A stretch of 64,000 bases of DNA from Solirubrobacterales bacterium. GTDB lineage: Bacteria > Actinomycetota > Thermoleophilia > Solirubrobacterales > Solirubrobacteraceae. Made by a program: the position numbers and the translations under genes. Of the stretch, positions 1 to 64,000 are shown piece by piece (within the stretch, counting starts at the first letter, position 1; each line of letters begins with the position of its first letter). The stretch spans positions 11,739 through 75,738 of the forward strand of contig PKYB01000065.1 of NCBI GenBank assembly GCA_003133565.1, in the 5' to 3' direction. The notes under the pieces are model-generated. The model was not told the origin of the DNA. It searched no databases and saw only the letters and a list, made by a program, of their open reading frames with translations.

Positions 1-752
1 ACGGCGCGGTAGTTGCCGCGGTCAAAAAGCAACCGTTTCGTGTCCTCGACCGCTTGCGCGAGTGCGACGATCGCGCTGGCGATCCGCGCGTGCTTGGCCG
101 GTCTGCGCGTGGCGCTTCTTGCGATGTGGCGGGCAACGGCGGGAGTCGCCGCGAGTCCAGCTGCGGCTACGAGCGCTGGGAGCAGCGTGAGCAGCAGATT
201 GTGTGTGCCCGGCAGGACCCCGGCCGCCAGCGCGAGGCCGAAGCCGATGAGCGCGAGCCCGTCGACGGCTGTGTTGAGGAAGCTGAGGTTGAGCTGGCGC
301 TCCGCGATCAGCTTGGTCGGCATGCCGAAGCGGTGAAGGATCCAGGCTCCCACACCCGCGCCGCCCCAGGCGCCGCCGGGGACCAGCAGCCCGCCGCCCA
401 GCTGTGTCCACGCGACACGCTCGTCAGTCCGGTGACTGCGCCCATCGCCCGCCAGCAAATCGCCTGGGTCAACGATCACGTGCCAGGAAACCACGAAGCC
501 GATCTCCGAGATCACCTCGAGCGCGACCGCTCCGACGAGCCATTCCCAACGCACATGCTCGAGGCTCGCCAGCGCCTCCTTCAGGCTCGGCACAAGCTTG
601 AGCACCAGGTAGGCGAGCGCCAAGTACCCCAGCAGCTTCAGCATCGACCGACCGAGATGCCGCTTCTCGTGGCGGGTTGCGCGCTCGACCTGGGGGCGCC
701 CCATCGGCGCGCGTGCGGACCGCTCGACTCCCGCCTCGGCAGCGTTTTCCAC
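1..752 (-). CDS. LPG-synthase-type (UPF0104) membrane protein, 3'-truncated by the window
   Basis: About 250 residues are visible and the gene runs off the left edge. A hydrophobic segment follows a basic N-terminus (LKLLGYLALAYLVLKLVPSL), then come further membrane segments and a glycine-rich loop (QLGGGLLVPGGAWGGAGVGA) typical of the lysylphosphatidylglycerol-synthase transmembrane family. Members of that family are polytopic inner-membrane proteins acting in or near lipid modification. The GTG start at 752 is preceded by AGAGGGG nine bases upstream, and a TAA lies in frame just above it. It is divergent from the LLM oxidoreductase gene. The substrate cannot be told, and only the transmembrane part is visible, so I do not call it MprF. 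Confidence 0.7.
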   Translation of the reverse strand, partial: MENAAEAGVERSARAPMGRPQVERATRHEKRHLGRSMLKLLGYLALAYLVLKLVPSLKEALASLEHVRWEWLVGAVALEVISEIGFVVSWHVIVDPGDLLAGDGRSHRTDERVAWTQLGGGLLVPGGAWGGAGVGAWILHRFGMPTKLIAERQLNLSFLNTAVDGLALIGFGLALAAGVLPGTHNLLLTLLPALVAAAGLAATPAVARHIARSATRRPAKHARIASAIVALAQAVEDTKRLLFDRGNYRA

Positions 753-890
753 GCTCAACGACCCCTCTGCAGTAGCCCCACGCGCGCAGCATTACAGGCC
801 AAACAGTCTCGGCGCGATCGACCCCGGCGCGCCACCTTCGTTGCGCTTCACGGGTGCTCACGGGTCGGACACCTGACGCGAGCACGAATA

Positions 891-908
891 TACTTGCGCA
901 CGCAAGTA
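891..908. promoter_or_regulatory. Perfect 8-2-8 palindromic operator (MarR/HxlR-like)
   Basis: TACTTGCG-CA-CGCAAGTA is a perfect inverted repeat. It covers the place where a -35 would sit relative to the -10 TATACT (914-919) of the following flavoenzyme gene. The shape resembles MarR/HxlR-family operators (inference). No such regulator is adjacent, so the protein would be encoded elsewhere. Confidence 0.65.
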
Positions 909-913
909 GTTGC

Positions 914-919
914 TATACT
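914..919 (+). promoter_or_regulatory. -10 element of a probably leaderless promoter
   Basis: TATACT ends six bases before the ATG at 926, so transcription would begin at about the A of the start codon. The palindrome at 891-908 overlaps the -35 region, which suggests repression by steric block. Confidence 0.55.
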
Positions 920-925
920 GACGCT

Positions 926-1975
926 ATGGAACTTGGAATCGCAACCTTCGCGGACCTGGCCTCGGGTGTCAGCCCGAGCCAGCGCATGCGCGAGCTGATC
1001 GAGGAGGTCGAGCTAGCCGACCAGCTGGGGCTCGACGTTTTCGCGATCGGCGAGCACCACAGGCCGGACTTCCTCGTCTCCTCGCCGGCAACCGTCCTCG
1101 CTGCGGCCGCGGTGCGCACCGAGCGCATCCGGCTCGCGAGCGCCGTGACGGTGCTGAGCTCCGACGACCCGGTGCGCGTCTTCCAGCAGTTCGCCCATGT
1201 CGACCTGCTCTCCGGCGGACGCGCGGAGATCATCGCCGGGCGCGGCTCGTTCATCGAATCCTTTCCGCTCTTCGGCTACGACCTCGACGACTACGACGAG
1301 CTCTACGCCGAGAAGCTCGATCTGCTGCTGAAGATCCGCGAGAGCGAGTACGTGAGCTGGTCAGGGCGCCACCGCGCGCCGCTGACCAATGCCGGCGTCT
1401 GGCCGCGCCCGCTACAGGATCCACTACCGGTGTGGGTCGCGGTCGGCGGCTCGCCGAACTCGGTGGTGCGCGCCGGGACGCTCGGGCTGCCGCTGGCGAT
1501 CGCCATCATCGGCGGTCCCTACGCGCGCTTTGATCCGCTCGTGGATCTCTATCGCGAGGCCTTCGCCGCCGCCGGCCACGATCCAGCCGACGCGAGGATC
1601 GCGATCAACACCCACGCCTTCCTCGCCGAGACCTCGGCGAAGGCCGACAGCGCCTTTGCTCCGTCCTATCTCGCGATGATGAACCGCATCGGGCGCGAGC
1701 GCGGCTGGCCACCTTCCGGTCAGCGCGAGTACGAATCGCTGCGCTCCCCTGCGGGCGCGCTCGCCGTCGGCACACCCGATCAGGTCGCCGAGAAGATCCT
1801 TGCTGAGCACGCCCTGTTCGGCCACCAGCGCTATATCGCCCAGATGAGCGTCGGCGCGGTCGAGCACCGTGATGTCCTGCGCTCGATGGAGCTCTTCGGT
1901 AACGAGGTCGCGCCCGTGGTACGCGCCGAGGTCGCGCGGCGCGCCCCCGGCGCTGTGGCCACCGCACCGGTCTGA
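926..1975 (+). CDS. LLM class flavin-dependent oxidoreductase
   Basis: 349 residues, a bacterial-luciferase-like TIM-barrel enzyme using FMN or F420. The start [11 protein letters not shown], the EHH motif ([10 protein letters not shown]) and the [12 protein letters not shown] segment fit the CE1758-like subgroup of the luciferase-like monooxygenase family. The ATG at 926 is chosen because a -10 box lies six bases upstream and the protein begins exactly at the conserved first strand; an upstream in-frame start at 854 would run through the operator. The substrate is unknown. It is probably induced through the palindrome at 891-908. Confidence 0.85.
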
Positions 1976-2018
1976 GCGCCCGCAAAAGTGCTAGGTAAGG
2001 CTGCTGTGGAGCGTCCTG

Positions 2019-3182
2019 ATGTCTGATGGGCTGACGAGCGCCGGGATCGCGCGGCTGCACGCCGCCGCTGAGCGGCATCTCGGCGCAACCGCCGTTCCGG
2101 GACTCGTGGCCCTCGTGGCGCGCGGCGAACAGGTTTATGTCGAGGCGCTCGGGAACCTCGCGCTCGACGGGGAACCGGTCGCGCGTGACTCGATCTTTCG
2201 CATCTCGTCGATGACCAAGCCGATCACCGCGGCGGCCACGCTTGCCGTCGTCGCCGAGGGACTCCTCGGGCTTGACGAACCAGTCGACCGACTCCTTCCC
2301 GAGCTCGCCGATCGTCGCGTGCTGCGGCGGATGGACGGCCCGCTCGCGGACACGGTCCCCGCGACCCGGGCGATCACGACGCGCGATCTGCTGACCTTCA
2401 CCTTCGGCTTCGGCATGCTGATGCGGATGTTCATGGCAGCCACGCCGTGGCCAGTCGTCGCGGCCGATGAGGAGCTCGGCCTCGCCACCGTCGGCCCGCC
2501 GAACCCCGCCGTGCAGCCCGACCCGGACACCTGGATCGCCCGCTTCGGCACGCTGCCGCTGCTGGCCCAGCCAGGCGAGCGCTGGCTCTACAACACCGGC
2601 TCCGCGGTGCTCGGCGTGTTGCTCGCGCGCGCCACCGGCCAGCCCTTCGCCGACGTGCTGCGCACGCGGATCTTCGAGCCGCTGGGGATGCGCGACACGG
2701 CCTTCTGGACGCCGCACACCAAGCGCCTGGCCACCGCCTACCAGCCGACGCCGGACGGGCTCGTTGTCTGGGATGAGCCGGACGCTGCCTGGAGCCGGCC
2801 GCCAGCGTTCTGCGACGGCGGCGCCGGCCTCGTTTCGACCGTCGATGACCTTCTCGCGTTCTCGCGCATGCTGCTCGCCGATGGCGCTCCGGTGCTATCG
2901 CCACGCGCCGCACGCGAGATGAAGACCGATCAGCTGACCGCGGCGCAGAAGGAGCACGGCGGCCTTGGCTTCGACTTCTTCGTCGGGCGCTCCTGGTCCT
3001 TTGGCCAGGTGGTCCTCGACAGCGGCGCCTTCGGCTGGGACGGCGGCTTCGGCTCCTCCTGGCTGACCGATCCGGCCGAGGAGCTGACGATGATCGTGCT
3101 CACGCAGCGCATGTTCGAGACCCACCAGGCGCCGGCGGTGCACGGTGACATCCAGGCGGCGGCGTACGCAGCGCTGAGCTGA
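2019..3182 (+). CDS. Serine beta-lactamase-like hydrolase (class C / esterase family)
   Basis: 387 residues with the active-site SxxK as S64-M-T-K67 and a YxN-type motif in WLYNTGSAVLG. Near the C-terminus FGWDGGFGSSW takes the place of the KTG box. Lack of a signal peptide and the glycine-rich third motif point to an esterase or D-aminopeptidase-like member rather than a true beta-lactamase. The gene follows the LLM oxidoreductase by about 40 bases on the same strand and may be co-transcribed. A hairpin follows the stop. Confidence 0.85.
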   Translation: MSDGLTSAGIARLHAAAERHLGATAVPGLVALVARGEQVYVEALGNLALDGEPVARDSIFRISSMTKPITAAATLAVVAEGLLGLDEPVDRLLPELADRRVLRRMDGPLADTVPATRAITTRDLLTFTFGFGMLMRMFMAATPWPVVAADEELGLATVGPPNPAVQPDPDTWIARFGTLPLLAQPGERWLYNTGSAVLGVLLARATGQPFADVLRTRIFEPLGMRDTAFWTPHTKRLATAYQPTPDGLVVWDEPDAAWSRPPAFCDGGAGLVSTVDDLLAFSRMLLADGAPVLSPRAAREMKTDQLTAAQKEHGGLGFDFFVGRSWSFGQVVLDSGAFGWDGGFGSSWLTDPAEELTMIVLTQRMFETHQAPAVHGDIQAAAYAALS

Positions 3183-3184
3183 GT

Positions 3185-3208
3185 CAGCCACCGCCACGAC
3201 GGTGGCTG
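3185..3208. terminator. Bidirectional terminator hairpin
   Basis: A 9-bp stem, CAGCCACCG paired with CGGTGGCTG over a six-base loop, lies between the convergent serine hydrolase and MFS genes. There is no T-tract on either side. Confidence 0.6.
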
Positions 3209-3213
3209 GCGGA

Positions 3214-4839
3214 TCAGGCCGCTCCGGCGGCGGCCGGCGAATTGACAGCGGCCTGCGTGCTGTCCAGTGGCCGGCCGGCGAGTGCTCCGCCCGAGCAGTC
3301 CTCGCTGCGCACGCGGCGCTGGGGGTTTCGGATTCCCGCAAGGCCGAGCAGCCCACCGAGTGCGACGAGCACCACGGCGATGCCGATTCCAACGTGGAAC
3401 GCGTGCACCGAAGCCGCCTGCACCGCGCGCGCGACCTGGACGCCGGCGCGCGCGGGGTCGACGCGGGCGAGCGTCTGCTTGCGGGCTTCGGCGAGCGCGC
3501 GAGCGGCCAGCGGCGAGAGTCGGATGTGCTCGAGGCTTCGGCTGAGCGTTGCGCTGAACTGGGCGGAGATGACCGCTCCGACTGCGGCGATCGCGACCAG
3601 GCTGGCGATGCGCGCGATCGCGTTGTTGACGCCGGAGGCGATGCCGGCATTCGATTCGTCAGCGTCAGACAGCACCGTCGCGGTGAGTGGGGCGACCGTC
3701 GCGGCGAGTCCGATCGAGAACAGCACCAGCGCAGGGAGGAGGTCGGTGAAGTAGTCGAGATGGGCGTGCAAGCGGAGCATCAGCGCGAGTCCGGCCGCCG
3801 CGACTAGCGGTCCGAGGCCCATGAAGAGCCGCGGCCCGACGCGGTCGGCGATCCGCCCCATGCGCTTGGAGAGGAGGAACATCACGATCGTCGAGGGCAT
3901 CAGCGCGAGACCGGCCTGCAGCGCGCGGTAGCCGGCGACCTCCTGGAGGAAGAGCACGAGCAGGAATAACGTGACGCCGAGGCCGCCGTACATTGCAAAC
4001 GTCTGCACGTTCCCGACGGAGAAGTTCCGCCGCCTGAAGAGGCCAGGCGGCAGCATTGGCGCCGGCGTGCGCCGCTCGTGCTCCAAGAACGCGGCGAGCA
4101 GCAGCAAACCGCCAAACCCGGGCGCCCACACCTGGGGGCTGCTCCAGCCGACGGCCGGCTCACGGATCAGCGCCAACACCGGGCCGGCGAGGCCGAAAAA
4201 CGTGAGCGCGGCGCCGAGCCAGTCGACGCGCGCGTGCGTAGCGCCGCGAGCCCGCGCGGGCACGGCGAGCGACACCAGCACCAGCGTCACAAGGACGAAC
4301 GGAACGTTGACGGCGAAGATCAGCCGCCAGGAGACCGCATCAACGAGATAGCCACCGGCGAGCGGCCCAACGACAGTCGCAATCCCGGCCCATGCCGTCC
4401 ACGAACCGACCGCGGCTGCACGCTCCTGGCGCGGGAATGCCGCCACGATCACGGCCAGCGCGCTCGGAGTCAGCAGCGCCCCGAAAGCGCCCTGCAGCGC
4501 GCGGCAGGCAACCAGCACGCCGATGCTGGGGGCGACCGCGCAAAGCAGTGAGACGACGCCGAAGCCGCCGACGCCGAGCGAGAACACGCGCCGCTCGCCG
4601 AACACGTCGCCGAGCGAGCCGCCGATCAGGATCAACGAGCCGAGCGAGAGCAGGTAGGCGTTGGACACCCACTGCTGGCCCGCCAGCCCACCGCCGAGGT
4701 CGGCGCGGATCGCGGGCAGCGCGACGTTGACGGCCGTCGCATCCAACCCCGTCACGAACGAGCCCATGATTGCCGCGAGCAGCGCGAGCCGCTTGCGGCG
4801 TGCCGTCACGGTGAGCAAGGGGTGTGTGCTGGCGCGCAC
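3214..4839 (-). CDS. MFS drug exporter, DHA2 (14-TM, EmrB/QacA) type
   Basis: 541 residues, highly hydrophobic. The first membrane helix carries LDATAVNVALPAI, a DHA2 signature, followed by GGSLGDVFGERR (motif A). Members are proton-driven exporters of lipophilic or redox-active compounds. The start is GTG at 4839. The gene lies 57 bases downstream of the DUF5519 gene on the same strand, with no obvious promoter between, so it probably belongs to the SoxR-controlled transcript starting near 5271. Confidence 0.88.
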   Translation of the reverse strand: MRASTHPLLTVTARRKRLALLAAIMGSFVTGLDATAVNVALPAIRADLGGGLAGQQWVSNAYLLSLGSLILIGGSLGDVFGERRVFSLGVGGFGVVSLLCAVAPSIGVLVACRALQGAFGALLTPSALAVIVAAFPRQERAAAVGSWTAWAGIATVVGPLAGGYLVDAVSWRLIFAVNVPFVLVTLVLVSLAVPARARGATHARVDWLGAALTFFGLAGPVLALIREPAVGWSSPQVWAPGFGGLLLLAAFLEHERRTPAPMLPPGLFRRRNFSVGNVQTFAMYGGLGVTLFLLVLFLQEVAGYRALQAGLALMPSTIVMFLLSKRMGRIADRVGPRLFMGLGPLVAAAGLALMLRLHAHLDYFTDLLPALVLFSIGLAATVAPLTATVLSDADESNAGIASGVNNAIARIASLVAIAAVGAVISAQFSATLSRSLEHIRLSPLAARALAEARKQTLARVDPARAGVQVARAVQAASVHAFHVGIGIAVVLVALGGLLGLAGIRNPQRRVRSEDCSGGALAGRPLDSTQAAVNSPAAAGAA

Positions 4840-4896
4840 ATGAACATCCTCTCGCTCCAGCAGGGCGCCCGCAAAACGGGCGCACCGCGCGGCTGC

Positions 4897-5238
4897 TTAT
4901 CGCTGCGCCCCGACCCGCTCACTCAGACGGTCGTAGTTCAATCGCATCAGCTCGATCACGTCGCGGACGTCGCGCTCGCCGGCGATCCTCCGCGCGGCCG
5001 GACCTTCCCTGTCAGGAAAGACGGGGTGGGGGACGATCCGGCCCTCCGCCATCAGCTCGGCCCAGACGCTCTTGGGGAAGACGAAGTGGGCCGCATGGTC
5101 GCTATGCAGGTGGCCGATCTCCCGCTGGCCGACCTTGAACGCAAACTCGCCGCGTGTACCCCAACCCGCCTCTACACCGTCCCACGAGGTGACCGTCTCT
5201 GTGATCTGCTCGCTTGCTGACCGTGCCGTCGTCGTCAT
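4897..5238 (-). CDS. DUF5519 ('luciferase' domain) family protein
   Basis: 113 residues. The core GQREIGHLHSDHAAHFVFPK with a following HPVFPD matches the small DUF5519 family, named for similarity to part of a luciferase; its function is unknown. The ATG at 5238 has a strong GAGGAGG Shine-Dalgarno at 5244-5250. Its promoter contains the SoxR box, so it should respond to redox-cycling compounds and may modify or bind the compound exported by the downstream MFS protein (inference). Confidence 0.8.
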   Translation of the reverse strand: MTTTARSASEQITETVTSWDGVEAGWGTRGEFAFKVGQREIGHLHSDHAAHFVFPKSVWAELMAEGRIVPHPVFPDREGPAARRIAGERDVRDVIELMRLNYDRLSERVGAQR

Positions 5239-5277
5239 CTGCGCCTCCTCAGCGTCACTCGACCCAACCAGAACACC

Positions 5278-5308
5278 AGCCTACAAGCTCAAGTTAACTT
5301 GAAGTCAA
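5278..5308 (-). promoter_or_regulatory. SoxR-controlled promoter with 19-bp spacer
   Basis: On the minus strand TTGACT (5308-5303) and TAGGCT (5283-5278) are separated by exactly 19 bp, the stretched spacing used by MerR-type activators. The spacer contains TCAAGTTAACTTGA (5289-5302), the invariant core of the SoxR box; the 18-bp site at 5287-5304 matches the enterobacterial soxS operator at 16 of 18 positions. It drives the DUF5519-MFS genes and lies just upstream of soxR. Confidence 0.88.
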
Positions 5309-5333
5309 GCGCCGAACCTGATTTTCTGCATCC

Positions 5334-5783
5334 GTGGAGTCCGTGCTCACGATCGGCGAGGTCGCGCGCCGCAGCGGTGTCGCCACCTCCGCACTGCGCT
5401 TCTATGAGCAACGCGGCCTGATCGCCTCGCAGCGAGCCGGCTCGGGACACCGTCGCTACGCGCGTGCGGTACTGCGCCGCATCGCCTTCATCGTCTTTGC
5501 CCAGCACGTCGGCCTGACGCTCGATGAGATCGGCACCGAGCTCGCCAAGCTGCCCGCCGATCGCGCCCCCACGCGCCGCGACTGGTCGCACCTGTCGACC
5601 AAGTGGACAGCCCGGATCGACGAGAACATCGCCGAGCTCGAGCGCCTGCGAGCGGGGCTGACCGAATGCATCGGCTGCGGCTGCCTCTCGCTCGAGCGCT
5701 GCAAGTTCACCAACCCCGACGACCGCGCCGCCCGCTTCGGTCCCGGTCCGCGGTACTGGATCGGCGACGCGCCACTACTCTAA
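5334..5783 (+). CDS. soxR: Redox-sensing MerR-family activator SoxR
   Basis: 149 residues. An N-terminal MerR winged helix (LTIGEVARRSGVATSALRFY) is followed by a coiled dimerisation helix and a [2Fe-2S] cluster motif C112-x2-C115-x-C117-x5-C123, the SoxR hallmark. The GTG at 5334 is used; GTG at 5343 is possible. SoxR activates its target when the cluster is oxidised by redox-active molecules. In actinobacteria it typically controls transporters and modifying enzymes rather than soxS. The divergent SoxR box makes the DUF5519-MFS genes the obvious target. Confidence 0.95.
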   Translation: MESVLTIGEVARRSGVATSALRFYEQRGLIASQRAGSGHRRYARAVLRRIAFIVFAQHVGLTLDEIGTELAKLPADRAPTRRDWSHLSTKWTARIDENIAELERLRAGLTECIGCGCLSLERCKFTNPDDRAARFGPGPRYWIGDAPLL

Positions 5784-5921
5784 CACGCGGATTCTGGGGG
5801 CGGTCTGCGTGATTCGCGACCGTCGCTCTTCACGACCACGCGCTCGCCCACGACCGAGCGATCGCCAGCTGCCGATCGCCCGGCCCTGACCCGACCCTCG
5901 CAACTTCCTACTCTTTGCCTG

Positions 5922-8282
5922 ATGGCCGAACACGAGCGAGTGTCTCTGCATCCTCTGGCGTGGCTCCGCGCCCGTGATCCCGGCCTGATGGCGCTCCGCC
6001 GCGCCGGGCGCGCGGCGATCGTCATGCCCGGGATGTTCGCCCTCGGCGACAAGGTCATCGGCAACCCGACCGTTGCGACCTTCGCGGCCTTTGGCGCCTT
6101 CGCGATGCTGCTGCTGGTCGACTTCGGCGGTCCGATGCGCGACCGCCTGCGAGCACAGGCTCTGCTGGCCGTCGTCGAGGGCGTTTTCGTCGCTGTCGCG
6201 ACGCTCGCTTCGCACTCGCTGGCCCTCGCCGTCATCGCGACGGCGCTCGTCGGCTTCGCTGTGCTGTTCTCGGGCGTCGTCAGCTCCGTCCTTGCCGGCG
6301 CCACGACATCGCTGCTGCTGGCGTTCATCCTGCCCGTCTCGCGCGCCGCCACGGCGTCGGCGATTCCCGACCGCCTCGCCGGCTGGGGCCTCGCCTCCGC
6401 CGCCGCGCTGCTCGCCATCGGGCTCTTATGGCCGGCGCCGGCGCGCGACCCGCTGCGTGTCCAGGCGATCGCGGCGTGCCGGGCGCTCGCGGCGAGGCTG
6501 CGCGCCGACGCCGCCCTCGTGCTTGGCGGCCCGGAGGCGCCGAGCAAAGAGCAGCACGAAGCCGCGGTGGCCGAGGCGAGCTCGGCGGTAGCCGAGCTCC
6601 GCCGAGCCTTCTTCGCCACCCCCTATCGCCCGACCGGGCTGACCACAGCGGCGCGCATGGTCGTGCGCCTGGTCGACGAGCTGACCTGGCTCGATGAGAT
6701 CGTGCTCGCGTCCGCACCACGTCGCGACGGCAAGCCTGCGCCGCGTCCGGTCTGCGAGGCGAGGGCCGCCGCCGCGTCCGTGCTCGACGCCGCCGCGGGC
6801 CTCCTCGAGACTCCGCGCGCACCCTCCACCGAGTTGAACGCCGCCCTCGCCGCGCTCGCGGCCTCGGTTGGCGCACTCGAGGGCGGCGACGCCCTCGACC
6901 TGCCGGGCGACAAGGCGCCACGGCGCTCGAACGGACGCGCGCTGGACGCCCGGATCCACGAGTTCATCACCTCGCTCGACCCGAGCTTCAGGGCGCTCGA
7001 GCTGGGCTTCGTCGTCACCCAGATCGCCGCCAACGTCGACGTGGCGGCCGCCGCCGAACGCCGCAGCTGGCCGGCCAAACTCATCGGACGAACACCCGAA
7101 GGATCGTCCACCACCGCGCTGTCGGCCGCGCACGAGCGCGCCGCCGCCCACGTCGAGCGCCACTCCGTTTGGCTCCACAACAGCCTCCGCGGCGCCGCCG
7201 GCCTCGGCCTCGCGGTCCTCGTCGCCCAGCTCACCGGCGTGCAGCACTCCTTCTGGGTCATCCTCGGCGCTCTGTCGGTGCTGCGCTCGAACGCTCTCAG
7301 CACCGGCCAGAACGTGCTGCGCGGATTGCTCGGAACTGCGATCGGCTTCGCCGTCGGCGGCGGTCTCGTCGCGCTGATCGGCACCAACACGGTCTTGCTC
7401 TGGCTTCTGCTGCCGCTCGCGGTCCTGATGGCCGGTCTCGCCCCGGCAGCTATCTCCTTCGCCGCCGGCCAAGCCGCCTTCACGCTGACGCTCTTGATCC
7501 TCTACAACATCATCGCCCCCGCCGGCTGGCAGGTCGGCCTCGTCCGCGTCGAGGACATCGCGCTCGGCGGTGGCGTCAGCCTCGTCGTCGGCTTGCTGCT
7601 CTGGCCCCGCGGCGCCGGCGCTGCTCTCGGCACCGCTCTCGCCGGGGCCTACACCGACAGCGCCCGCTACCTCGCCCGCGCGGTCGAGTACGGGATGGGC
7701 CGCTGCGACCGCGGCTCGCCAACCCTGCCGCCACCGACGGCCGAGGCGACGCGTTCGGCAGCTGCCTCCCGCCGGCTCGATGACACCTTCCGCGGCTACC
7801 TCGCCGAGCGCGGCGCCAAGCTCGTGCCGCTCGCGGAGGTGACGAGCCTTGTCACCGGCGTGACTGGTCTTCGCCTCGCCGGCGACGCCGTGCTCGACCT
7901 CTGGCAGCGCGACAGCGCCTCGGACGGCGACCGCGCCGCCACGCGCGAGCAGCTGCTCGCCTCAGCCGCGCTGATGCTCGACTGGTACACGGGCTTCGCG
8001 GCGGGCCTCGCCGGCATCGCCACAGTCCCCGAGCCGCTCCACGCCGACGAGCTCGCCGACGGCCGTCTGATCGAGGCGGTGAGCCAAGACCTCCGTCGCG
8101 AGGACGGGCACGCCAGCGCCACCGCCGCGCGCATGATCTGGACCGGCGACCATCTCGACGCCGCCCGCCGCCTGCAGCCGAGCCTCGTCGAACCCGCCCG
8201 CGCCGTCGCCAGCGAGCGCAGCAGCACAGCCCAGCTCCGAGCGTTGCTCCCCTGGCTCGCGGCGGTCGAGAAGACCACGTAG
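5922..8282 (+). CDS. FUSC-family membrane protein (aromatic-compound exporter-like)
   Basis: 786 residues in two halves, each a cluster of membrane helices followed by a soluble helical part. The second half carries the FUSC-type core (GVQHSFWVILGALSVLRSNA, then LRGLLGTAIGFAVGG). Related proteins such as YccS and AaeB are inner-membrane pumps or channels. The ATG at 5922 follows a weak upstream region. A second FUSC protein follows about 190 bases downstream, so the pair may work together. Substrate unknown. Confidence 0.8.
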   Translation: MAEHERVSLHPLAWLRARDPGLMALRRAGRAAIVMPGMFALGDKVIGNPTVATFAAFGAFAMLLLVDFGGPMRDRLRAQALLAVVEGVFVAVATLASHSLALAVIATALVGFAVLFSGVVSSVLAGATTSLLLAFILPVSRAATASAIPDRLAGWGLASAAALLAIGLLWPAPARDPLRVQAIAACRALAARLRADAALVLGGPEAPSKEQHEAAVAEASSAVAELRRAFFATPYRPTGLTTAARMVVRLVDELTWLDEIVLASAPRRDGKPAPRPVCEARAAAASVLDAAAGLLETPRAPSTELNAALAALAASVGALEGGDALDLPGDKAPRRSNGRALDARIHEFITSLDPSFRALELGFVVTQIAANVDVAAAAERRSWPAKLIGRTPEGSSTTALSAAHERAAAHVERHSVWLHNSLRGAAGLGLAVLVAQLTGVQHSFWVILGALSVLRSNALSTGQNVLRGLLGTAIGFAVGGGLVALIGTNTVLLWLLLPLAVLMAGLAPAAISFAAGQAAFTLTLLILYNIIAPAGWQVGLVRVEDIALGGGVSLVVGLLLWPRGAGAALGTALAGAYTDSARYLARAVEYGMGRCDRGSPTLPPPTAEATRSAAASRRLDDTFRGYLAERGAKLVPLAEVTSLVTGVTGLRLAGDAVLDLWQRDSASDGDRAATREQLLASAALMLDWYTGFAAGLAGIATVPEPLHADELADGRLIEAVSQDLRREDGHASATAARMIWTGDHLDAARRLQPSLVEPARAVASERSSTAQLRALLPWLAAVEKTT

Positions 8283-8469
8283 GTCGCCCGAAGCCAGCGG
8301 CCCGGACCAGGCCCGACGCGGATTTTGACCGCATCGCCGCGGTGACGGGCCAGCCCTGCGCTTGGGTTGTCCCCGCCGGCTCGCTCGACTGAGAACGCTC
8401 GCGCCGCCGCTCGCCCCGCCCCTCGCCCCGCGCCGCCCCTCGCCTCGCGCGCGCTGCAATAGTCCCGCC

Positions 8470-10038
8470 ATGCCAAGCGCGCTCGCCCGCCTCGACCCCG
8501 GTCTGCGCAACCTGCGCCTCGCGGTCATCGCGATGGTCGCGACGCTGCTGAGCTACGCCTGTGCGCTCGCGCTCAAGCACGCCGAGCACCTGACCCTCAA
8601 CCTCGTCGTCCTCGCCGTCGTGCTCGCGCTCTCGCTGAGCCGCACCGACCGCGCCAGCGAGCCGGGCGAGCGCCTCGTCGCGATCCTCCTGCTGCCGCTG
8701 GTTGCGGTCGCCGCGAGCGACGTCGGCACGCTTCTGGCGCAGCACGCGACGATCGGCGACGCGCTCTATGTCGCGGCCGTCTCCGGCGCGATCTGGCTGC
8801 GCCGCTTCGGCTCCCACCTGGCCAAGGCCGGCACGCTCATCACCCTGCCTTTCGTCGCGATGCTGATCACACCCGCCGTCCCGGGCGTCGGCCACCCAGA
8901 CGTCCTCTGGGCCGCCGCGATCGGTGTCATTGCCTACTTCTGGGTCGCCGTCATCCGCGTCACGGCCCAGCAGACCGGATTCGTCACTCGCCCGACCACG
9001 CCGACCACGCCGACCACGCCCGCGCGGCCCCAAACCGCGTCGCGTGCCCAACGCCAGCCAGCCCGCCGCCGCCTCCCTGCCAGCACCCGCATGGCGATCC
9101 AGATGGCGGTCGCCCTCGCCGCCGCCTTCGCAGCCGGCCGCGCGCTCTTCGGCGTGCACTGGTCCTGGCTCGTGATGACCGCCTTCATCGTCTGCTCGGG
9201 TAACCGCGGCCGCGGCGACGTCGTCTACAGGAGCGCGCTGCGGATCGGTGGCGCCGCCACCACCGGCACGATCGCCGCCACCCTGATCGCCGGCACCTTC
9301 GCGCCCGGCGACGTCGCCTCGGTGATCGTGATCTTTATCGTCCTCGGCCTCGCCACTTGGCTGCGTCCCTTCAACTACGCCTTCTGGGCCGCCGGCATCA
9401 CGAGCGTGCTCGCCCTGCTCTACGGCTACTTCGGCGAGACCGGCGCCACCCTCCTCCCACACCGTCTCGAGGGGATCGTCATCGGCGCCGCGATCGGCAT
9501 CGCCGCCTCCTGGCTGATCCTCCCGGTCCGCACGACCGACGTGCTGCGCCGCCGCACCGCAGACGCCCTCGCCGCCCTCACCGACGTGCTCACCGCGATC
9601 ACGACAGCGCCGGCCGAACTCGAGGCCCGCGCCCGCCGCTTCGCGCACACCGTCACCCAGCTCGACGAGATCGCAAAGCCACTCGAGGCCCACCGTTTCC
9701 TCAGCGCCATCCGCCGTCCCGGCCCCCACGTCGCTGACGCCCTCGACGCCGCACGAGACGCGAACGCCGCGGTCAGCGCAATCGTCACCTCGACCGCCGC
9801 CAATCCGGACGCGCTCAGCGACGCGGCGGTCACCGAGCGCGCCACCACGATCCTCAAGGCGCTCGGCAGAACCCGTCGAGCCCTCGGCGGACGCCCCGCA
9901 GAGCCGCCGAGCGCCGACCACCCCGACCCCGGGCCCCCCGTCCCCGACTCATCCCTCGAGCAGGCCCTCACCGACCTCGACAGAGCGCTCGCCACCTTCG
10001 CGCGCAACGCCATCGCGGATTTGGCGCGGTCGGCGTAG
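8470..10038 (+). CDS. FUSC-family membrane protein, second copy
   Basis: 522 residues with N-terminal helices, a basic linker near residue 180 rich in T-P repeats, and a second helix bundle with the family motif (FGVHWSWLVMTAFIVCSGN). The C-terminal 150 residues are soluble and helical. The start at 8470 (MPSALARLDPG) is preferred to an upstream in-frame start whose leader is arginine/proline-rich and looks non-coding. It is shorter than its tandem neighbour and not a simple copy of it. Confidence 0.78.
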   Translation: MPSALARLDPGLRNLRLAVIAMVATLLSYACALALKHAEHLTLNLVVLAVVLALSLSRTDRASEPGERLVAILLLPLVAVAASDVGTLLAQHATIGDALYVAAVSGAIWLRRFGSHLAKAGTLITLPFVAMLITPAVPGVGHPDVLWAAAIGVIAYFWVAVIRVTAQQTGFVTRPTTPTTPTTPARPQTASRAQRQPARRRLPASTRMAIQMAVALAAAFAAGRALFGVHWSWLVMTAFIVCSGNRGRGDVVYRSALRIGGAATTGTIAATLIAGTFAPGDVASVIVIFIVLGLATWLRPFNYAFWAAGITSVLALLYGYFGETGATLLPHRLEGIVIGAAIGIAASWLILPVRTTDVLRRRTADALAALTDVLTAITTAPAELEARARRFAHTVTQLDEIAKPLEAHRFLSAIRRPGPHVADALDAARDANAAVSAIVTSTAANPDALSDAAVTERATTILKALGRTRRALGGRPAEPPSADHPDPGPPVPDSSLEQALTDLDRALATFARNAIADLARSA

Positions 10039-10069
10039 TCCGCGACCGCAGCTCTTCACGAAGATCCGC

Positions 10070-10807
10070 ATGACCGACGACCTAACCGCCCTCCGCGCGA
10101 CGATCCACGGCAAAGTCCAGGGGGTCGGCTTCCGCTACGCGACCCGCCGCCGCGCGCAGGAACTGGGCCTGCTCGGCTGGGTCGCCAACGGCCCCGACAG
10201 CACCGTCGTCGCCCATATCGAGGGCCCGCCGGCAGCCGTCGAGGAGCTTCTCGCATACCTGCGGCGCGGACCACCGAGCGCGCACGTTACGGACGTCGAG
10301 ACCGAACAGACCCCCGTCGAGGGCCACGAGCAGTTCGCGATCCGCGGCATCCCGGCGGGCGTGTTTGTCGTCCAGGAGCACGCCGCAACGACCCACCACT
10401 TCGACCTCCGCCTCGAAGTGGCCGGTGTCATGCGCTCCTGGGCACTACCCAAAGGGCCCTCGCTCGACCCCGCGGTCAAGCGCCTGGCCGTGGAGGTCGG
10501 CGACCACTCGATCGCCCACAACACATTCGAGGAACAGGGCCGCGTGATCGTCTGGGACCGCGGCACCTACGAGCAGGGCGGCCGCGTCCCCTGGCCCGAA
10601 GCCCTCACCCGCGGCCACGCCGTCTTCGTCCTGCACGGCCAGAAACTCCACGGCGGCTTCGCGCTGCAGCGCACGCGAGCCGCAGACAAGCCGCAGTGGC
10701 TGCTGATCAAGCGGCGCGACGCGGACGCGCGGCCGGGGTCGGACATCGTGGCCCAGCGCCCGGAGTCGGTCCTCAGCGAACACACGCTCGACGAAGTCCT
10801 CGATTGA
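10070..10807 (+). CDS. Acylphosphatase fused to a LigD-type 3'-phosphoesterase domain
   Basis: 245 residues. Residues 8-92 are an acylphosphatase with HGKVQGVGFR and both catalytic residues, R22 and N40. Residues 98-225 match the 3'-phosphoesterase (PE) domain of DNA ligase D: VVQEH104, THH110-F-D112-L-R114, WALPKGPS, VGDH146, VIVWDRGTYE and WLLIKRRD. The usual loop between the DH motif and VIVWDRG is shortened, and the position equivalent to the LigD catalytic Tyr88 is H150. No ligase or polymerase domain is present. PE domains trim ribonucleotides or phosphates from DNA 3' ends, and acylphosphatase cleaves carboxyl phosphates. What the fusion does is unknown. Confidence 0.88.
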   Translation: MTDDLTALRATIHGKVQGVGFRYATRRRAQELGLLGWVANGPDSTVVAHIEGPPAAVEELLAYLRRGPPSAHVTDVETEQTPVEGHEQFAIRGIPAGVFVVQEHAATTHHFDLRLEVAGVMRSWALPKGPSLDPAVKRLAVEVGDHSIAHNTFEEQGRVIVWDRGTYEQGGRVPWPEALTRGHAVFVLHGQKLHGGFALQRTRAADKPQWLLIKRRDADARPGSDIVAQRPESVLSEHTLDEVLD

Positions 10808-10811
10808 AACG

Positions 10812-10831
10812 GTGGCGCAGCAGCGCGCCAC
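10812..10831. terminator. Hairpin between convergent genes
   Basis: GTGGCGC pairs with GCGCCAC over a six-base loop, between the acylphosphatase-PE gene and the convergent response regulator. No T-tract. Confidence 0.5.
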
Positions 10832-10850
10832 GCTCGCACCGGAACCAGGG

Positions 10851-11366
10851 TTAGAGTCGCAGGCCCTCTGTCGTGCTCGTCTCCCGGGGCGTCAGCCACG
10901 TGCCGATCGCCGTCAGTAGCTGGGCGCTGTCGATCGGCTTGCGGACGTAGTCGGATGCTCCGGCAGCGAGACAGCGTGCGTGCTCACCGTCGTCCTTGCC
11001 CGTGACCGCGATGATTGGAAGGTCCACGAAGCGCGGTTGCCGGCGAATCGCGGCCATCGTCTGATAGCCATCCATGACCGGCATCATGATGTCCATCAGC
11101 ACGATCCCGACGTCGCTTCGCTGCTCGAGCGTGCTGAGCGCAGCAATGCCGTTCGTTGCCGCAACGACGTTCAGCGTTCCGCGCTCAAGCAACACGGTCA
11201 GGGCCAATGCGCTGCCTGAGTCGTCTTCGACGATCAGCGCAGTGTGGCCCGCGAGGGCGCCCCGGTAGAAGGTCTCCTGAGGCGACTCGCCGGCTGCTAG
11301 CCCGCTATCCGTGTTCGCGTTCGGTGCAGATCGGGGATTCCAAGGGGGATTCCAAGACGAACTCAT
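10851..11366 (-). CDS. Receiver-only response regulator
   Basis: 171 residues: about 45 disordered N-terminal residues, then a CheY-like receiver domain with the acidic pair (VEDD), the phospho-acceptor in VLMDIMMPVMDGY, the Thr switch (AVTGK) and the Lys (VRKP). No output domain. The sequence resembles receivers of hybrid kinases, so the partner may be a histidine kinase elsewhere. The ATG at 11366 has GGAGG seven bases upstream; a longer in-frame start reads into the divergent regulatory region. The N-terminus includes a short repeat from two GGGATTCCAAG copies. Confidence 0.85.
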   Translation of the reverse strand: MSSSWNPPWNPRSAPNANTDSGLAAGESPQETFYRGALAGHTALIVEDDSGSALALTVLLERGTLNVVAATNGIAALSTLEQRSDVGIVLMDIMMPVMDGYQTMAAIRRQPRFVDLPIIAVTGKDDGEHARCLAAGASDYVRKPIDSAQLLTAIGTWLTPRETSTTEGLRL

Positions 11367-11656
11367 GTTCAACCTCCGCTTCGTGCTGCGGACGGATTGG
11401 ACTGAGGTCATCGCCTTGCCTACCGCTGCACCGGCCTCAAGTCCCCCGCATTGGCGTCCAGGGCTCGGCGCGGTGGCCGGAATCCAACTAACAAATGCGG
11501 TGTCGGCCGAATCCGCGCTCGCCTTGAACCGTGGGCGCCTGCGAGCGGGGACGCCGCTCCTCTCACGAAAGTTCCCGGGGCTTGACCTTGACGTTGGGGT
11601 AGGCCGCACACTTGTGGCACTGTCCCGCCAACGAGGGGAGTGCGCAGGTGGATCTG

Positions 11657-12481
11657 ATGAGCATCGGGGAGTTCGCGAGGCAGTCGCGCCTGTCGCCAAA
11701 GGCGCTTCGTCTCTACGACAAGCTCGGCCTGCTCGCGCCGGCGCGTGTGGATCCCGATTCGGGCTACCGCTTCTACGCGGCCGCTCAGCTCGAGCGGGCG
11801 CGTCTCGTGGCCGCGTTGCGTCAGCTGAGCGTGCCGCTGGCCGAGGTAAAAGCGATTGTTGACCTCGATCCGAACGAAGCTGCCGCGCGCATTCGCGAGT
11901 ACTGGGCGGCTGCCGAGGCTCAGCACACGGCCCGGTGTGAGCTTGCCGGCTACCTCGTTGACCTCCTCAACGGAAAGAGGTCTGTGATGTACGAAGTCAA
12001 GACTAGAGATATCCCGAGCCGGACCCTGCTGTGCCGCAAGCGCAACGTCAAAGGCGAGGGCGAAGCGTGGGCGTTCGGCAAAGAGTTCGTGGCGCTGCTA
12101 CGCGAGCGCCAACTGCCCCGGATGGAGGGCCTAGCCGGGGCCACGTTCTGTATCTACTGGGGTGAGGTGAGCGATGACAGCGACGGTCCGGTCGAGTGGT
12201 GCCGGCCCGTTCCGAATGACCAGGCGACGACACTCGCGGCGGCGCTTCCCGAACTGCGCCTACGCAGCGAGCCGGCGCACCGCGAAGCGTTCGTCCACCT
12301 CGGTCCCGGCGGAGAGACCAGCCCGGCCCAGTGGAAGCTCGTCTCCGAATCGCTCCGCGTATGGGCCATGGAACACGCTGTCAAGCCGATCGAGCTGGGC
12401 GCCAGGATCACCTACATCGCGAGCGCGCCGGTGACCGAGACCAGCGCCCCCGAGTGCGACTTCGCGGTCCCGATCAGTTGA
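11657..12481 (+). CDS. MerR-family regulator with GyrI-like effector domain
   Basis: 274 residues. Residues 1-70 are a MerR DNA-binding domain (MSIGEFARQSRLSPKALRLY, YRFY), then a coiled coil, then a GyrI/BmrR-type ligand domain from about residue 115 (VMYEVKTRDIPSRTLLC) to the end. Such proteins activate multidrug-resistance or stress genes on binding hydrophobic drugs. ATG 11657 is used; GTG 11648 is an alternative. No pump is adjacent, so it may act on itself or a distant gene. Confidence 0.85.
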   Translation: MSIGEFARQSRLSPKALRLYDKLGLLAPARVDPDSGYRFYAAAQLERARLVAALRQLSVPLAEVKAIVDLDPNEAAARIREYWAAAEAQHTARCELAGYLVDLLNGKRSVMYEVKTRDIPSRTLLCRKRNVKGEGEAWAFGKEFVALLRERQLPRMEGLAGATFCIYWGEVSDDSDGPVEWCRPVPNDQATTLAAALPELRLRSEPAHREAFVHLGPGGETSPAQWKLVSESLRVWAMEHAVKPIELGARITYIASAPVTETSAPECDFAVPIS

Positions 12482-12512
12482 TCTAACCCGCTGCGCCGCT
12501 GTAGCGCATGAG

Positions 12513-12547
12513 GCGGGCGCGTCGGCAAGCACGTCCGACGCGCCCGC
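12513..12547. terminator. Strong bidirectional terminator hairpin
   Basis: A perfect 13-bp stem, GCGGGCGCGTCGG with CCGACGCGCCCGC, and a nine-base loop between the convergent MerR and TetR genes. Confidence 0.7.
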
Positions 12548-12565
12548 GCTGCGGCTTGTCGTGCC

Positions 12566-13153
12566 TCACGTGGCTCGCGCGAAAGCTGCGAGCAGCCGCC
12601 TCGCGGCGGTGTGGAAGCGTGCGGGGTCGCCGTAGGGCCGCGCGACGAGCAGCGCTCCCTCGAGGCCGCCAAGAACGACCTGGGCGCCCTCGCCCGGATC
12701 TCCGTGGAACTCGAGCGTCCCGTCTGCCCGGCCCTGCGCGAGCACCTGCGTGAGCCAGGCGTGGTTGGCGTCGAAGAAGCCAACGATCGCGTTCGCCATC
12801 GGCTTGGGGAGCGTCTCGTACTCCGCGGCGAGCATGCCGCACAGGCACATCCGGCCGTCGTCGAGAACACCCGAGTAGAGCGCGGCGTAGGCGGCGAGCT
12901 TGTCGCGAGCATCCTCCTCGACTTCGTCGATGTTCTCCAGGGCACCTGCGAAGCGCTCTGCGTAGCGCGTGATCAGCGCTTCGCCAAGCTGGCCCTTGCT
13001 GGCAAAGTGGTAGTGAAGGCTCGCCTTCGTGATGCCCAGCTGCTCGGCGATATGCGCGTAGCTGAAGCCGTTGAAGCCGCGAGTCTGGGCCAGCGCCTCC
13101 GCGGCGTCGAGGATTCGATCCGCGGTGCCGACGTCGATCTGATTCACGGTCAT
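12566..13153 (-). CDS. TetR/AcrR-family repressor
   Basis: 195 residues with an N-terminal helix-turn-helix (FSYAHIAEQLGITKASLHYHF) and a C-terminal domain with MCLCGMLAAEYETLP, as in the LmrA/YxaF-like TetR group. It is divergent from the cupin-DUF1059 genes, whose promoter carries an inverted repeat at 13192-13211. This is the usual arrangement of a local repressor that also controls itself. The ligand is unknown; the C-C pair in MCLCGM could make it thiol-responsive, but that is speculation. Confidence 0.9.
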   Translation of the reverse strand: MTVNQIDVGTADRILDAAEALAQTRGFNGFSYAHIAEQLGITKASLHYHFASKGQLGEALITRYAERFAGALENIDEVEEDARDKLAAYAALYSGVLDDGRMCLCGMLAAEYETLPKPMANAIVGFFDANHAWLTQVLAQGRADGTLEFHGDPGEGAQVVLGGLEGALLVARPYGDPARFHTAARRLLAAFARAT

Positions 13154-13184
13154 CGACTAGCCGCAATTTCGACGCGAAGGCATC

Positions 13185-13213
13185 TTGACATCCTATCTAC
13201 TAGAAGGTAAGAC
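13185..13213 (+). promoter_or_regulatory. Promoter with TetR operator in its spacer
   Basis: TTGACA (13185-13190) and TAAGAC (13208-13213) are 17 bp apart. An imperfect palindrome centred on CTAG, CCTATCTACT/AGAAGGTAAG (13192-13211), matches itself at 9 of 12 positions per arm around the shared centre and occupies the spacer. It is the likely binding site of the divergent TetR protein. Confidence 0.75.
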
Positions 13214-13244
13214 TGGGTCGTTCGATTGTTCGAAAGGGGTGGTA

Positions 13245-13604
13245 ATGGAGTTGACCGAGCACAAGACCTTCGCCTCGCCAGACGAGACACGCGAGTTTCC
13301 CAACGGCCGCGCGGAGATTCTTCAAGTCGCCGGGTCCGACATCGGCCGGTTGGTCCTGGAGCCCGGATGGCGCTGGTCCAACGACGTCAAGCCGATCGCC
13401 CAGACCGACAGCTGCCAGGCACCGCACTTCCAATACCACGTCAGCGGACGGCTCGCCATCCGCATGGATGACGGCACCGAGTTCGTTGCCGGCCCCGGCG
13501 ATATCACCTCGCTCCCCAGCGGCCACGACGCCTGGGTGGTCGGTGAGGAGCCGGTCGTCGTCGTCGATTGGTATGGCGCCAGCAACTACGCCAAGCAGAC
13601 CTGA
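13245..13604 (+). CDS. Small cupin-domain protein
   Basis: 119 residues forming one beta-barrel cupin. Conserved pieces are the first motif around APHFQYHVSGRLAIRMDDG and the second around AGPGDITSLPSGHDAWVVG. Histidines in both motifs could bind a metal. ATG 13245 follows AAAGGGG. It forms an operon with the DUF1059 gene 31 bases downstream and is probably repressed by the divergent TetR protein. The reaction is unknown. Confidence 0.85.
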   Translation: MELTEHKTFASPDETREFPNGRAEILQVAGSDIGRLVLEPGWRWSNDVKPIAQTDSCQAPHFQYHVSGRLAIRMDDGTEFVAGPGDITSLPSGHDAWVVGEEPVVVVDWYGASNYAKQT

Positions 13605-13635
13605 GCAATAAACCGAGCGAAGGGGTAAAGACATC

Positions 13636-13863
13636 ATGACCCGCAAGATTGCCGACTGCCGGCGTTTCGAAAGCGACAGCAACTGCTCACTCACGATCAT
13701 CGGCGAAGAAGACGAAGTCCTCGCCACCGCCGCACAACACGCCACGACCGTACACGGCCACCAAGACACACCTGAGCTGCGCATCCAACTCCGGCAGCTG
13801 CTCGAACCCGAGAGCAGCTACATCGCCGGCGTACGCCAACCAGAGCCCTTCCCCACCAGCTAG
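13636..13863 (+). CDS. DUF1059 family protein
   Basis: 75 residues. Start MTRKIADCRRFESDSNCSLT, then GEEDEVLATAAQHATTVHGH, is the DUF1059 pattern: two cysteines near the N-terminus and HxxxVHGH. Function unknown in the family. Second gene of the cupin operon, followed by a strong hairpin. Confidence 0.9.
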   Translation: MTRKIADCRRFESDSNCSLTIIGEEDEVLATAAQHATTVHGHQDTPELRIQLRQLLEPESSYIAGVRQPEPFPTS

Positions 13864-13890
13864 CAGAGGCCCACCGTCCGACAGTCGCAA

Positions 13891-13914
13891 CCGGGGGCGC
13901 CGTGGCGCCCCCGG
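13891..13914 (+). terminator. Terminator of the cupin-DUF1059 operon
   Basis: CCGGGGGCGCC and GGCGCCCCCGG form a perfect 11-bp inverted repeat around GT, 27 bases after the DUF1059 stop. No T-tract. Confidence 0.65.
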
Positions 13915-14016
13915 GCTGGCGCAACACCCACCGTATGACCTGGCCGAAACGGCTGCTCTCGCCGCTGCCCAAGATCGTGGCTCGGCCTGCGAGAATGCAA
14001 GCTATACCGGGACTGC

Positions 14017-15381
14017 GTGACGATGAGCGGCACCTCGCAGCGCATTCCCGGTAGCCTGCCCGATCCCAGCCGCGACGCTGGGACGTCGGACCCGTCCCTG
14101 CCATTTGACCACATCGTCGTGGTCATGATGGAGAACCACTCCTTTGACAATGTGCTCGGCGCGCTCCCTGCGTACGGCCAACCGCGGGCAGACGGACTGA
14201 CGTTCGTCGACGGCAAAGCGACCAACAGCAACCCCGCACCCGACGGTGCGGCCGCAGACGCCGATCGTGTCTATGCGTTCCCGCTCACGACCACACAACA
14301 GGGGGCGCACGTCGACCAGTCATGGAACGCGACGCGCACGCAAATCGACGGCGGGACCATGCAGGGCTTCGTTCGCAGCGCATCGTCGCAGCAGCCGATG
14401 GGCTACTACACCCCGCGGGTCCTCCCGTTCGCCTACTCGCTGGCCAACACGTTCGCGCTAGCGAACCGCTGGTTCTGCTCGGCACCGTGCCAGACCTACC
14501 CCAACCGCAGGTTCCTGATGGCCGGTACCGCCTACGGCGACATCGCCACGAACGGCGTGAGCCTGCAGGATCCGCCGCCGCCGAACGGCACGGTCTTCGA
14601 CAACATGACCGACCACGGCGTGTCCTGGCGCAACTACTTCACCGACATGCCAGCCACGGCCATGATCCCCACGATCATCGAGCGACACTTGGACAGGATC
14701 CGACCGTTGCAGGAGTTCTTCGACGACTGCGAAGCAGGAACTCTGCCAAGTGTGAGCTTCGTCGATCCCGAGCTCGGCATCATCACTGACGTCGGACGCG
14801 AAATCGCGAAACTCCCGCACATGCAGCTAGTGGGCGCCAACGTCGAGCAGCTCGGTGGCAGCGAGGAAGCGCCCCAGGACGTCGCGTTCGGCGAACGCTG
14901 GGCCTACCGCGTCGTCAAGGCCGTGCTGCGCTCACCAGGCTGGCCACGCACGCTACTGATCTACACCTATGACGAGCACGGCGGCTACTACGACCACGTC
15001 TCGCCACCGGCGGCAATCGCACCAGACGCGATCCCGCCTAACCTCGAGCCGGGAGACGCGCCGGGTGGCTACGACATCTACGGCCCCCGCGTGCCGGCGA
15101 TCGTCGTCTCGCCGTATGCGCGCCCTCACGCCGTGAGCGACACGGTCTACGACCACACATCCGTGCTCGCGACGATCGAGGCCAAATGGAACTTGCCGGC
15201 GCTCACCTACCGCGACGCCAATGCCGCACCAGTCTGGGATCTCCTCGACTTCAGCGCTCCGGCCTTCCCAAACCCGCCAAAGCTCAAGCGACCGCGCGGC
15301 ATGCTGCGCGAACTCATCATTGACCTTTTCAGGCAGGCGACACGTCGTGTCCATCCGAGCGGGCCGCCTTCGGTCCGTTAG
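14017..15381 (+). CDS. Phosphoesterase-family (phospholipase C / acid phosphatase) protein, no signal peptide
   Basis: 454 residues. MMENHSFDNVLG near the N-terminus and YTYDEHGGYYDHV around residue 320 are the metal-binding motifs of the bacterial phosphoesterase family (Pfam Phosphoesterase). Members hydrolyse phospholipids or phosphomonoesters and are usually Tat-exported. Here the protein starts directly with a short polar segment and no twin-arginine or hydrophobic leader. The GTG at 14017 is used because TATACC (14003-14008) ends eight bases upstream; ATG 14023 is the alternative. A hairpin follows the stop. Confidence 0.88.
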   Translation: MTMSGTSQRIPGSLPDPSRDAGTSDPSLPFDHIVVVMMENHSFDNVLGALPAYGQPRADGLTFVDGKATNSNPAPDGAAADADRVYAFPLTTTQQGAHVDQSWNATRTQIDGGTMQGFVRSASSQQPMGYYTPRVLPFAYSLANTFALANRWFCSAPCQTYPNRRFLMAGTAYGDIATNGVSLQDPPPPNGTVFDNMTDHGVSWRNYFTDMPATAMIPTIIERHLDRIRPLQEFFDDCEAGTLPSVSFVDPELGIITDVGREIAKLPHMQLVGANVEQLGGSEEAPQDVAFGERWAYRVVKAVLRSPGWPRTLLIYTYDEHGGYYDHVSPPAAIAPDAIPPNLEPGDAPGGYDIYGPRVPAIVVSPYARPHAVSDTVYDHTSVLATIEAKWNLPALTYRDANAAPVWDLLDFSAPAFPNPPKLKRPRGMLRELIIDLFRQATRRVHPSGPPSVR

Positions 15382-15408
15382 TGGCCGGCGCGGGCTGATG
15401 CGCCGCTA

Positions 15409-15435
15409 ACGCGTCGCGTGAGAACGCGACCGCGT
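15409..15435. terminator. GAGA-tetraloop terminator hairpin
   Basis: ACGCGTCGCGT pairs with ACGCGACCGCGT with a one-base bulge and a GAGA loop, between the convergent phosphoesterase and alpha/beta-hydrolase genes. Confidence 0.6.
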
Positions 15436-15468
15436 CGTGCACGAAGCGCGACACGACCAGTTGGCCCT

Positions 15469-16305
15469 TTATGTGAAGCGTTTGACGAACGCTAGCGCTG
15501 TGTCGGCGACTTCTCGCCAACCGCTGTCGATCGTGAGTGCGTGGCCACGGTTGGGGATTTCGACGATCTCGGTCACGCCGCTATTTCGTTTCTGCCTCTT
15601 AAACGAGGCGTTAGCGATCGCCCACGGTACCGTGTGGTCCTTCTCGCCAGAGATGATCAGCAGCGGTCCACGGTCTGGATTCTTGCTGTTGACCTTCACC
15701 TCGGTCCAGGGGTTGAGATTCGCCGTTGCGGCCTGGAAGAGCGGGATGCCCGAGGCGGGAACCGCGAACGTCGAATACAGCTCCTTCGCCTCGTCCTCGC
15801 TGACGGCATTGGCGAATGCGAAGCGGAACTGTTCGTAGGTAAGGGGGACCGCGCGGTTGCGGTTCGCGGGGTTGCCGAGTACCGGCCGCGCCGACTTCAG
15901 CGAAGAGATCGGCAGCGGAAGCACACCCCGGAAAGGGGCGGGATCGATCGCGACCGAGGCCGCCGCGAGTCCGCGGCCTGCGAGAATCTGCGCGAGAAGC
16001 CCGCCGAAGGAGTGGCCGACGATGGCCGGCTTCTTCGAAAGCCCAGCGATCAGCTCAGCGAAATGGTCGGCGACGTCCCCCACCGTCTTGTTAGCAAAGG
16101 CGTCCGGACTGGCGTTCGCTTCCTCAACGGTCTGGGGATCATCCGGCCAGCCCGGGGTCAGCGGTGCGTAGCCCGCCTCCGCGAAGACGGTCGCCCAACG
16201 ATCCCAGCTGCTAGGTAGCAGCCAAAGCCCATGCACAAAGACGATCGGAACCCGTCCGTCCTCGTTCGCGCGTATGACCTGCTCCGCTTCGTGATCGGTG
16301 ATCAT
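15469..16305 (-). CDS. Alpha/beta-fold hydrolase
   Basis: 278 residues with VFVHGLWLLPSSW (oxyanion region), the nucleophile elbow GHSFGG, a likely acid in SGEKDHTVP and the catalytic His in NRGHALTID. ATG 16305 has GGAGG nine bases upstream and is preferred to a much longer in-frame extension rich in arginine. No membrane segment or signal peptide. Substrate unknown; the family includes esterases and haloperoxidase-like enzymes. Confidence 0.85.
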   Translation of the reverse strand: MITDHEAEQVIRANEDGRVPIVFVHGLWLLPSSWDRWATVFAEAGYAPLTPGWPDDPQTVEEANASPDAFANKTVGDVADHFAELIAGLSKKPAIVGHSFGGLLAQILAGRGLAAASVAIDPAPFRGVLPLPISSLKSARPVLGNPANRNRAVPLTYEQFRFAFANAVSEDEAKELYSTFAVPASGIPLFQAATANLNPWTEVKVNSKNPDRGPLLIISGEKDHTVPWAIANASFKRQKRNSGVTEIVEIPNRGHALTIDSGWREVADTALAFVKRFT

Positions 16306-16556
16306 CGGTACCTGCCTCCGTCGGTAGTCGGTGGCTCGCCGGCAACCTCGCCGAGAACGTCTCGCCGCGAGCATCATGCCACCCGGCGAAGGGTCGAACC
16401 GAGCGGCGCTTCGTCCGCCAGGGGCAGACATCTCGCCCCGTGCCGCGCCCGCCATCGCGGCGAGCTGGAGACAGAGCTCGCCGAACACGCGCGGTGGCTC
16501 CTCCGTTCGCCGAGGACCATGAGCAACGCGAGCGCTCATCGCGCAAAACGGCCAAA

Positions 16557-17630
16557 TCAGCCGAAGGCGATAACAGCACCCGTGTGCGCTGAGCGCAGGG
16601 CGGCGTCGATGATCTCCGCTGTGAGCAGGGCGTCGGCGATATCGACGGGAGGAGGTGCACCGTCGAGCAGCAAGGCCGCGATACCGGCGTAGAAGAGCCC
16701 GTAGTCCCCGGCGTAGGTCGGTAGGGCGCGCGACTCGGGGCCGGTGCTGACACGTCCCCATGACTCCATCGGCTCCTCGCCCCAGCCCGGGTCGGTTGGC
16801 AGGCCCTGTGCGATCAGCGCCGCTTCCTGAACGTCCATTCCTGACTTCGTGTAGGCGCCGGCACTTCCCAGCAGCCGAAACCGAGGCCCCTGGTCTGCCG
16901 CAACCGCGCTCGCCCAGAGGTGCACACTTGGCCCGTTCGCGTAGCGCAGAGCGATGAATGCGTCGTCGTTGACCTCGGCGCCAGGACGCCGGCTTGCAAC
17001 CTCCGCGTAGACCGCGTCGGGCCTCCCGAACAGTACGACCGCCTGGTCCACGAGATGGGTCCCGAGATCGTGGACGATGCCCGCCGCGGCGCTCGGTGAG
17101 CTGTCGCGCTTCCAGGCGCGGTCGGGATCGGTGGATACCTGAGGCTGCCAGCGTTCGAACCGCGACTCGAACGCGTGGAGCGTGCCGAGCTCACCAGCGC
17201 CGAGCAGTGACACGACAGTGCGAAAGTCGCCATCCCAGCGCCGGTTGTGGAAAGGCACCACGACGGTGTTGGCCGCTGCAGCGAGCGCGGCGAGGCGTGC
17301 CACCTCCTCAGCGCTTGGTGCGACCGGCTTGTCGACCAGGACTGGCCGGGAGTGCCGCAGCACAGCCTCGGCGAAGCTGACGTGGGTTGCGTTAGGCGTC
17401 GACACGACCACGAGGTCAAGGTCGTCGATCTGGCCCAACAGCTCTTCGAAGCTCGCTAGGACCGCGACGTCGGGATAGCGGGCGAGCGCCTGCCGTTCGC
17501 GTTCGGGGTTCGCGGTCACCACGAAGGCGAGATCGAGACGCGGCTCGGCGGCGATGAACGGCGCATGGAAGACGGACCCGCCAAGGCCATAGCCGACAAG
17601 GCCCACCCGACCAACCGTCCGTTCGCTCAC
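16557..17630 (-). CDS. Gfo/Idh/MocA-family NAD(P)-dependent oxidoreductase
   Basis: 357 residues: a Rossmann fold (VGLVGYGLGGSVFHAPFI), then VDKPVAPS with the catalytic Lys, NRRWDGDF, and the HDLGTHLVDQ motif with the likely catalytic His. Closest in pattern to scyllo-inositol dehydrogenases of the YdgJ/IolX type, so the substrate is probably a polyol or sugar. The ATG at 17630 is at the expected family start. It is monocistronic here, with 250 bases lacking any recognisable gene downstream. Confidence 0.85.
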   Translation of the reverse strand: MSERTVGRVGLVGYGLGGSVFHAPFIAAEPRLDLAFVVTANPERERQALARYPDVAVLASFEELLGQIDDLDLVVVSTPNATHVSFAEAVLRHSRPVLVDKPVAPSAEEVARLAALAAAANTVVVPFHNRRWDGDFRTVVSLLGAGELGTLHAFESRFERWQPQVSTDPDRAWKRDSSPSAAAGIVHDLGTHLVDQAVVLFGRPDAVYAEVASRRPGAEVNDDAFIALRYANGPSVHLWASAVAADQGPRFRLLGSAGAYTKSGMDVQEAALIAQGLPTDPGWGEEPMESWGRVSTGPESRALPTYAGDYGLFYAGIAALLLDGAPPPVDIADALLTAEIIDAALRSAHTGAVIAFG

Positions 17631-17807
17631 GTCTTGACCCGCGTAACGACAACGGATACAAGACGCGCCCTGAGCGCAACCCGTCGGCGAGACAGCAGCG
17701 CCACGCCCCGAGCCGGCACGCGTCCGCTATGCGCGAGTAGCACGGTTCGAAGCCTACGCCGGATCGCGCGCGCACTGGATCTCGGGCTCGGGAGTACGGT
17801 TCGCAAC

Positions 17808-18317
17808 GTGGAGTCGCGTCTTGCGCGCAGGTGCATTGTGGTTGTCGTTCTCGTGTGCGCCGTTGGTTTCGCGGCAGGAGCTTGGGCTTCGACCTCGACA
17901 CTCAAGCGCGTCTCGCCGCCTGGTGGCGGCTACAGCGTCGAGCTCCCGAGCACGTGGCGCTTCGCTAACGCGAGCTACCCCTCAGACCACGCGACGCATC
18001 TCTGGTTCGATCCGGTCAACGCGCTGCGAAAGATGCTGGTCGTGCTCAGCGGCTGCGTCGGGTGCGCAGAGACGGGCGACAAGCCGAACCCGGCGGCCGG
18101 TGTGCCGCCGGGCGCAACGCGTGTGGTGCACCTGGGGGCATCGGAGGATGCGTTCCAGAACTTCACTGACGACGATCCATGGGTCGCTAACGGCATCTCG
18201 ATCGTCACGCGACACAGAGGGCGCATCGATGGCTACGTGAGCGTCGAGCTCTGGTTGCCGCCGAGTCAGCACGCGCTCGCCACCACCATCCTCAACAGTT
18301 TCCGGCTCGCCGATTGA
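17808..18317 (+). CDS. Small secreted protein of unknown function
   Basis: 169 residues. The start ESRLARRCIVVVVLVCAVGF, followed by AAGAWA, is a good Sec signal peptide with likely cleavage after AWA. The mature part has a PsbP/LpqN-like look (GGYSVELPSTWRF) and a CVGC motif. The GTG at 17808 fits the signal peptide and has TACGGT (17795-17800) seven bases upstream, so the transcript may be leaderless. No enzymatic motif recognised. Confidence 0.7.
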   Translation: MESRLARRCIVVVVLVCAVGFAAGAWASTSTLKRVSPPGGGYSVELPSTWRFANASYPSDHATHLWFDPVNALRKMLVVLSGCVGCAETGDKPNPAAGVPPGATRVVHLGASEDAFQNFTDDDPWVANGISIVTRHRGRIDGYVSVELWLPPSQHALATTILNSFRLAD

Positions 18318-18423
18318 ACGTCGCCGGCGTCAGCAGCTCTTCAGCGGGCCCGCCTGATTCCTGCGAGCGAAACGATCGAAGGCGGAAGCGCCCGCGTATA
18401 TTTCGCTCGATGGGGCCGGGCTC

Positions 18424-19422
18424 GTGAACCTGCGTCGGCTCGGGACGGGCGGTCCCGAGGTCGCGGCGCTGGGCCTCGGCTGCATGGGGATGTCGGGCGC
18501 CTACGGGCCCGCCGACCGTGGCGAGGCGATCGCCACAATTCACGACGCCCTCGAGGCCGGCGTCAGGCTGCTCGATACCGGCGACTTCTATGGCATGGGC
18601 CACAACGAGCTGCTGATCGCCGAAGCGCTCCGCGGGCGGCCCCGTGAGGACTACCTGCTGAGTGTCAAGTTCGGGGGGCGGCGCGGTCCCGACGGTGCGT
18701 TCATCGGCTTTGACGCGAGTCCCGCGGGGCTCAAGACAGCGCTGGCCTACTCGCTCGTGCGGCTCGGTGTCGAGCATGTCGACATCTATCGTCCGTCGCG
18801 GCTTGATCCGCAGGTGCCGATCGAGGAGACCGTCGGCGCAATCGCGGAGCTGGTCCAGGCCGGCTACGTGCGCCAGGTCGGGCTCTCGGAGGTCGGGGCC
18901 GAGACGATCCGCAGGGCGGCGGCCGTCCATCCGATCTGCGATCTGCAGATCGAGTACTCGCTGATCTCGCGCGGGATCGAGGCGGCGATCCTGCCGGCGT
19001 GTCGCGAGCTCGGGATCGCCATCACCGCCTATGGCGTTCTGAGCCGCGGCTTGATCAGCGGCCACTTCGCCGCCGACCGCGAGCTCGCGCCGGGCGATTT
19101 TCGCACGCACGCTCCGCGCTTTGATCCGGCCAACCTCGCGCACAACCTGACGCTGGTCGACGCGCTGCGCGTGATCGCCGATGCGAAGGGGGCGAGCGTC
19201 GCGCAGGTCGCGATCGCCTGGGTGCTCGCGAAGGGGGAGGACATCGTCGCGCTCGTCGGCTCGAGTACGCCGGCGCGGCTCCTCGAGGCGCTCGGAAGTC
19301 TCGAGGTGAAGCTGAGCGCCGATGACATCGCGGAGCTCGAGCGTGCCGTCCCGGCCACTGCGGTGCTGGGGGATCGCTACCCGGCTTTGGGGATGGCGAG
19401 CCTCGACAGCGAGCGTGCCTGA
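18424..19422 (+). CDS. Aldo/keto reductase
   Basis: 332 residues, a TIM-barrel NADPH-dependent reductase. Conserved [20 protein letters not shown] (Asp and Tyr of the tetrad), SVKFGGRRG (Lys) and C-terminal VGSSTPARL for NADPH. The tetrad His position reads YRPSRLDP instead of YYQHRVDP as in the other aldo/keto reductase here (47290-48282), so His is replaced by Ser. The GTG start at 18424 has TATATT at 18397-18402 as a likely -10. Confidence 0.88.
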   Translation: MNLRRLGTGGPEVAALGLGCMGMSGAYGPADRGEAIATIHDALEAGVRLLDTGDFYGMGHNELLIAEALRGRPREDYLLSVKFGGRRGPDGAFIGFDASPAGLKTALAYSLVRLGVEHVDIYRPSRLDPQVPIEETVGAIAELVQAGYVRQVGLSEVGAETIRRAAAVHPICDLQIEYSLISRGIEAAILPACRELGIAITAYGVLSRGLISGHFAADRELAPGDFRTHAPRFDPANLAHNLTLVDALRVIADAKGASVAQVAIAWVLAKGEDIVALVGSSTPARLLEALGSLEVKLSADDIAELERAVPATAVLGDRYPALGMASLDSERA

Positions 19423-19543
19423 TCGGCTTCGCCGTGAAGAGCCCGCCAGCGACCCACACAGACCGCCGCAAAATCCCACCGATGCTCGCCGCGGGGACGC
19501 CGAGGGTCTAGGCTGCGTTCCAGATACGGCCTGAGGAGGAGCC

Positions 19544-20908
19544 ATGAGTGAGGAGACGGTCAAGTATCTGCTGTCTGAGCGGGAGATCCCGACGCATTGG
19601 ATCAACCTCCTGCCGGACCTGCCGGGCGAGCTGCTGCCGCCCCTGAACCCGGGGACGCTCGCGCCCGCCGGGCCGGATGACCTGACGCCGATCTTTCCGA
19701 TGGGGTTGATCCTCCAAGAGGTCTCGGGTGAGCCGCAGGTCGAGATTCCGGAGGAGGTCCGCGAGGCCTACAAGCTGTGGCGCCCGACGCCGCTGTTTCG
19801 CGCGCGTCGCCTGGAGCGTGAGCTCGACACGCCGGCGCATATCTACTTCAAGTACGAGGGTGTCTCGCCGGCCGGCTCGCACAAGCCGAACACCGCCGTC
19901 GCGCAGGCCTATGAAAACGCGCAGGCCGGCGTCAAGCGCCTCGCCACGGAGACTGGCGCGGGGCAGTGGGGCTCGGCGCTCGCGTTCGCGTGCTCGCTCT
20001 TCGGGTTGGAGTGTGAGGTGTTCATGGTCGGCTCGAGCTATGACCAGAAGCCCTACCGCCGCTCGATGATGGAGACCTGGGGCGCGACCGTCCACCGCTC
20101 GCCGAGCACGCTGACGGAATCCGGGCGCAGCCAGCAGCAGCACCCGACCGGATCGCTTGGGATCGCGATCTCCGAGGCGGTCGAGGTCGCCGCTTCGCGT
20201 GATGACACCAACTACTCGCTCGGCTCGGTGCTCAACCACGTCTGCCTGCACCAGACGGTGATCGGCCAGGAGGCGATGGCGCAAATGGCGATGGCGGGCG
20301 AGGAGCCTGATGTGATCATCGGTTGTGTCGGTGGCGGCTCGAACTTCGCCGGGTTGACCTTTCCGTTCGTGCGTCGCGTCCTGCGTGGCGAGGCCAAGAC
20401 GCGCTTCCTCGCCGTCGAGCCGGCTGCCTGCCCGACGCTCACGCGCGGGGTCTACCGCTACGACTTCGGCGACACCGTCGGCCTGACGCCGCTAATGGCG
20501 ATGTACACGCTCGGTCATGACTTCGTGCCGGCGCCGGTGCACGCGGGAGGACTGCGCTACCACGGCGACTCGCCGATGCTCTGCGGGCTCGTGCGCGCGG
20601 GGGTCGTCGAGGCGCGGGCTTACCGCCAGAACGAGACGTTCGAGGCGGCGGTGCGCTTTGCGCGCAGCGAGGGGATCATCCCCGCACCCGAGCCGGCGCA
20701 CGCGATCCGGGCGATGATCGACGAGGCCGAGGCGGCGCGCGAAGCGGGCGAGGCGCGAGTGATCCTGTTCGGTCTCTGCGGGCACGGCAACTTCGACCTG
20801 TCCGCGTACGACGCCTACCTCGCCGGCGAGCTCGAGGACATCGAGTTCTCTGAGCAGGAGATGAACGCCGCGCTCGCACGGCTGCCGGAGGCGCCGGCGA
20901 TCGCTTGA
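19544..20908 (+). CDS. trpB: TrpB2-type tryptophan synthase beta-chain-like PLP enzyme
   Basis: 454 residues, longer than TrpB1, with the TrpB2 N-terminal extension ([12 protein letters not shown]). PLP-binding Lys in AGSHKPNTA, phosphate loop [11 protein letters not shown], and [12 protein letters not shown] near the end. TrpB2 proteins condense indole, or possibly phosphoserine-derived intermediates, with serine. No trpA or other trp gene is nearby, so it may act in indole salvage (inference). ATG 19544 has GAGGAGG upstream and a -10 TAGGCT at 19509-19514. Confidence 0.9.
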
Positions 20909-20926
20909 CGCCGGCGATCGCTTGAC
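20893..20926 (+). repeat. 17-bp perfect tandem duplication across the trpB stop
   Basis: GCCGGCGATCGCTTGAC occurs twice back to back. The first copy contains the trpB2 stop codon, so the second is untranslated. It probably arose by replication slippage. Confidence 0.9.
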
Positions 20927-20944
20927 CCAGAGAGAGGAGATCTG

Positions 20945-21235
20945 ATGTCAGTTGCAGTGCTCGTAGAGGTCGAGGGCACCGGGATCGAAACCTACGACGC
21001 CACGAATGCCGCGATGGGAGGACTGTCGGAGAATCCGCCCGACGGCCTGCTGGCTCATATGGCTGCGGCGAGCGAGAGCGGGGGCTACTTCGTTCTCAAT
21101 GTGTTTCAGTCATTGGCTGCATGGGAGAGCTTTCGCGACGGGCGCCGTGCAGTGGCGCTCCGGGAGACGATGCCGGAGGGACTTGCGCCGCCAAAGGTCT
21201 CGATCTGGGAGTTGCACGCGTTTAGTGCCTTCTGA
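20945..21235 (+). CDS. Small dimeric alpha/beta-barrel (ABM-like) protein
   Basis: 96 residues. The pattern YDATNAAMG, then PPDGLLAHMAA, GGYFVLNVFQSLAAWESF and VSIWELHAF is that of small ferredoxin-like barrel proteins related to antibiotic-biosynthesis monooxygenases. No cofactor site visible. AGAGAGGAGA precedes the ATG. It lies 36 bases after trpB2 and is probably co-transcribed; a functional link is unproven. Confidence 0.7.
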   Translation: MSVAVLVEVEGTGIETYDATNAAMGGLSENPPDGLLAHMAAASESGGYFVLNVFQSLAAWESFRDGRRAVALRETMPEGLAPPKVSIWELHAFSAF

Positions 21236-21247
21236 GCCCGAGCGATC

Positions 21248-21296
21248 TGCCCCGCGTGGTTACCTCGTCCGCCGGCGATGAGTGCCGGGCGGGGCA
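21248..21296. terminator. Long-loop hairpin between convergent genes
   Basis: TGCCCCGC (21248-21255) pairs with GCGGGGCA (21289-21296) across a 33-base loop, between the ABM-like gene and the convergent phosphoesterase gene. Confidence 0.4.
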
Positions 21297-21333
21297 AATA
21301 GCGGCTTGATGCGTTGGGTCAGCTGGGGGGCAG

Positions 21334-22095
21334 TCAGTTGCCGCCCGTGGCTTGGCCTTCGAAGAGGTCGGCGACCTCGTCGGCGTTCATCGGCTCGAGC
21401 AGGCTCTCGCGGAGCATCTCGTCGACATCCGGGAGGCCCCCGGCGCGCAGCTCCTTCAGGCCCTCGTCGAGGTCGTACTCGGTGCGGTGCAACTCGACGG
21501 TCGGACCCAGGAGCGCCCAGTATGCGCCGACCGTTCCCTCGTAGGGCATTCCGACGCTGCCGGCGTTGATCACCCTCCAGCCGTTGACGCGGCGATCGAA
21601 TTGCCGGTGGGTGTGACCACAAACCACGACGGGCTCGCTGACGCCGTCCAGCATGTCTCGGAGACGCGGTTCCGGTGTGGCGGTCGTGATCATCTCGGCG
21701 TCGCTACGCGGCGAGCCATGGCAGAAGAGCGTCGTGCCAAGGCCGTCGATGTCCAGAACCACGTCCGGCGCAAAGCCAGCGAGAAAGCGGGGCTGGGGCT
21801 CCGAGATCTGTCCGGCCGAATACGAGGCCGCACGCATCGACGGGTCTTGCTCTGCGTCGAGATCGCGCCGTCCCTGATCGTATGCCGCGACGACCTCGCG
21901 ATCAGCGTTGCTGCTGACAAAGCGCGCGCCGTCGCCGAGTGCCATCAGCTGCGTGACGGTCTCCGCGGGCAGCGGACCGGCGGCAACATCACCCCCGACC
22001 ACGACCATGCCGACGCCCTCACGCGCGACATCGGCCAACACGGCGCGGAGCGCCGGAAGGTTCCCGTGAATGTCGTAAAGCGCCGCTACGCGCAT
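21334..22095 (-). CDS. Metallophosphoesterase (calcineurin-like, YfcE/MJ0936 type)
   Basis: 253 residues with the metal-binding series YDIHGN, GGDVAAGPL, SSNADRE, FCHGSPRSD and CGHTHRQFDR. A dinuclear-metal phosphodiesterase. The ATG at 22095 (MRVAALYDIHGNLPAL) lies seven bases after the stop of the NUDIX gene, so the two form an operon and both may act on nucleotide-derived phosphates. Confidence 0.9.
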   Translation of the reverse strand: MRVAALYDIHGNLPALRAVLADVAREGVGMVVVGGDVAAGPLPAETVTQLMALGDGARFVSSNADREVVAAYDQGRRDLDAEQDPSMRAASYSAGQISEPQPRFLAGFAPDVVLDIDGLGTTLFCHGSPRSDAEMITTATPEPRLRDMLDGVSEPVVVCGHTHRQFDRRVNGWRVINAGSVGMPYEGTVGAYWALLGPTVELHRTEYDLDEGLKELRAGGLPDVDEMLRESLLEPMNADEVADLFEGQATGGN

Positions 22096-22102
22096 TCGAG
22101 CC

Positions 22103-22732
22103 TCAGTCGAATTCAGTGGGGAGCGACGGGTTGTTGTGATGCGCGAAGACGCGTTCGATCTGCTGGGCAGTCGTGCGGCCGGTTGAGAGGGCGGGGAGCT
22201 TGTCGGCTGGGAAGAACTCGACGCCGTCGGTTTCGTCTGAGGCATGCGGGACAGCGTCGCCGATCAACTCGCAGGCAAATATCGCCTTGTAGATGCATTC
22301 GATGTGCGGCGGGTAGTTGCGACGAGCGCGATCGTAGAGCGCGATCAGCTTCGTCGCTCGAACGTCAACGCCGGCCTCCTCACGGGTTTCTCGAGCTGCC
22401 GCTTCGCTCGGAGACTCTCCCGGGTCGGCCCACCCGCCGGGAAGTGTCCAGCCGCCGTCCGCAACCTCACGGACAAGAAGGATGCGCTCAGAGACGACGA
22501 TCGCGGCCCGCACGTCGACCTTCGGCGTCGGGTGACCAGACCCAGCCGCGAAGAGCCCTTCGATGATGTCCGGGTCTGCGTCGCTGTTTGCTGCGGCGAG
22601 TTCTGCCGCGATCCGCCGCACCTCCCGGTAGCGGTCGCGATCGTAATCGTCGGTCGCGTAATTTAGGCCGGACTGCGCGATCGTTTGCAAGGACCGCACC
22701 CACGCCAGCCATCTCGGTTCGGAAGACGCCAC
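22103..22732 (-). CDS. NUDIX hydrolase with Nudix N-terminal domain
   Basis: 209 residues from GTG 22732. Residues 3-60 are the Nudix_N helical domain (RWLAWVRSLQTIAQSGLNY). The Nudix box lies in GWADPGESPSEAAARETREE with the following EAGV. Bacterial relatives such as B. subtilis YjhB have the same two-domain layout and about the same length. An in-frame extension to 22903 would overlap the divergent gene and is basic and low-complexity, so it was not used. Likely acts on ADP-ribose or a CDP-alcohol. Confidence 0.82.
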   Translation of the reverse strand: MASSEPRWLAWVRSLQTIAQSGLNYATDDYDRDRYREVRRIAAELAAANSDADPDIIEGLFAAGSGHPTPKVDVRAAIVVSERILLVREVADGGWTLPGGWADPGESPSEAAARETREEAGVDVRATKLIALYDRARRNYPPHIECIYKAIFACELIGDAVPHASDETDGVEFFPADKLPALSTGRTTAQQIERVFAHHNNPSLPTEFD

Positions 22733-22869
22733 AAGCTCAGCTTGACGAATCTCGACGCCAGCCAGCTCGGCGGCTGCTGGAAGCCTCGCCACCGCCAACC
22801 ACACGGCCGTGAGCCGCGGCGGGCGATAGCCGCGCCGGGCGGCTGGTTGACGACGCGTACGATGTGAAT

Positions 22870-23289
22870 ATGGTGCCGGCCTCAAAGGTTCCGAGGTGGG
22901 CACGCTTGGCGCAACGCACGCTCAGGCATCCTGCCGACCGCACGCCGGGGCCCGAGCGTGGCCGTTTTGAGCGACTGGCGGAATCCGGTTCTTTTCTTGC
23001 TGGCTCGCCACTCTTCTTTGCGGTCTGTCTGGTTGTGATCTTGGTCTGGGCGATCGGGTTGATCGTGGGAGCGAGCGATCGTTTCGAGATCGCGGCGAGT
23101 GGTCTGGTTTCGGTACTCACGCTCGTGCTTGTGGCGTTGCTCAAGAACGCCGAGCTTCGGTCTGAGCGCGCGATCCAGCAGAAGCTCGATGCGATCGCGA
23201 GTTCGTTGCTGCAGGACAAGCGTGGCGGCGACGAGGCGGCCTCCGAACGTGACCTCGAACAGGCCATCGGCGTTCACGAGGAGATCTGA
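22870..23289 (+). CDS. Low-affinity iron permease-like small membrane protein
   Basis: 139 residues. FERLAESGSFLAGSPLFF leads into two membrane helices, then KNAELRSERAIQQKLDAI, the pattern of the bacterial iron_permease (PF04120) family. Iron transport is not proved for bacterial members. ATG 22870 lies six bases after TACGAT (22858-22863), suggesting a leaderless mRNA; GTG 22864 is an alternative. Confidence 0.78.
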   Translation: MVPASKVPRWARLAQRTLRHPADRTPGPERGRFERLAESGSFLAGSPLFFAVCLVVILVWAIGLIVGASDRFEIAASGLVSVLTLVLVALLKNAELRSERAIQQKLDAIASSLLQDKRGGDEAASERDLEQAIGVHEEI

Positions 23290-23299
23290 CGACGACCTC

Positions 23300-24178
23300 C
23301 TAGACGCCGCTGGCTGACGCGTTCTCGCTACGCAGGTAGTCGACGGCGGCGAGGTCATCGTTGCCGTGTCCAGCGGCGACGGTGCGCTCGAGTCGGTCGT
23401 GGACGACCTGAAGGAGGGGACTTGGGGCAGTCAGCTCCGCTGCCAGATCGATGTCCTTCAACGCGAGTTGCACAGCGAATCCGGCCGAGTAGCTACCGGC
23501 GTCCATCGAGGTGATCTTCTGCAGCTCGTAGGGCATGGCCAACGGGCCGTCCTCGAGCGCCGTCACGAATGTCGCGTGGTCGATTCCGAGCGCGTCACAC
23601 AGTGCGAGCACGTCGCTCATCGCGACAGTCGCCGCTGTCATCCAAGCATTGACCGCGAGTTTGAGAGAACTGCCCTCGACCCCGGTTCCGGCATAGAGCA
23701 CCGCGGACCCGAGAGCGTCAAGCACAGGACGTGCACGGTCGAGCGCGCCATCATCGCCGGCGACCAGCCAAACGAGCTTTCCCTCGTGGGCCGGCGTTGT
23801 GCTGCCGGAGACCGGCGCGTCGAGATAGGCGACGCCGTGGTCCCCAGCCAGGGCGGCGAGAGCGCGGGCGCTGCGCGGGCCGACGGTGCTCGCCTGCACC
23901 CAAACCGCATCCTTTCCGACCTCGGCGATCGCATCGGCCATCACCGCGGCGACGGCGTCGCCGTCGCGAAGCACCGTGATCACAACCGACGCATCGCTGA
24001 CCGCCTCAGTCGCCGTGGCGACCGCCGTAACGCCCCGCGCCTGCGCCGCAGCCGCGAGAGCTCGCTCCGGCGTGCGGTTCCACAACCGAACCGCGTGGCC
24101 TGTTTCGCCGAGCCGAGCCGCCATCGCCGCGCCGAGCGCACCCGCTCCAAGGACGGCTGTAACGCGACTGTCAGACAC
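23300..24178 (-). CDS. 3-hydroxyisobutyrate-dehydrogenase-family oxidoreductase
   Basis: 292 residues: Rossmann GxGxxG in VLGAGALGAAMA, the substrate-site motif DAPVSGSTTPA, GSSLKLAVNAWM with the catalytic Lys, and the C-terminal all-helical domain ending in KDIDLA. Beta-hydroxyacid dehydrogenases of this kind reduce or oxidise small hydroxyacids or imines. GTG 24178 is taken because the Rossmann strand begins four residues later. It starts 55 bases from the divergent methyltransferase gene. Confidence 0.87.
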   Translation of the reverse strand: MSDSRVTAVLGAGALGAAMAARLGETGHAVRLWNRTPERALAAAAQARGVTAVATATEAVSDASVVITVLRDGDAVAAVMADAIAEVGKDAVWVQASTVGPRSARALAALAGDHGVAYLDAPVSGSTTPAHEGKLVWLVAGDDGALDRARPVLDALGSAVLYAGTGVEGSSLKLAVNAWMTAATVAMSDVLALCDALGIDHATFVTALEDGPLAMPYELQKITSMDAGSYSAGFAVQLALKDIDLAAELTAPSPLLQVVHDRLERTVAAGHGNDDLAAVDYLRSENASASGV

Positions 24179-24233
24179 GAACGGTGAGGTTACCCGTACC
24201 CGCTCGAGACGAAGGGCTGGATAGCATCGGAGT

Positions 24234-25016
24234 GTGCGGCGCATGCCTGCTGGGGACGTTGACTACGAGGCCTACGGTCACGGCTACGCCGTTCAGCGCC
24301 GCGGCGATCCACGCATCGCTGACGCCATACACGCCGCGCTCGGATCTGCCCGCACGGTCTTGAACGTCGGTGCGGGTACTGGCTCCTACGAGCCGGAGGA
24401 CCGCCACGTGGTCGCTGTCGAGCCGTCGGCGGCGATGCGTGCGCAACGCCCGGCCGAGCGTGTTCCAGCGATCAACGCGACTGCCGAGGACCTGCCGTTC
24501 GACGCCGGCGTGTTCGATGCCGCGATGGCCACGGTAACCGTGCACCAATGGTCCGATCTAAGTCAAGGGTTGGCAGAGCTGCGCCGTGTGACGCGGGGAC
24601 CAATCGTGATCTTGACCTTCGACCCAGACACTCTGGATCGTTTCTGGCTAGCCGACTACGCGCCCGAGGTCATCGCGGCAGAGCGGCGGCGTCAACCGCC
24701 AATAAGGGAGCTTGTGAGCAGGCTTGGGTCGGCCACCGAGGTACGGTCGATACCCGTGCCCGCGGACTGCCTCGACGGCTTCAAGGAGGCTTATTACGCG
24801 CGACCCGAGTGTTTCCTCGACGAAGCCGTCCGCCGATCGCAGTCCTCCTGGAGTTTTGTAGAACCGGCAGTACAGGCACGCGCCCTGGCTCGCCTCAATG
24901 CTGACCTCGCGTCTGGTGCCTGGGACGAACGCTACGGCGCGCTAAGAACCCAACCTGAGCTCGACGGCTCCCTGCGGCTCGTCGTCGCGCCACCCGGAGC
25001 ACGGGCGCAGCAGTAG
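24234..25016 (+). CDS. Class I SAM-dependent methyltransferase
   Basis: 260 residues. Motif I NVGAGTGSYEP, acidic end of strand 2 in VAVEPS, INATAEDLPFDAGVFDAA for motif II-III, and VHQW. The substrate is not evident. TAGCAT (24222-24227) ends six bases before GTG 24234; ATG 24243 is the other candidate start. Confidence 0.85.
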   Translation: MRRMPAGDVDYEAYGHGYAVQRRGDPRIADAIHAALGSARTVLNVGAGTGSYEPEDRHVVAVEPSAAMRAQRPAERVPAINATAEDLPFDAGVFDAAMATVTVHQWSDLSQGLAELRRVTRGPIVILTFDPDTLDRFWLADYAPEVIAAERRRQPPIRELVSRLGSATEVRSIPVPADCLDGFKEAYYARPECFLDEAVRRSQSSWSFVEPAVQARALARLNADLASGAWDERYGALRTQPELDGSLRLVVAPPGARAQQ

Positions 25017-25042
25017 CGGCAGCGCCGTGGTGTACTGGAGTT

Positions 25043-26428
25043 GTGAGGCGCGCGGGGGTCAGCCGTTTGATCGTTGTGTTGGCAGTCGTGTCTGCTTCGA
25101 TGGGTTTCTCGGCAAGCGCTCTGGCATCTTCGCGGCAGACTGCGGAGGCCCGAGCGCTTGTGAAGAGCTTCGCTGCGCGGGAAGCGTCTTTGAAGGCGCC
25201 GGGCGCTTACCAGGCCAGTCCGGTTCTGACTGTCGATGGGCGCAGTTGGCTGGTGTTGGAGGGTGCCGACGCTCCGAGCGCTTTGAATCCACGTGTAACC
25301 GCCTCGCCGTATCCCGACGGCATGGTGCTGATCTACCGCTGGACCCCGCGTGGCTGGTCTGAGCAGGCGAGCGTGCGGGGCTGGTTCGGACCGATCGGTG
25401 GTTGCTGCGGGATCAGCGCCGTGTCGGTGACCGGTTCTGCCGACCCGGACTTCGCGCTCGCCGCGGGAGGCGCGGCCGACACCAACTGGCTTGCGGTGGT
25501 GTCTGATGTCGGCGGGCGCTGGCATGCCATCCCCTTCGACTATGGCTACTCGAACACAACCGTCGTGAACGGCGACGTCGCGCGCGGCGGCGTAGCAACA
25601 GAGGTCGACGCGAGCAGTGCCGCCGGCGGACCGACCACCTCGCTTTACGAGACCTATCAGGACGGCGTGTTTCGGCCAGTTGCGCCGCCAGGCCGGTCCG
25701 CAACGTGCAGCCGCTCAGCCCTGGAGTCGGCCGCTGGCGATGGCCAACTCGAAGTGTTCGAGTTCTCGAAGGTCGCCTGCGCGGACGGGTGGGCGATTGC
25801 GCTCGGCACGGGTGCCGGCTACACCACCCAGGTCGTCGGCCTGTTCGAAGCTGAGGGGACGCGATGGCGCGCGGTCGAAGTCGACAACGGAGACAGCCTC
25901 GGCTCCGACCCCGGCATCTACGACATCCCCCTCTCCCTGCTTCGCCAGCTCGCAGCCGGGTTCGGGCCGAGCCTGGCGCCGGCACTAGCCACCGCAGCAC
26001 TGATCGCCGGGCCGGCGATGACCGGATACGTCTACCTGAACGGCGTCATCGCCGCTGACGGCGCTGACTGGTACGTGAAGGAGACCCCGACCGGTAGCGA
26101 CGCATCACCCGGCGCCGACGCCCAGATATATCGCTGGTCGGGCTCCGCGTGGGTCCAGCAGGGCAGAGTCGACCAGCTCCCGACATCCCTGAACTACTTT
26201 CAAGCAATCTCGGGCGGCTGGTTCGAAGCGATCACGACCGCGGGCAGCACCACCCCAGAGTTCACGATGCAAGGGGCAAATGGGCCGGGCACGACAGTTT
26301 TGAGCGACCTCGGCGGCAAATGGCACGTGAGAACAGCTCAACCGCTGCGAAGTAAGCGTCTTTCGTGGGCGTCTCGTGACTCTGGGATCATCTGCCGGTG
26401 GTCGTCGAGCATGCGCACCTGCCGGTAA
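25043..26428 (+). CDS. Secreted protein of unknown function with repeated beta-rich units
   Basis: 461 residues. A Sec signal peptide (RLIVVLAVVSASMGFSASALA) is followed by beta-rich sequence with recurring blocks (YRWTPRGWSEQ and YRWSGSAWVQQ; SVTGSADPDFALAAGGAADT and TTAGSTTPEFTMQGANG), which look like degenerate repeats of a lectin- or propeller-like fold. The last 25 residues are basic and overlap the start of the next gene by 31 bases in another frame, so the natural stop may have been lost by a recent frameshift. GTG start. Confidence 0.7.
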   Translation: MRRAGVSRLIVVLAVVSASMGFSASALASSRQTAEARALVKSFAAREASLKAPGAYQASPVLTVDGRSWLVLEGADAPSALNPRVTASPYPDGMVLIYRWTPRGWSEQASVRGWFGPIGGCCGISAVSVTGSADPDFALAAGGAADTNWLAVVSDVGGRWHAIPFDYGYSNTTVVNGDVARGGVATEVDASSAAGGPTTSLYETYQDGVFRPVAPPGRSATCSRSALESAAGDGQLEVFEFSKVACADGWAIALGTGAGYTTQVVGLFEAEGTRWRAVEVDNGDSLGSDPGIYDIPLSLLRQLAAGFGPSLAPALATAALIAGPAMTGYVYLNGVIAADGADWYVKETPTGSDASPGADAQIYRWSGSAWVQQGRVDQLPTSLNYFQAISGGWFEAITTAGSTTPEFTMQGANGPGTTVLSDLGGKWHVRTAQPLRSKRLSWASRDSGIICRWSSSMRTCR

Positions 26429-26694
26429 GGCCGGGCCAGGAAGCCGAGTTCGAGGCAGCGTTCGAGCACGCGAAAGCGATCATCGCGAAGATGACCGGCT
26501 TTCGGTCGCTCACGCTGTCACACTGCATCGAGCACCCAAGCACCTACCTGCTGCTCGTCGACTGGGCCCGCCTCGAAGACCACACAGAAGGCTTTCGTGG
26601 TTCGCCCGAGTACGAGGAGTGGCGCGCACTGCTGCACCACTCCTACGACCCGTCGCCAACGGTCGAGCACTACCAACAGGTCAACGCCGCATAA
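26398..26694 (+). CDS. Antibiotic-biosynthesis-monooxygenase (ABM) family protein
   Basis: 98 residues. VVEHAHLPVRPGQEAEFEAA, then STYLLLVDWARLEDHTEGFR and SPEYEEWRALLHH are typical of this ferredoxin-like dimeric barrel. Members are quinone-forming monooxygenases, heme-degrading enzymes or stress proteins. GTG start at 26398, inside the 3' end of the preceding secreted-protein gene. Confidence 0.85.
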   Translation: MVVEHAHLPVRPGQEAEFEAAFEHAKAIIAKMTGFRSLTLSHCIEHPSTYLLLVDWARLEDHTEGFRGSPEYEEWRALLHHSYDPSPTVEHYQQVNAA

Positions 26695-26728
26695 CCACGC
26701 CCAGGCGCTAGGCGTCCGATCGCGGTGC

Positions 26729-27202
26729 TCAAACGCCGAGAAACGCCTCGAGCATCTCGACGACAAAGGCATGGTCGTCGGCCTGCGGCAGGCCGGAGAC
26801 GGTGACGCTGCCGACCACGCCGACCTCGCTGATCCGAATCGGGAACGCGCCGCCGTGTGCTGCGAACAGCCGTGGATCGACGCCCAGCTCCTCGTCCAGC
26901 GCGGACCCGCGCGCTGCAAGCCGCCGCCCTACGAGGTATGACGCCGCAGCGAAACGGTTTACGACGTTGACCTTGCGCTCGATCCACGAGTCGTTCTCAG
27001 CTGTGGTGCCCGGTAGCGCGACATGGAACAGCTGCTGGCCGTGGCGCCGGATGTCGATCGTGACCGGCAGCGACCGCTCGGTCGCTGCCGCCACCATCGC
27101 GCTGCCCAGCCGCCACGCGTCCAAGTTGTCGAAGCGGGTGAACACCAGCCGTTCCTCTTGAGCCTCGAGCGAGGAGATCAACTGACGCTCGTCGTCGTTC
27201 AT
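26729..27202 (-). CDS. Heme-degrading/HbpS-like (UPF0303) protein
   Basis: 157 residues. [37 protein letters not shown] and [10 protein letters not shown] followed by [15 protein letters not shown] are the UPF0303 signature, a family related to GlcG/HbpS heme-binding proteins. ATG 27202 overlaps the stop of the F420-type reductase gene as ATGA, so the two are translationally coupled. Confidence 0.85.
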
Positions 27203-27639
27203 GCGTTGGCTGGCTCCAGCACGAGTACCGGGATCTCGCGGTCGGTCTTCGTCTGGTACTCGGCGTAGTCGGGCCATACCTCGAGCGCGCGCGTCCACCA
27301 CAGCGCACGCTCCTCGCCCGAAGTCTCCCGCACCGTGTAGTCGGACTTGGACGCCCCGTCCTGCAATTCCACGAGCGGATGGTCCACGAAGTTGCGATAC
27401 CAGGCCGGATTCTCCGCGGCGCCCCCTTTCGATGCGACCGCTGCATATACGCCGTCGTGCTCGATTCGCATAACCGGGTTCTTGCGTAGTTTCCCGGAGC
27501 TCGCGCCGACTGAGGTGATCACGACGACCGGAACGCCTCGCAGCGTCGTGCCGCTCGTCCCACCCGAACGCTCGTACTCGTCGACCTGGTCGCGGGCCCA
27601 TGCTGCGGAGCTCGGCTCGTATTCGCCCTGTAGTGGCAC
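27199..27639 (-). CDS. Deazaflavin (F420)-dependent nitroreductase/quinone reductase, Ddn family
   Basis: 146 residues. A split-barrel fold with [20 protein letters not shown] and [20 protein letters not shown] matches Ddn-type proteins that use F420H2 to reduce quinones or nitro compounds. The GTG at 27639 has AAGGAG five bases upstream. First gene of a two-gene operon with the HbpS-like protein. Confidence 0.9.
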
Positions 27640-27786
27640 AGCGTCTCCTTCTGGAGTTGGTTAGCGACAGACTAAAACCATCGCAGCCTCGGCGAATGAG
27701 CTCGCGGGCAGGGGAGCAAACTTGGGCGCCCTGAACGGGCGGCCCGCGCCGACCGGCGACAGCGGAGCGCGACTCGATCGCTGCCG

Positions 27787-28257
27787 TTACGGCGACTGGA
27801 TCTTTGCGATCGCTGCGAGCAGCTCGTCACGCAGATCCTTGATGCCGCCATCCGTATGGACGTTGAGCGCGTCGATGATCTTCACCGTGTCCTCGTAGGT
27901 CTGCTCGCTGCGCGCGTCCGAGGCGGCGGACTGCACAGCCTGGCCGACCATGATCACCGAGAGAAGAACGAGCTGGAGGAACGTTTGCGCGATCCACGCG
28001 ATTAGCCCCTCGCCGCCTGGCTTGAGCGCCGGCCTTAGCCCAATCAAGGCGATGATGCCGAACACATATGCACACCACATTGATCCGACGAGCCGGGTGA
28101 TGAGCACGGCGATCTTTGCGTTGACGCCGTCGACCTCACCCATCGCCGCCTTGATCCTCGCGGGCGTTGGGTGCACCGCTGCCAGATAGTGCAGGTGGCG
28201 AACAGGCGGAGGCACATTGGTCGTAGCCACCACCGAAGGCGCATCTTTCGTAGCCAC
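27787..28257 (-). CDS. Two-helix membrane protein (DUF1003-like)
   Basis: 156 residues from GTG 28257. [20 protein letters not shown], a proline/glycine turn, then [19 protein letters not shown] form two membrane helices, followed by a soluble helix ([19 protein letters not shown]). The layout is like DUF1003 proteins but I am not certain of the family. The start is uncertain: an imperfect direct repeat around GTGGCTACGA offers two GTG choices, and the frame stays open upstream into an aldo/keto reductase remnant. Confidence 0.65.
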
Positions 28258-28385
28258 TACGCGAGACAGTAGACATCGAGACGGACGCCGCGCGCCGTCC
28301 TGCCGGAGACCGTGCGCACAGGGAGATGGTTGCCTCCGCGGGAGTGTTAGCGAGCGGCTCAGGCGCTCCTCCCGGGCCGGCCAAA

Positions 28386-28532
28386 ACGCTGCTACAGGTT
28401 GACTGTTGACGTCGACCGCAGCGGCGTTCTCCTCGAGGTAGGTGCGCCGCTTGGTGCCGGGTATCGGCACCAGGTCATCGCCTTTGGCCAGCACCCAGGC
28501 GATCGCCAGCTGGGCGGGCGTGATCCCCTTTT
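28386..28532 (-). pseudogene. Remnant of the 3' end of an aldo/keto reductase gene
   Basis: 28408-28532 matches 47389-47513 inside the intact aldo/keto reductase gene at 123 of 125 positions without gaps. 28386-28406 matches the last codons and stop region of that gene (47284-47304) with one mismatch. The 84 bases between are deleted. It still reads as [20 protein letters not shown]. The rest of the 28258-28695 interval holds no other gene that I recognise. Confidence 0.92.
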
Positions 28533-28695
28533 GGCTCCGAGCGCAAACCTGACCTCGACTAGCTCCACGATTCAGCGCGACGAGGGTCGTCAGCTCTGAC
28601 CCTGGGGTGTCTTTCCATGCGCGTCTGCGACACGGAGACTGGCCTGCACAGGCAGGAACTCTCGGCGGCAACGCCACGACGACTCAGGAGACACC

Positions 28696-30084
28696 ATGTC
28701 AGACCGAAACATTTCCGCTCTCAACGCAGAACCGGCGCTCGGTGGTCCCGCCGCGATTGAGGTGGCGTCAATGTCTCGCCGCCCTTCCGCGTGGCTGTGT
28801 CGTCTGTCGTTGGCTGAGCTGCTTTGCGCTGCGCTCCTCGCAGTCTCGGCCCTTTGTGTTGCTGGCCCAAACCTCGGGGGACAGGCTCAAGCCGCGACCT
28901 CGCAGGGCCAGGCGATCGTGAACGCAGCTGCATCGATGGCCGGCAAGCCTTACTGCTTTGACGGAGGGAATACCTCTGGCCCCACCCATGGCGACGGCGG
29001 ATCAGGCTGCGTAGCAGCGTCAATCAAGGGCTTCGATTGCAGTGGCCTGGCTTTGTATGCCGTCTACCAAGGGACAGACCGAGAGGTTCATCTCGCGCAC
29101 AAGGCAAGCGAGGAAGCGACGGCCGGTGGACAGGTCATCAGCAGTCAAGCCGATCTCCAACCCGGGGACCTCGTGTTCTTCGGCGGCGGATCTCTGGCTC
29201 ACGCGGTGCATGTGGGGATCTACGCCGGCAATGGCGAGATGTGGGACGCCAATGACTACAACGTGCCCGTACAGCGGCACAGCCTCGCATGGGAGGAGCA
29301 CGGTCTCAGGTTCGACGGGGGCGTTCGCTACTGGCACGGCAACGCTACTTCTGGGTCTGGTGGACCTGCACCGACGTCGACGCCAGCTCCGGCTCCGGTT
29401 CCGACGCCGGCTCCAGCTCCGACGCCGGCTCCAGCTCCGACGCCCGCTCCGACGCCGACGCCCGCTCCTGGGTACCTTGAGACGTCTGGCAGTGTGGTTC
29501 ACACCTGGAGTGACTACGGGGATGCGGGTGGTTCGCAAGGACCCGAGATCCCGTCGAACGACACAGTGCAGGTTGAATGTGCGGTCACCGGGTTCGCGGT
29601 CGCCGATGGCAACACCTGGTGGTACCTCGTCGCGTCGAGCCCGTGGAACAGCGCCTATTACGCCTCCGCAGACGCGTTCTATAACAACGGCGAGACTTCA
29701 GGGAGTCTCCTCGGCACGCCGTTCGTCGACCCCAGCGTCCCCGAATGTGCTGGGTCGGATGGCTCTGCGCCGACGCCAACCCCGGCGCCGACGCCGCCTC
29801 CGACCTACTCGGAGACGTCTGGAAGTGTGGTTCACACCTGGAGTGACTACGGGGATGCGGGTGGTTCGGAAGGACCGGAGATCCCGTCGAACGACACAGT
29901 GCAGATTGAGTGCAAGGTCACCGGGTTCGCGGTCGCGGACGGCAACACGTGGTGGTATCTCGTGGCGTCGAGTCCGTGGAATAGCGCCTATTACGCCTCC
30001 GCTGACGCGTTCTACAACAACGGCGCGACCTCGGGCAGTCTGCTCGGCACGCCGTTTGTCGACCCCAGCGTGCCCAACTGCTGA
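28696..30084 (+). CDS. Secreted NlpC/P60 hydrolase with two C-terminal repeats
   Basis: 462 residues. The N-terminal ~65 residues end in a hydrophobic signal (LAELLCAALLAVSALCVAGP, AQA). Residues ~70-215 are an NlpC/P60 domain with catalytic Cys in GFDCSGLALYAV, PGDLVFFGG and catalytic His in AHAVHVGIYAGNG. A Pro-Ala-Thr linker is followed by two almost identical 90-residue SH3-like units. Such enzymes cleave peptidoglycan stem peptides, and the repeats probably bind the wall. It lies at the edge of the type VII-like region, but its own signal peptide points to Sec export. Confidence 0.88.
   Translation: MSDRNISALNAEPALGGPAAIEVASMSRRPSAWLCRLSLAELLCAALLAVSALCVAGPNLGGQAQAATSQGQAIVNAAASMAGKPYCFDGGNTSGPTHGDGGSGCVAASIKGFDCSGLALYAVYQGTDREVHLAHKASEEATAGGQVISSQADLQPGDLVFFGGGSLAHAVHVGIYAGNGEMWDANDYNVPVQRHSLAWEEHGLRFDGGVRYWHGNATSGSGGPAPTSTPAPAPVPTPAPAPTPAPAPTPAPTPTPAPGYLETSGSVVHTWSDYGDAGGSQGPEIPSNDTVQVECAVTGFAVADGNTWWYLVASSPWNSAYYASADAFYNNGETSGSLLGTPFVDPSVPECAGSDGSAPTPTPAPTPPPTYSETSGSVVHTWSDYGDAGGSEGPEIPSNDTVQIECKVTGFAVADGNTWWYLVASSPWNSAYYASADAFYNNGATSGSLLGTPFVDPSVPNC
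29479..29748 (+). repeat. First 270-bp C-terminal repeat of the NlpC/P60 gene
   Basis: Codes for ETSGSVVHTWSDYGDAGGS and onward to a Cys near the unit end. It aligns without gaps to 29812-30081; differences are scattered single bases, mostly silent. Confidence 0.92.
29812..30081 (+). repeat. Second 270-bp C-terminal repeat of the NlpC/P60 gene
   Basis: Same length as the unit at 29479-29748, separated from it by a short Pro-Thr linker. It ends with the last Cys codon before the stop. Confidence 0.92.
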
Positions 30085-30179
30085 GGTTCTCAGACGGAGC
30101 GGAGTGCAGAGGAGCGCCCGGAGCAGCCTGCCCCGGGCGCTCGTCACGGCCATTCGCGTTGTGTCGCTACGACTGGACT

Positions 30180-30920
30180 ATGACGATGCTGGTGTCTGCG
30201 ATTCCATCTACCCTGGCGTTTGTGTCGACGTCCGATGTGCCGCCGGATCCGTACGCGATGCACGCGTCGACTGCCGAAGAGCTGAAGGCCCGACTGGAAG
30301 CGGAGCGGTCGGCGAGTTCGTTCCTCGGGTTGCGGGACGCCGAGGGCCACCTTCAGCTTGTGTTGCTAACCGCCGAGCTTTTAAGGCTCACGATCGGGCG
30401 CCATCCGGCAAGCGACGTGGTAATCGCTTGGGACGAGGAAGTGTCCGGGGTTCACGCCGAGCTCCACCGAATCAGCGACGAGTGGACGATTGTTGATGAC
30501 GGACTCTCCAAGAACGGAACCTTTGTCAACGGTAAGCGAATCGTAGGACGCCAGCGCTTGAGGGATGGTGATCGCATCCGTGTGGGGCAAACCATCGTGC
30601 GCTTCACGAGCGCAGCGACGGCGTCGCGAGACGCAACCCGCAGTGCCGCTGATGCTCGGCGAGTCGACGAACTCACCGAAGCCCAACGGCAGGCGCTGGT
30701 TGCGCTCTGTCGCCCGCTTCTTCTCGGCGGGGACGTCGCCGTTCCGGCGTCTAACAAGCAGGTCGCGGAGGAGCTCTTCATCAGCGAGCAGGCTGTCAAG
30801 GTACGGCTGCGACAGCTGTTTGATCTCTTCGGCCTCAAAGATCTTCATCAGAACGAGAAGCGAGCCATGCTCGCGCAATCTGCGATTCGGTTCGGACTCG
30901 TGTCCCCACGCGACCTCTGA
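30180..30920 (+). CDS. FHA-domain protein with C-terminal helix-turn-helix
   Basis: 246 residues from ATG 30180. Residues ~60-135 are an FHA phosphothreonine-binding domain (TIGRHPASDVVI, VSGVHAELHR, DDGLSKNGTFVNGKRI). Residues ~160-246 hold a LuxR-like helix-turn-helix (SNKQVAEELFISEQAVKVRL). The combination suggests a DNA-binding protein whose partner is phosphorylated by a Ser/Thr kinase; a transmembrane kinase is encoded 2 kb away. Start uncertain: TTG 30159 and ATG 30258 are also in frame. Confidence 0.82.
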   Translation: MTMLVSAIPSTLAFVSTSDVPPDPYAMHASTAEELKARLEAERSASSFLGLRDAEGHLQLVLLTAELLRLTIGRHPASDVVIAWDEEVSGVHAELHRISDEWTIVDDGLSKNGTFVNGKRIVGRQRLRDGDRIRVGQTIVRFTSAATASRDATRSAADARRVDELTEAQRQALVALCRPLLLGGDVAVPASNKQVAEELFISEQAVKVRLRQLFDLFGLKDLHQNEKRAMLAQSAIRFGLVSPRDL

Positions 30921-30998
30921 TCGCGGACATTCTTTACCCAGACAACACGACGCGGCAATAGCCGAACTCTGACCTGCTTCGCGTGGGCCGTAAGTGCC

Positions 30999-32777
30999 CT
31001 AAGGGCAGGCCTCATGGGTGCCGGCTGTCGTGAGACAGCCCGTAGCCTTCAACACGATCGTTCCACGGCGAAGGCTGGACACGTACTCCATAAACCGCCC
31101 AGTTGCCGGACTGAGCGCAACCGTCACGCTAACCTCGTGCCCCGAGGTCACCCACCAGTCCAAATCTTGGTAGGTCCTAGTCGTGGCGGTGCGAGTCTCG
31201 TGCAGGGGCTTCGCCTCCCGTTTGCACCCACAAGTGATATGGAAGTTTGCGCCGCGCGCGATGTTTGTGACCGCCAGGTCGACGAGAAGCAGAGTTCGCT
31301 GGCGGTCATGCAACTCGACCTTGGCGATCGGCTTGAGGTCAGGCAATGGTAGAGCCTGCTCAGGGGCAGGCACTACTTGCGGGACGACCGGCAGTACTTG
31401 TGGGACGACCTGTGGGACGACCGTGTAGGCGATGCTTGCCATGGCCGTCTGACCGTCTTCGCTCGTGGCCGTCACGGTGTAGGTATGCGAACCGGCGCTG
31501 GATGTATCTAGCGTGCCGCTGCTGCCCTTATCCCCCACCGAGTCGACGCAAGAGATGATCCCGGGGCCGTTTGTGCCCTCGCTACAACCAAACGCAGTTG
31601 GGACGACCTGGCCGGCCGTGTAAGTGCCTCCGGGCGCCGGCGCGGAGATCGAAGCGGTCGGCGGGTCGAGCGGCGTGATCGTCACCGACGGCGTACCGGT
31701 CGAGGCCGGCTCGAAGCTGGTCCCAGGCGGGCCGTAGCTCGACCCGCCGCCACCGCCGCCCGCGCCCGGAGTCGGGGAGCTGGTGTCGTAGCCGCAGCCG
31801 CCCCCTCCGCCGCCGTAGTAGCCGCCGCCTCCTCCTCCGCCACCTTCTGAGGCTAGGCCACCCTCGCCGCCGGTTCCCACGTACGGCGCGCTCTGGCCCG
31901 CGCAGCCCGCCCCGGCTCCGTCGCCCGTCCCCCCGGCAGCGCCGCCTGTCCCGCCCTCGGTTTGTGTAGCACCGCCGCCTCCACCACCGCCGGGAGGGAC
32001 AATCCCATAGCCGCTAGGCGTTTGGCCGTTTGCGCCGGATTCGCTGGCGTCGCCGCCTGCACCCCCCGCAGATCCGTCAAAGTTACCGCCGCCGCCTCCT
32101 CCTCCCCCGCCGCCAGCGACCAGGAGCCGCGAGCCGAGCGACGCAGAATCACCGCCACTTGAACATGCAGTACCACAGGAGACCGTGCGAACGTCCGACG
32201 CGCCGCCGCCGCCGCCGCCGCTGTCTCCGCCACCTAGTGCGCTTTGGAAACCGGGCGCGCCGCCGCCGTTGAAAGCGCCCTGTTCGGCGTACACGGCGCT
32301 GCCGCCAACCTCGACGTATAGTTCCTCCCCGGCGGTGACCGAGAGGTCGCCGCTCACGTCGGCGCCGTCGGCGGCAACACCGCCCGGCGGCGGAGTTTCG
32401 TCCGAGGCGAGACCGTTCCAACCGCCCCCGTTGCTACCCGCGCCACCGATCGCAACGACGTTGATCTCGTCTATTCCAGCTGGCACCGAATAGCACTGCT
32501 CGGCGCCCGTGTAGCTAAACGTCAGCGAGCTCGTCGAGCACCCGGCGGCTCCGGCTGATGACGGCATCAGCGAAACGAGTGTCCATAGCGCGCCGACCGA
32601 TGTCGCAACAACAGCCACCCGCACAAGCGCATGGCCGCGACGGTCGCTGGCTACTTCGCGCGCGCGCATGGACGTTCGACTGCGCTCAGGCTGGGCGAGG
32701 CAAGGTTGGAGCCGCGCGTACCCAAACCCCACCAGCCTACGGAAGGCGCGCATGACGGCAGCAGGGGTAGCGATCAT
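30999..32777 (-). CDS. Secreted glycine-rich protein with C-terminal four-Cys module
   Basis: 592 residues. After a basic leader a membrane-spanning signal ([20 protein letters not shown]) precedes a mature part starting [20 protein letters not shown]. Residues ~110-355 are dominated by Gly-Gly runs in a GLY-rich beta fold, then an Ig/PKD-like region ([20 protein letters not shown]). The last ~110 residues contain [20 protein letters not shown] and GCLT with a final CP, the same module as in the three RCC1 proteins upstream. Last of a run of same-strand genes after the kinase. The exact start (32777 or an internal ATG at 32669) is uncertain. Confidence 0.82.
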
Positions 32778-32824
32778 CCCTCAACCGGTGTGCGAGCGCC
32801 TTTCCGTAACAGCACGCGCTCGGC

Positions 32825-34975
32825 TCAACTGAGCCCCGTAGCGTTTTCTGTCGGGATTTGAGTTGGAGGCTTCTTGTGTGTCGGGACAATCGTCGTCACA
32901 GTGTCATCAGGGATAACCACGGTGACTGTCTTGGGGTGCGGGATGGGGGGGAGGCTAGAACGCGTGATGGCGTTGAGCGGGGCAGTGGGGAAGCCTTCGA
33001 TGTCGAGCGTTTTGGCTGCGGCTGTAACGCTGTAGCTGGCTGCGACGAGGCGTATGGTTGCGGTCGCATATTGCGCCCGCTGATTGTGGTCTGCGGCCTG
33101 AGCTAGCGCGCGCCAGCTGCTCGCCTCGCTTCTGAGAGCGTCGATGATGGCAACTGTTGCGCGGCGGTTTCGCGGGGGCACGGTGGTTGTTGCAAGCGTG
33201 GACGCCGCCTTGGTCTCGGCAAGCGCGATATGGCTTGCAGCAGCGGCCCGATCGGATAGACGCGTCGCGCTGAGACCGCTCAGACCGGTACGTGCGATGC
33301 TGGCCGGGCGTAGGTCTTTGGCCAGCGCCTTGGCGAGTGTTGCGTTGGGGCCCGGCGCCTCGATGGTCGTGCCGCTAACTGTGACGGTGTCGGCGACAGT
33401 CACACAGTCCGCTAATGCACGCGCGGTTCCGCGGCACAGGATCGCCAGGTCAGCGGACTGGGTGGCAAGTACGAATGCGAGAGTGTGTGCACCGGTCGAC
33501 GGGGTCCACTCGTAGCGCCGCGCTGTGTAAGGGCCGAGCCCGGCAGCGGACTGGTATGTGGGTGCTTGTAGCAGCCGGGCAAGCTGGGGTGGGACGCCGC
33601 CAGGGATCACAGCTGAACTGACGAGTTGTCCGGCGGACAGCGTCGCGCCCGAACTGGTGAGCACCACTGGCGCCGTGAACAGCCGCGCGTCCGCGGTGGA
33701 AGCCGCAGCGGACAGCTTCCACGGCGAAGAGTAGGTGAGTGATATGAGGCGGCCGTGGACCGTTCGGATGCTCTGACCGCCCGAGATCGTAAGGACTGCA
33801 GTGAGTGCCGCGGCAGCCATGATCACGAAACCCGCCGCGGCGAGCGGCCAACGACGTCGGTGGGCACGAGCGGGCTCGGCTGGGATCAAGGGTGGTGCGC
33901 GTCGCCGATCGGCCGTGGTCGCCTCCGCTTTCTGTTGCGCCTCTAGGCGCTCCCGCGCGGAGATCAGTTCCGTCTGGCCGCCGGGCCGCTTAGACGCCGC
34001 CACCTCCGGTGCACGCCCGTGTGTTTCCGCGGGGGCTGGAGTGCGTGGTCGAGGTTCCGCGGACGCTCCTCGGCCGGACGCGCCGTTGGCTTCCGAAGGC
34101 CTTGTAGGAAATGCCGGGATGCCGTGGCGTCGCCGCGCCGGGAGCTCCCCGAGTACGCGGGCGGCCGCGTCCATCAACTCGCCTGCCCTCGGATAACGAT
34201 CTGCTGGATCCTTCGCCATGCCGCGTGCGATCACCGCGCTCAACGCGGATTCGGCCGTGTCACCTGCCGGCAGAGCTGGTGGCGGCTCGTTCAAGTGTGC
34301 GTGCATTACGCCGGCATCGGTCTCCCGCGGATAGGGCACCTGCCCCGTCAAACACTGGTAGAGCACCGCCGTGAGCGAGTAGATATCGCCGGCCGCGGTT
34401 GTGGGCTGTCCTAGGATCTGCTCGGGAGCCGCATAGTTCAAGCTCCCGACGAAGCCGCCGGCTGCTGTCAGACCATGGGTCTGAGGTCCCTTCGCCACGC
34501 CAAAGTCGGCGAGATAGGGGTGACCGTTCTCGGCCAACAAGATGTTCTGAGGCTTCACATCGCGATGCACCAGTCGTGCAGCGTGAGCCACATCCAGTGC
34601 TTTGGCTATCGGACGCAATACATCGACCGTGTCCTCGGCAGACAGCCCGCGCTCATGCATTTGCTCGCCGAGCGTCGTCCCCTCTACTAGGCGCATCGCC
34701 AAATACAGGCGCCCTTCGGACTCCCCCGAGTCGTAGACCGCGACGATGTTCGGATGATCCAACGCGGCCGCGTGGTGGCCCTCACGCCGAAACCGCTCCC
34801 GGTAGTTGGCGTCGCCACTCAGCTGCGGCGAAAGGACCTTCAGCGCTACAGGCCGACCAAGCGAAAGCTGCTCCGCTCGATAGACAACGGCCATACCACC
34901 AAAGCCGATCACGTTGACGATCTGAAAGCCGCCGAGCGTGTCACCCGGAGAAAGAATCGTGCTCGCTCTCACCAC
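32825..34975 (-). CDS. Transmembrane Ser/Thr protein kinase (PknB-like) with extracytoplasmic domain
   Basis: 716 residues from GTG 34975 (GGAGGAG seven bases upstream). Kinase domain residues ~14-275: glycine loop IGFGGMAVVYRAE, VALKV with the Lys, HRDVKPQN, DFGVAKG and YAAPEQ, all catalytic residues present. A Pro/Ala/Glu-rich juxtamembrane part follows, one membrane helix near residue 370 (WPLAAAGFVIMAAAALTAVL) and ~320 outside residues, no PASTA repeats. It likely phosphorylates FHA-binding partners of the nearby secretion genes. The kinase-TM-outside layout resembles EssB/YukC of Firmicutes T7SS, but with an active kinase. Confidence 0.9.
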   Translation of the reverse strand: MVRASTILSPGDTLGGFQIVNVIGFGGMAVVYRAEQLSLGRPVALKVLSPQLSGDANYRERFRREGHHAAALDHPNIVAVYDSGESEGRLYLAMRLVEGTTLGEQMHERGLSAEDTVDVLRPIAKALDVAHAARLVHRDVKPQNILLAENGHPYLADFGVAKGPQTHGLTAAGGFVGSLNYAAPEQILGQPTTAAGDIYSLTAVLYQCLTGQVPYPRETDAGVMHAHLNEPPPALPAGDTAESALSAVIARGMAKDPADRYPRAGELMDAAARVLGELPARRRHGIPAFPTRPSEANGASGRGASAEPRPRTPAPAETHGRAPEVAASKRPGGQTELISARERLEAQQKAEATTADRRRAPPLIPAEPARAHRRRWPLAAAGFVIMAAAALTAVLTISGGQSIRTVHGRLISLTYSSPWKLSAAASTADARLFTAPVVLTSSGATLSAGQLVSSAVIPGGVPPQLARLLQAPTYQSAAGLGPYTARRYEWTPSTGAHTLAFVLATQSADLAILCRGTARALADCVTVADTVTVSGTTIEAPGPNATLAKALAKDLRPASIARTGLSGLSATRLSDRAAAASHIALAETKAASTLATTTVPPRNRRATVAIIDALRSEASSWRALAQAADHNQRAQYATATIRLVAASYSVTAAAKTLDIEGFPTAPLNAITRSSLPPIPHPKTVTVVIPDDTVTTIVPTHKKPPTQIPTENATGLS

Positions 34976-35139
34976 CAAACAGCTCCTCCCGGCGTGGTCT
35001 TCGCCCCCGGCCCCGCGCTGCGCCCCGATCATACGACGATCAGGCGCATGCCCCACGGAAAAACGTCCGTCCTGGCGGGTTCGAAAGCCACCTCTCGTCG
35101 GACCGAGGCCGGCCAGCATGCGGCGAACGGTTAGCTCCT

Positions 35140-36933
35140 CTAGCCGAAGCCACTTACCTCCACCGGCGTCGGGCTTGCCAGACTGGTGTCGGTACCGTCG
35201 CCTAGCTGGCCGACGGCGTTGCCGCCCCAGCAGTCGACACTCCCACCCGACAGTAACGCGCAGGCTTCGTCACCGTTAGTCGAGATAGCGGTTGCGTTGG
35301 TGATCCCGCTCACAGGCAGGGGTGTCGTGCTACACGGCGCGAGCCCGGCGCAACTGTCCGGTCCGCCGGTGGTGCCGTCCCCCAACTCGCCCTCGTAGTT
35401 GTCGCCCCAGCAGGCGATGCCGCCAGCAGATAACAACGCGCACGCTAAGTCGTCGCCAACTGCGATCGCAGTTGCGTTCGTCATTCCGGTCACGGGCACG
35501 GGTGTGAGGCCGCCGGTGTCGGTGCCGTTTCCGAGTTCACCCATGCTGTTATCGCCCCAGCAGTCGACGCTGAAGCCGTCGAAAAGCCCGCCCAACTGCA
35601 AAGCGCACGCTGAGAGGGAGCCCGCCGCGATCGGGTAGCGTGCTACGGGGATCGTGGTTGCGTTGATGCCTCCGCTAACGGCCACAGGCGTCGTGCTACA
35701 TGCGATGACGCCACACGCGTCGGGGCCGGTCTCGTCACCATCCCCCAACTGATTGCGCTCGTCGGCACCCCAGCACTCGAGGCTCGACAGCAGCGCACAT
35801 GCCGATTCGGCGCCGACGGAGATTGCTGTCGCGTTGGTAACTCCAATCACCGGCACGGGCGTCGTGCTGCAAGCGACGTCGCCACACGCGTCCGGGCCGG
35901 TCGCATCACCGTCCCCCAGCTCACCCGAGAGGTTCGTGCCCCAGCAGTCGGCAATGCCGCCCAACAGCAACGCACACGTTGATTCGTTGCCGACGGAGAT
36001 CGCTGTCGCATTGCTGATTCCGCTCACAGGCACGGGCGTCGAACTGCTCGTAGTGGTGCCGTTTCCGAGTCCGCCGTAGGTGTTTGCCCCCCAACAGTCG
36101 ATGCTGCCGGTCGATAGCAACGCGCATGCGAAATCGCTTCCGACGGAGATGGCGGTGGCGTTGGTGATTCCGGTTACAGGCACGGGGGTCGTGCTACACG
36201 GCACAGTGGTGCCGCCGGAGTTGCAGGTGTCTGGTCCAGTGTCGGTGCCATCGCCTAACTCGCCGTCGAGGTTCTCGCCCCAGCAGTCGATGGTGCTGTT
36301 CGAGAGCAGAGCGCACGCTGAGTCTTCGCCGACGGCTACCTGTATCGCGGTGTTCGTGCTGCCGCCGGTCGATGTACCACCTCCGGTTGATGTGCCACCT
36401 CCGGTTGATGTGGTGGTTGTGACTGTGGTTCCGGGTAACAGGGTCTTTACGCTCGACGGGCACGGCTCGGCCTTATTGCTCGTTGTTAGGCAGCCGTCGC
36501 TGTGAAACACGAGCTGTCGTTGTTGTGGATTTGGCACGAGCACCATGTAGCGTCCGATCGCTGCCCTCTTGGTCAGAGTCACATGGATCGCATGCCCCGG
36601 GGTCAGCAGCCAGTCGACGTCGCGAAACATCCTGCTCGTCGCGGTCCGCGTCTCATGAAGAGGCACCGGACGCCTCTTGCAGCCACACGTGACCAGCAGC
36701 TCCGCGCCGCGGTCGATGCTTGTCACCCGCAAGTCGACGACCTCGAGAACCTTCTGGCCTTTGTACGGCGTGACCGTGTTGTTTGACGACAGAACCGGCA
36801 GCGGCAACACCACCGAACCAACACCACCGGCGTTCGCCGACGCCAACCCAGCCGACAACAACGCTAGGGCTCCCGCCACCGCTACCAACACGAGCACCCA
36901 CCGCCACGTGACAAACACGCGCAAACCCCGCAT
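35140..36933 (-). CDS. Secreted RCC1-repeat seven-blade propeller protein, copy 1
   Basis: 597 residues. Signal peptide (WRWVLVLVAVAGALALLSAG), then a ~110-residue four-Cys module ([42 protein letters not shown]), a Thr/Gly linker, and seven RCC1-type repeats of the form CALLSxGxIDCWGxNxxGELG. Each blade carries a Cys pair about ten residues apart, and some have an extra inserted Cys pair after GTDTGPD. ATG 36933 matches the MRGL starts of both paralogues and has TAGACT (36944-36949) ten bases upstream. Confidence 0.9.
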   Translation of the reverse strand: MRGLRVFVTWRWVLVLVAVAGALALLSAGLASANAGGVGSVVLPLPVLSSNNTVTPYKGQKVLEVVDLRVTSIDRGAELLVTCGCKRRPVPLHETRTATSRMFRDVDWLLTPGHAIHVTLTKRAAIGRYMVLVPNPQQRQLVFHSDGCLTTSNKAEPCPSSVKTLLPGTTVTTTTSTGGGTSTGGGTSTGGSTNTAIQVAVGEDSACALLSNSTIDCWGENLDGELGDGTDTGPDTCNSGGTTVPCSTTPVPVTGITNATAISVGSDFACALLSTGSIDCWGANTYGGLGNGTTTSSSTPVPVSGISNATAISVGNESTCALLLGGIADCWGTNLSGELGDGDATGPDACGDVACSTTPVPVIGVTNATAISVGAESACALLSSLECWGADERNQLGDGDETGPDACGVIACSTTPVAVSGGINATTIPVARYPIAAGSLSACALQLGGLFDGFSVDCWGDNSMGELGNGTDTGGLTPVPVTGMTNATAIAVGDDLACALLSAGGIACWGDNYEGELGDGTTGGPDSCAGLAPCSTTPLPVSGITNATAISTNGDEACALLSGGSVDCWGGNAVGQLGDGTDTSLASPTPVEVSGFG

Positions 36934-37061
36934 AACGCCAGCGAGTCTAGCCGCCCCCCGCACACACCACACGGGCAACAATTTCCGGACAAAGCTAGGT
37001 CTCTCTCGCCGCTAATCCCGAACCGAACGCGTCGAGACCGACGGAAGAAGAGCGGGGCCGC

Positions 37062-37082
37062 GCGCGTCTGCAGCAGACGCGC
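37062..37082 (-). terminator. Hairpin after RCC1 copy 2
   Basis: GCGCGTCTGC and GCAGACGCGC form a perfect 10-bp inverted repeat around one base, 13 bases past the stop codon of the RCC1 gene at 37095. It separates copies 2 and 1, which each have their own promoter. Confidence 0.6.
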
Positions 37083-37094
37083 TTGACGCTACCG

Positions 37095-38780
37095 TCAGCC
37101 GAGCCCGCTCACCCGCACGGGCGTCGTGCTGTTATCGGTGCTGCTGTTCCCGAGCTCGCCATAGTCGTTCTCGCCCCAGCAGTAGACAGTGCCGCCCGAC
37201 ACCAGAGCGCAGGGCGACGAGGAGCCGCTGGTGACGTCAGTTGCGCTCGCTAACCCACTCACCGGCACGGGTATCGAGCTGTCGTCGGTGGTGGCGTTTC
37301 CGAGTTCGCCGACGTCCCCGTTGCCCCAGCATTCGATGCTGCCAACTGACAGCAGGGCGCACGCTGAGCCGTCGCCAAGCGCGATCGCAGTTGCGTTCGT
37401 CAACCCGGTCACCGGCACGGGCGTCGTGCTGAGCTCGGTGGTGGCGTTGGTGCCATTCCCGAGTGCGCCATAGTCGTTATCGCCCCAGCAGTCGACTCCT
37501 CCGCCCGAGAGTAGCGCGCATGCTGTGTATTCGCCGACCGAAACGGCGGTTGCGTTGGTGAGCCCGGTCACCGCAACCGGAGTCATGCTGCAAGGATTGT
37601 CATAAGCACAACTGTCCGGTCCCGTGTCAGTTCCGTCGCCTAACTCGCCGTCCGCGCTGTTGCCCCAGCAGTCGATGGTGCCGCCCGTTAGTACCGCACA
37701 GGCGGAGTCTGCGCCGACTGCGATGGCGGTCGCGTTGGTGATCCCACTTACTGCAACCGGTGTTGTGCTGCTAGCGGCGGTACCGTTTCCGAGCTCACCG
37801 AACAGGTTAATTCCCCAGCAGTCGATGGTGCCACCCGCGACTAGCGCGCAGGCTGAGTCTTCGCCAACTGCGACGGCGGTCGCGTTGGTAATCCCAGTTA
37901 CCGCAACCGGTGTCGTGCTGGTGGCGGCGGTACCGTTTCCGAGCTGCCCGTAGGCGTTTGCCCCCCAGCAGTCGATACTGCCGCCCGGGAGCACCGCGCA
38001 CGCTGCCTGATCGCCAACCGAGATCGCGGTGGCGTCGGTGATTCCGCTTACCGGCACGGGCGTCGCGCTACACGGACCGTTGCTGCAGGCGTCCGGTCCG
38101 GTGTCGGTGCCGTCGCCTAACTCGCCGTCGAGGTTCTCGCCCCAGCAGTCGATGCTGCTGTTCGAGAGCAGCGCGCAGGCTGATTCTTCGCCGGCGGCAA
38201 TCTCTACTGCGCTGTTCGTGATGCCGCCTGTACCTGTTCCGCCTGTTCCGCTTGTTCCTGTGCCGCTTGTTCCTGTGCCGCTGGTGCTTGTGACCGTGGT
38301 GCCCGTTGGGATGGTCGTGACACCGGACGGGCAGGGCTGGGGAGTCTTGCTTGGTGTGAGGCAGCCATCGGTTTGAAACACGAGCTGATGGTGCTGCGTG
38401 TTGGACACGAGCACCAGGTAGCGCCCGAGCGCTGGTGGCTCGGTTACCGCGACATGGATCGCGTGCCCTGGGGTCAATAGCCAGTCAACGTCGCGAAAGG
38501 TTCTGCTAGTAGCAGTCCGCGTTTCATGAATGGGCACGAGACGCCGCCTGCAGCCGCAAGTAACCAGCAGCTGCGCGCCGCGCGCGATCTTCGTCACGTG
38601 CATCTCGAGCACTTCGAGAACCTTGTGGCCTTTGTATGACGTTATCGTGGTGCTCGATGTCAGAGCTGGCAACGGCAACACAGTCGGGCCAGTATCGGCT
38701 GAGGTCAAGCCGGGTGCCAACAGCGGGAAGCCTGTCGTGGCAAGGACCGCCAGCACCCAACGCCACCCCAAACCTCGCAT
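37095..38780 (-). CDS. Secreted RCC1-repeat seven-blade propeller protein, copy 2
   Basis: 561 residues with the same plan as copy 1: signal peptide, four-Cys module ([43 protein letters not shown]), a TSGTG linker and seven CAxL...DCWG blades. Start MRGLGWRWVLAVLATTG at ATG 38780, with TAGGCT (38790-38795) nine bases upstream. RCC1 propellers are protein-interaction scaffolds. Because of the signal peptide and paired Cys, these act outside the membrane. Confidence 0.9.
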   Translation of the reverse strand: MRGLGWRWVLAVLATTGFPLLAPGLTSADTGPTVLPLPALTSSTTITSYKGHKVLEVLEMHVTKIARGAQLLVTCGCRRRLVPIHETRTATSRTFRDVDWLLTPGHAIHVAVTEPPALGRYLVLVSNTQHHQLVFQTDGCLTPSKTPQPCPSGVTTIPTGTTVTSTSGTGTSGTGTSGTGGTGTGGITNSAVEIAAGEESACALLSNSSIDCWGENLDGELGDGTDTGPDACSNGPCSATPVPVSGITDATAISVGDQAACAVLPGGSIDCWGANAYGQLGNGTAATSTTPVAVTGITNATAVAVGEDSACALVAGGTIDCWGINLFGELGNGTAASSTTPVAVSGITNATAIAVGADSACAVLTGGTIDCWGNSADGELGDGTDTGPDSCAYDNPCSMTPVAVTGLTNATAVSVGEYTACALLSGGGVDCWGDNDYGALGNGTNATTELSTTPVPVTGLTNATAIALGDGSACALLSVGSIECWGNGDVGELGNATTDDSSIPVPVSGLASATDVTSGSSSPCALVSGGTVYCWGENDYGELGNSSTDNSTTPVRVSGLG

Positions 38781-38980
38781 AACCGAGAGAGCCTAGCCAC
38801 AACCGACACCACCACGTGGGTGCGTTCTTAGCCAACTGCTTGTGTAGCACTTCTTCGTGACGGCGTGAGTATTGGGGTCGAGGGCGTTTCACCGGCTTGC
38901 CGGAATCGCTGCGGTCCGGAGGGGTGTATGCGTGTCGCCAGAGGCCAGTCCGAACAAACAGCGGCGCCGAGCCGTCGCGG

Positions 38981-40548
38981 CTACGGGAGACCGCTCACTT
39001 GCACCGGCGTGTCGCTCTCGGTGGCGGTGCCGTTGCCGACATTAGAGCCCCAGCAGTCGATCGCGCCGCTGTCGAGCAGCGTGCACGCTGACTCGCCGCC
39101 GACCGAGACTGCGGTGGCGTTCGTGATTCCGCTGACCGCGACCGGGGTCGCGCTGTCGATGGTCATGGTGCCGTTGCCGAGCTTGCCGCCGCCGCCGTAG
39201 CCCCAGCAGTCGATCGCGCCGGTGGCGAGCAGCGCGCACGCCGACCCGTAGCCGGCTGAGATTGCGGTGGCGTTTGTAATTCCGCTGACCGGCACCGGGG
39301 TCGCACTATTGGCGGTGGTTCCGTTCCCCAGCTGGCCCAGGGCGTTATAGCCCCAGCAGTCGATCGCGCCGGTGGCGAGCAGCGCGCACGCTGACTCATC
39401 GCCGACTGCGACCGCGGTGGCGTTTGCGATTCCGCTGACCGCCACGGGCCTGTCACTCTCGTTGGTGGTGCCGTTGCCGAGCTCGCCGGCGCCGTTATAG
39501 CCCCAGCAGTCGATCGTGCTGGTGGCGAGCAGCGCGCACGCTGAGTCCTTGCCGGCTGAGATTGCGGTGGCGTTTGTAATTCCGCTGACCGCCACGGGCC
39601 TGTCACTCTCGTTGGTGGTGCCGTTGCCGAGCTCGCCGGTGCCGTTATAGCCCCAGCAGTCGATCGCGCCGCTGGCGAGTAGTGCGCACGCTGCGACTCC
39701 GGCTGAGATTGCGTCGGCGCTCTTGATCCCGCGCACCGCCACCGGTGTATCGCTCGCGGTGGTGGTGCCGTTGCCGAGCTCGCCGCTGTCGTTAGAGCCC
39801 CAGCAGTCGGTTGTGCCGCTGGCGAGCAGCGCGCACGCGGACGCGTCGCCGACTACGACCGCGGTGGCGGTTCTGATTCTGCTGACCGCCACCGGGGTCG
39901 CGCTGTTGTTGGAGGTTGTGCCGTTGCCGAGCTCGCCGCCGCCGTTATAGCCCCAGCAGTCGATGGCGCCGCTGGCGAGCAGCGCGCACGTTGAGTCGTT
40001 GCCCGCGGCTACTTCCGGGGCATGGATGGTCCCTGTTCCGGTGCCCCCACCGGTGCTTGTGACCGTGGTGCCGGGTAGGAGGGTCTTGACACCGGAGGGG
40101 CAGGGTTGGGGGGTTTGCTTGCGGTGAGGCAGCCGTCGGTTTGAAACACGAGCTGATGGTGCTGCGTGTTGGACGCGAGCACCATGTAGCGGCCGAGCGC
40201 TGGTGGCTTGGTCACCGTCACATGGATCGCATGCCCCGGGGTCAATAGCCAGTCAACGCCACGAATAATTCTGCTAGTAGGAGTCCGCGTTTCATGAATC
40301 GGCACACCACGCCGCTTGCAGCCACAAGTGATCAGTAGCTTCGCGCCACGCGCGATCTTCGTCACGTGCATGTCGAGCACTTCGAGAACTCTGCGGCCCT
40401 TATACGAGGTGATCGTGTTACTCGACGTCAGAATCGGCAGCGGCAACACCGCCGGGCCAGCACTGGCTGAGGTCAGGCCGGGCGCCAGCAGCGTCAAGGC
40501 CGCCGCGGCAAGCGACGCGACCACCCAACGCCACCTCAAACCCCGCAT
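38981..40548 (-). pseudogene. RCC1-repeat propeller protein, copy 3, broken by a one-base frameshift
   Basis: Two open frames belong to one gene. The 5' part (40548 down to 40009) codes for signal peptide and four-Cys module, then goes out of frame after CLTASKPPN. Adding one base to the run of six G at 40108-40113 (plus strand) restores QPCPSGVKTLLPGTTVT, then a first blade, and continues in frame to 38981. The repaired protein has seven blades and all module cysteines, like its two paralogues. ATG 40548 has TAGGCT (40556-40561) seven bases upstream. Sequencing error, recent mutation or phase variation cannot be told apart here. Confidence 0.85.
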
Positions 40549-40939
40549 AACGAAGAGCCTAGCCACAAACGACACCATGCACGTAGGGGGTTCTTAGCCT
40601 GTGCATAGGCAGCATTTGATCCCGGCGCGAGTTGACCGCGTGTGAGCATTCGCTCGTGAGGCGAATCTGGTGGCCAGGTCGAAGGGCTGCCTGAGCGCAC
40701 TGCGCGGTGAATGGGGGCTGGTCATAAGGGGTGTCTCGGTCTTACCCTTGGTGTCCTTGCGTCGCACGCGCGGGGTTGGGAAGCTCTCGGTGTGATCTTC
40801 AAAGCCCGTCGCAATGTGTTTGGCGGGAAGGGGATCGAAGGGCCGACACGCCGCTTGGTGTAGGGGCTCGTTGGTGTTCAGCGGGGTTGCCGATCGGCGG
40901 TAGATTCCGCGAGATTTCACAAGAAAAGGAAGTGGTTTG
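40549..40939. other. 391-base intergenic region between RCC1 copy 3 and the WXG100 genes
   Basis: No gene recognised on either strand; the only longer open frame is antisense to the WXG100 gene. The left end holds the RCC1 promoter, whose sequence just upstream of TAGGCT (GTGTCG..TTGTGGC on the minus strand) is shared with copy 2. The right end holds TAGATT (40901-40906) as a likely -10 for the WXG100 genes. Confidence 0.5.
40901..40906 (+). promoter_or_regulatory. Likely -10 box of the WXG100 operon
   Basis: TAGATT lies 33 bases before the ATG at 40940; TTCAGC (40877-40882) is a weak -35 at 18-bp spacing. AAGGAAG serves as ribosome-binding site. Confidence 0.4.
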
Positions 40940-41233
40940 ATGTCCTTGATCAAAGTCACAGCCGAGGATCTGACCTCGACGGCAAGTTTTCTCGGCACCT
41001 CGGCGCAGTCGATCGCCGAAACCAATTCGGCCGCGATGAGCCAGGTCAACGCGCTCGTTGGCGGCGGCTGGTTGGGGGCCGGCTCGACAGCGTTTGAAGC
41101 CGCCATGCAGGAGTGGCAGACCGGCGCCGCACAGGTTCAGGACGCGCTCTCAAAGATTGGGAGCCTGGTCAGTACTGCGGCGAGCAGTTATAGCTCGACG
41201 GACTCCCAGATCGCTTCGTCGTTCGGAGGCTGA
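40940..41233 (+). CDS. WXG100-family secreted protein (EsxA-like)
   Basis: 97 residues, the standard WXG100 length. Two helices flank a WxG turn (VGGGWLGAGSTAFEAAMQEW), and the end is short and Ser-rich. WXG100 proteins are exported as helical-hairpin dimers by type VII systems. ATG 40940 has AAGGAAG upstream. It begins a tight three-gene operon with the next gene seven bases downstream. Confidence 0.9.
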   Translation: MSLIKVTAEDLTSTASFLGTSAQSIAETNSAAMSQVNALVGGGWLGAGSTAFEAAMQEWQTGAAQVQDALSKIGSLVSTAASSYSSTDSQIASSFGG

Positions 41234-41240
41234 GTCCCAG

Positions 41241-41531
41241 ATGCCTGATGCAGCACCGTTTACCGTCTCGCCCGATTCGTTGGCCACGCTCGCCGGCAAG
41301 ATATCCAGCCTTGCCGGCGAGCTGAACAGCGTCATGTCTACGGTCGGCAACGGGGACGCCGCGGCCGCCGGAGACGCCGGTCTCGAGCAAACGATCCGCG
41401 ACTACCTGAACTGCTGGTCCTCGGGTCTCGGCGGATTGTGTGGGCTACTGGACCAATTTCAACAAGCGCTGACCAGCGCCGCGGTCGGCTACAGCGGCAC
41501 GGACGGCGCCGCAAACAAAGGATTTTCTTAA
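41241..41531 (+). CDS. WXG100-like partner protein (T7SS substrate type)
   Basis: 96 residues, helical: TVSPDSLATLAGKISSLAGE, a central CWSSGLGGLCGLLDQF, and SAAVGYSGTDGAANKGF. Size, position and helical-hairpin character fit an Esx partner, although the turn has no strict WxG. The two Cys in the second helix are unusual. The stop directly abuts the ATG of the next gene. Confidence 0.75.
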   Translation: MPDAAPFTVSPDSLATLAGKISSLAGELNSVMSTVGNGDAAAAGDAGLEQTIRDYLNCWSSGLGGLCGLLDQFQQALTSAAVGYSGTDGAANKGFS

Positions 41532-42746
41532 ATGAGTGACACCGACATCCCAGGCAATACCGGCGAGCTCGTAGCCCTCGCGACGCAGCTACGCAATGCA
41601 GCCGACACCGTGCAGACGGTCAAGGTTGGAGTAATCGACGACCTCTCGGACTGGACCGGAACAGGAGCTACCGCGTTCCGCGGTGTGCTGGAGCAGTTCA
41701 CGCCCGCGTTCGAGCGCGCCGATGACGCGCTCGCCTACGGTTCGACCGCCATCTCGAGATTTGCTGACGAACTCGTGGGCTTCCAAACGAGCGCTGCGAA
41801 TTATGGACGCGAGATCGACGCCAGCCAGGAAGCCCTCGACAACGCCAACGCCCGGCGCGAAGCGGCAGAACAGGCAGTCGAACGCGAGATCCGCGCCGCC
41901 GCACACAACCCGCTGCACGCCATCAGCGTCGCCCTCGACGCTGCACGTTGGGAGCTCGACGAAGCCAGCGCGCTCGTCGATCGCTGCACGCTCGATCTCG
42001 ACGATTGGCTCAGCAGTGCATGCGCCAACTACAGCGCCTACCAGAATGCGGTTCGCGCGTGTGCCGCTGCAATCAACGACCTCATCGGCACCAGCAGCAC
42101 GATCGCGATCCATAACGGCGACATCCACATCCAACCCATCGGAGACGGCACCCTCAATCTCGGCGCACGAATCACCAAGGCGATGGCAAGCGACCTAAGT
42201 GGAGACGCCTCGCCGCCGAGCGCTGGAGCGAACCCGTCGCCGAGCGCGGAGAGCGCAATTCAGTGGGCCCACAATCAGCTTAATAGCGGGAACTGGAACG
42301 AAGCCTGCCTGGGGTTCGTTACGGCTGCCTACGCCCAACGACCTGGGCCAGAAATTAACCTCAACGATTCCTTAGAGCCGCACGGCGAGTTCGACGTCGC
42401 TACCGGGCAAGACTTTCCCAATCAGTTCTGGGACAGCATCAAGCCGGGTGCGGGCCAGCTACATCCATCGACCAACACGACAACCGGCACGTGGGGTTCG
42501 ATCGTGGCCGCGAACGCAGGGCTGAAGGGCAACGCTACCGCCGCGCCGCCGCCTGGAGCGCTGGTCTTCTTCCAGAGTCCCGGCGGAGAGCCAGGGCACG
42601 TCGTCCTGAGTCTGGGGAACGGCAACCTTGTGTCTACTCCCGACGGCTGGGGCGATCACAACGGGTATAAGGGCGTCGTCCATCCCGAGACGATGTCAGA
42701 TCATCCCGCGTCGACGTACATCGGATGGTGGCTGCCGTCCCAGTGA
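41532..42746 (+). CDS. WXG-domain effector with C-terminal cysteine-peptidase/amidase-like domain
   Basis: 404 residues. Residues 1-100 form a WXG/LXG-like hairpin (LVALATQLRNAADTVQT, then DLSDWTGTGATAFRG), followed by a coiled coil to about 190 and a Ser/Pro linker. Residues ~235-404 look like an NlpC/P60- or CHAP-like domain: Cys in WNEACLGFV, PPGALVFFQSPGGEPGHVVLS with the His, and a final WW. No Sec signal, so export through the adjacent type VII-like ATPase is likely. Possible roles: wall remodelling for the apparatus, or an antibacterial effector. No obvious immunity gene follows. Confidence 0.8.
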   Translation: MSDTDIPGNTGELVALATQLRNAADTVQTVKVGVIDDLSDWTGTGATAFRGVLEQFTPAFERADDALAYGSTAISRFADELVGFQTSAANYGREIDASQEALDNANARREAAEQAVEREIRAAAHNPLHAISVALDAARWELDEASALVDRCTLDLDDWLSSACANYSAYQNAVRACAAAINDLIGTSSTIAIHNGDIHIQPIGDGTLNLGARITKAMASDLSGDASPPSAGANPSPSAESAIQWAHNQLNSGNWNEACLGFVTAAYAQRPGPEINLNDSLEPHGEFDVATGQDFPNQFWDSIKPGAGQLHPSTNTTTGTWGSIVAANAGLKGNATAAPPPGALVFFQSPGGEPGHVVLSLGNGNLVSTPDGWGDHNGYKGVVHPETMSDHPASTYIGWWLPSQ

Positions 42747-42851
42747 TGCGTGCGGCGTGTTTGGAGGTGTCGTGACGCCGGCCACCTCTGGTTTCGGCGC
42801 GTCGACCAACCTTGCTGCGTGCTTCTCCTCACCGACGCTGCCGCCCAGTGT

Positions 42852-45800
42852 TTACGACGCGAGCTGCACCAGCTCCGCCACCCCACGTGCAACCACGAAG
42901 CCGCGGCCGGGGCCCATTGGCAGAGCCACACGGCGCGGTAGACGGGCTCCGAGAAGATCGCCGTCCGTGAGGAGGTCGGGCTGGAGCAGTAGGCCGTGGC
43001 CGTCCTTGCGGATCTCGCGAATCCACGGGATGGCGATACCGCGCGCGCTACTTGTCTCCACGCCCGCGATGACCGTGACTCCGCCGTCACGACCAGCTCG
43101 GACGATGCGCTCGAGCTTGGCGGACAGGAGCGGATCGGCGAGTTCACCGCCGTCGTCGATGAAGAGAAAAACGGGGGGCGCGCCCGGCTCCTCGGTCTGT
43201 GACTCGTCCGCGAGTGTTGTGATCAGCTGCGCGCACGAATCGGTGGCGGTTGCGACCTGCTCCCAAAGGTCCAGCTCGCGGAGCGGACTGCGGCGCGGCG
43301 CGAGTAGCCATAGGCGTGGCGTCGGCGCAAGGGCACTCAGGCCGAGAGCCAGCGTTTTGAGCGCTGTACTGCGTCCGCTCCTGTAGGACCCGACAACGAG
43401 GAAGTGAGTGTCCGAAAGGTCCACGTGGGCGGGCACGAGGTTGTTGTCCGCGAGACCGATGGGGATTTGCTCGGGCGAGCGGGCCGGACCGAGCGATGCT
43501 CGAGGCACCGTGCTCGGCAGCGTCACGACACGTGTCGCGTCTCGGTTCGCAGGCCCTAGCGCCTGCGCAGCGTCGCTGACATCCAGTTCACCGTCCTCGT
43601 TAGTCGGCACTGCGACCTGGAACTCCGAGCTGTCCGTCGTAAAGCCGCGTCCAGGTGGCAGTTGTGCGCCCCGTACGCGCTTTGCGTCCAGGCCCAGTGA
43701 GATCAGGTCCTCGTGACTTGGCATTCGAAGGACCAGCCGCTGACCGATATGGGCGGCGAGCAGCGAGGACACCGCCCCACGGCGCGACGCTGTGAAGACC
43801 ACGTGCACCCTGGCGGGGCGCCCGCCGGCAACGACCCTCTGAAGCTGCTCGTACGCAGCGCCGGCGCCTGGCTTTTCGTGGAGGTGAACAAACGCGCCGA
43901 GATCGTCGAGCAGCAGAACGGTCCGCCGCGCCACAGTCGGTGCACTGTCCTGTGCGCGTCCGCTTGAGCGCGTCTCGATCTGCCGCAGCAGTTCGCGAAA
44001 CAGCCGATCCACGCGCTCCTCGTCCTCGACCCGAATGACACCGCCGCAGTGCGGCAGCTCCTCAACGACCGCCAGGCCGCCGCTGCCTGCATCGAGCCCG
44101 TAAATTCGTAGTTCGTCGGAGGTGTGGCGTTGTGCCAGGCTGAGCGCAGTAGTCGTGAGGAGCGTTGTCTTACCGCTTCCGCCGGCCCCGAATACTGCGA
44201 CGTTGCCGACAGCCGGGAGATCGATCACCAGCGGATCCTGGCGCTGGAGATGTGGCAAGTCGATGAGTCCGACCACGGCGCAGCCCGGAGCGCCAGAAGT
44301 GGCGGGCAGCGAATCGAGCGAAAGCAGCGGCGGCAGCGGCGCAAGCCACGGCGGAGATGGGAGCTCGATCCGCATGTCGCGGAGCACGTCATGGGCTACC
44401 GCCCCCAGCGCGGTCAGGTCGTTGTCGTCGTCGCTATCGAGCTTGCCGTTGCCAGAGGCGGCGGCCGATCCGCGTGCGCTAACCGTGAACGACGCCAGCT
44501 CGAGCTCACGGTGCTCCGGCTCCATGCTCCGCCCGCTCACATACGCCGCTTGGAACTCGTGCAACTCGCTGTGTCCTGTGCGGGCGAAGCCTCGACCGCG
44601 GTAGCGCTCGCCGCTCGGGATTCGCGCCGCGAGCGGGCTGGCGATCACGTCCTCGCTTTCTCCGTCGTCAGAGACCCTGAGCGCGATGCGGAGGTTCGTG
44701 TTCGCCCGGATCGCTGGCGTAAACGCGTTGCGAAGCGTCTGCGCCGCCAGCACCATGTGGACACCCAGGCTGCGGCCGCGCTGCGCGATGTCGACAACGC
44801 CGTCCACGAACTCCGGAACCTCGTCGCGCAGCTTGGCGAACTCGTCGACCGCGATGACCAGTAGCGGGGGCGCGTGCTCTCGCGCGCGGCGCTGCAGCTC
44901 GTTCAGATCCTTCGCGCCGTAATCGGCCAGGATCCGCTCTCGTCGCTTGAGCTCGGCTTCGAGCGATACGAGCGCCCGCTCCGCCAAATGCTCGTCTAGA
45001 TCGCTCACCACGTCGACGACATGCGGCAGCGCGGCGCACGGCGCAAACGCAGATCCGCCCTTGTAGTCGACCAGCAGGAACACCAGGCGGTTGGGCGGTG
45101 CAGTCGCTGATGCGGCGGCGACGAACGTCCGCAGCAGCTCGCTCTTACCTGACCCGGTGGTGCCCGCGATCAGGGCATGGGGGCCATCGCGAAGCAGATC
45201 CACTGTGAACGGGCCGTCGACGCCGACGCCGATCGTGGTATCGAGCCTTCCGCGCCAACCCTCCCAGCGCCGCCGCAGATCCGTCGAGTCCGCGAGTGAG
45301 AGCTGAAGCAGTTCGAGCAGGCTCACGCGTGGCGGTATGTCGCCAGCCCGGGCGAGCTCGCTGATGTCTTTGATCGGCGACAGGGCGCGGGCGACGCGCT
45401 CTGCGGTATCGCGGTCCACACCGTCCGCACTCACGTCAGCGACCTTCTGGCCCGAAGCGACGTCTGTGACCATCACCTGCGATCGCGAGTCCTCTGCCTC
45501 GACGATCGAGCCGGTCTGGCCCGGAAGGTTGCGGCCGGTGCGTCCCAGCCAGACGGCGATGACGCCGTTCGCGGCCGCATCCGCCAAACTTGCGCTGACG
45601 AGCGCGCGATTGACGCCTGCATCCTCATCGACCAAGAGCAGCAAAGTTGTCCGCCGTGTAGCGTCGGCGACCTTCGCCTGACTTTTCCGGTCGGCAACGA
45701 GGTCGCGGACATCGACGAGCAGATCTTCAGACTCCGCCGTGCCCTGAGCCCACGCAAACTGGAGCCCGACGCGCTCGACATCGAAGTGTGGCAGCCACTT

Positions 45801-47189
45801 GAGCCACGTCCAGTCCGCGACGTTCTCCTCCCCAACGGCTGCAGCAATCGCCAGCTCTCCGGGGCTGTGCAGCGAGGCCGCCTGGAGTAGCAGGGCGCGG
45901 GCGACACCCTCGGTGACGAAGCGCGGGCCGACCAAGCCAACGGTCCCAGCCACCCGGAGGTCAACGACGAGCGGAACAGAAGGCACGTTGCGCCGTGAGG
46001 CGAGCGTCTCTTCGGCTGAGGCGCGCAATGCGGCGTCGCCCTTGCCAGGGATCATGACCCGTGCGCGCGCCGGAAGATCGGCGACTCCGAGCCGAAGCGA
46101 GAGAAAATCCCGATCGCCGGGGCGGCGCTCCCAGACGTCATGGGAGACCGTCTCGATCCGCTCGAACAGAGTCGCCATGTCGGGCGCCTCCTGGCGACGC
46201 TGCGTTACCTCCTCCTCGAGGGCCTTGTCGAGTTCGCGGGTCGCAGCCTCGAGATCAGCCCGAAACTCGGCGGAGCCGCGACTGAAGGACGTTTTGCCGC
46301 CTCGACGGTCCGTCAGGTACGTGCTCACCGCCATCATTGGTGACAACGCACAGATCACAAGCATGAACGGGCTGCCGAGCACTGCGAACATCGCGATGCC
46401 CATCACGAACGGCACCACCGCGGCGGCGAGCGGGAGCCGGGCCTTGCGCGCGCGGGTCGGCGGCTCCATCAGTTCGCGCTTGAACGGCTCCACAGTCGCG
46501 TTGACCCTAGGCGGGCGATTGAACTCGATTCGCCCCCGCCGTTCGACCAAGTCATGAGTTGAGTCCACCATGAGCGAGCTAAACCGAACGAGCGTCCGAC
46601 CCAGTTCCAACTCGTCGCGCGCCCGCAGTTCGTGTGGGGACCTCGGGCGCAGAGCCTGACCGTCAATTGCGACGCCGTTGGAGGAATCGAGGTCGGTGAC
46701 CGTGACAGCGCCGCCGCGAATGTCGACCGACGCATGTTCGCGAGACAGCGACCGGTCGTCGATGAAGATATCCGACGTCGGATCCCTGCCGACCAGGTAG
46801 GTCCCTTCGCCCAGGCTCCAACGCTGGCCCGCGCACGGACCGCCCGTGACCATCAGCTCGACGGTTGGCGCACCGCCGACTCGGGTCGGCTCACTCGGTG
46901 ACGCCGCGAGAATCAGGCGATCCCCCCACCGAATTCCGGCTCGATCGAGCGGTAGTCGCTCGTCCAGCAAGCGTTTTTGTCGCTCGCTCCACACGCACTC
47001 GTTGCGGTAACCGTTCATCCGCTGCGCGACCGCCGTAACGAGGTCACCGACGAGATCCGCCTCGGAGGCGTTTACCACGACGTCTTCCTCCTCGGCGCCG
47101 TAACCCACCGAAATTCTCAGCTCAAACCTCGCACCTGCCGACAGATCCCGGCCCTCAGCTGCATCGCGCGTCGCGCTCCGCTCACTCAT
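42852..47189 (-). CDS. EccC/EssC-type type VII secretion ATPase with N-terminal ubiquitin-like and FHA domains
   Basis: 1445 residues. Residues ~20-100 resemble a YukD ubiquitin-like domain. Residues ~106-200 are an FHA domain (LVGRDPTSDIFI, LSREHASV, LDSSNGVAIDG). Two membrane helices lie near 250-300 (LPLAAAVVPFVMGIAMFAVL). Three FtsK/SpoIIIE-type domains follow: Walker A GTTGSGKSELL near 675 with VIAVDEF, GAGGSGKTTLL near 1000 with LLLDD, and a third, GSYRSGRSTAL near 1265, where the P-loop Lys is replaced by Arg. This is the motor of WXG100 export. It is convergent with the WXG100 operon. Confidence 0.93.
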   Translation of the reverse strand: MSERSATRDAAEGRDLSAGARFELRISVGYGAEEEDVVVNASEADLVGDLVTAVAQRMNGYRNECVWSERQKRLLDERLPLDRAGIRWGDRLILAASPSEPTRVGGAPTVELMVTGGPCAGQRWSLGEGTYLVGRDPTSDIFIDDRSLSREHASVDIRGGAVTVTDLDSSNGVAIDGQALRPRSPHELRARDELELGRTLVRFSSLMVDSTHDLVERRGRIEFNRPPRVNATVEPFKRELMEPPTRARKARLPLAAAVVPFVMGIAMFAVLGSPFMLVICALSPMMAVSTYLTDRRGGKTSFSRGSAEFRADLEAATRELDKALEEEVTQRRQEAPDMATLFERIETVSHDVWERRPGDRDFLSLRLGVADLPARARVMIPGKGDAALRASAEETLASRRNVPSVPLVVDLRVAGTVGLVGPRFVTEGVARALLLQAASLHSPGELAIAAAVGEENVADWTWLKWLPHFDVERVGLQFAWAQGTAESEDLLVDVRDLVADRKSQAKVADATRRTTLLLLVDEDAGVNRALVSASLADAAANGVIAVWLGRTGRNLPGQTGSIVEAEDSRSQVMVTDVASGQKVADVSADGVDRDTAERVARALSPIKDISELARAGDIPPRVSLLELLQLSLADSTDLRRRWEGWRGRLDTTIGVGVDGPFTVDLLRDGPHALIAGTTGSGKSELLRTFVAAASATAPPNRLVFLLVDYKGGSAFAPCAALPHVVDVVSDLDEHLAERALVSLEAELKRRERILADYGAKDLNELQRRAREHAPPLLVIAVDEFAKLRDEVPEFVDGVVDIAQRGRSLGVHMVLAAQTLRNAFTPAIRANTNLRIALRVSDDGESEDVIASPLAARIPSGERYRGRGFARTGHSELHEFQAAYVSGRSMEPEHRELELASFTVSARGSAAASGNGKLDSDDDNDLTALGAVAHDVLRDMRIELPSPPWLAPLPPLLSLDSLPATSGAPGCAVVGLIDLPHLQRQDPLVIDLPAVGNVAVFGAGGSGKTTLLTTTALSLAQRHTSDELRIYGLDAGSGGLAVVEELPHCGGVIRVEDEERVDRLFRELLRQIETRSSGRAQDSAPTVARRTVLLLDDLGAFVHLHEKPGAGAAYEQLQRVVAGGRPARVHVVFTASRRGAVSSLLAAHIGQRLVLRMPSHEDLISLGLDAKRVRGAQLPPGRGFTTDSSEFQVAVPTNEDGELDVSDAAQALGPANRDATRVVTLPSTVPRASLGPARSPEQIPIGLADNNLVPAHVDLSDTHFLVVGSYRSGRSTALKTLALGLSALAPTPRLWLLAPRRSPLRELDLWEQVATATDSCAQLITTLADESQTEEPGAPPVFLFIDDGGELADPLLSAKLERIVRAGRDGGVTVIAGVETSSARGIAIPWIREIRKDGHGLLLQPDLLTDGDLLGARLPRRVALPMGPGRGFVVARGVAELVQLAS

Positions 47190-47289
47190 GCGTGAAACGT
47201 ACTCGTGACGGACACGAAGAGTGTCGCGATTCGTCGAGCTTTAGCCGTGAAGAATCTGCCCGCGCTCCTCGGGAGCCGCCCGGACGCTG

Positions 47290-48282
<993 letters not shown>

Positions 48283-48436
48283 TGCTGCTCCAATCGGTGA
48301 GGTGAAAGCCGATTTTGGCACGCCGGGTCGCTCGGCTTGCGGGCGGGCGGCCGGCCAGGATCGCAGCGTGCGCTTGCGTCGTGAAGAGACCGCCTGCGCG
48401 CCGCACAGACGCCACAAACCCCGGGGGCTTGAAGCC

Positions 48437-48979
48437 TTACCAGCTCCCGTTCTTGCAGGCTGTGCTCGCCGAGCCCGTGCAGCTCTTCGTCGCCGTGCCG
48501 CTACCTGACTCGCCGAGACTGAAGGTGTCCCCGGTCGTGGAGGTCACGGTGACGGTGTAGCCGGCGCCTTGGCCGAGCACCGTGACGCCGCCCGGGACTG
48601 CGAGGTAGGCGTTGCCTTCGCCAGGGCCGACCTGGACCCCGCTCGCCAAAGCATGGATCGCCGTCGCGGTCATGCCGGCGTAGCTGCCGTTGTGGTTGGT
48701 GCCGAAGGTCACTGCCGCGGTGGACGCGCCGAGCGCAACTGCCTCCGCGGTCTCGTCCGCAGCGAGCGCTTTGGCTGGCGACGTGGTGGCGCCGGTGGCC
48801 GAGCTCGAGCCTGTCTTGGAGGGGCCGGTGGCGGCGCTGGCCCCCTTGTTGGGCGTCGTGGCGGTGGTTGTCGTCTTTGGCGGAGTCGTCTTGGGCGCCT
48901 TGGATGATCCGCCGCAGGCAGCGAGGACGAGCGCCGCGACGAGCGCGGCGAAGATCCACCTGCAATGCGTCAAGCCCAT
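48437..48979 (-). CDS. Lipoprotein with pilin-like C-terminal domain
   Basis: 180 residues. Signal with lipobox ([13 protein letters not shown]), a Thr/Pro/Ser linker, then a compact region ending [18 protein letters not shown] and two Cys (SCTG..ACKNGSW), which resembles the beta-rich C-terminus of type IV pilins. Probably anchored on the outer face of the membrane. Function unknown. Confidence 0.78.
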
Positions 48980-49079
48980 ACCGCCTCCTTTGGCTGTCGG
49001 ATCGAATGTACTGCGAGCGACGGCGCCCGTGTCTGAACGCTATGCAACAAGACTCGGCGCGGGGTGGCCGCCGCCGTGA

Positions 49080-49763
49080 TCAGGCGGCTGTTTGTGCAGC
49101 CACGTTTGACGGCGCGTGGCGGTGCATGATGTAGGACGCCCCGATGAAGAGCGCGGCGGCGTAGGCGAGATTCGATGGAATCGCGGCGCCGACTGAACTG
49201 ACCCCGTCGACCGAGCGTTGCAGCAGCTCCTGTGGGCCCCAGAACGGGAGCACCCGCGCGATCGCCTGAGTGGGCTGCAGCGTGAGCTGCACGCCGACCA
49301 CTCCGATCAGCACCAGCACACCCTCGAGCTCGTGCGGCGCGAGCGCGCCAACGGCGAGGCCGAACGGGACGCTCGTGAAGGCGACGAGGCCGACGCCGGC
49401 GGCGAGCAGCCAGGGGTGGGGCGGGCCTGTGCCGAACACCATCACGACGCTGAACACCCCCGCGATCACGATCCCGAAGAGCTCGAGCAACAGCAGGCGA
49501 CCGAGCAGCAGCTCGTAGGGACGGTAGCCCACGAGCACCAATCGCTGGTCGACTGGGCGCGCGGTGAGCGCGACGAAGATCGAGGCCCCGGCGATCGAGA
49601 AGGCCATTGCGATCCCGCCCGTCGTCACAGCGTTTGTGCCGTTGCTCGAAGACGCTCCGTAGAACGCGAGTGGCAGGGCGGTGAGCAAGCCGAGCGCGAA
49701 GCCTCGCCGCGCAAGCTCGCGCCCGGTCATCTGGGCCGGCACGAGGATCCGGCGCAGCCTCAC
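49080..49763 (-). CDS. ABC transporter permease (CcmB-like)
   Basis: 227 residues with about six membrane helices, starting MRLRRILVPAQMTGRELARRG. Size and topology are like CcmB/ABC-2 permeases. The ATG at 49763 overlaps the stop of the ATPase gene as ATGA, so the pair makes one exporter. The substrate is unknown; other cytochrome-c maturation genes are absent, so heme export is not claimed. Confidence 0.75.
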   Translation of the reverse strand: MRLRRILVPAQMTGRELARRGFALGLLTALPLAFYGASSSNGTNAVTTGGIAMAFSIAGASIFVALTARPVDQRLVLVGYRPYELLLGRLLLLELFGIVIAGVFSVVMVFGTGPPHPWLLAAGVGLVAFTSVPFGLAVGALAPHELEGVLVLIGVVGVQLTLQPTQAIARVLPFWGPQELLQRSVDGVSSVGAAIPSNLAYAAALFIGASYIMHRHAPSNVAAQTAA

Positions 49764-50593
49764 GATCGGGCTCCGGTCAGATCGCGCGGGATCGTCATTT
49801 CGAGCACCCGATCGACGTGGGCCGTGTCCTCGAGCAGATGGGTGACGACCACGACGCCCAGGCCGTCCGCGGTCCAGCGCGCCACGTGCTCCCAGAAGCT
49901 CACATAGGCGCCGTGATCAAAGCCCTGGTAGGGCTCGTCGAGCAGCAGCACGCTGGCACCGCCGAGCAGCGCCAGCGCGAGGTTCACCTTTTGGCGCGCG
50001 CCGCCCGAGAGCCGTCGGCACTGACTACGCTCGGCGACCGGAAATGCGAAGTCTGCGAGCAGCGCATGACCCTCGTGCAGGGCCTCTTCGCGGGTCATGC
50101 CGAGGGCTGGCGCGAACAACGCGAGGTGCTCATCGGCGCTCAGCAGATCAAACAGCCCCGGCTCCTGGGGACAGAAGCCGACGCGCCCGCTAACGGCGAC
50201 CTGACCGCTGTCCGGGGGGATCACCCCGGCGCAGATCGCCAGCAGCGTGCTCTTCCCCGCACCGTTCTCGCCGACGATCGCGACGGTCTCACCCGCTTCC
50301 ACCGTCAGCGACACGTCATCGAGGACGAGCCTGCTGCCATAGGACTTGCGGATCGCGCGGGCCTCGAGTTGCGATGCTCGCTGTGGCTGGGGAGCGCCTG
50401 TGTCTACTACTCGTAGGCGCTCGGCCGGAAACGGGATGCTCACGAGGTCCTCACGCGGGAGAACCAGGCTAGCGCCTTGCTGGTTCTGCCACGCCGGTGG
50501 TTGCCGCGGAGCCGGCTGGCGCGAGCTCACTGACTCGTCCAAGCGCGCGGTCAGGTGACCGTTTGCTGACCGTGGCTCCTTCGCGACAGCCAT
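49760..50593 (-). CDS. ABC transporter ATP-binding protein
   Basis: 277 residues. Walker A GENGAGKSTLL, Q-loop FCPQEPGLF, signature RLSGGARQKVNLALAL, Walker B LLLDEPYQGFD and H-loop VVTHLLED. About 75 extra polar residues precede the ATPase core. The start at ATG 50593 (MAVAKEPRSANG) is chosen; an in-frame extension upstream is arginine-rich and overlaps the 3' end of the cyclopropane synthase gene. Confidence 0.88.
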   Translation of the reverse strand: MAVAKEPRSANGHLTARLDESVSSRQPAPRQPPAWQNQQGASLVLPREDLVSIPFPAERLRVVDTGAPQPQRASQLEARAIRKSYGSRLVLDDVSLTVEAGETVAIVGENGAGKSTLLAICAGVIPPDSGQVAVSGRVGFCPQEPGLFDLLSADEHLALFAPALGMTREEALHEGHALLADFAFPVAERSQCRRLSGGARQKVNLALALLGGASVLLLDEPYQGFDHGAYVSFWEHVARWTADGLGVVVVTHLLEDTAHVDRVLEMTIPRDLTGARS

Positions 50594-50681
50594 CAAGGTG
50601 ATATCGGAGTGCGGCGTCCCGCGCTTTAGATTGCGCCGTCGGGGGTGGTTCTGCCGGACCCGCGCGCGGCAGGCGCGCTGC

Positions 50682-51914
50682 TCAGAAGCCGGCGGGCGCG
50701 CCAGGTGCGGGGCGCTGGGTGAGCACCTGGTAGATCCCCGTGAAGCCAACGCGGAAGCCGTTGCGCGCCGCGCGCAGATAGAGCCGCCAGACACGCACCC
50801 GCTCGGCGCCCACGAGGCGCGCCGCCTCGTCTAGATGCGCGTCCAGGCGTTCAATCCAATGGTCGAGCGTTTTGATGTAGTCAGCGGCGAAGCCTTCGAC
50901 GTGCCGCGTAAGCAGGCCGGCGTGCTCGAGCGCTGAGAGGACGCGCGAAAGATGCAGCGGCGCAGCGTCGGGGAACACGTAGCGCTCGGAGAATGGCCCG
51001 GCCTCCGGGTCGCCGTGACGCAAACGGGCGATGCCGTGGTTGAGCAGGCGGCCGCCCGGGATGAGCAACGCCGCGAGCCGCGAGGCGTACTCGTCGATCG
51101 CCACCGAGCCGACGTGCTCGACCATGCCGATGCTTGAGATCGCGTCAAAGCTTTCGCCGGCGAGCTCGCGGTAGTCGGCGACGCGGATCTCGACCCGCCC
51201 GTCGAGCTCGGCGCGCGCGACGCGCTCGCGGGCAAGCCTTGCCTGGGGCTCGGAGAGCGTGATGGCGACGACGCGGGCGCCGTGGTCGGTCGCGGCGTGG
51301 ATCGCGAAACTACCCCAGCCGCAGCCGACATCGAGCACGCGGGCACCGGGGAAGAGCCCGAGCTTTGTGCAAACGAGTTCGAGCTTCGCTTGCTGGGCGT
51401 CCTCGAGCGTCTCGGCGCCGCGCGAAAAGATGCCGCAGCTGTAGGTCAGGGACTCATCGAGGAACAGCGCGAAGAACTCGTTCGAAACGTCGTAGTGATG
51501 GCGCACCGCGCGCAGGTCGCGCTCTGGGCTGTGGCGCCGACCGCGAGGGCGCAGCTCGATCTCCGGTACCGGCGGCGGTCGCGTCAGCCCGCTCGCCGGC
51601 AGCGCCGCCAGCCCGAGTTTGAGTTGGGCCCGCGTATCGAGCGGTGGCGGGCTCCAGTTCTCAAGGAGCGCCATTGCGGCGTCGAGATCATCGACATCGA
51701 TCAGCCCTGAGACGTAGGCGCGGCCGAGTCCGAGCTGGCCCGGCGCGCGCAGCAAATGCGTAACCGCTCCTGGGCCGCGCACGCGGAAGGTCGGGCCCGC
51801 GCCGGTGCTCGATTGAAGGCGCGTACCGTCCCAGAACTCGATCTCGAACGGCCGCTGCGGGAGCGCGTGGGCGAGCTCGCGGCGCAGGAAGCTGGGTGTC
51901 GCGAGCGGTGCCAA
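50682..51914 (-). CDS. cfa: Cyclopropane-fatty-acyl-phospholipid synthase
   Basis: 410 residues. An N-terminal lipid-binding region, then HHYDVSNEFFALFLDESLTY and CGIFSRGAETLEDAQ, SAM motif VLDVGCGWGSFAIHAA and SIGMVEHVG, all diagnostic for the CFA synthase family. It transfers a methylene from SAM to double bonds of membrane phospholipid acyl chains. The ABC exporter genes follow 88 bases downstream on the same strand. Confidence 0.93.
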   Translation of the reverse strand: MAPLATPSFLRRELAHALPQRPFEIEFWDGTRLQSSTGAGPTFRVRGPGAVTHLLRAPGQLGLGRAYVSGLIDVDDLDAAMALLENWSPPPLDTRAQLKLGLAALPASGLTRPPPVPEIELRPRGRRHSPERDLRAVRHHYDVSNEFFALFLDESLTYSCGIFSRGAETLEDAQQAKLELVCTKLGLFPGARVLDVGCGWGSFAIHAATDHGARVVAITLSEPQARLARERVARAELDGRVEIRVADYRELAGESFDAISSIGMVEHVGSVAIDEYASRLAALLIPGGRLLNHGIARLRHGDPEAGPFSERYVFPDAAPLHLSRVLSALEHAGLLTRHVEGFAADYIKTLDHWIERLDAHLDEAARLVGAERVRVWRLYLRAARNGFRVGFTGIYQVLTQRPAPGAPAGF

Positions 51915-52065
51915 GGATCGAACCTTGCCACACGGTCCGCGCGGTGGGCTCGCAGCGCGCTGGTCTCGGGCTCGGCGGGAGGCTCCTCGCCGCTTCTGCC
52001 GGCTGGGCGCGATCGATTGGTCTGGACATTGGGTCGAGTCGGCGCCGGCGCCCTGTTAGCCTCGA

Positions 52066-53037
52066 ATGAGGGTGCGCCACTGCAGATCGATCCTCCTCGC
52101 TGCCGTCCTCGTCAGCGCTCTCGCCGGCGCCGCGGCTGCGATCGCTTCCGGGACGCAGTCCCTGTCGGGAAGCCAGTACTCGCTCGGCAGGGGCACCGGT
52201 GGCTGTCCGGTGTTCCCGGCCAGCAACGCTTGGCACAAGAAGGTGAACAAGCTTCCGCTGAGCCCGCTTTCGAGCGCCTACATCGCGGCGATCGGGGCGA
52301 ATCTCGATCTCCATCCGGACTTTGGCCATGAGCGCGCCTACGGGATTCCGTATGCGGTCGTACCGACCGATCAGCCGAAGGTCGCGATCCACTTCACGGC
52401 CTACGGTGGCCAGTCGAATCCCGGTCCCTACCCGATCCCGGCGGGTGCGCCGGTCGAGGGCGGCCAGAACGCGAGCGGCGACCGCCACGTGCTCGTCTTG
52501 CAGTCGGGTACCTGCAAGCTCTACGAGCTTTGGGACGCCTATCCGAATGCGAATGGCTCCTGGAACGCGGGCTCCGGCGCCGTCTTCAACCTGCGCTCGA
52601 ACAAGCTGCGGCCAAACGGCTGGACATCGGCCGACGCGGCTGGCCTATCAATCTTTGCCGGCCTGATTCGCTACGACGAGATCAAGCGCGGCTACATCAA
52701 CCACGCGATCCGCTTCACCGTGCCCGAGACGCAGGCCGGCTTCATCCATCCGGCGACGCACTACGCGTCGGGCTCGACCAACCCCGACCTGCCACCGATG
52801 GGATTGCGCCTGCGCCTCGAGGCGAGCTACCCGATCGCGGGCTTTCCGCGAACCGACAGGATCATCCTCCAGGCGATGAAGACCTACGGGCTGATCGTCG
52901 CCGACAACGGCAGCCCCTGGTTCTTCCAGGGCGCGACCGACCCGCGCTGGAACGACAACGTGCTCGACGACTTGAAGACCGTGCCGGGGAGCGCCTTCCA
53001 GGTCGTCGAGACCGGGCCTATCCTCACCAATGGCTGA
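52066..53037 (+). CDS. Conserved secreted protein, unknown function
   Basis: 323 residues. Signal peptide (SILLAAVLVSALAGAAAAIA), then a well-conserved domain: CPVFPASNAWHKKV, LHPDFGHERAYGIPY, GPYPIPAGAPVEGG, GDRHVLVLQSGTCKLYELWD, GWTSADAAGLSIFAGLIRYDE and PPMGLRLRL. I recognise this as a recurrent bacterial family without an assigned function. The conserved His/Asp/Glu residues suggest a hydrolase, unproven. Confidence 0.78.
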   Translation: MRVRHCRSILLAAVLVSALAGAAAAIASGTQSLSGSQYSLGRGTGGCPVFPASNAWHKKVNKLPLSPLSSAYIAAIGANLDLHPDFGHERAYGIPYAVVPTDQPKVAIHFTAYGGQSNPGPYPIPAGAPVEGGQNASGDRHVLVLQSGTCKLYELWDAYPNANGSWNAGSGAVFNLRSNKLRPNGWTSADAAGLSIFAGLIRYDEIKRGYINHAIRFTVPETQAGFIHPATHYASGSTNPDLPPMGLRLRLEASYPIAGFPRTDRIILQAMKTYGLIVADNGSPWFFQGATDPRWNDNVLDDLKTVPGSAFQVVETGPILTNG

Positions 53038-53263
53038 GCAGGTGTCTTCGCAAACCCGCCCGCGTCGTGCCGGCGGCTCGCTCGGTCTGCACGACCTTCT
53101 ACGCTGAGGTGGTGGCGAGCGCCGTCATCACGAGAGGGCTCCTGATGCGGTCTGCCCTGAACCGTCAGGCCGCGTCGCGCCGCACGGAAGGCCTCGATTG
53201 CCCTCCTAGAACGGGTCTCGGCGGCGTCTAGCCGCCCAGGCGCGAACTCGCGGCCGCCGCGTC

Positions 53264-53995
53264 GTGTTCCTCCTTGTTTTCATTGCTCGCCGCCTCGTGT
53301 TCGTCGCGATCGCCCTGGCGATTCCCCTGGTCGCTGGCGAGTTCCTCGCGCGAACGCTCGTCAGCGCCGCGGTGAAGAATGCGATCGTTGCGCGGATCGG
53401 CGGCGGGACGGCGCAGATCGGGTTCGGCTCAACGCCTGTGTTGCTGCAGCTGGTTCACGGCAACCTCAATGACGTGAGCGTGAGCGAGAAACACGCCCAC
53501 CTCGGCGATCTGCCGTCGCTCTCCTTCAACGCCAAGCTGACCGACGTGCACCTCGCTTCGGTCACGCACTTGGAGGGTGCGATCGGCGAGATCACGGCGC
53601 AAGCGCACCTCGACTCGCACTCCGTCCGTGACCTGCTCGCGACACCCGCTTGCGTCAACTCGCTCGCGCCCTATCTGCTCACGGTGCTGAGCGAGCGGCC
53701 GCGCGTGACGATCTCGACCGGCCACATCACACTGCTTCCGCCGCACGGCGACGCTGTAGCGCTGCGGCTGTTCCCGGCCGCGGTCGGGAACACGCTCTAC
53801 TTTCACGTGACCCGCCTCGTCGTGAATGGGACGCGGGCTGCCACGGCAACGCTCGACAGTGTCGCCGCCAGGGTCAATTGCACGCGCACCCTCACCAACC
53901 TCCCGTTCGGCCTCGTCCTGCAGGGGGTGAGCGCCAAACCGGACACGCTCGAGCTCGACCTCGGCGCCAGCAACGCCTCGTTCTCAACCACCTAG
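53264..53995 (+). CDS. LmeA-family (DUF2993) phospholipid-binding protein
   Basis: 243 residues. An N-terminal membrane anchor (RLVFVAIALAIPLVAGEFLA) is followed by the DUF2993 pattern with FGSTPVLLQLVHGNLNDVSV. LmeA proteins bind phospholipids in the envelope and assist glycolipid elongation in mycobacteria. GTG start. The preceding 226 bases hold nothing recognisable. Confidence 0.8.
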   Translation: MFLLVFIARRLVFVAIALAIPLVAGEFLARTLVSAAVKNAIVARIGGGTAQIGFGSTPVLLQLVHGNLNDVSVSEKHAHLGDLPSLSFNAKLTDVHLASVTHLEGAIGEITAQAHLDSHSVRDLLATPACVNSLAPYLLTVLSERPRVTISTGHITLLPPHGDAVALRLFPAAVGNTLYFHVTRLVVNGTRAATATLDSVAARVNCTRTLTNLPFGLVLQGVSAKPDTLELDLGASNASFSTT

Positions 53996-54105
53996 GCCGC
54001 GCGAGGCCTGTCACGGGCGGTGCCCCATTCCCGCTCGCTGCGGTGGCGGCCTGCCGCTGCCCCGGGCGGGCCGGGCGGGAGCCGGCGGCGGAGTACTCTC
54101 GATGT

Positions 54106-54519
54106 ATGCCAGAACGCATGCCCGAACGCGACATCCACGCTGCCCGCCGCCGTCACTCAACGCACGGGGCGGAGCGCTCGCGCGCGCCGGTGGGCGCACG
54201 GATGTACGGTCCTTCGGCTCCGCTCGCGCGCAGCGCTCCGGGGCCAGCTGAGCCACGGCAGCGACGGCGCACGCCGTGGGTGCTCCGCTTCACGCGCTAC
54301 GGGCTTCCCGGTCTGATCACCCTCGCCGGTGTGGTGGCAATGTGCTTTGGTACGCCGACCGCGCTGATCGGCGGCTCTGGTCTGATCGGGGCCGGACTCT
54401 CGACAGCGATGGTCAGCTGGTTCTACCGGATCGGTACAGAGAGCGACGCGACGCGTGAGCGCGAAGAGCAAGCGCGCCGCTATTTTGCGCGCTTCGGTCG
54501 CTGGCCCGACGGGCGCTAG
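54106..54519 (+). CDS. Small two-helix membrane protein
   Basis: 137 residues: a basic, disordered first half (RARRRHSTHG-type sequence), two membrane helices (YGLPGLITLAGVVAMCFGTP and LIGGSGLIGAGLSTAMVSWF) and a charged tail ending FARFGRWPDGR. No family recognised. ATG 54106 lies six bases after TACTCT (54094-54099), suggesting a leaderless mRNA. Its stop directly abuts the stop of the convergent TolB-like gene. Confidence 0.72.
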   Translation: MPERMPERDIHAARRRHSTHGAERSRAPVGARMYGPSAPLARSAPGPAEPRQRRRTPWVLRFTRYGLPGLITLAGVVAMCFGTPTALIGGSGLIGAGLSTAMVSWFYRIGTESDATREREEQARRYFARFGRWPDGR

Positions 54520-55605
54520 CTAGTAGTTCCAGCTCCCGTCGCCGCCATGCTTGACGAGCACGGTTGCCTTGCCGCCGCCCCAGGGGATCGTCTCGAGCGA
54601 GGACGGCGTTCCCTCGAAGCCCTTATCGATCAGGATCGTCTCGCCATTGCGTGAGATGCCATCGGGGATGTTGCCGTCGGCGATGCCGTCGAGATCGCGC
54701 ACGACGGGCTTGGCAGATGACAGATCGACGGTCCACGCGGCGCTCGTATCGGTGCCCTGGAAGTCGGCGAGCAAATGCGAGCCGGTTGCCGAGAAGGCGA
54801 CCGGGACCAGGCCATCGACAAGCGGGCCGACGGACATGTGCGTGAGCTGCCGAGCCCCGGCTCCACTCGGCTCGATGAACCACAGCTCATAAAGTGGTGC
54901 TTTGGCGGTGCCGCGCGAGCTCTGGCGGACGAACACGATCCCTTTGGGACCCCACAGCGGGTCCGTGCTGTGGCCGCCTGCGGTGATCTGGTTGACATGG
55001 GTGCCGGTGGCTGAGCACGTGTAGATGTCGTCGGGCGCCGTCGTCTGCATCGATTGTGCGAGCGAGTAGACGACGTCGTCTGAGCCCTGCTCCGAGAAGC
55101 TCGCGCCCCCGATCGCGCCCTTCGCGATGGCGTGGGTCACGCCGCTCTCGACGTCCAGGGAGATCAGCGGCCCGGTATCGCTCAGACCGCCGGGGGTGTA
55201 GATGAGTAGCAGCTTGGAGTCGGCTGACCAGCCGAAGAGGGAGATCAATTTGGTCGAGCGGTAAAGCACGCGAGCCGACCCGCCGCCTGAGGGGTAGAGC
55301 GAAAGCGTCGAGTCGCTGCCTGATCTTGTTGAGGTGGTGCGCACCACCGCAACCGAGCTGCCGTCTGGCGAGATCAGCGCCAGCGAGCCGTGGCCCAGCG
55401 TACGAACGTCGCCCCCGTGCACGTTCGCGATCGCGACGCTCGGGTCCTCCGACTGTGGGTTAGCGACGAAGGTCAGGTACGTCGGGCGCGCGTATCTCGG
55501 GCGGGCGGCGCCGGTGCTGACCGCTGCGAGCATCCCGCTCAGCAGCAGCGCCGCCGCGAGCGCGCCGGCGAATTCGCGTAGCGCAACCCGTGTGTTCGAT
55601 CTCAT
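54520..55605 (-). CDS. Secreted TolB-like beta-propeller protein, copy 1
   Basis: 361 residues. Signal peptide (ALAAALLLSGMLAAVSTGA), then WD40/PD40-like repeats with ISPDGSSVAVV, GWSADSKLLLIY, DPLWGPKGIVFVRQ, QLWFIEPSGAG-type pieces and GISRNGETILID. The blade pattern fits the TolB C-terminal propeller. ATG 55605. Third of three tandem paralogues, all ending in a SLETIPWGGGKATVLV-like strand. Confidence 0.85.
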   Translation of the reverse strand: MRSNTRVALREFAGALAAALLLSGMLAAVSTGAARPRYARPTYLTFVANPQSEDPSVAIANVHGGDVRTLGHGSLALISPDGSSVAVVRTTSTRSGSDSTLSLYPSGGGSARVLYRSTKLISLFGWSADSKLLLIYTPGGLSDTGPLISLDVESGVTHAIAKGAIGGASFSEQGSDDVVYSLAQSMQTTAPDDIYTCSATGTHVNQITAGGHSTDPLWGPKGIVFVRQSSRGTAKAPLYELWFIEPSGAGARQLTHMSVGPLVDGLVPVAFSATGSHLLADFQGTDTSAAWTVDLSSAKPVVRDLDGIADGNIPDGISRNGETILIDKGFEGTPSSLETIPWGGGKATVLVKHGGDGSWNY

Positions 55606-55708
55606 CCGTGCGCCTTCCCCTCCGAGGTGTGCGGACGCCCCGCCAAGCCGCACAATGCTACGTGGAGCGCCCATCGGTAACGCCCGCGGCCGGCGGCCTC
55701 GCAGGAGG

Positions 55709-56869
55709 CTAGCCGTTCCAGCTCGGATCGGCGCCGGCGCTGACCAGCACGGCCTGTGGCTCGCCCGCCCAGGGGAGTGACTCGACGTCGGTCTGTTGGC
55801 CGTCCGCGTCGAGCGCGCTGAGCAGGATCCTCGAGCCGTTGCGCGAGAGCCCCTGGGCGATGAACTGTGCCCCGTCAAATGTCAGACGGTGGGCGACCGG
55901 GCGCGCCAGCGCAAGGTTGACGGTCCACACGTCGATTGCGTGAAACGCGAGGTAGGGCGAGGAAAAGTTGGCAACGACGCGCGCGCCGTTGGCTGACAAG
56001 CTGAGGGCTGCGCCGGCGGAGTTTGGTGCCGGCGGGCCGGCCACGATGTGTGTCAGTTTGCGCAGCCCGCGGCCGTTGGGTTGGATCAGCCAGAGTTGAT
56101 AGCGCGGAGAGCGGCTTGCGCTGCCGAGCCGACCTAGACGGGCGAACACGATGCCCTTTGCGCCCCACGCCGGCTCGGCGTCCAGCCCCGAGCCGGTGAT
56201 CTCGCGTCGCGCCGAGCCGTTGGCGTTAGCCGTAAACAGGGGGACGACGTTGGCATCGAGCTGAGCGAGTGTGGCGTCGGCGTAGACCAGCCGGTCGGGC
56301 AGGACCGGCGCAAAGCTCGCCCCGAAAAAGTTTCCTGCGGCGATTGTGCGGAGCGTGTCGTTCGTCGTGTCGAGCACGAGCAGTTCGGACTGCTCGCCCC
56401 CGGCGCTGATGCTGTCGGCAGTGAGCGCGACCAGGCGCGAGTCTGGTGACCAGGCGAGCAGCTGAATGTGCGCAGCTGACCACTGCGGCGGGCGCAAGTG
56501 CGCCGCGACGCGCGCCACGACGCGTGTCAGCGAGACCGTGTGCGCGCGCTTGGTGGTGGCAATGTGGTAGATCGTGAGCGCCCCGGTGGAACCGCCGCCG
56601 AGCGCGGCCACGAGCGAACCGTTCGGTGCGAGCAGGGCCTGCGTTGCGCCGCCGAGCGGATGCGGGTCGGCACCGCCAAGGCTCGCAAGCACGAAGGTCC
56701 CCGACGCATCGCGGTAGACGAGCCCAGTCTGCACGGGTGGCGCGATGGCGGTGTGGCTGCACGCGCTAAGCGCGCCGGCGAGCAGCACGACGGATAGGAG
56801 TCTCGCCCTCCTCCGACGCGACGTGGTCGCTCGCGGGGCGAGCCTAGCCACCCCAGCTGGCAAATGCAC
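55709..56869 (-). CDS. TolB-like beta-propeller lipoprotein, copy 2
   Basis: 386 residues. Basic leader and lipobox (LLSVVLLAGALSAC), then the propeller with LLAWSPDSRLVALT, PAWGAKGIVFARLG, YQLWLIQPNGRGLRKLT, GLSRNGSRILLS and SLPWAGEPQAVLVS. The GTG start at 56869 lies inside the end of the upstream paralogue; GTG 56851 is an alternative, also overlapping, so translation is probably coupled. Confidence 0.83.
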   Translation of the reverse strand: MHLPAGVARLAPRATTSRRRRARLLSVVLLAGALSACSHTAIAPPVQTGLVYRDASGTFVLASLGGADPHPLGGATQALLAPNGSLVAALGGGSTGALTIYHIATTKRAHTVSLTRVVARVAAHLRPPQWSAAHIQLLAWSPDSRLVALTADSISAGGEQSELLVLDTTNDTLRTIAAGNFFGASFAPVLPDRLVYADATLAQLDANVVPLFTANANGSARREITGSGLDAEPAWGAKGIVFARLGRLGSASRSPRYQLWLIQPNGRGLRKLTHIVAGPPAPNSAGAALSLSANGARVVANFSSPYLAFHAIDVWTVNLALARPVAHRLTFDGAQFIAQGLSRNGSRILLSALDADGQQTDVESLPWAGEPQAVLVSAGADPSWNG

Positions 56870-57965
56870 CGGGGGCGGCGAGAACCGTTGGCGACAAGCC
56901 CGACCATGGAACCGCCTCGATCGAGAGGCCTGAGAAATCGTCGTCAGAGAGGTTGCTGTAGCCGTTGGTCAGCAGAATCACCTTGCCGTTGGGTGAGATC
57001 GCGTTGCCGATCGTGGCTGCGCCGGGCGGCCCGAGCTCGCGGGCAAGCACGTTCTTGCTGCTCAGATCGACGACCCAGGCCTGGGCGGTGTTCTGGCCGA
57101 TCATATTGGCGAGCAGGTGCTTGCCGTTCTGGGAGAGCGCGATCGGCTCTAGGCCCGAGAACGGCGCGTCAACGGCTACGCGTGTGAGCTCGACGGGGTC
57201 GTGGCCATTGGCTTCGATGATCCAGAGTTGGTAGGTCGGGTCGGTTGACGTCGCGCGCGCGTAGATAATCCCGTTCGGTCCCCACAGCGGACTTTGGCTG
57301 GACCCGTCGTGGGTGATCTCGGTCGAGGCGCCGCCGGTCGCGGCAACCGTCCACAGATTGACCGGCGCGCTCACCAGCAGCGAGCTGGCAAGAGCGTAAA
57401 CCAGCCGCCTGGAATTCGGCGCGAAGCTCGCGCCGGTGATGGCGGTCCCCGTGCCACCTCGCGCGACCGTGCGGGCAGCACCGTCGCGGGGCACGACGAC
57501 CAGCGCGTCGCCGTCGATTACGGCGATGTCGTTCGCGTTTGGCGACCACGCGACGAGCGTCAACTGGTCTGAGGATCGCAGCAGCGTCCGTGACCGCTCG
57601 CCTTTGGTGAGGATGCTGTAGAGGATCAGCGACGATCCGTGTGAGGTCTGGGAGACGGGACTCGTCACAGCGGCGACGTACTTGCCGTTGGGTGAGAGGA
57701 TGGCTGGGCCGCCCGGGCCGAGCATCTGCGGATGGCTACCGTTGGCTTCGGCGAGCACGACCTCCGGGGCCGTGCTCGTGGCGCTCATCGGCGCGATGTA
57801 GGTGAGCCGCCCGGCTGCGCTAGCGAGCGTTGTGCGCTGTGGCGGCTTGGCGCGCGCAGCCAGCGGCCGCAGGCCGAGGAGCGCCAAGCACCCGCAGAGG
57901 CACGCGGCCGAGGCGCAGATCAGCCACAGCCGGCGAGGAAATCTGGCGGCCCGAGTTACTTGCAC
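56844..57965 (-). CDS. Secreted TolB-like beta-propeller protein, copy 3
   Basis: 373 residues from GTG 57965. Hydrophobic leader with Cys (LICASAACLCGCLALLG), then LSPNGKYVAAV, VAWSPNANDIAVID, SPLWGPNGIIYARA, YQLWIIEANGHDPVELT, ISPNGKVILLTNG. First gene of the three-gene tandem on this strand. GTG 58007 is a possible earlier start. The three together probably form outside scaffolds or sensors; no Tol-Pal partner is present, as expected in a Gram-positive-type envelope. Confidence 0.82.
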   Translation of the reverse strand: MQVTRAARFPRRLWLICASAACLCGCLALLGLRPLAARAKPPQRTTLASAAGRLTYIAPMSATSTAPEVVLAEANGSHPQMLGPGGPAILSPNGKYVAAVTSPVSQTSHGSSLILYSILTKGERSRTLLRSSDQLTLVAWSPNANDIAVIDGDALVVVPRDGAARTVARGGTGTAITGASFAPNSRRLVYALASSLLVSAPVNLWTVAATGGASTEITHDGSSQSPLWGPNGIIYARATSTDPTYQLWIIEANGHDPVELTRVAVDAPFSGLEPIALSQNGKHLLANMIGQNTAQAWVVDLSSKNVLARELGPPGAATIGNAISPNGKVILLTNGYSNLSDDDFSGLSIEAVPWSGLSPTVLAAPGAFASWGG

Positions 57966-58105
57966 CTGCTCCTGCTCCTGTCCTTCCAAAAGTCCGCGAC
58001 GACACAAACGTAATCGTCATCGTACGCAGCGCTAAGGCGACGCGTCGCGGTAGCTATCGTGGGGTTGCCCGCCGGCACGCTCGTCCGCGTCGGTGGGCCG
58101 CGACC

Positions 58106-59152
58106 ATGAGTCAGCCCCTCCGCCTCAGCGTCCTCGATCAGTCCCCGGTCGCCGAAGGGCGCAGTGGCACCGACGCGCTCGCCGAAACGCTGGACCTCGC
58201 GCGCCTGGCCGACGCGCTTGGCTATCACCGCTATTGGGTGGCCGAGCACCACGGAGGTCCGATGCTCGCCGGGCCAAGCCCCGAGGTGCTGATCGGTCCG
58301 ATCGCCACGCTCACCCGTGGACTGAGGGTGGGCAGTGGTGGCGTGATGCTTCCCCACTACAGCCCGCTGAAGGTTGCCGAAAACTTCAGCGTGCTGAGCG
58401 GCCTGTTTCCGGGACGGATCGACCTTGCGCTCGGACGCGCGGCCGGCACCGATCCGCTGACCACGTTCGCCCTGCAGCGCGACCGCCGCCAAGCGGCGCC
58501 CGATGACTTCCCGGCGCAGCTTGTTGAGCTGCTCGGCTACATCGAGAACCAGATGCCCGCTGAGCACCCTTTCGCGCGGCTCGCCACGACACTTCCCGGC
58601 CGTCCGAACGCTCCCGAACCGTGGCTACTCGGCTCCTCCGCGGATAGTGCGACCTGGGCGGCCGAGCTCGGGTTGCGCTACGCGTTCGCTGACTTCATCA
58701 ACCCGGCCGGCGCGGCGATCGCTCGCGGCTACCGGGAGCGGTTCACCGCTTCGGCGCGCCTGGCTCGTCCCGAGCTGGCGGTCGGTGTTTGGGTGCTCTG
58801 CGCCGAGAGTGCCGAGGAGGCCGAATATCTCGCCTCGAGCAGCCGGATGGCTATCACGCTGCTGCGTCGCGGTGAGCTGATCACGGTGCCGCCGCCGCAG
58901 AAGGCGACGCGCTTCCTTGCGGCGCAGGCGGGAGCCGAGGTCACGCAGCAGCGCCGGCGGCGGATGGTGCTCGGCGAGCCGCAAAGCGTGCGCGCCGGGC
59001 TCGAAGCGATCGCGGCGGAGTACGGGGCCCAGGAGCTGATAGTCGTGACGATCACCCACGACCACGCTGCGCGGCGGCGCTCCTACGAACTGTTGGCCGA
59101 AGCGTTCGAGCTCGAGCACCGGCCTCCAGCCGAGCGCGCGGCCGCCGCGTAG
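58106..59152 (+). CDS. LLM class flavin-dependent oxidoreductase, MsnO8 type
   Basis: 348 residues. RLSVLDQSPVAEGRSGTDAL and YHRYWVAEHHGGPMLAGPSP, then GGVMLPHYSPLKVAENF are characteristic of the MsnO8 group of luciferase-like oxidoreductases. ATG 58106. Unlike the first LLM gene (926-1975), no palindromic operator is seen upstream. Substrate unknown. Confidence 0.88.
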   Translation: MSQPLRLSVLDQSPVAEGRSGTDALAETLDLARLADALGYHRYWVAEHHGGPMLAGPSPEVLIGPIATLTRGLRVGSGGVMLPHYSPLKVAENFSVLSGLFPGRIDLALGRAAGTDPLTTFALQRDRRQAAPDDFPAQLVELLGYIENQMPAEHPFARLATTLPGRPNAPEPWLLGSSADSATWAAELGLRYAFADFINPAGAAIARGYRERFTASARLARPELAVGVWVLCAESAEEAEYLASSSRMAITLLRRGELITVPPPQKATRFLAAQAGAEVTQQRRRRMVLGEPQSVRAGLEAIAAEYGAQELIVVTITHDHAARRRSYELLAEAFELEHRPPAERAAAA

Positions 59153-59197
59153 CGGACCGACTCCCTCGGCGCCAGACAGGCACTACAGTTCCGCGCC

Positions 59198-59248
59198 ATG
59201 ATGCGCCTTTTCGGCTTGCCAGCCACTGCGTGCTCGCCCAGCCGATGA
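59198..59248 (+). CDS. Possible 16-codon upstream ORF coupled to the next gene
   Basis: MMRLFGLPATACSPSR begins at ATG 59198, eight bases after TACAGT (59184-59189), and its TGA overlaps the ATG at 59245 as ATGA. It may be a translated leader that couples ribosomes to the next gene, or chance. Confidence 0.3.
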   Translation: MMRLFGLPATACSPSR

Positions 59249-59823
59249 ACCGCCGCTGGTTGGCGCTGACAGGTGTGCTCGTGGTGGGAGCCCTGTTCCT
59301 CGGGATGATCGTCGCGCCAGGTCATGGCCTCGCGCTCGCGAGCTACGCCGACGAAAACCTGTCGGCGCTCGTGCCCAACGGCTGGCACGACGAGCAGCTT
59401 GTGGCTCCCTACGGCACGGCGGTCCTCGCCTGGGTCGACTCCGGCAACCCGCACGCGAGCGAGGAGGTGCGGGCCACGGCGTCCTCGCACCTGACGCCTG
59501 AGGCGCGCGCCCACGCGCTTGCGCTGAGCCTCCGCCACACCGCCGGCTACGTTCAGTCCTACCTCGGGCCGGTCGAGTTCTTCGGCGGGCGCCCCGCGTG
59601 GGAGCTCGAGTACTACGTCGGGCACTATCCCCACGCGACGTTCGAATTCAACGCCTGCTCGTCAGCGGTCGCGATGACGGTGACGGTCAGCGCCTCCGGC
59701 CTCATAGCGTTGAACAACGAGCAGCTCACGCTGGCCCAGGACGCCGAACCGAAGTGCGACGGGCCTGCATTCACCTCGCCGGATCGCGCTGACCTCGCGA
59801 TCCCGCTGCGGCTACCGACGTAG
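59245..59823 (+). CDS. Secreted or membrane-anchored protein, unknown function
   Basis: 192 residues. N-terminal helix (LALTGVLVVGALFLGMIVAP), then a domain with YADENLSALVPNGWHDEQLV, YLGPVEFFGGRPAWELEYYV and C..C (FEFNACSS, PKCDG). It has the feel of a LpqN/PsbP-like lipoprotein domain, without certainty. GTG 59230 is an alternative start. Ten bases from the convergent hydrolase gene. Confidence 0.65.
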   Translation: MNRRWLALTGVLVVGALFLGMIVAPGHGLALASYADENLSALVPNGWHDEQLVAPYGTAVLAWVDSGNPHASEEVRATASSHLTPEARAHALALSLRHTAGYVQSYLGPVEFFGGRPAWELEYYVGHYPHATFEFNACSSAVAMTVTVSASGLIALNNEQLTLAQDAEPKCDGPAFTSPDRADLAIPLRLPT

Positions 59824-59832
59824 TCCGCGCCG

Positions 59833-60783
59833 TCAAGCGCCGGCATCGGCGAAGCGCAGCACCTCGTCGTTGAACGGCACCGGTCGCTCAACCATCGGCA
59901 TGTGGCCCGTGTCTTCAAAGATCACAAGCTCGGCCTCCGGGACCAGCGCTGCGAGCTGCTCGCCGTCACTGCAGGGGACGAGCATGTCGTTGCGGCCGTG
60001 AATTACCAGCGTTGGCACGGCGATAGTGCCGAGCTCCTCGCGGATGACGTGGGCGCTGAGTGCGGCGAGCGCGCCGGGCGTGCCGGGCGGGCGCACGCCG
60101 CCGGTCAGCTCGTAGAGCATGTCCGTGGCGACGCGGGTCGGGTGGCGCAAGACCGCGGCAAACCCGAGGTGGCGCGCGCGGGGACGTCTTAGTGTGCTGT
60201 TGACACCTTGCGGCAGCGCGGTGGCGAGCCGCCCGACCGCGGCGATGGCGAGCTGCGCGCTCTGTGGGCTGACCTGGGCCGGTCCGAGGCAAGCAGCCGA
60301 GACGAGCACCAGACGCTCGACGCGTGCGGGGTGGCGCAGCGCCAGCTCGACCGCGACGGAGCCGCCGAGCGAACTGCCGACGATCACGGCAGCGTCGAGC
60401 TCGAGCAGGTCGCAGACGCGGTCGAGCGCTCGCGCATAGCCGTCGATCGAGATTGGCGCTAGCGGCGGCTGCGAGTGGCCGAACCCTGGAAGGTCGACAG
60501 CGACGACCCGACGATGCTTGGAGAGACGGGGGATGTTCTCGAGCCAGTTCTGCCAGCGGCCGCCGAGACCGTGAATCAGGAGGATCGGCGCACCGTGCCC
60601 AGAGCCGATCGCCGCGAAGTGCACTCGGCGCGCGTCCACCGTCATTGCGCGCAGATACGCCGGCCAGTGCACATCGCGCCAGTCGGGACGGTCGCTGGCG
60701 CCGTAATCCCAACCCGCCGAGGGTGCCGAGCGCAAGCTCGCCGGACGGGCGTGCGGTGCAAGGATTCGTCGATGAGCGACCAT
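59833..60783 (-). CDS. Alpha/beta-fold hydrolase (MhpC/EphA-like)
   Basis: 316 residues. A 50-residue N-terminal extension (DWRDVHWPAYLRAMTVDARR) precedes LLIHGLGGRWQNW, nucleophile GSSLGGSVAVE, acid in HGRNDMLVP and His in EDTGHMPMVERP. The full triad is present. Start ATG 60783. The family includes esterases and C-C bond hydrolases; the substrate is open. Divergent from the small zinc-ribbon-like gene. Confidence 0.87.
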   Translation of the reverse strand: MVAHRRILAPHARPASLRSAPSAGWDYGASDRPDWRDVHWPAYLRAMTVDARRVHFAAIGSGHGAPILLIHGLGGRWQNWLENIPRLSKHRRVVAVDLPGFGHSQPPLAPISIDGYARALDRVCDLLELDAAVIVGSSLGGSVAVELALRHPARVERLVLVSAACLGPAQVSPQSAQLAIAAVGRLATALPQGVNSTLRRPRARHLGFAAVLRHPTRVATDMLYELTGGVRPPGTPGALAALSAHVIREELGTIAVPTLVIHGRNDMLVPCSDGEQLAALVPEAELVIFEDTGHMPMVERPVPFNDEVLRFADAGA

Positions 60784-60830
60784 CGCGTGAAGGGTATTGG
60801 CGATCGAGCGCCGAGTCTGCGCGGGCGCAG

Positions 60831-61133
60831 ATGACGCTCGAGAAGGCGCGCTGGTGGGTCATACGTCCAGCCCACAACCGAAAGCCGGCGACCTACCGCT
60901 GCCCGGTGTGCGGTCGCCTGCTGCCGTCACTCAGCGAGCACATGCTGTTGCTTCCAGAGGGTGACCCGGCGCGCCGCCGCCACGCTCACACTGCCTGTGT
61001 GATGCGTGCCCGCCAAGCCGGCCGGCTGCCGTTGCGCGAGGACTGGCTCGCCACACAGCCGCGGGCGCCTAGCCTGTGGCAGCGCCTGCGTCGCGGCGCG
61101 ACGCGGGGTCGCGAGACGCCGCCGCGAAGCTGA
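60831..61133 (+). CDS. Small Cys/His-rich (zinc-ribbon-like) protein
   Basis: 100 residues. TYRCPVCGRLLPSLSEHMLL followed by HAHTACVMRARQAGRLPL gives a C-x2-C...H...H-x3-C arrangement that could bind one zinc. The N-terminus MTLEKARWWVIRPAHN and the basic tail suggest nucleic-acid or protein contact. No family name recognised. Confidence 0.68.
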   Translation: MTLEKARWWVIRPAHNRKPATYRCPVCGRLLPSLSEHMLLLPEGDPARRRHAHTACVMRARQAGRLPLREDWLATQPRAPSLWQRLRRGATRGRETPPRS

Positions 61134-61314
61134 GCAGCCGCTACTGGCGTCGCCGCAGGTCATACGGCGCTTCAGAAGGCGCGCCAGCTTCCGATGTTAA
61201 GAGAGGAGAGCCGACGCAGCGGGGATGAGCCGACGGACCAATCCTCCGCGAGAACCGAGCCAAAGGCCGAGCGCGCGCGTTGTAGACCTAGGGGGCGAGG
61301 AGCCCAGCAGTTCA

Positions 61315-63015
61315 ATGAGCAAGTCCAGCCGACCATACGCAGTCCTCACCGCGCTTGCGGGTGTGGTCGTTGCGCTTTCGATCGGACTGCCAAACGCGCA
61401 GGCGAGTGCGACCGGCGGTGGCGTTGCTGCTCCACCCGCGGCCCCAACGTCCACCGGATCGAGCACCCCCACGCCGACCACCTCGGGTTCGAGTACGTCC
61501 AGTACGCCCACTACTACTGCCAGCAAGCCAGTTGCGAAGGCGAGCAAGCCGGCGAGCGACGCGAGCGCGCCGCAACCGACGCCAGTAATCAGCAAGGTCG
61601 ATTGCTACCGCGTCGGCTTGACGACCTGCGCCAAGAAGCACCCGCGCGTCGTCCAGATCGACGGTGAGCTCGTGGTCCACGGACAGAACCTGAACGGCAC
61701 GCTGACGGTCTATTTCCCGCGGCCCGCCGTGAGCGCGGCGAGCACGGCGAGCGTCCAGTCGGTGGGAGCGAGGCTCCGCCCGACTCGCCATGGTTGGGCC
61801 GTGACGATCCCGGCCGGGGTTGAGAGTGGCCGAATCTTCCTCAAGACGCGTTCCGGCGGGCGCTCCAAGCGCTACGGACCGGTAACCATTCTCGCGGCGC
61901 CACAAGTGCCCGGGTCGGACGCCCCACTGGCTGCGTCGGCGTTCGACGGAACCGGCATGTGGATCTGGTACCTCGACCAGTCCGACGGGGGCAGCCTTGC
62001 GGCCATCGCCACTGCGGCCAAGGCCGCTGGGATCACGACCTTGTTCATCAAGAGCAGCGACGGCACCAACGCCTGGTCGCAGTTCACGCCCGCACTCGTG
62101 CAATCGATACACGCTCTAGGGCTCGACGTGTGCGCCTGGCAGTACGTCTACGGCACCTATCCCGCCGTCGAGGCTGCGCTTGGTGCGCAGGCCGTCGCCG
62201 ACGGTGCCGACTGTCTGGTAGTCGATGCCGAGAGCCAGTACGAGGGCAACTATTACGCGGCACAGACCTACATCGACGATCTGCGCGCGAGCATCGGCCC
62301 GAGCTATCCGGTCGGGCTTTCGTCTTTCCCCTACGTCAACGAGCACGAGTCCGAGCCCTACTCCGTGTTCCTCGGTCCCGGGGGCGCGCAGTATGACGTG
62401 CCGCAGGTTTACTGGCACGCCATCGGCACGACACCGGCTGCCGCGTACGCTCAGACATTCGTCGAAAACCGCATCTATGGTCGGCCTATCGTCCCCGTTG
62501 GTCAGAGCTACGGCGGCGTCTCGGCGGCGCAGATAACACAGTTCCGCCAGCTCGCGGCCGCCTACGGTGCCACCGGGTTTTCCTGGTATAGCTGGCAGGC
62601 GACGAGCAGCGCCGGCTGGACGGCCCTCGACGCGCCGTTGACCGTAGGCTCCCCAATCACGCTCCCGACAGCATGGCCGCTACTGAGCTTCGGCTCCCAG
62701 GGTGACCAGGTCGTTTGGATGCAGGAGCATCTCGCGGCGGCGGAGCCAACGACCCCGACGACCGGCGAGTTCGATACGACGACAGAGGCGGACCTCGAGG
62801 CGTTCCAGGCCGCCAACGGGTTGCCGCAGTCAGGTGAAACCGACGGACCCACTTGGGAGGCGCTGCTCGCGCTCACGCCGGTCGCCGTCCAGTACCCGAA
62901 GCCGCCGCCAAGCACGGGCCCGACTGGTACGACCGGGACGAGCGGGGCGAGCGGCACCAGCGGCTCGTCGGGATCGAGCGGCGGCACAGGCCCGAGCGGC
63001 GGCACGCCCGCCTGA
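61315..63015 (+). CDS. Secreted glycoside-hydrolase-like protein with peptidoglycan-binding domain
   Basis: 566 residues from ATG 61315. Signal (AVLTALAGVVVALSIGLP), Thr/Ser/Pro linker, an IPT-like beta domain (~90-195, with DCYRVGLTTC), then a TIM-barrel-like region (GMWIWYLDQSDGGSLAAIA, LGLDVCAWQYVYG, CLVVDAESQYEG, YDVPQVYWHAIG) resembling GH25/DUF1906-type proteins, a PG_binding_1 domain (FGSQGDQVVWMQEHL, TEADLEAFQAANGL) and a low-complexity GTSG tail. Likely wall-associated. An in-frame ATG at 61225 would put 30 polar residues before the signal. Confidence 0.83.
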   Translation: MSKSSRPYAVLTALAGVVVALSIGLPNAQASATGGGVAAPPAAPTSTGSSTPTPTTSGSSTSSTPTTTASKPVAKASKPASDASAPQPTPVISKVDCYRVGLTTCAKKHPRVVQIDGELVVHGQNLNGTLTVYFPRPAVSAASTASVQSVGARLRPTRHGWAVTIPAGVESGRIFLKTRSGGRSKRYGPVTILAAPQVPGSDAPLAASAFDGTGMWIWYLDQSDGGSLAAIATAAKAAGITTLFIKSSDGTNAWSQFTPALVQSIHALGLDVCAWQYVYGTYPAVEAALGAQAVADGADCLVVDAESQYEGNYYAAQTYIDDLRASIGPSYPVGLSSFPYVNEHESEPYSVFLGPGGAQYDVPQVYWHAIGTTPAAAYAQTFVENRIYGRPIVPVGQSYGGVSAAQITQFRQLAAAYGATGFSWYSWQATSSAGWTALDAPLTVGSPITLPTAWPLLSFGSQGDQVVWMQEHLAAAEPTTPTTGEFDTTTEADLEAFQAANGLPQSGETDGPTWEALLALTPVAVQYPKPPPSTGPTGTTGTSGASGTSGSSGSSGGTGPSGGTPA

Positions 63016-63315
63016 TCGCTCGCGCGGCGCCGCCGCCTAGTTGGATGGGCTCAGAGCCGAGCGGGTCGGGTCGGCGACGGAGGGAGTTCGCGACCGGCGC
63101 GGCGGCGCGCGTCAGCTCGATCTGAGCGGCTCTTGACGGTGGTGACGGTTATCACTCGCAATCTTTGCCACGAACGGCTATGTTGCCGCGTGACGGGAGC
63201 GAGAGCGATGGTATAGAGCAGCGTCGGCGCCGACGCTGCTCTACCATCGACCTAAGTGCCGCGCGCGTTTTGAGTGGATGCCGCCGGCAAGGCACCTGGT
63301 TGCGGGAGCGAGCCG
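63016..63315. other. 300-base gap with a large palindrome and a short repeat
   Basis: No gene recognised. It contains the palindrome at 63207-63248 and the first copy of GGTTGCGGGAGCGAGC (63298-63313), which recurs at 63319-63334 across the end of the DUF2294 gene. Confidence 0.6.
63207..63248. repeat. Near-perfect 20-bp-arm palindrome without loop
   Basis: The arms 63207-63228 and 63229-63248 are complementary over 20 bp, with a two-base TA insertion in the left arm; the centre is CGTCGGC/GCCGACG. It lies 67 bases after the stop of the DUF2294 gene (minus strand) and 190 bases after the glycoside-hydrolase-like gene (plus strand). A bidirectional terminator is likely; a protein-binding site is possible. 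Confidence 0.8.
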
Positions 63316-63681
63316 CTAGGTTGCGGGAGCGAGCACGAAAAGCTCGACCTCGAGGTCCGGACCGACGTGGCTGTCTGAAAGAAAGCTCGTCACGCGACGG
63401 CCGGTGAGTTCCTCCACTCGGGCGATGAACTTGTCCTGCATCGCGTTCTGGAACGCACTGCGATTGTCGCGGACAGCGCGGTGGCGTTGTAGTTCGATCA
63501 TCGTCTTCTCGACATCGGTGTAGACGCCGCCCATGACGCACGCCAGTAGGTCGTCGCCCATCATCTGCGTCTTGGCGCTGACCGGTGCGCGGTGGTGGTA
63601 GCGCGTGTGCAGCACCACCATGGCGTCGGTTACGGCTTCTAGCAGCGCGTCGCCAGTGAGGCGTTTTTCGGGGGCCGCCAT
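63316..63681 (-). CDS. DUF2294 (MpsC-like) family protein
   Basis: 121 residues from ATG 63681. MVVLHTRYHHRAPVSAKTQM, DDLLACVMGGVYTDVEKTMI, NRSAFQNAMQDKFIARVEEL and SDSHVGPDLEVELFVL cover the whole DUF2294 domain. In Staphylococcus a DUF2294 protein (MpsC) accompanies a bicarbonate/ion transporter; no such transporter is in view. Divergent from a second DUF2294 gene. Confidence 0.88.
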   Translation of the reverse strand: MAAPEKRLTGDALLEAVTDAMVVLHTRYHHRAPVSAKTQMMGDDLLACVMGGVYTDVEKTMIELQRHRAVRDNRSAFQNAMQDKFIARVEELTGRRVTSFLSDSHVGPDLEVELFVLAPAT

Positions 63682-63829
63682 GCGGCCTCCTCTCTCGCTC
63701 TCCTTGGTCCGACACGCGCGGGGCGAAGGGCTAAACCCGACACACAATCGAGCAACCAACGATAGCAGCGGTTTCCGGCTAGCATTTTCAGGCGGCTCGT
63801 GGGGCGGCCCGGGCCGAAAGGAGAACGGC

Positions 63830-64000
63830 GTGACCGATCCAGATACCGCGCAGGAACAAGGCAGCGGCACCGCGCTGACCGCGATCTCCGACGGGATGGT
63901 CAAGCTGCTGAAGGAGTACTACGGCGTAGGGCCGACCCAGGCCAAGACCTACTACCACGACGACCTCGTCGTCTGCCTGATGCGCGGCGGCTTCACTCGC
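63830..64000 (+). CDS. DUF2294 family protein, 3'-truncated by the window
   Basis: 57 residues visible. GTG 63830 has AAAGGAGA upstream. ALTAISDGMVKLLKEYYGVG, PTQAKTYYHDDLVVCLMRGG is the N-terminal half of DUF2294 and aligns with the divergent neighbour. The paralogue pair shares a 148-base intergenic region, so co-regulation is likely. Confidence 0.85.
   Translation, partial: MTDPDTAQEQGSGTALTAISDGMVKLLKEYYGVGPTQAKTYYHDDLVVCLMRGGFTR

What the first reader, a model, noticed from the sequence alone, without database searches (positions are those of the whole stretch)
30999..40548. Shared four-cysteine 'CGC...HETRTAT' module in four neighbouring secreted proteins
A ~100-residue module with TCGCKR, (P/L)hHETRTAT.R, DW..T.GH..hVT, GR(Y/F)M and GCLT...CP occurs N-terminally in three RCC1 propeller proteins but C-terminally in the glycine-rich protein. 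Four Cys are invariant. The mobility between architectures inside one locus implies a common job, for example anchoring or assembly at the surface near the type VII genes. It is distantly like other short secreted modules I associate with Solirubrobacterales, but I cannot name a Pfam family for it.
Basis: seen in the sequence. Interest (0 to 1): 0.75.

Follow-up and report, generated by a model that had tools for sequence, protein, structure and literature searches.

The report
Secreted four-cysteine domain beside kinase genes
The repeated four-cysteine unit is real. It is a divergent copy of an uncatalogued domain found on many secreted proteins of one bacterial class, and its genes sit beside genes for a membrane protein (often a kinase) with a conserved outer domain, which suggests that the two partner at the cell surface.

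Summary
In detail: four neighbouring proteins share a ~97-residue module (49-71% identical to the query copy). It is C-terminal in the glycine-rich protein and N-terminal in three RCC1 proteins. Copy 4 is frameshifted in a C6 run, so its fourth Cys is out of frame. These are the genome's only copies. No Pfam, NCBIfam or PDB family matches. The module is not a private invention: it is a divergent branch of an uncatalogued domain on secreted proteins of the same class (180 copies collected; 177 end within 15 residues of the C-terminus; C1/C2 and C3/C4 are lost as pairs). The stronger link is different: module genes sit beside membrane Ser/Thr kinase genes (16/95 outside one genus, 0.96 expected) whose extracellular part is a second uncatalogued domain, here called ECD. 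Of 60 ECD genes, 25 lie near a module gene (blind count 20, 0.42 expected), and 33 of 38 ECD genomes carry modules. The window's kinase (32825-35119), lying between module genes, carries the genome's only detected ECD. Type VII loci are a subset. Best reading: the module is an interaction domain partnering with the ECD of a membrane kinase. Binding is untested.

The parts
31002..31289 (-). Module copy 1, at the C-terminus of the glycine-rich secreted protein (ORF 30999-32777)
   Evidence: matches the broad module profile (1.5e-6 in a 4-sequence database; 3.7e-9)
30999..32777 (-). Glycine-rich secreted protein with C-terminal module, 47 bp downstream of the kinase gene
32825..35119 (-). Transmembrane Ser/Thr kinase (ALK, HRD, DFG motifs present), 20 bp downstream of the RCC1-module gene
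   Evidence: Pkinase 1.7e-42
32993..33763 (-). ECD: extracellular domain of the kinase, of the type shared by module-linked kinases
   Evidence: E 1.8e-13 with a profile built without it; 1.1e-46 after iteration; only ECD found in this genome
35140..36981 (-). RCC1 propeller protein with N-terminal module
36454..36750 (-). Module copy 2
37095..38780 (-). RCC1 propeller protein with N-terminal module
38325..38621 (-). Module copy 3
40096..40389 (-). Module copy 4 (fourth Cys out of frame)
38981..40578 (-). Third RCC1-module gene, split by a frameshift at the C6 run 40108-40113 (ORFs 40009-40578 and 38984-40252)
30159..30920 (+). FHA plus helix-turn-helix regulator; strong homologues lie beside module genes in other genomes
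   Evidence: FHA 1.5e-18; L272 9.6e-59, L006 6.5e-55, L138 1.1e-54, L137 2.6e-53
40937..41233 (+). WXG100 protein, divergent from the module operon
   Evidence: 2.2e-19
41532..42746 (+). WXG100-like N-terminus plus NlpC/P60-like protein
42852..47189 (-). EccC/EssC ATPase with FHA domain
   Evidence: FtsK_SpoIIIE 2.4e-56, FHA 1.4e-16; TIGR03928 519.7 bits, below its cut-off of 778.4

Best explanation
The module is an extracytoplasmic, probably all-beta, two-disulfide interaction domain that belongs to a class-restricted, uncatalogued domain family. Its most likely job is to bring the variable secreted proteins that carry it into contact with a membrane receptor whose extracellular domain (ECD) is encoded next door. 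In this locus the receptor is the Ser/Thr kinase 32825-35119. Occupancy of the ECD by module proteins would set kinase activity. Phosphothreonine would then be read by the FHA-HTH regulator (30159-30920) and by the FHA domain of the EccC/EssC ATPase, so surface state is coupled to transcription and possibly to type VII secretion. Shown: homology and full-length Cys correspondence to the broad family; joint loss of Cys pairs; genomic linkage of module with ECD-kinase, and of module with FHA-HTH in one other genus; ECD on this kinase. Inferred: disulfide pairing, fold, physical binding, signal flow.
For: Full-length homology: a broad profile built without the seeds that A2 had found hits all four copies, and hhalign gives 95.6% probability, E 1.3e-8, score 48.1, against a maximum of 15.9 in 100 column shuffles and 10.5 reversed. 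With the larger alignment the figures are 96.7%, E 4.5e-10. Cys patterns among 180 aligned copies: CCCC 155, CC-- 19, --CC 2, CCC- 3. Kinase linkage outside genus g12: 16/95 modules have a kinase domain within 2 kb against 0.96 expected, 14 of 16 on the same strand, in ten genera of four families; RCC1-only control 0/29. Most of the adjacent kinases, including pseudokinases, share one ECD absent from Pfam, NCBIfam and PDB. ECD genes searched genome-wide: 20/60 within 3 kb of a listed module (0.42 expected), with 5 more found on inspection. Module and ECD co-occurrence 33/5/10/73 over 121 genomes. The window genome has one ECD and it lies in this locus. FHA-HTH homologues beside modules.
Against: No binding or structural evidence: the module model is poor (pLDDT 59) with no fold match, and the ECD model failed (pLDDT 37). 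In genus g12 no module of 84 has a kinase domain within 2 kb, although some have a kinase-less ECD protein, so many module proteins would have to share a few ECDs, or the module has another role there. More than half of the ECD genes have no recognised module neighbour. In the window three of four modules are N-terminal, against 177/180 C-terminal elsewhere. The window copies have lost the strong positive charge of the family (2-7 against 18.6 net charges per 100 residues). Linked genomes are related, so the Poisson and Fisher values overstate independence. The FHA-HTH link rests on four loci of one genus.
Confidence: 0.45

Rival explanations
1. Surface-anchoring domain: the module fastens secreted proteins to the cell wall or another envelope polymer, and the linkage to ECD kinases only reflects shared envelope-related operons.
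For: Nearly always C-terminal (177/180) on diverse extracellular architectures, which is typical of anchoring tails; most members are strongly basic (+18.6 per 100 residues) while the stretch before them is about neutral, which would suit binding to anionic polymers.
Against: Window copies are nearly neutral and mostly N-terminal; it does not predict the specific ECD linkage (20/60 against 0.42 expected).
Confidence: 0.3
2. The module is a structural or assembly part of the type VII system.
For: Present in the window locus divergent from WXG100 genes, in the G030 EccC locus and, divergently, in G040 and G054, where that RTX-linked form is found in only 2 of 146 genomes, both in EccC loci.
Against: Nearly all copies are in genomes or loci without EccC; most other EccC loci show no recognised module, though some of those contigs are short; module proteins carry Sec-type signal peptides by heuristic.
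Confidence: 0.1
3. The window branch has become a metal or redox site: C1 and C2 closed to Cys-Gly-Cys, with two invariant His (HETRT, GH) that the wider family lacks.
For: C1-C2 spacing is one residue here against four in most relatives; both His are invariant in the four copies.
Against: Only four sequences, three of them close paralogues, so invariance is weak; no usable model to test geometry.
Confidence: 0.05
4. Ordinary paralogous expansion: three RCC1 genes arose by tandem duplication and the module is a passive stabilising domain.
For: RCC1-module copies are adjacent and 66-71% identical over the N-terminal region; secreted RCC1 proteins without the module are common in the family (48/146 genomes).
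Against: The module also sits on the unrelated Gly-rich protein across the kinase gene and is kept at 40-49% identity there; class-wide linkage to the ECD.
Confidence: 0.1

Closest known systems
Uncatalogued C-terminal four-Cys module of secreted proteins in the same class (collected here; no Pfam/NCBIfam entry)
   Same: Full-length alignment, four Cys in register, G-A-x-h-x-h-x-C and CL...C signatures, extracellular carriers
   Different: Window copies have Cys-Gly-Cys in place of the usual Cys-x4-Cys, HETRT and GH motifs, low charge, and N-terminal position in three of four
T7SSd/e-type systems with membrane kinase and FHA-bearing ATPase (Garrett et al. 2024, PMC11217815)
   Same: WXG100 protein, EssC-like ATPase with FHA domain, membrane Ser/Thr kinase with an extracellular part; phosphorylation control is proposed there
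   Different: Kinase extracellular domain is the ECD described here; RCC1/Gly-rich module proteins; the paper names Olsenella and Bifidobacterium for T7SSd and does not mention RCC1
C-terminal sorting/anchoring tails such as the type IX CTD (from memory, a lead only)
   Same: About 100-residue beta-rich domain at the C-terminus of many unrelated secreted proteins
   Different: No sequence match in Pfam or NCBIfam; four Cys; can be N-terminal; different lineage
Receptor Ser/Thr kinases with PASTA or other sensor domains (NF033483 PknB)
   Same: Cytoplasmic kinase, one TM helix, extracellular sensor
   Different: Score 284.7 below the 450 cut-off; ECD in place of PASTA; several linked members look like pseudokinases or lack the kinase domain

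Membership tests
Class-wide four-Cys module family | Profile match over the full length | tested here: met
   hhalign prob 95.6-96.7, E 1.3e-8 to 4.5e-10; score 48.1 against a shuffle maximum of 15.9
Class-wide four-Cys module family | Four Cys in register | tested here: met
   Three intact copies CCCC; copy 4 lacks C4 in frame because of the frameshift
Class-wide four-Cys module family | C-terminal position (usual, not strict) | tested here: not met
   Met by 1 of 4 window copies; 177/180 elsewhere; one N-terminal case elsewhere, L227
Class-wide four-Cys module family | Secreted carrier protein | tested here: met
   Signal-peptide-like N-termini in the window proteins and most relatives, by heuristic only
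Any Pfam or NCBIfam family | Match to a curated model | tested here: not met
   No hit for the module
Type VII component or substrate | Consistent presence in EccC/WXG100 loci | tested here: not met
   Among 12 EccC loci fetched from other genomes, recognisable in 1, divergent in 2 genomes
Type VII component or substrate | Secretion dependent on the ATPase | not testable with these tools
   Needs deletion and secretome
ECD kinase partner system | Adjacent membrane protein with ECD | tested here: met
   Window kinase ECD E 1.8e-13, genome's only ECD
ECD kinase partner system | Module binds ECD | not testable with these tools
   No complex prediction or binding assay available
Ig-like beta sandwich | Fold | tested here: inconclusive
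   All-beta prediction at pLDDT 59; no significant fold match; weak PDB profile hit to an Ig protein, E 0.01 over 28 residues

The most novel reading that the evidence does not exclude
A class-specific surface signalling arrangement in which many unrelated secreted proteins carry one shared docking module, read by a few membrane receptors with a conserved ECD wired to kinases or pseudokinases and FHA regulators; in some genomes it has been coupled to a type VII secretion system.
Probability: 0.25. Interest if true: 0.75.

Novelty: new variant of a known kind. Interest (0 to 1): 0.55.

Why it matters
Two uncatalogued domain families are tied together by gene neighbourhood and co-occurrence across a bacterial class. 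That gives otherwise hypothetical secreted proteins a testable partner. It also offers a possible ligand side for membrane Ser/Thr kinases, whose ligands are mostly unknown, and a candidate input for the proposed phosphorylation control of type VII systems.

Tried and rejected
Single-sequence search of 100 relatives found nothing beyond this genome. The genome contigs pattern scan gave one chance hit, in an archaeal contig. Viral contigs gave none and plasmids none for the module. Weak hits L010, L013 and L014 were chance matches. The structure model of the module was too poor to use, its fold search had no significant match (best E 1.4), and the ECD model failed. I rejected RCC1 as the conserved partner: 29 RCC1 loci in relatives carry neither module nor kinase nor ECD. 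My first conclusion, that EccC loci elsewhere never hold the module, was overturned by a more sensitive profile. Literature searches found no paper on this module or on type VII systems in this class.

Full report
CHECK OF THE OBSERVATION. Four minus-strand ORFs between 30999 and 40578 carry the module. Aligned, 34 columns are invariant. The copies score E 8e-66 to 4e-28 against the whole genome and are the only ones in it. Three precede RCC1 propellers (Pfam); one ends the glycine-rich protein. Copy 4 is split: its module ORF runs to 40009, while the RCC1 frame is open from 40252 and reads QPCPSGVKTLLPGTTVTS where the paralogues do. The frames diverge at a C6 run, 40108-40113. Copy 4 also reads HETRTPT.

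WHAT THE MODULE IS. No Pfam or NCBIfam model matches. The four-copy profile finds only weak hits in related genomes (E 3e-5 and worse), but several of these are C-terminal domains of secreted proteins with the same Cys spacing logic. A profile of four such domains finds modules in 43 of 121 family genomes, up to 37 per genome, and hits the window copies at 2.5e-8. To reduce circularity I rebuilt the profile without those seeds. It still hits all four window copies (3.7e-10 to 1.5e-6 in a database of four sequences), and hhalign aligns both families over 86 columns (95.6%, E 1.3e-8; 96.7%, E 4.5e-10 with more sequences). One hundred column shuffles reach a score of at most 15.9 and the reversed alignment 10.5, against 48.1. 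The family was found in 30 of 299 genomes of the class; a draw of 296 phylum genomes gave 3 hits, all inside the class. Counts are lower bounds, because the tool scores a limited number of candidates.

ANATOMY. Of 180 non-window copies with a closed ORF end, 177 stop within 15 residues of the C-terminus. Partners include PKD, Big, MopE, NEW3-type and Vgb/NHL domains. One further N-terminal case, L227, has signal peptide, module, Thr-rich linker and a second domain, like the RCC1 proteins here. Cys patterns across 180 aligned copies (four of them from the window) are CCCC 155, CC-- 19, --CC 2, CCC- 3 and one misaligned. Joint loss supports C1-C2 and C3-C4 disulfides (inference). C1 and C2 are usually four residues apart; in the window, one. 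The family is strongly basic (18.6 net per 100 residues); the window copies are not (2-7). The structure model is all-beta but poor (pLDDT 59) and matched nothing, so the fold is not established.

NEIGHBOURHOOD. Homologues of the window ATPase occur in 12 of 121 family genomes, counting this one, and in no congener. A first scan of 12 loci from the others found no module. With an iterated profile, the G030 locus holds a clear C-terminal module protein directly after its kinase gene (95.4%, E 1.7e-8), and G040 and G054 hold RTX-repeat proteins with a divergent Cys domain beside kinase genes (41%; score 25.5 against a shuffle maximum of 18.3). That divergent form was found in only those 2 of 146 genomes, plus one marginal hit with three stops.

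The kinase was the recurrent element. Outside genus g12, 16 of 95 modules have a kinase domain within 2 kb, against 0.96 expected from 4-12 kinases per genome. Fourteen are on the same strand, mostly module gene then kinase gene, in ten genera of four families. Genus g12 shows 0 of 84, and 29 RCC1 loci show none. The module-linked kinases largely share an extracellular domain (ECD) after the TM helix: a beta part with two Cys, then a helical part (some keep only the helical part). A profile of it, built without the window, finds the window kinase at 1.8e-13. ECD is in neither Pfam, NCBIfam nor PDB. Several carriers look like pseudokinases (HRD or DFG lost, sequences), and others lack a kinase domain and sit beside modules, including in g12. 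A genome-wide ECD search gives 38 of 121 genomes, 1-4 each; the window genome has one, in this locus, and its congeners none. Twenty of 60 ECD genes lie within 3 kb of a listed module (0.42 expected). Module and ECD co-occur (33 both, 5 ECD only, 10 module only, 73 neither; Fisher 1e-15). Inspection of 20 ECD loci without a listed module neighbour added four and G030 one, making 25; G040 and G054 would add three if their divergent modules count. Species are related, so these P values are nominal, and two of the ECD seed genomes are among the hits.

The FHA-HTH protein 30159-30920 has strong homologues (1e-53 to 1e-59) beside module genes in L272, L006, L137 and L138, all genus g12 and without detected type VII genes in the stretches read; L272 also has an ECD kinase. 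The window thus combines three linked genes: module, ECD kinase and FHA-HTH.

MECHANISM. Most likely the module is an extracellular interaction domain whose partner is the ECD next door, with kinase output read by FHA proteins; here the ATPase also has an FHA domain. Phosphorylation control of type VII variants has been proposed (PMC11217815). Binding, fold and signal flow are inferred. Wall anchoring is the main rival.

NOVELTY. No published description was found in the held library. It is a divergent member of an uncatalogued but widespread domain family, in an association with an uncatalogued receptor domain for which I found no report. I rate it a new variant of a known kind.

Noticed in passing
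window 32993-33763 and ECD genes in 38 of 121 family genomes: Uncatalogued ~270-residue extracellular domain (beta part with two Cys plus helical part) on kinases, pseudokinases and kinase-less membrane proteins; alignment A6.
   Followed up: yes
window 42852-47189: EccC/EssC ATPase scores closer to T7_EssCb (519.7 bits) than to EccCa and has an FHA domain; its first ~100 residues look ubiquitin-like by eye. Possible type VII variant, sporadic in the family (13 of 232 order genomes, none in congeners).
   Followed up: partly
window 40108-40113: C6 run at which the module and RCC1 frames of copy 4 part; sequencing error or genuine frameshift.
   Followed up: partly
L056:13624-14727, L238:1001-2044: RTX-repeat secreted proteins with a divergent Cys C-terminus beside kinase genes, found in only 2 of 146 genomes and both in EccC loci.
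   Followed up: partly
window 28696-30084: NlpC/P60 protein with two near-identical C-terminal repeats (SGSVVHTWSDYGDAGGS...), next to the FHA-HTH regulator.
   Followed up: no
L256, L257, L261, L262, L266, L267: Several module-linked kinases appear to be pseudokinases (HRD or DFG motif lost) while the ECD, or its helical part, is kept.
   Followed up: partly
genus g12 genomes (G014, G034, G048, G216, G217): Very large expansion of module proteins (up to 37 per genome at the search threshold), in small tandem arrays in places.
   Followed up: partly
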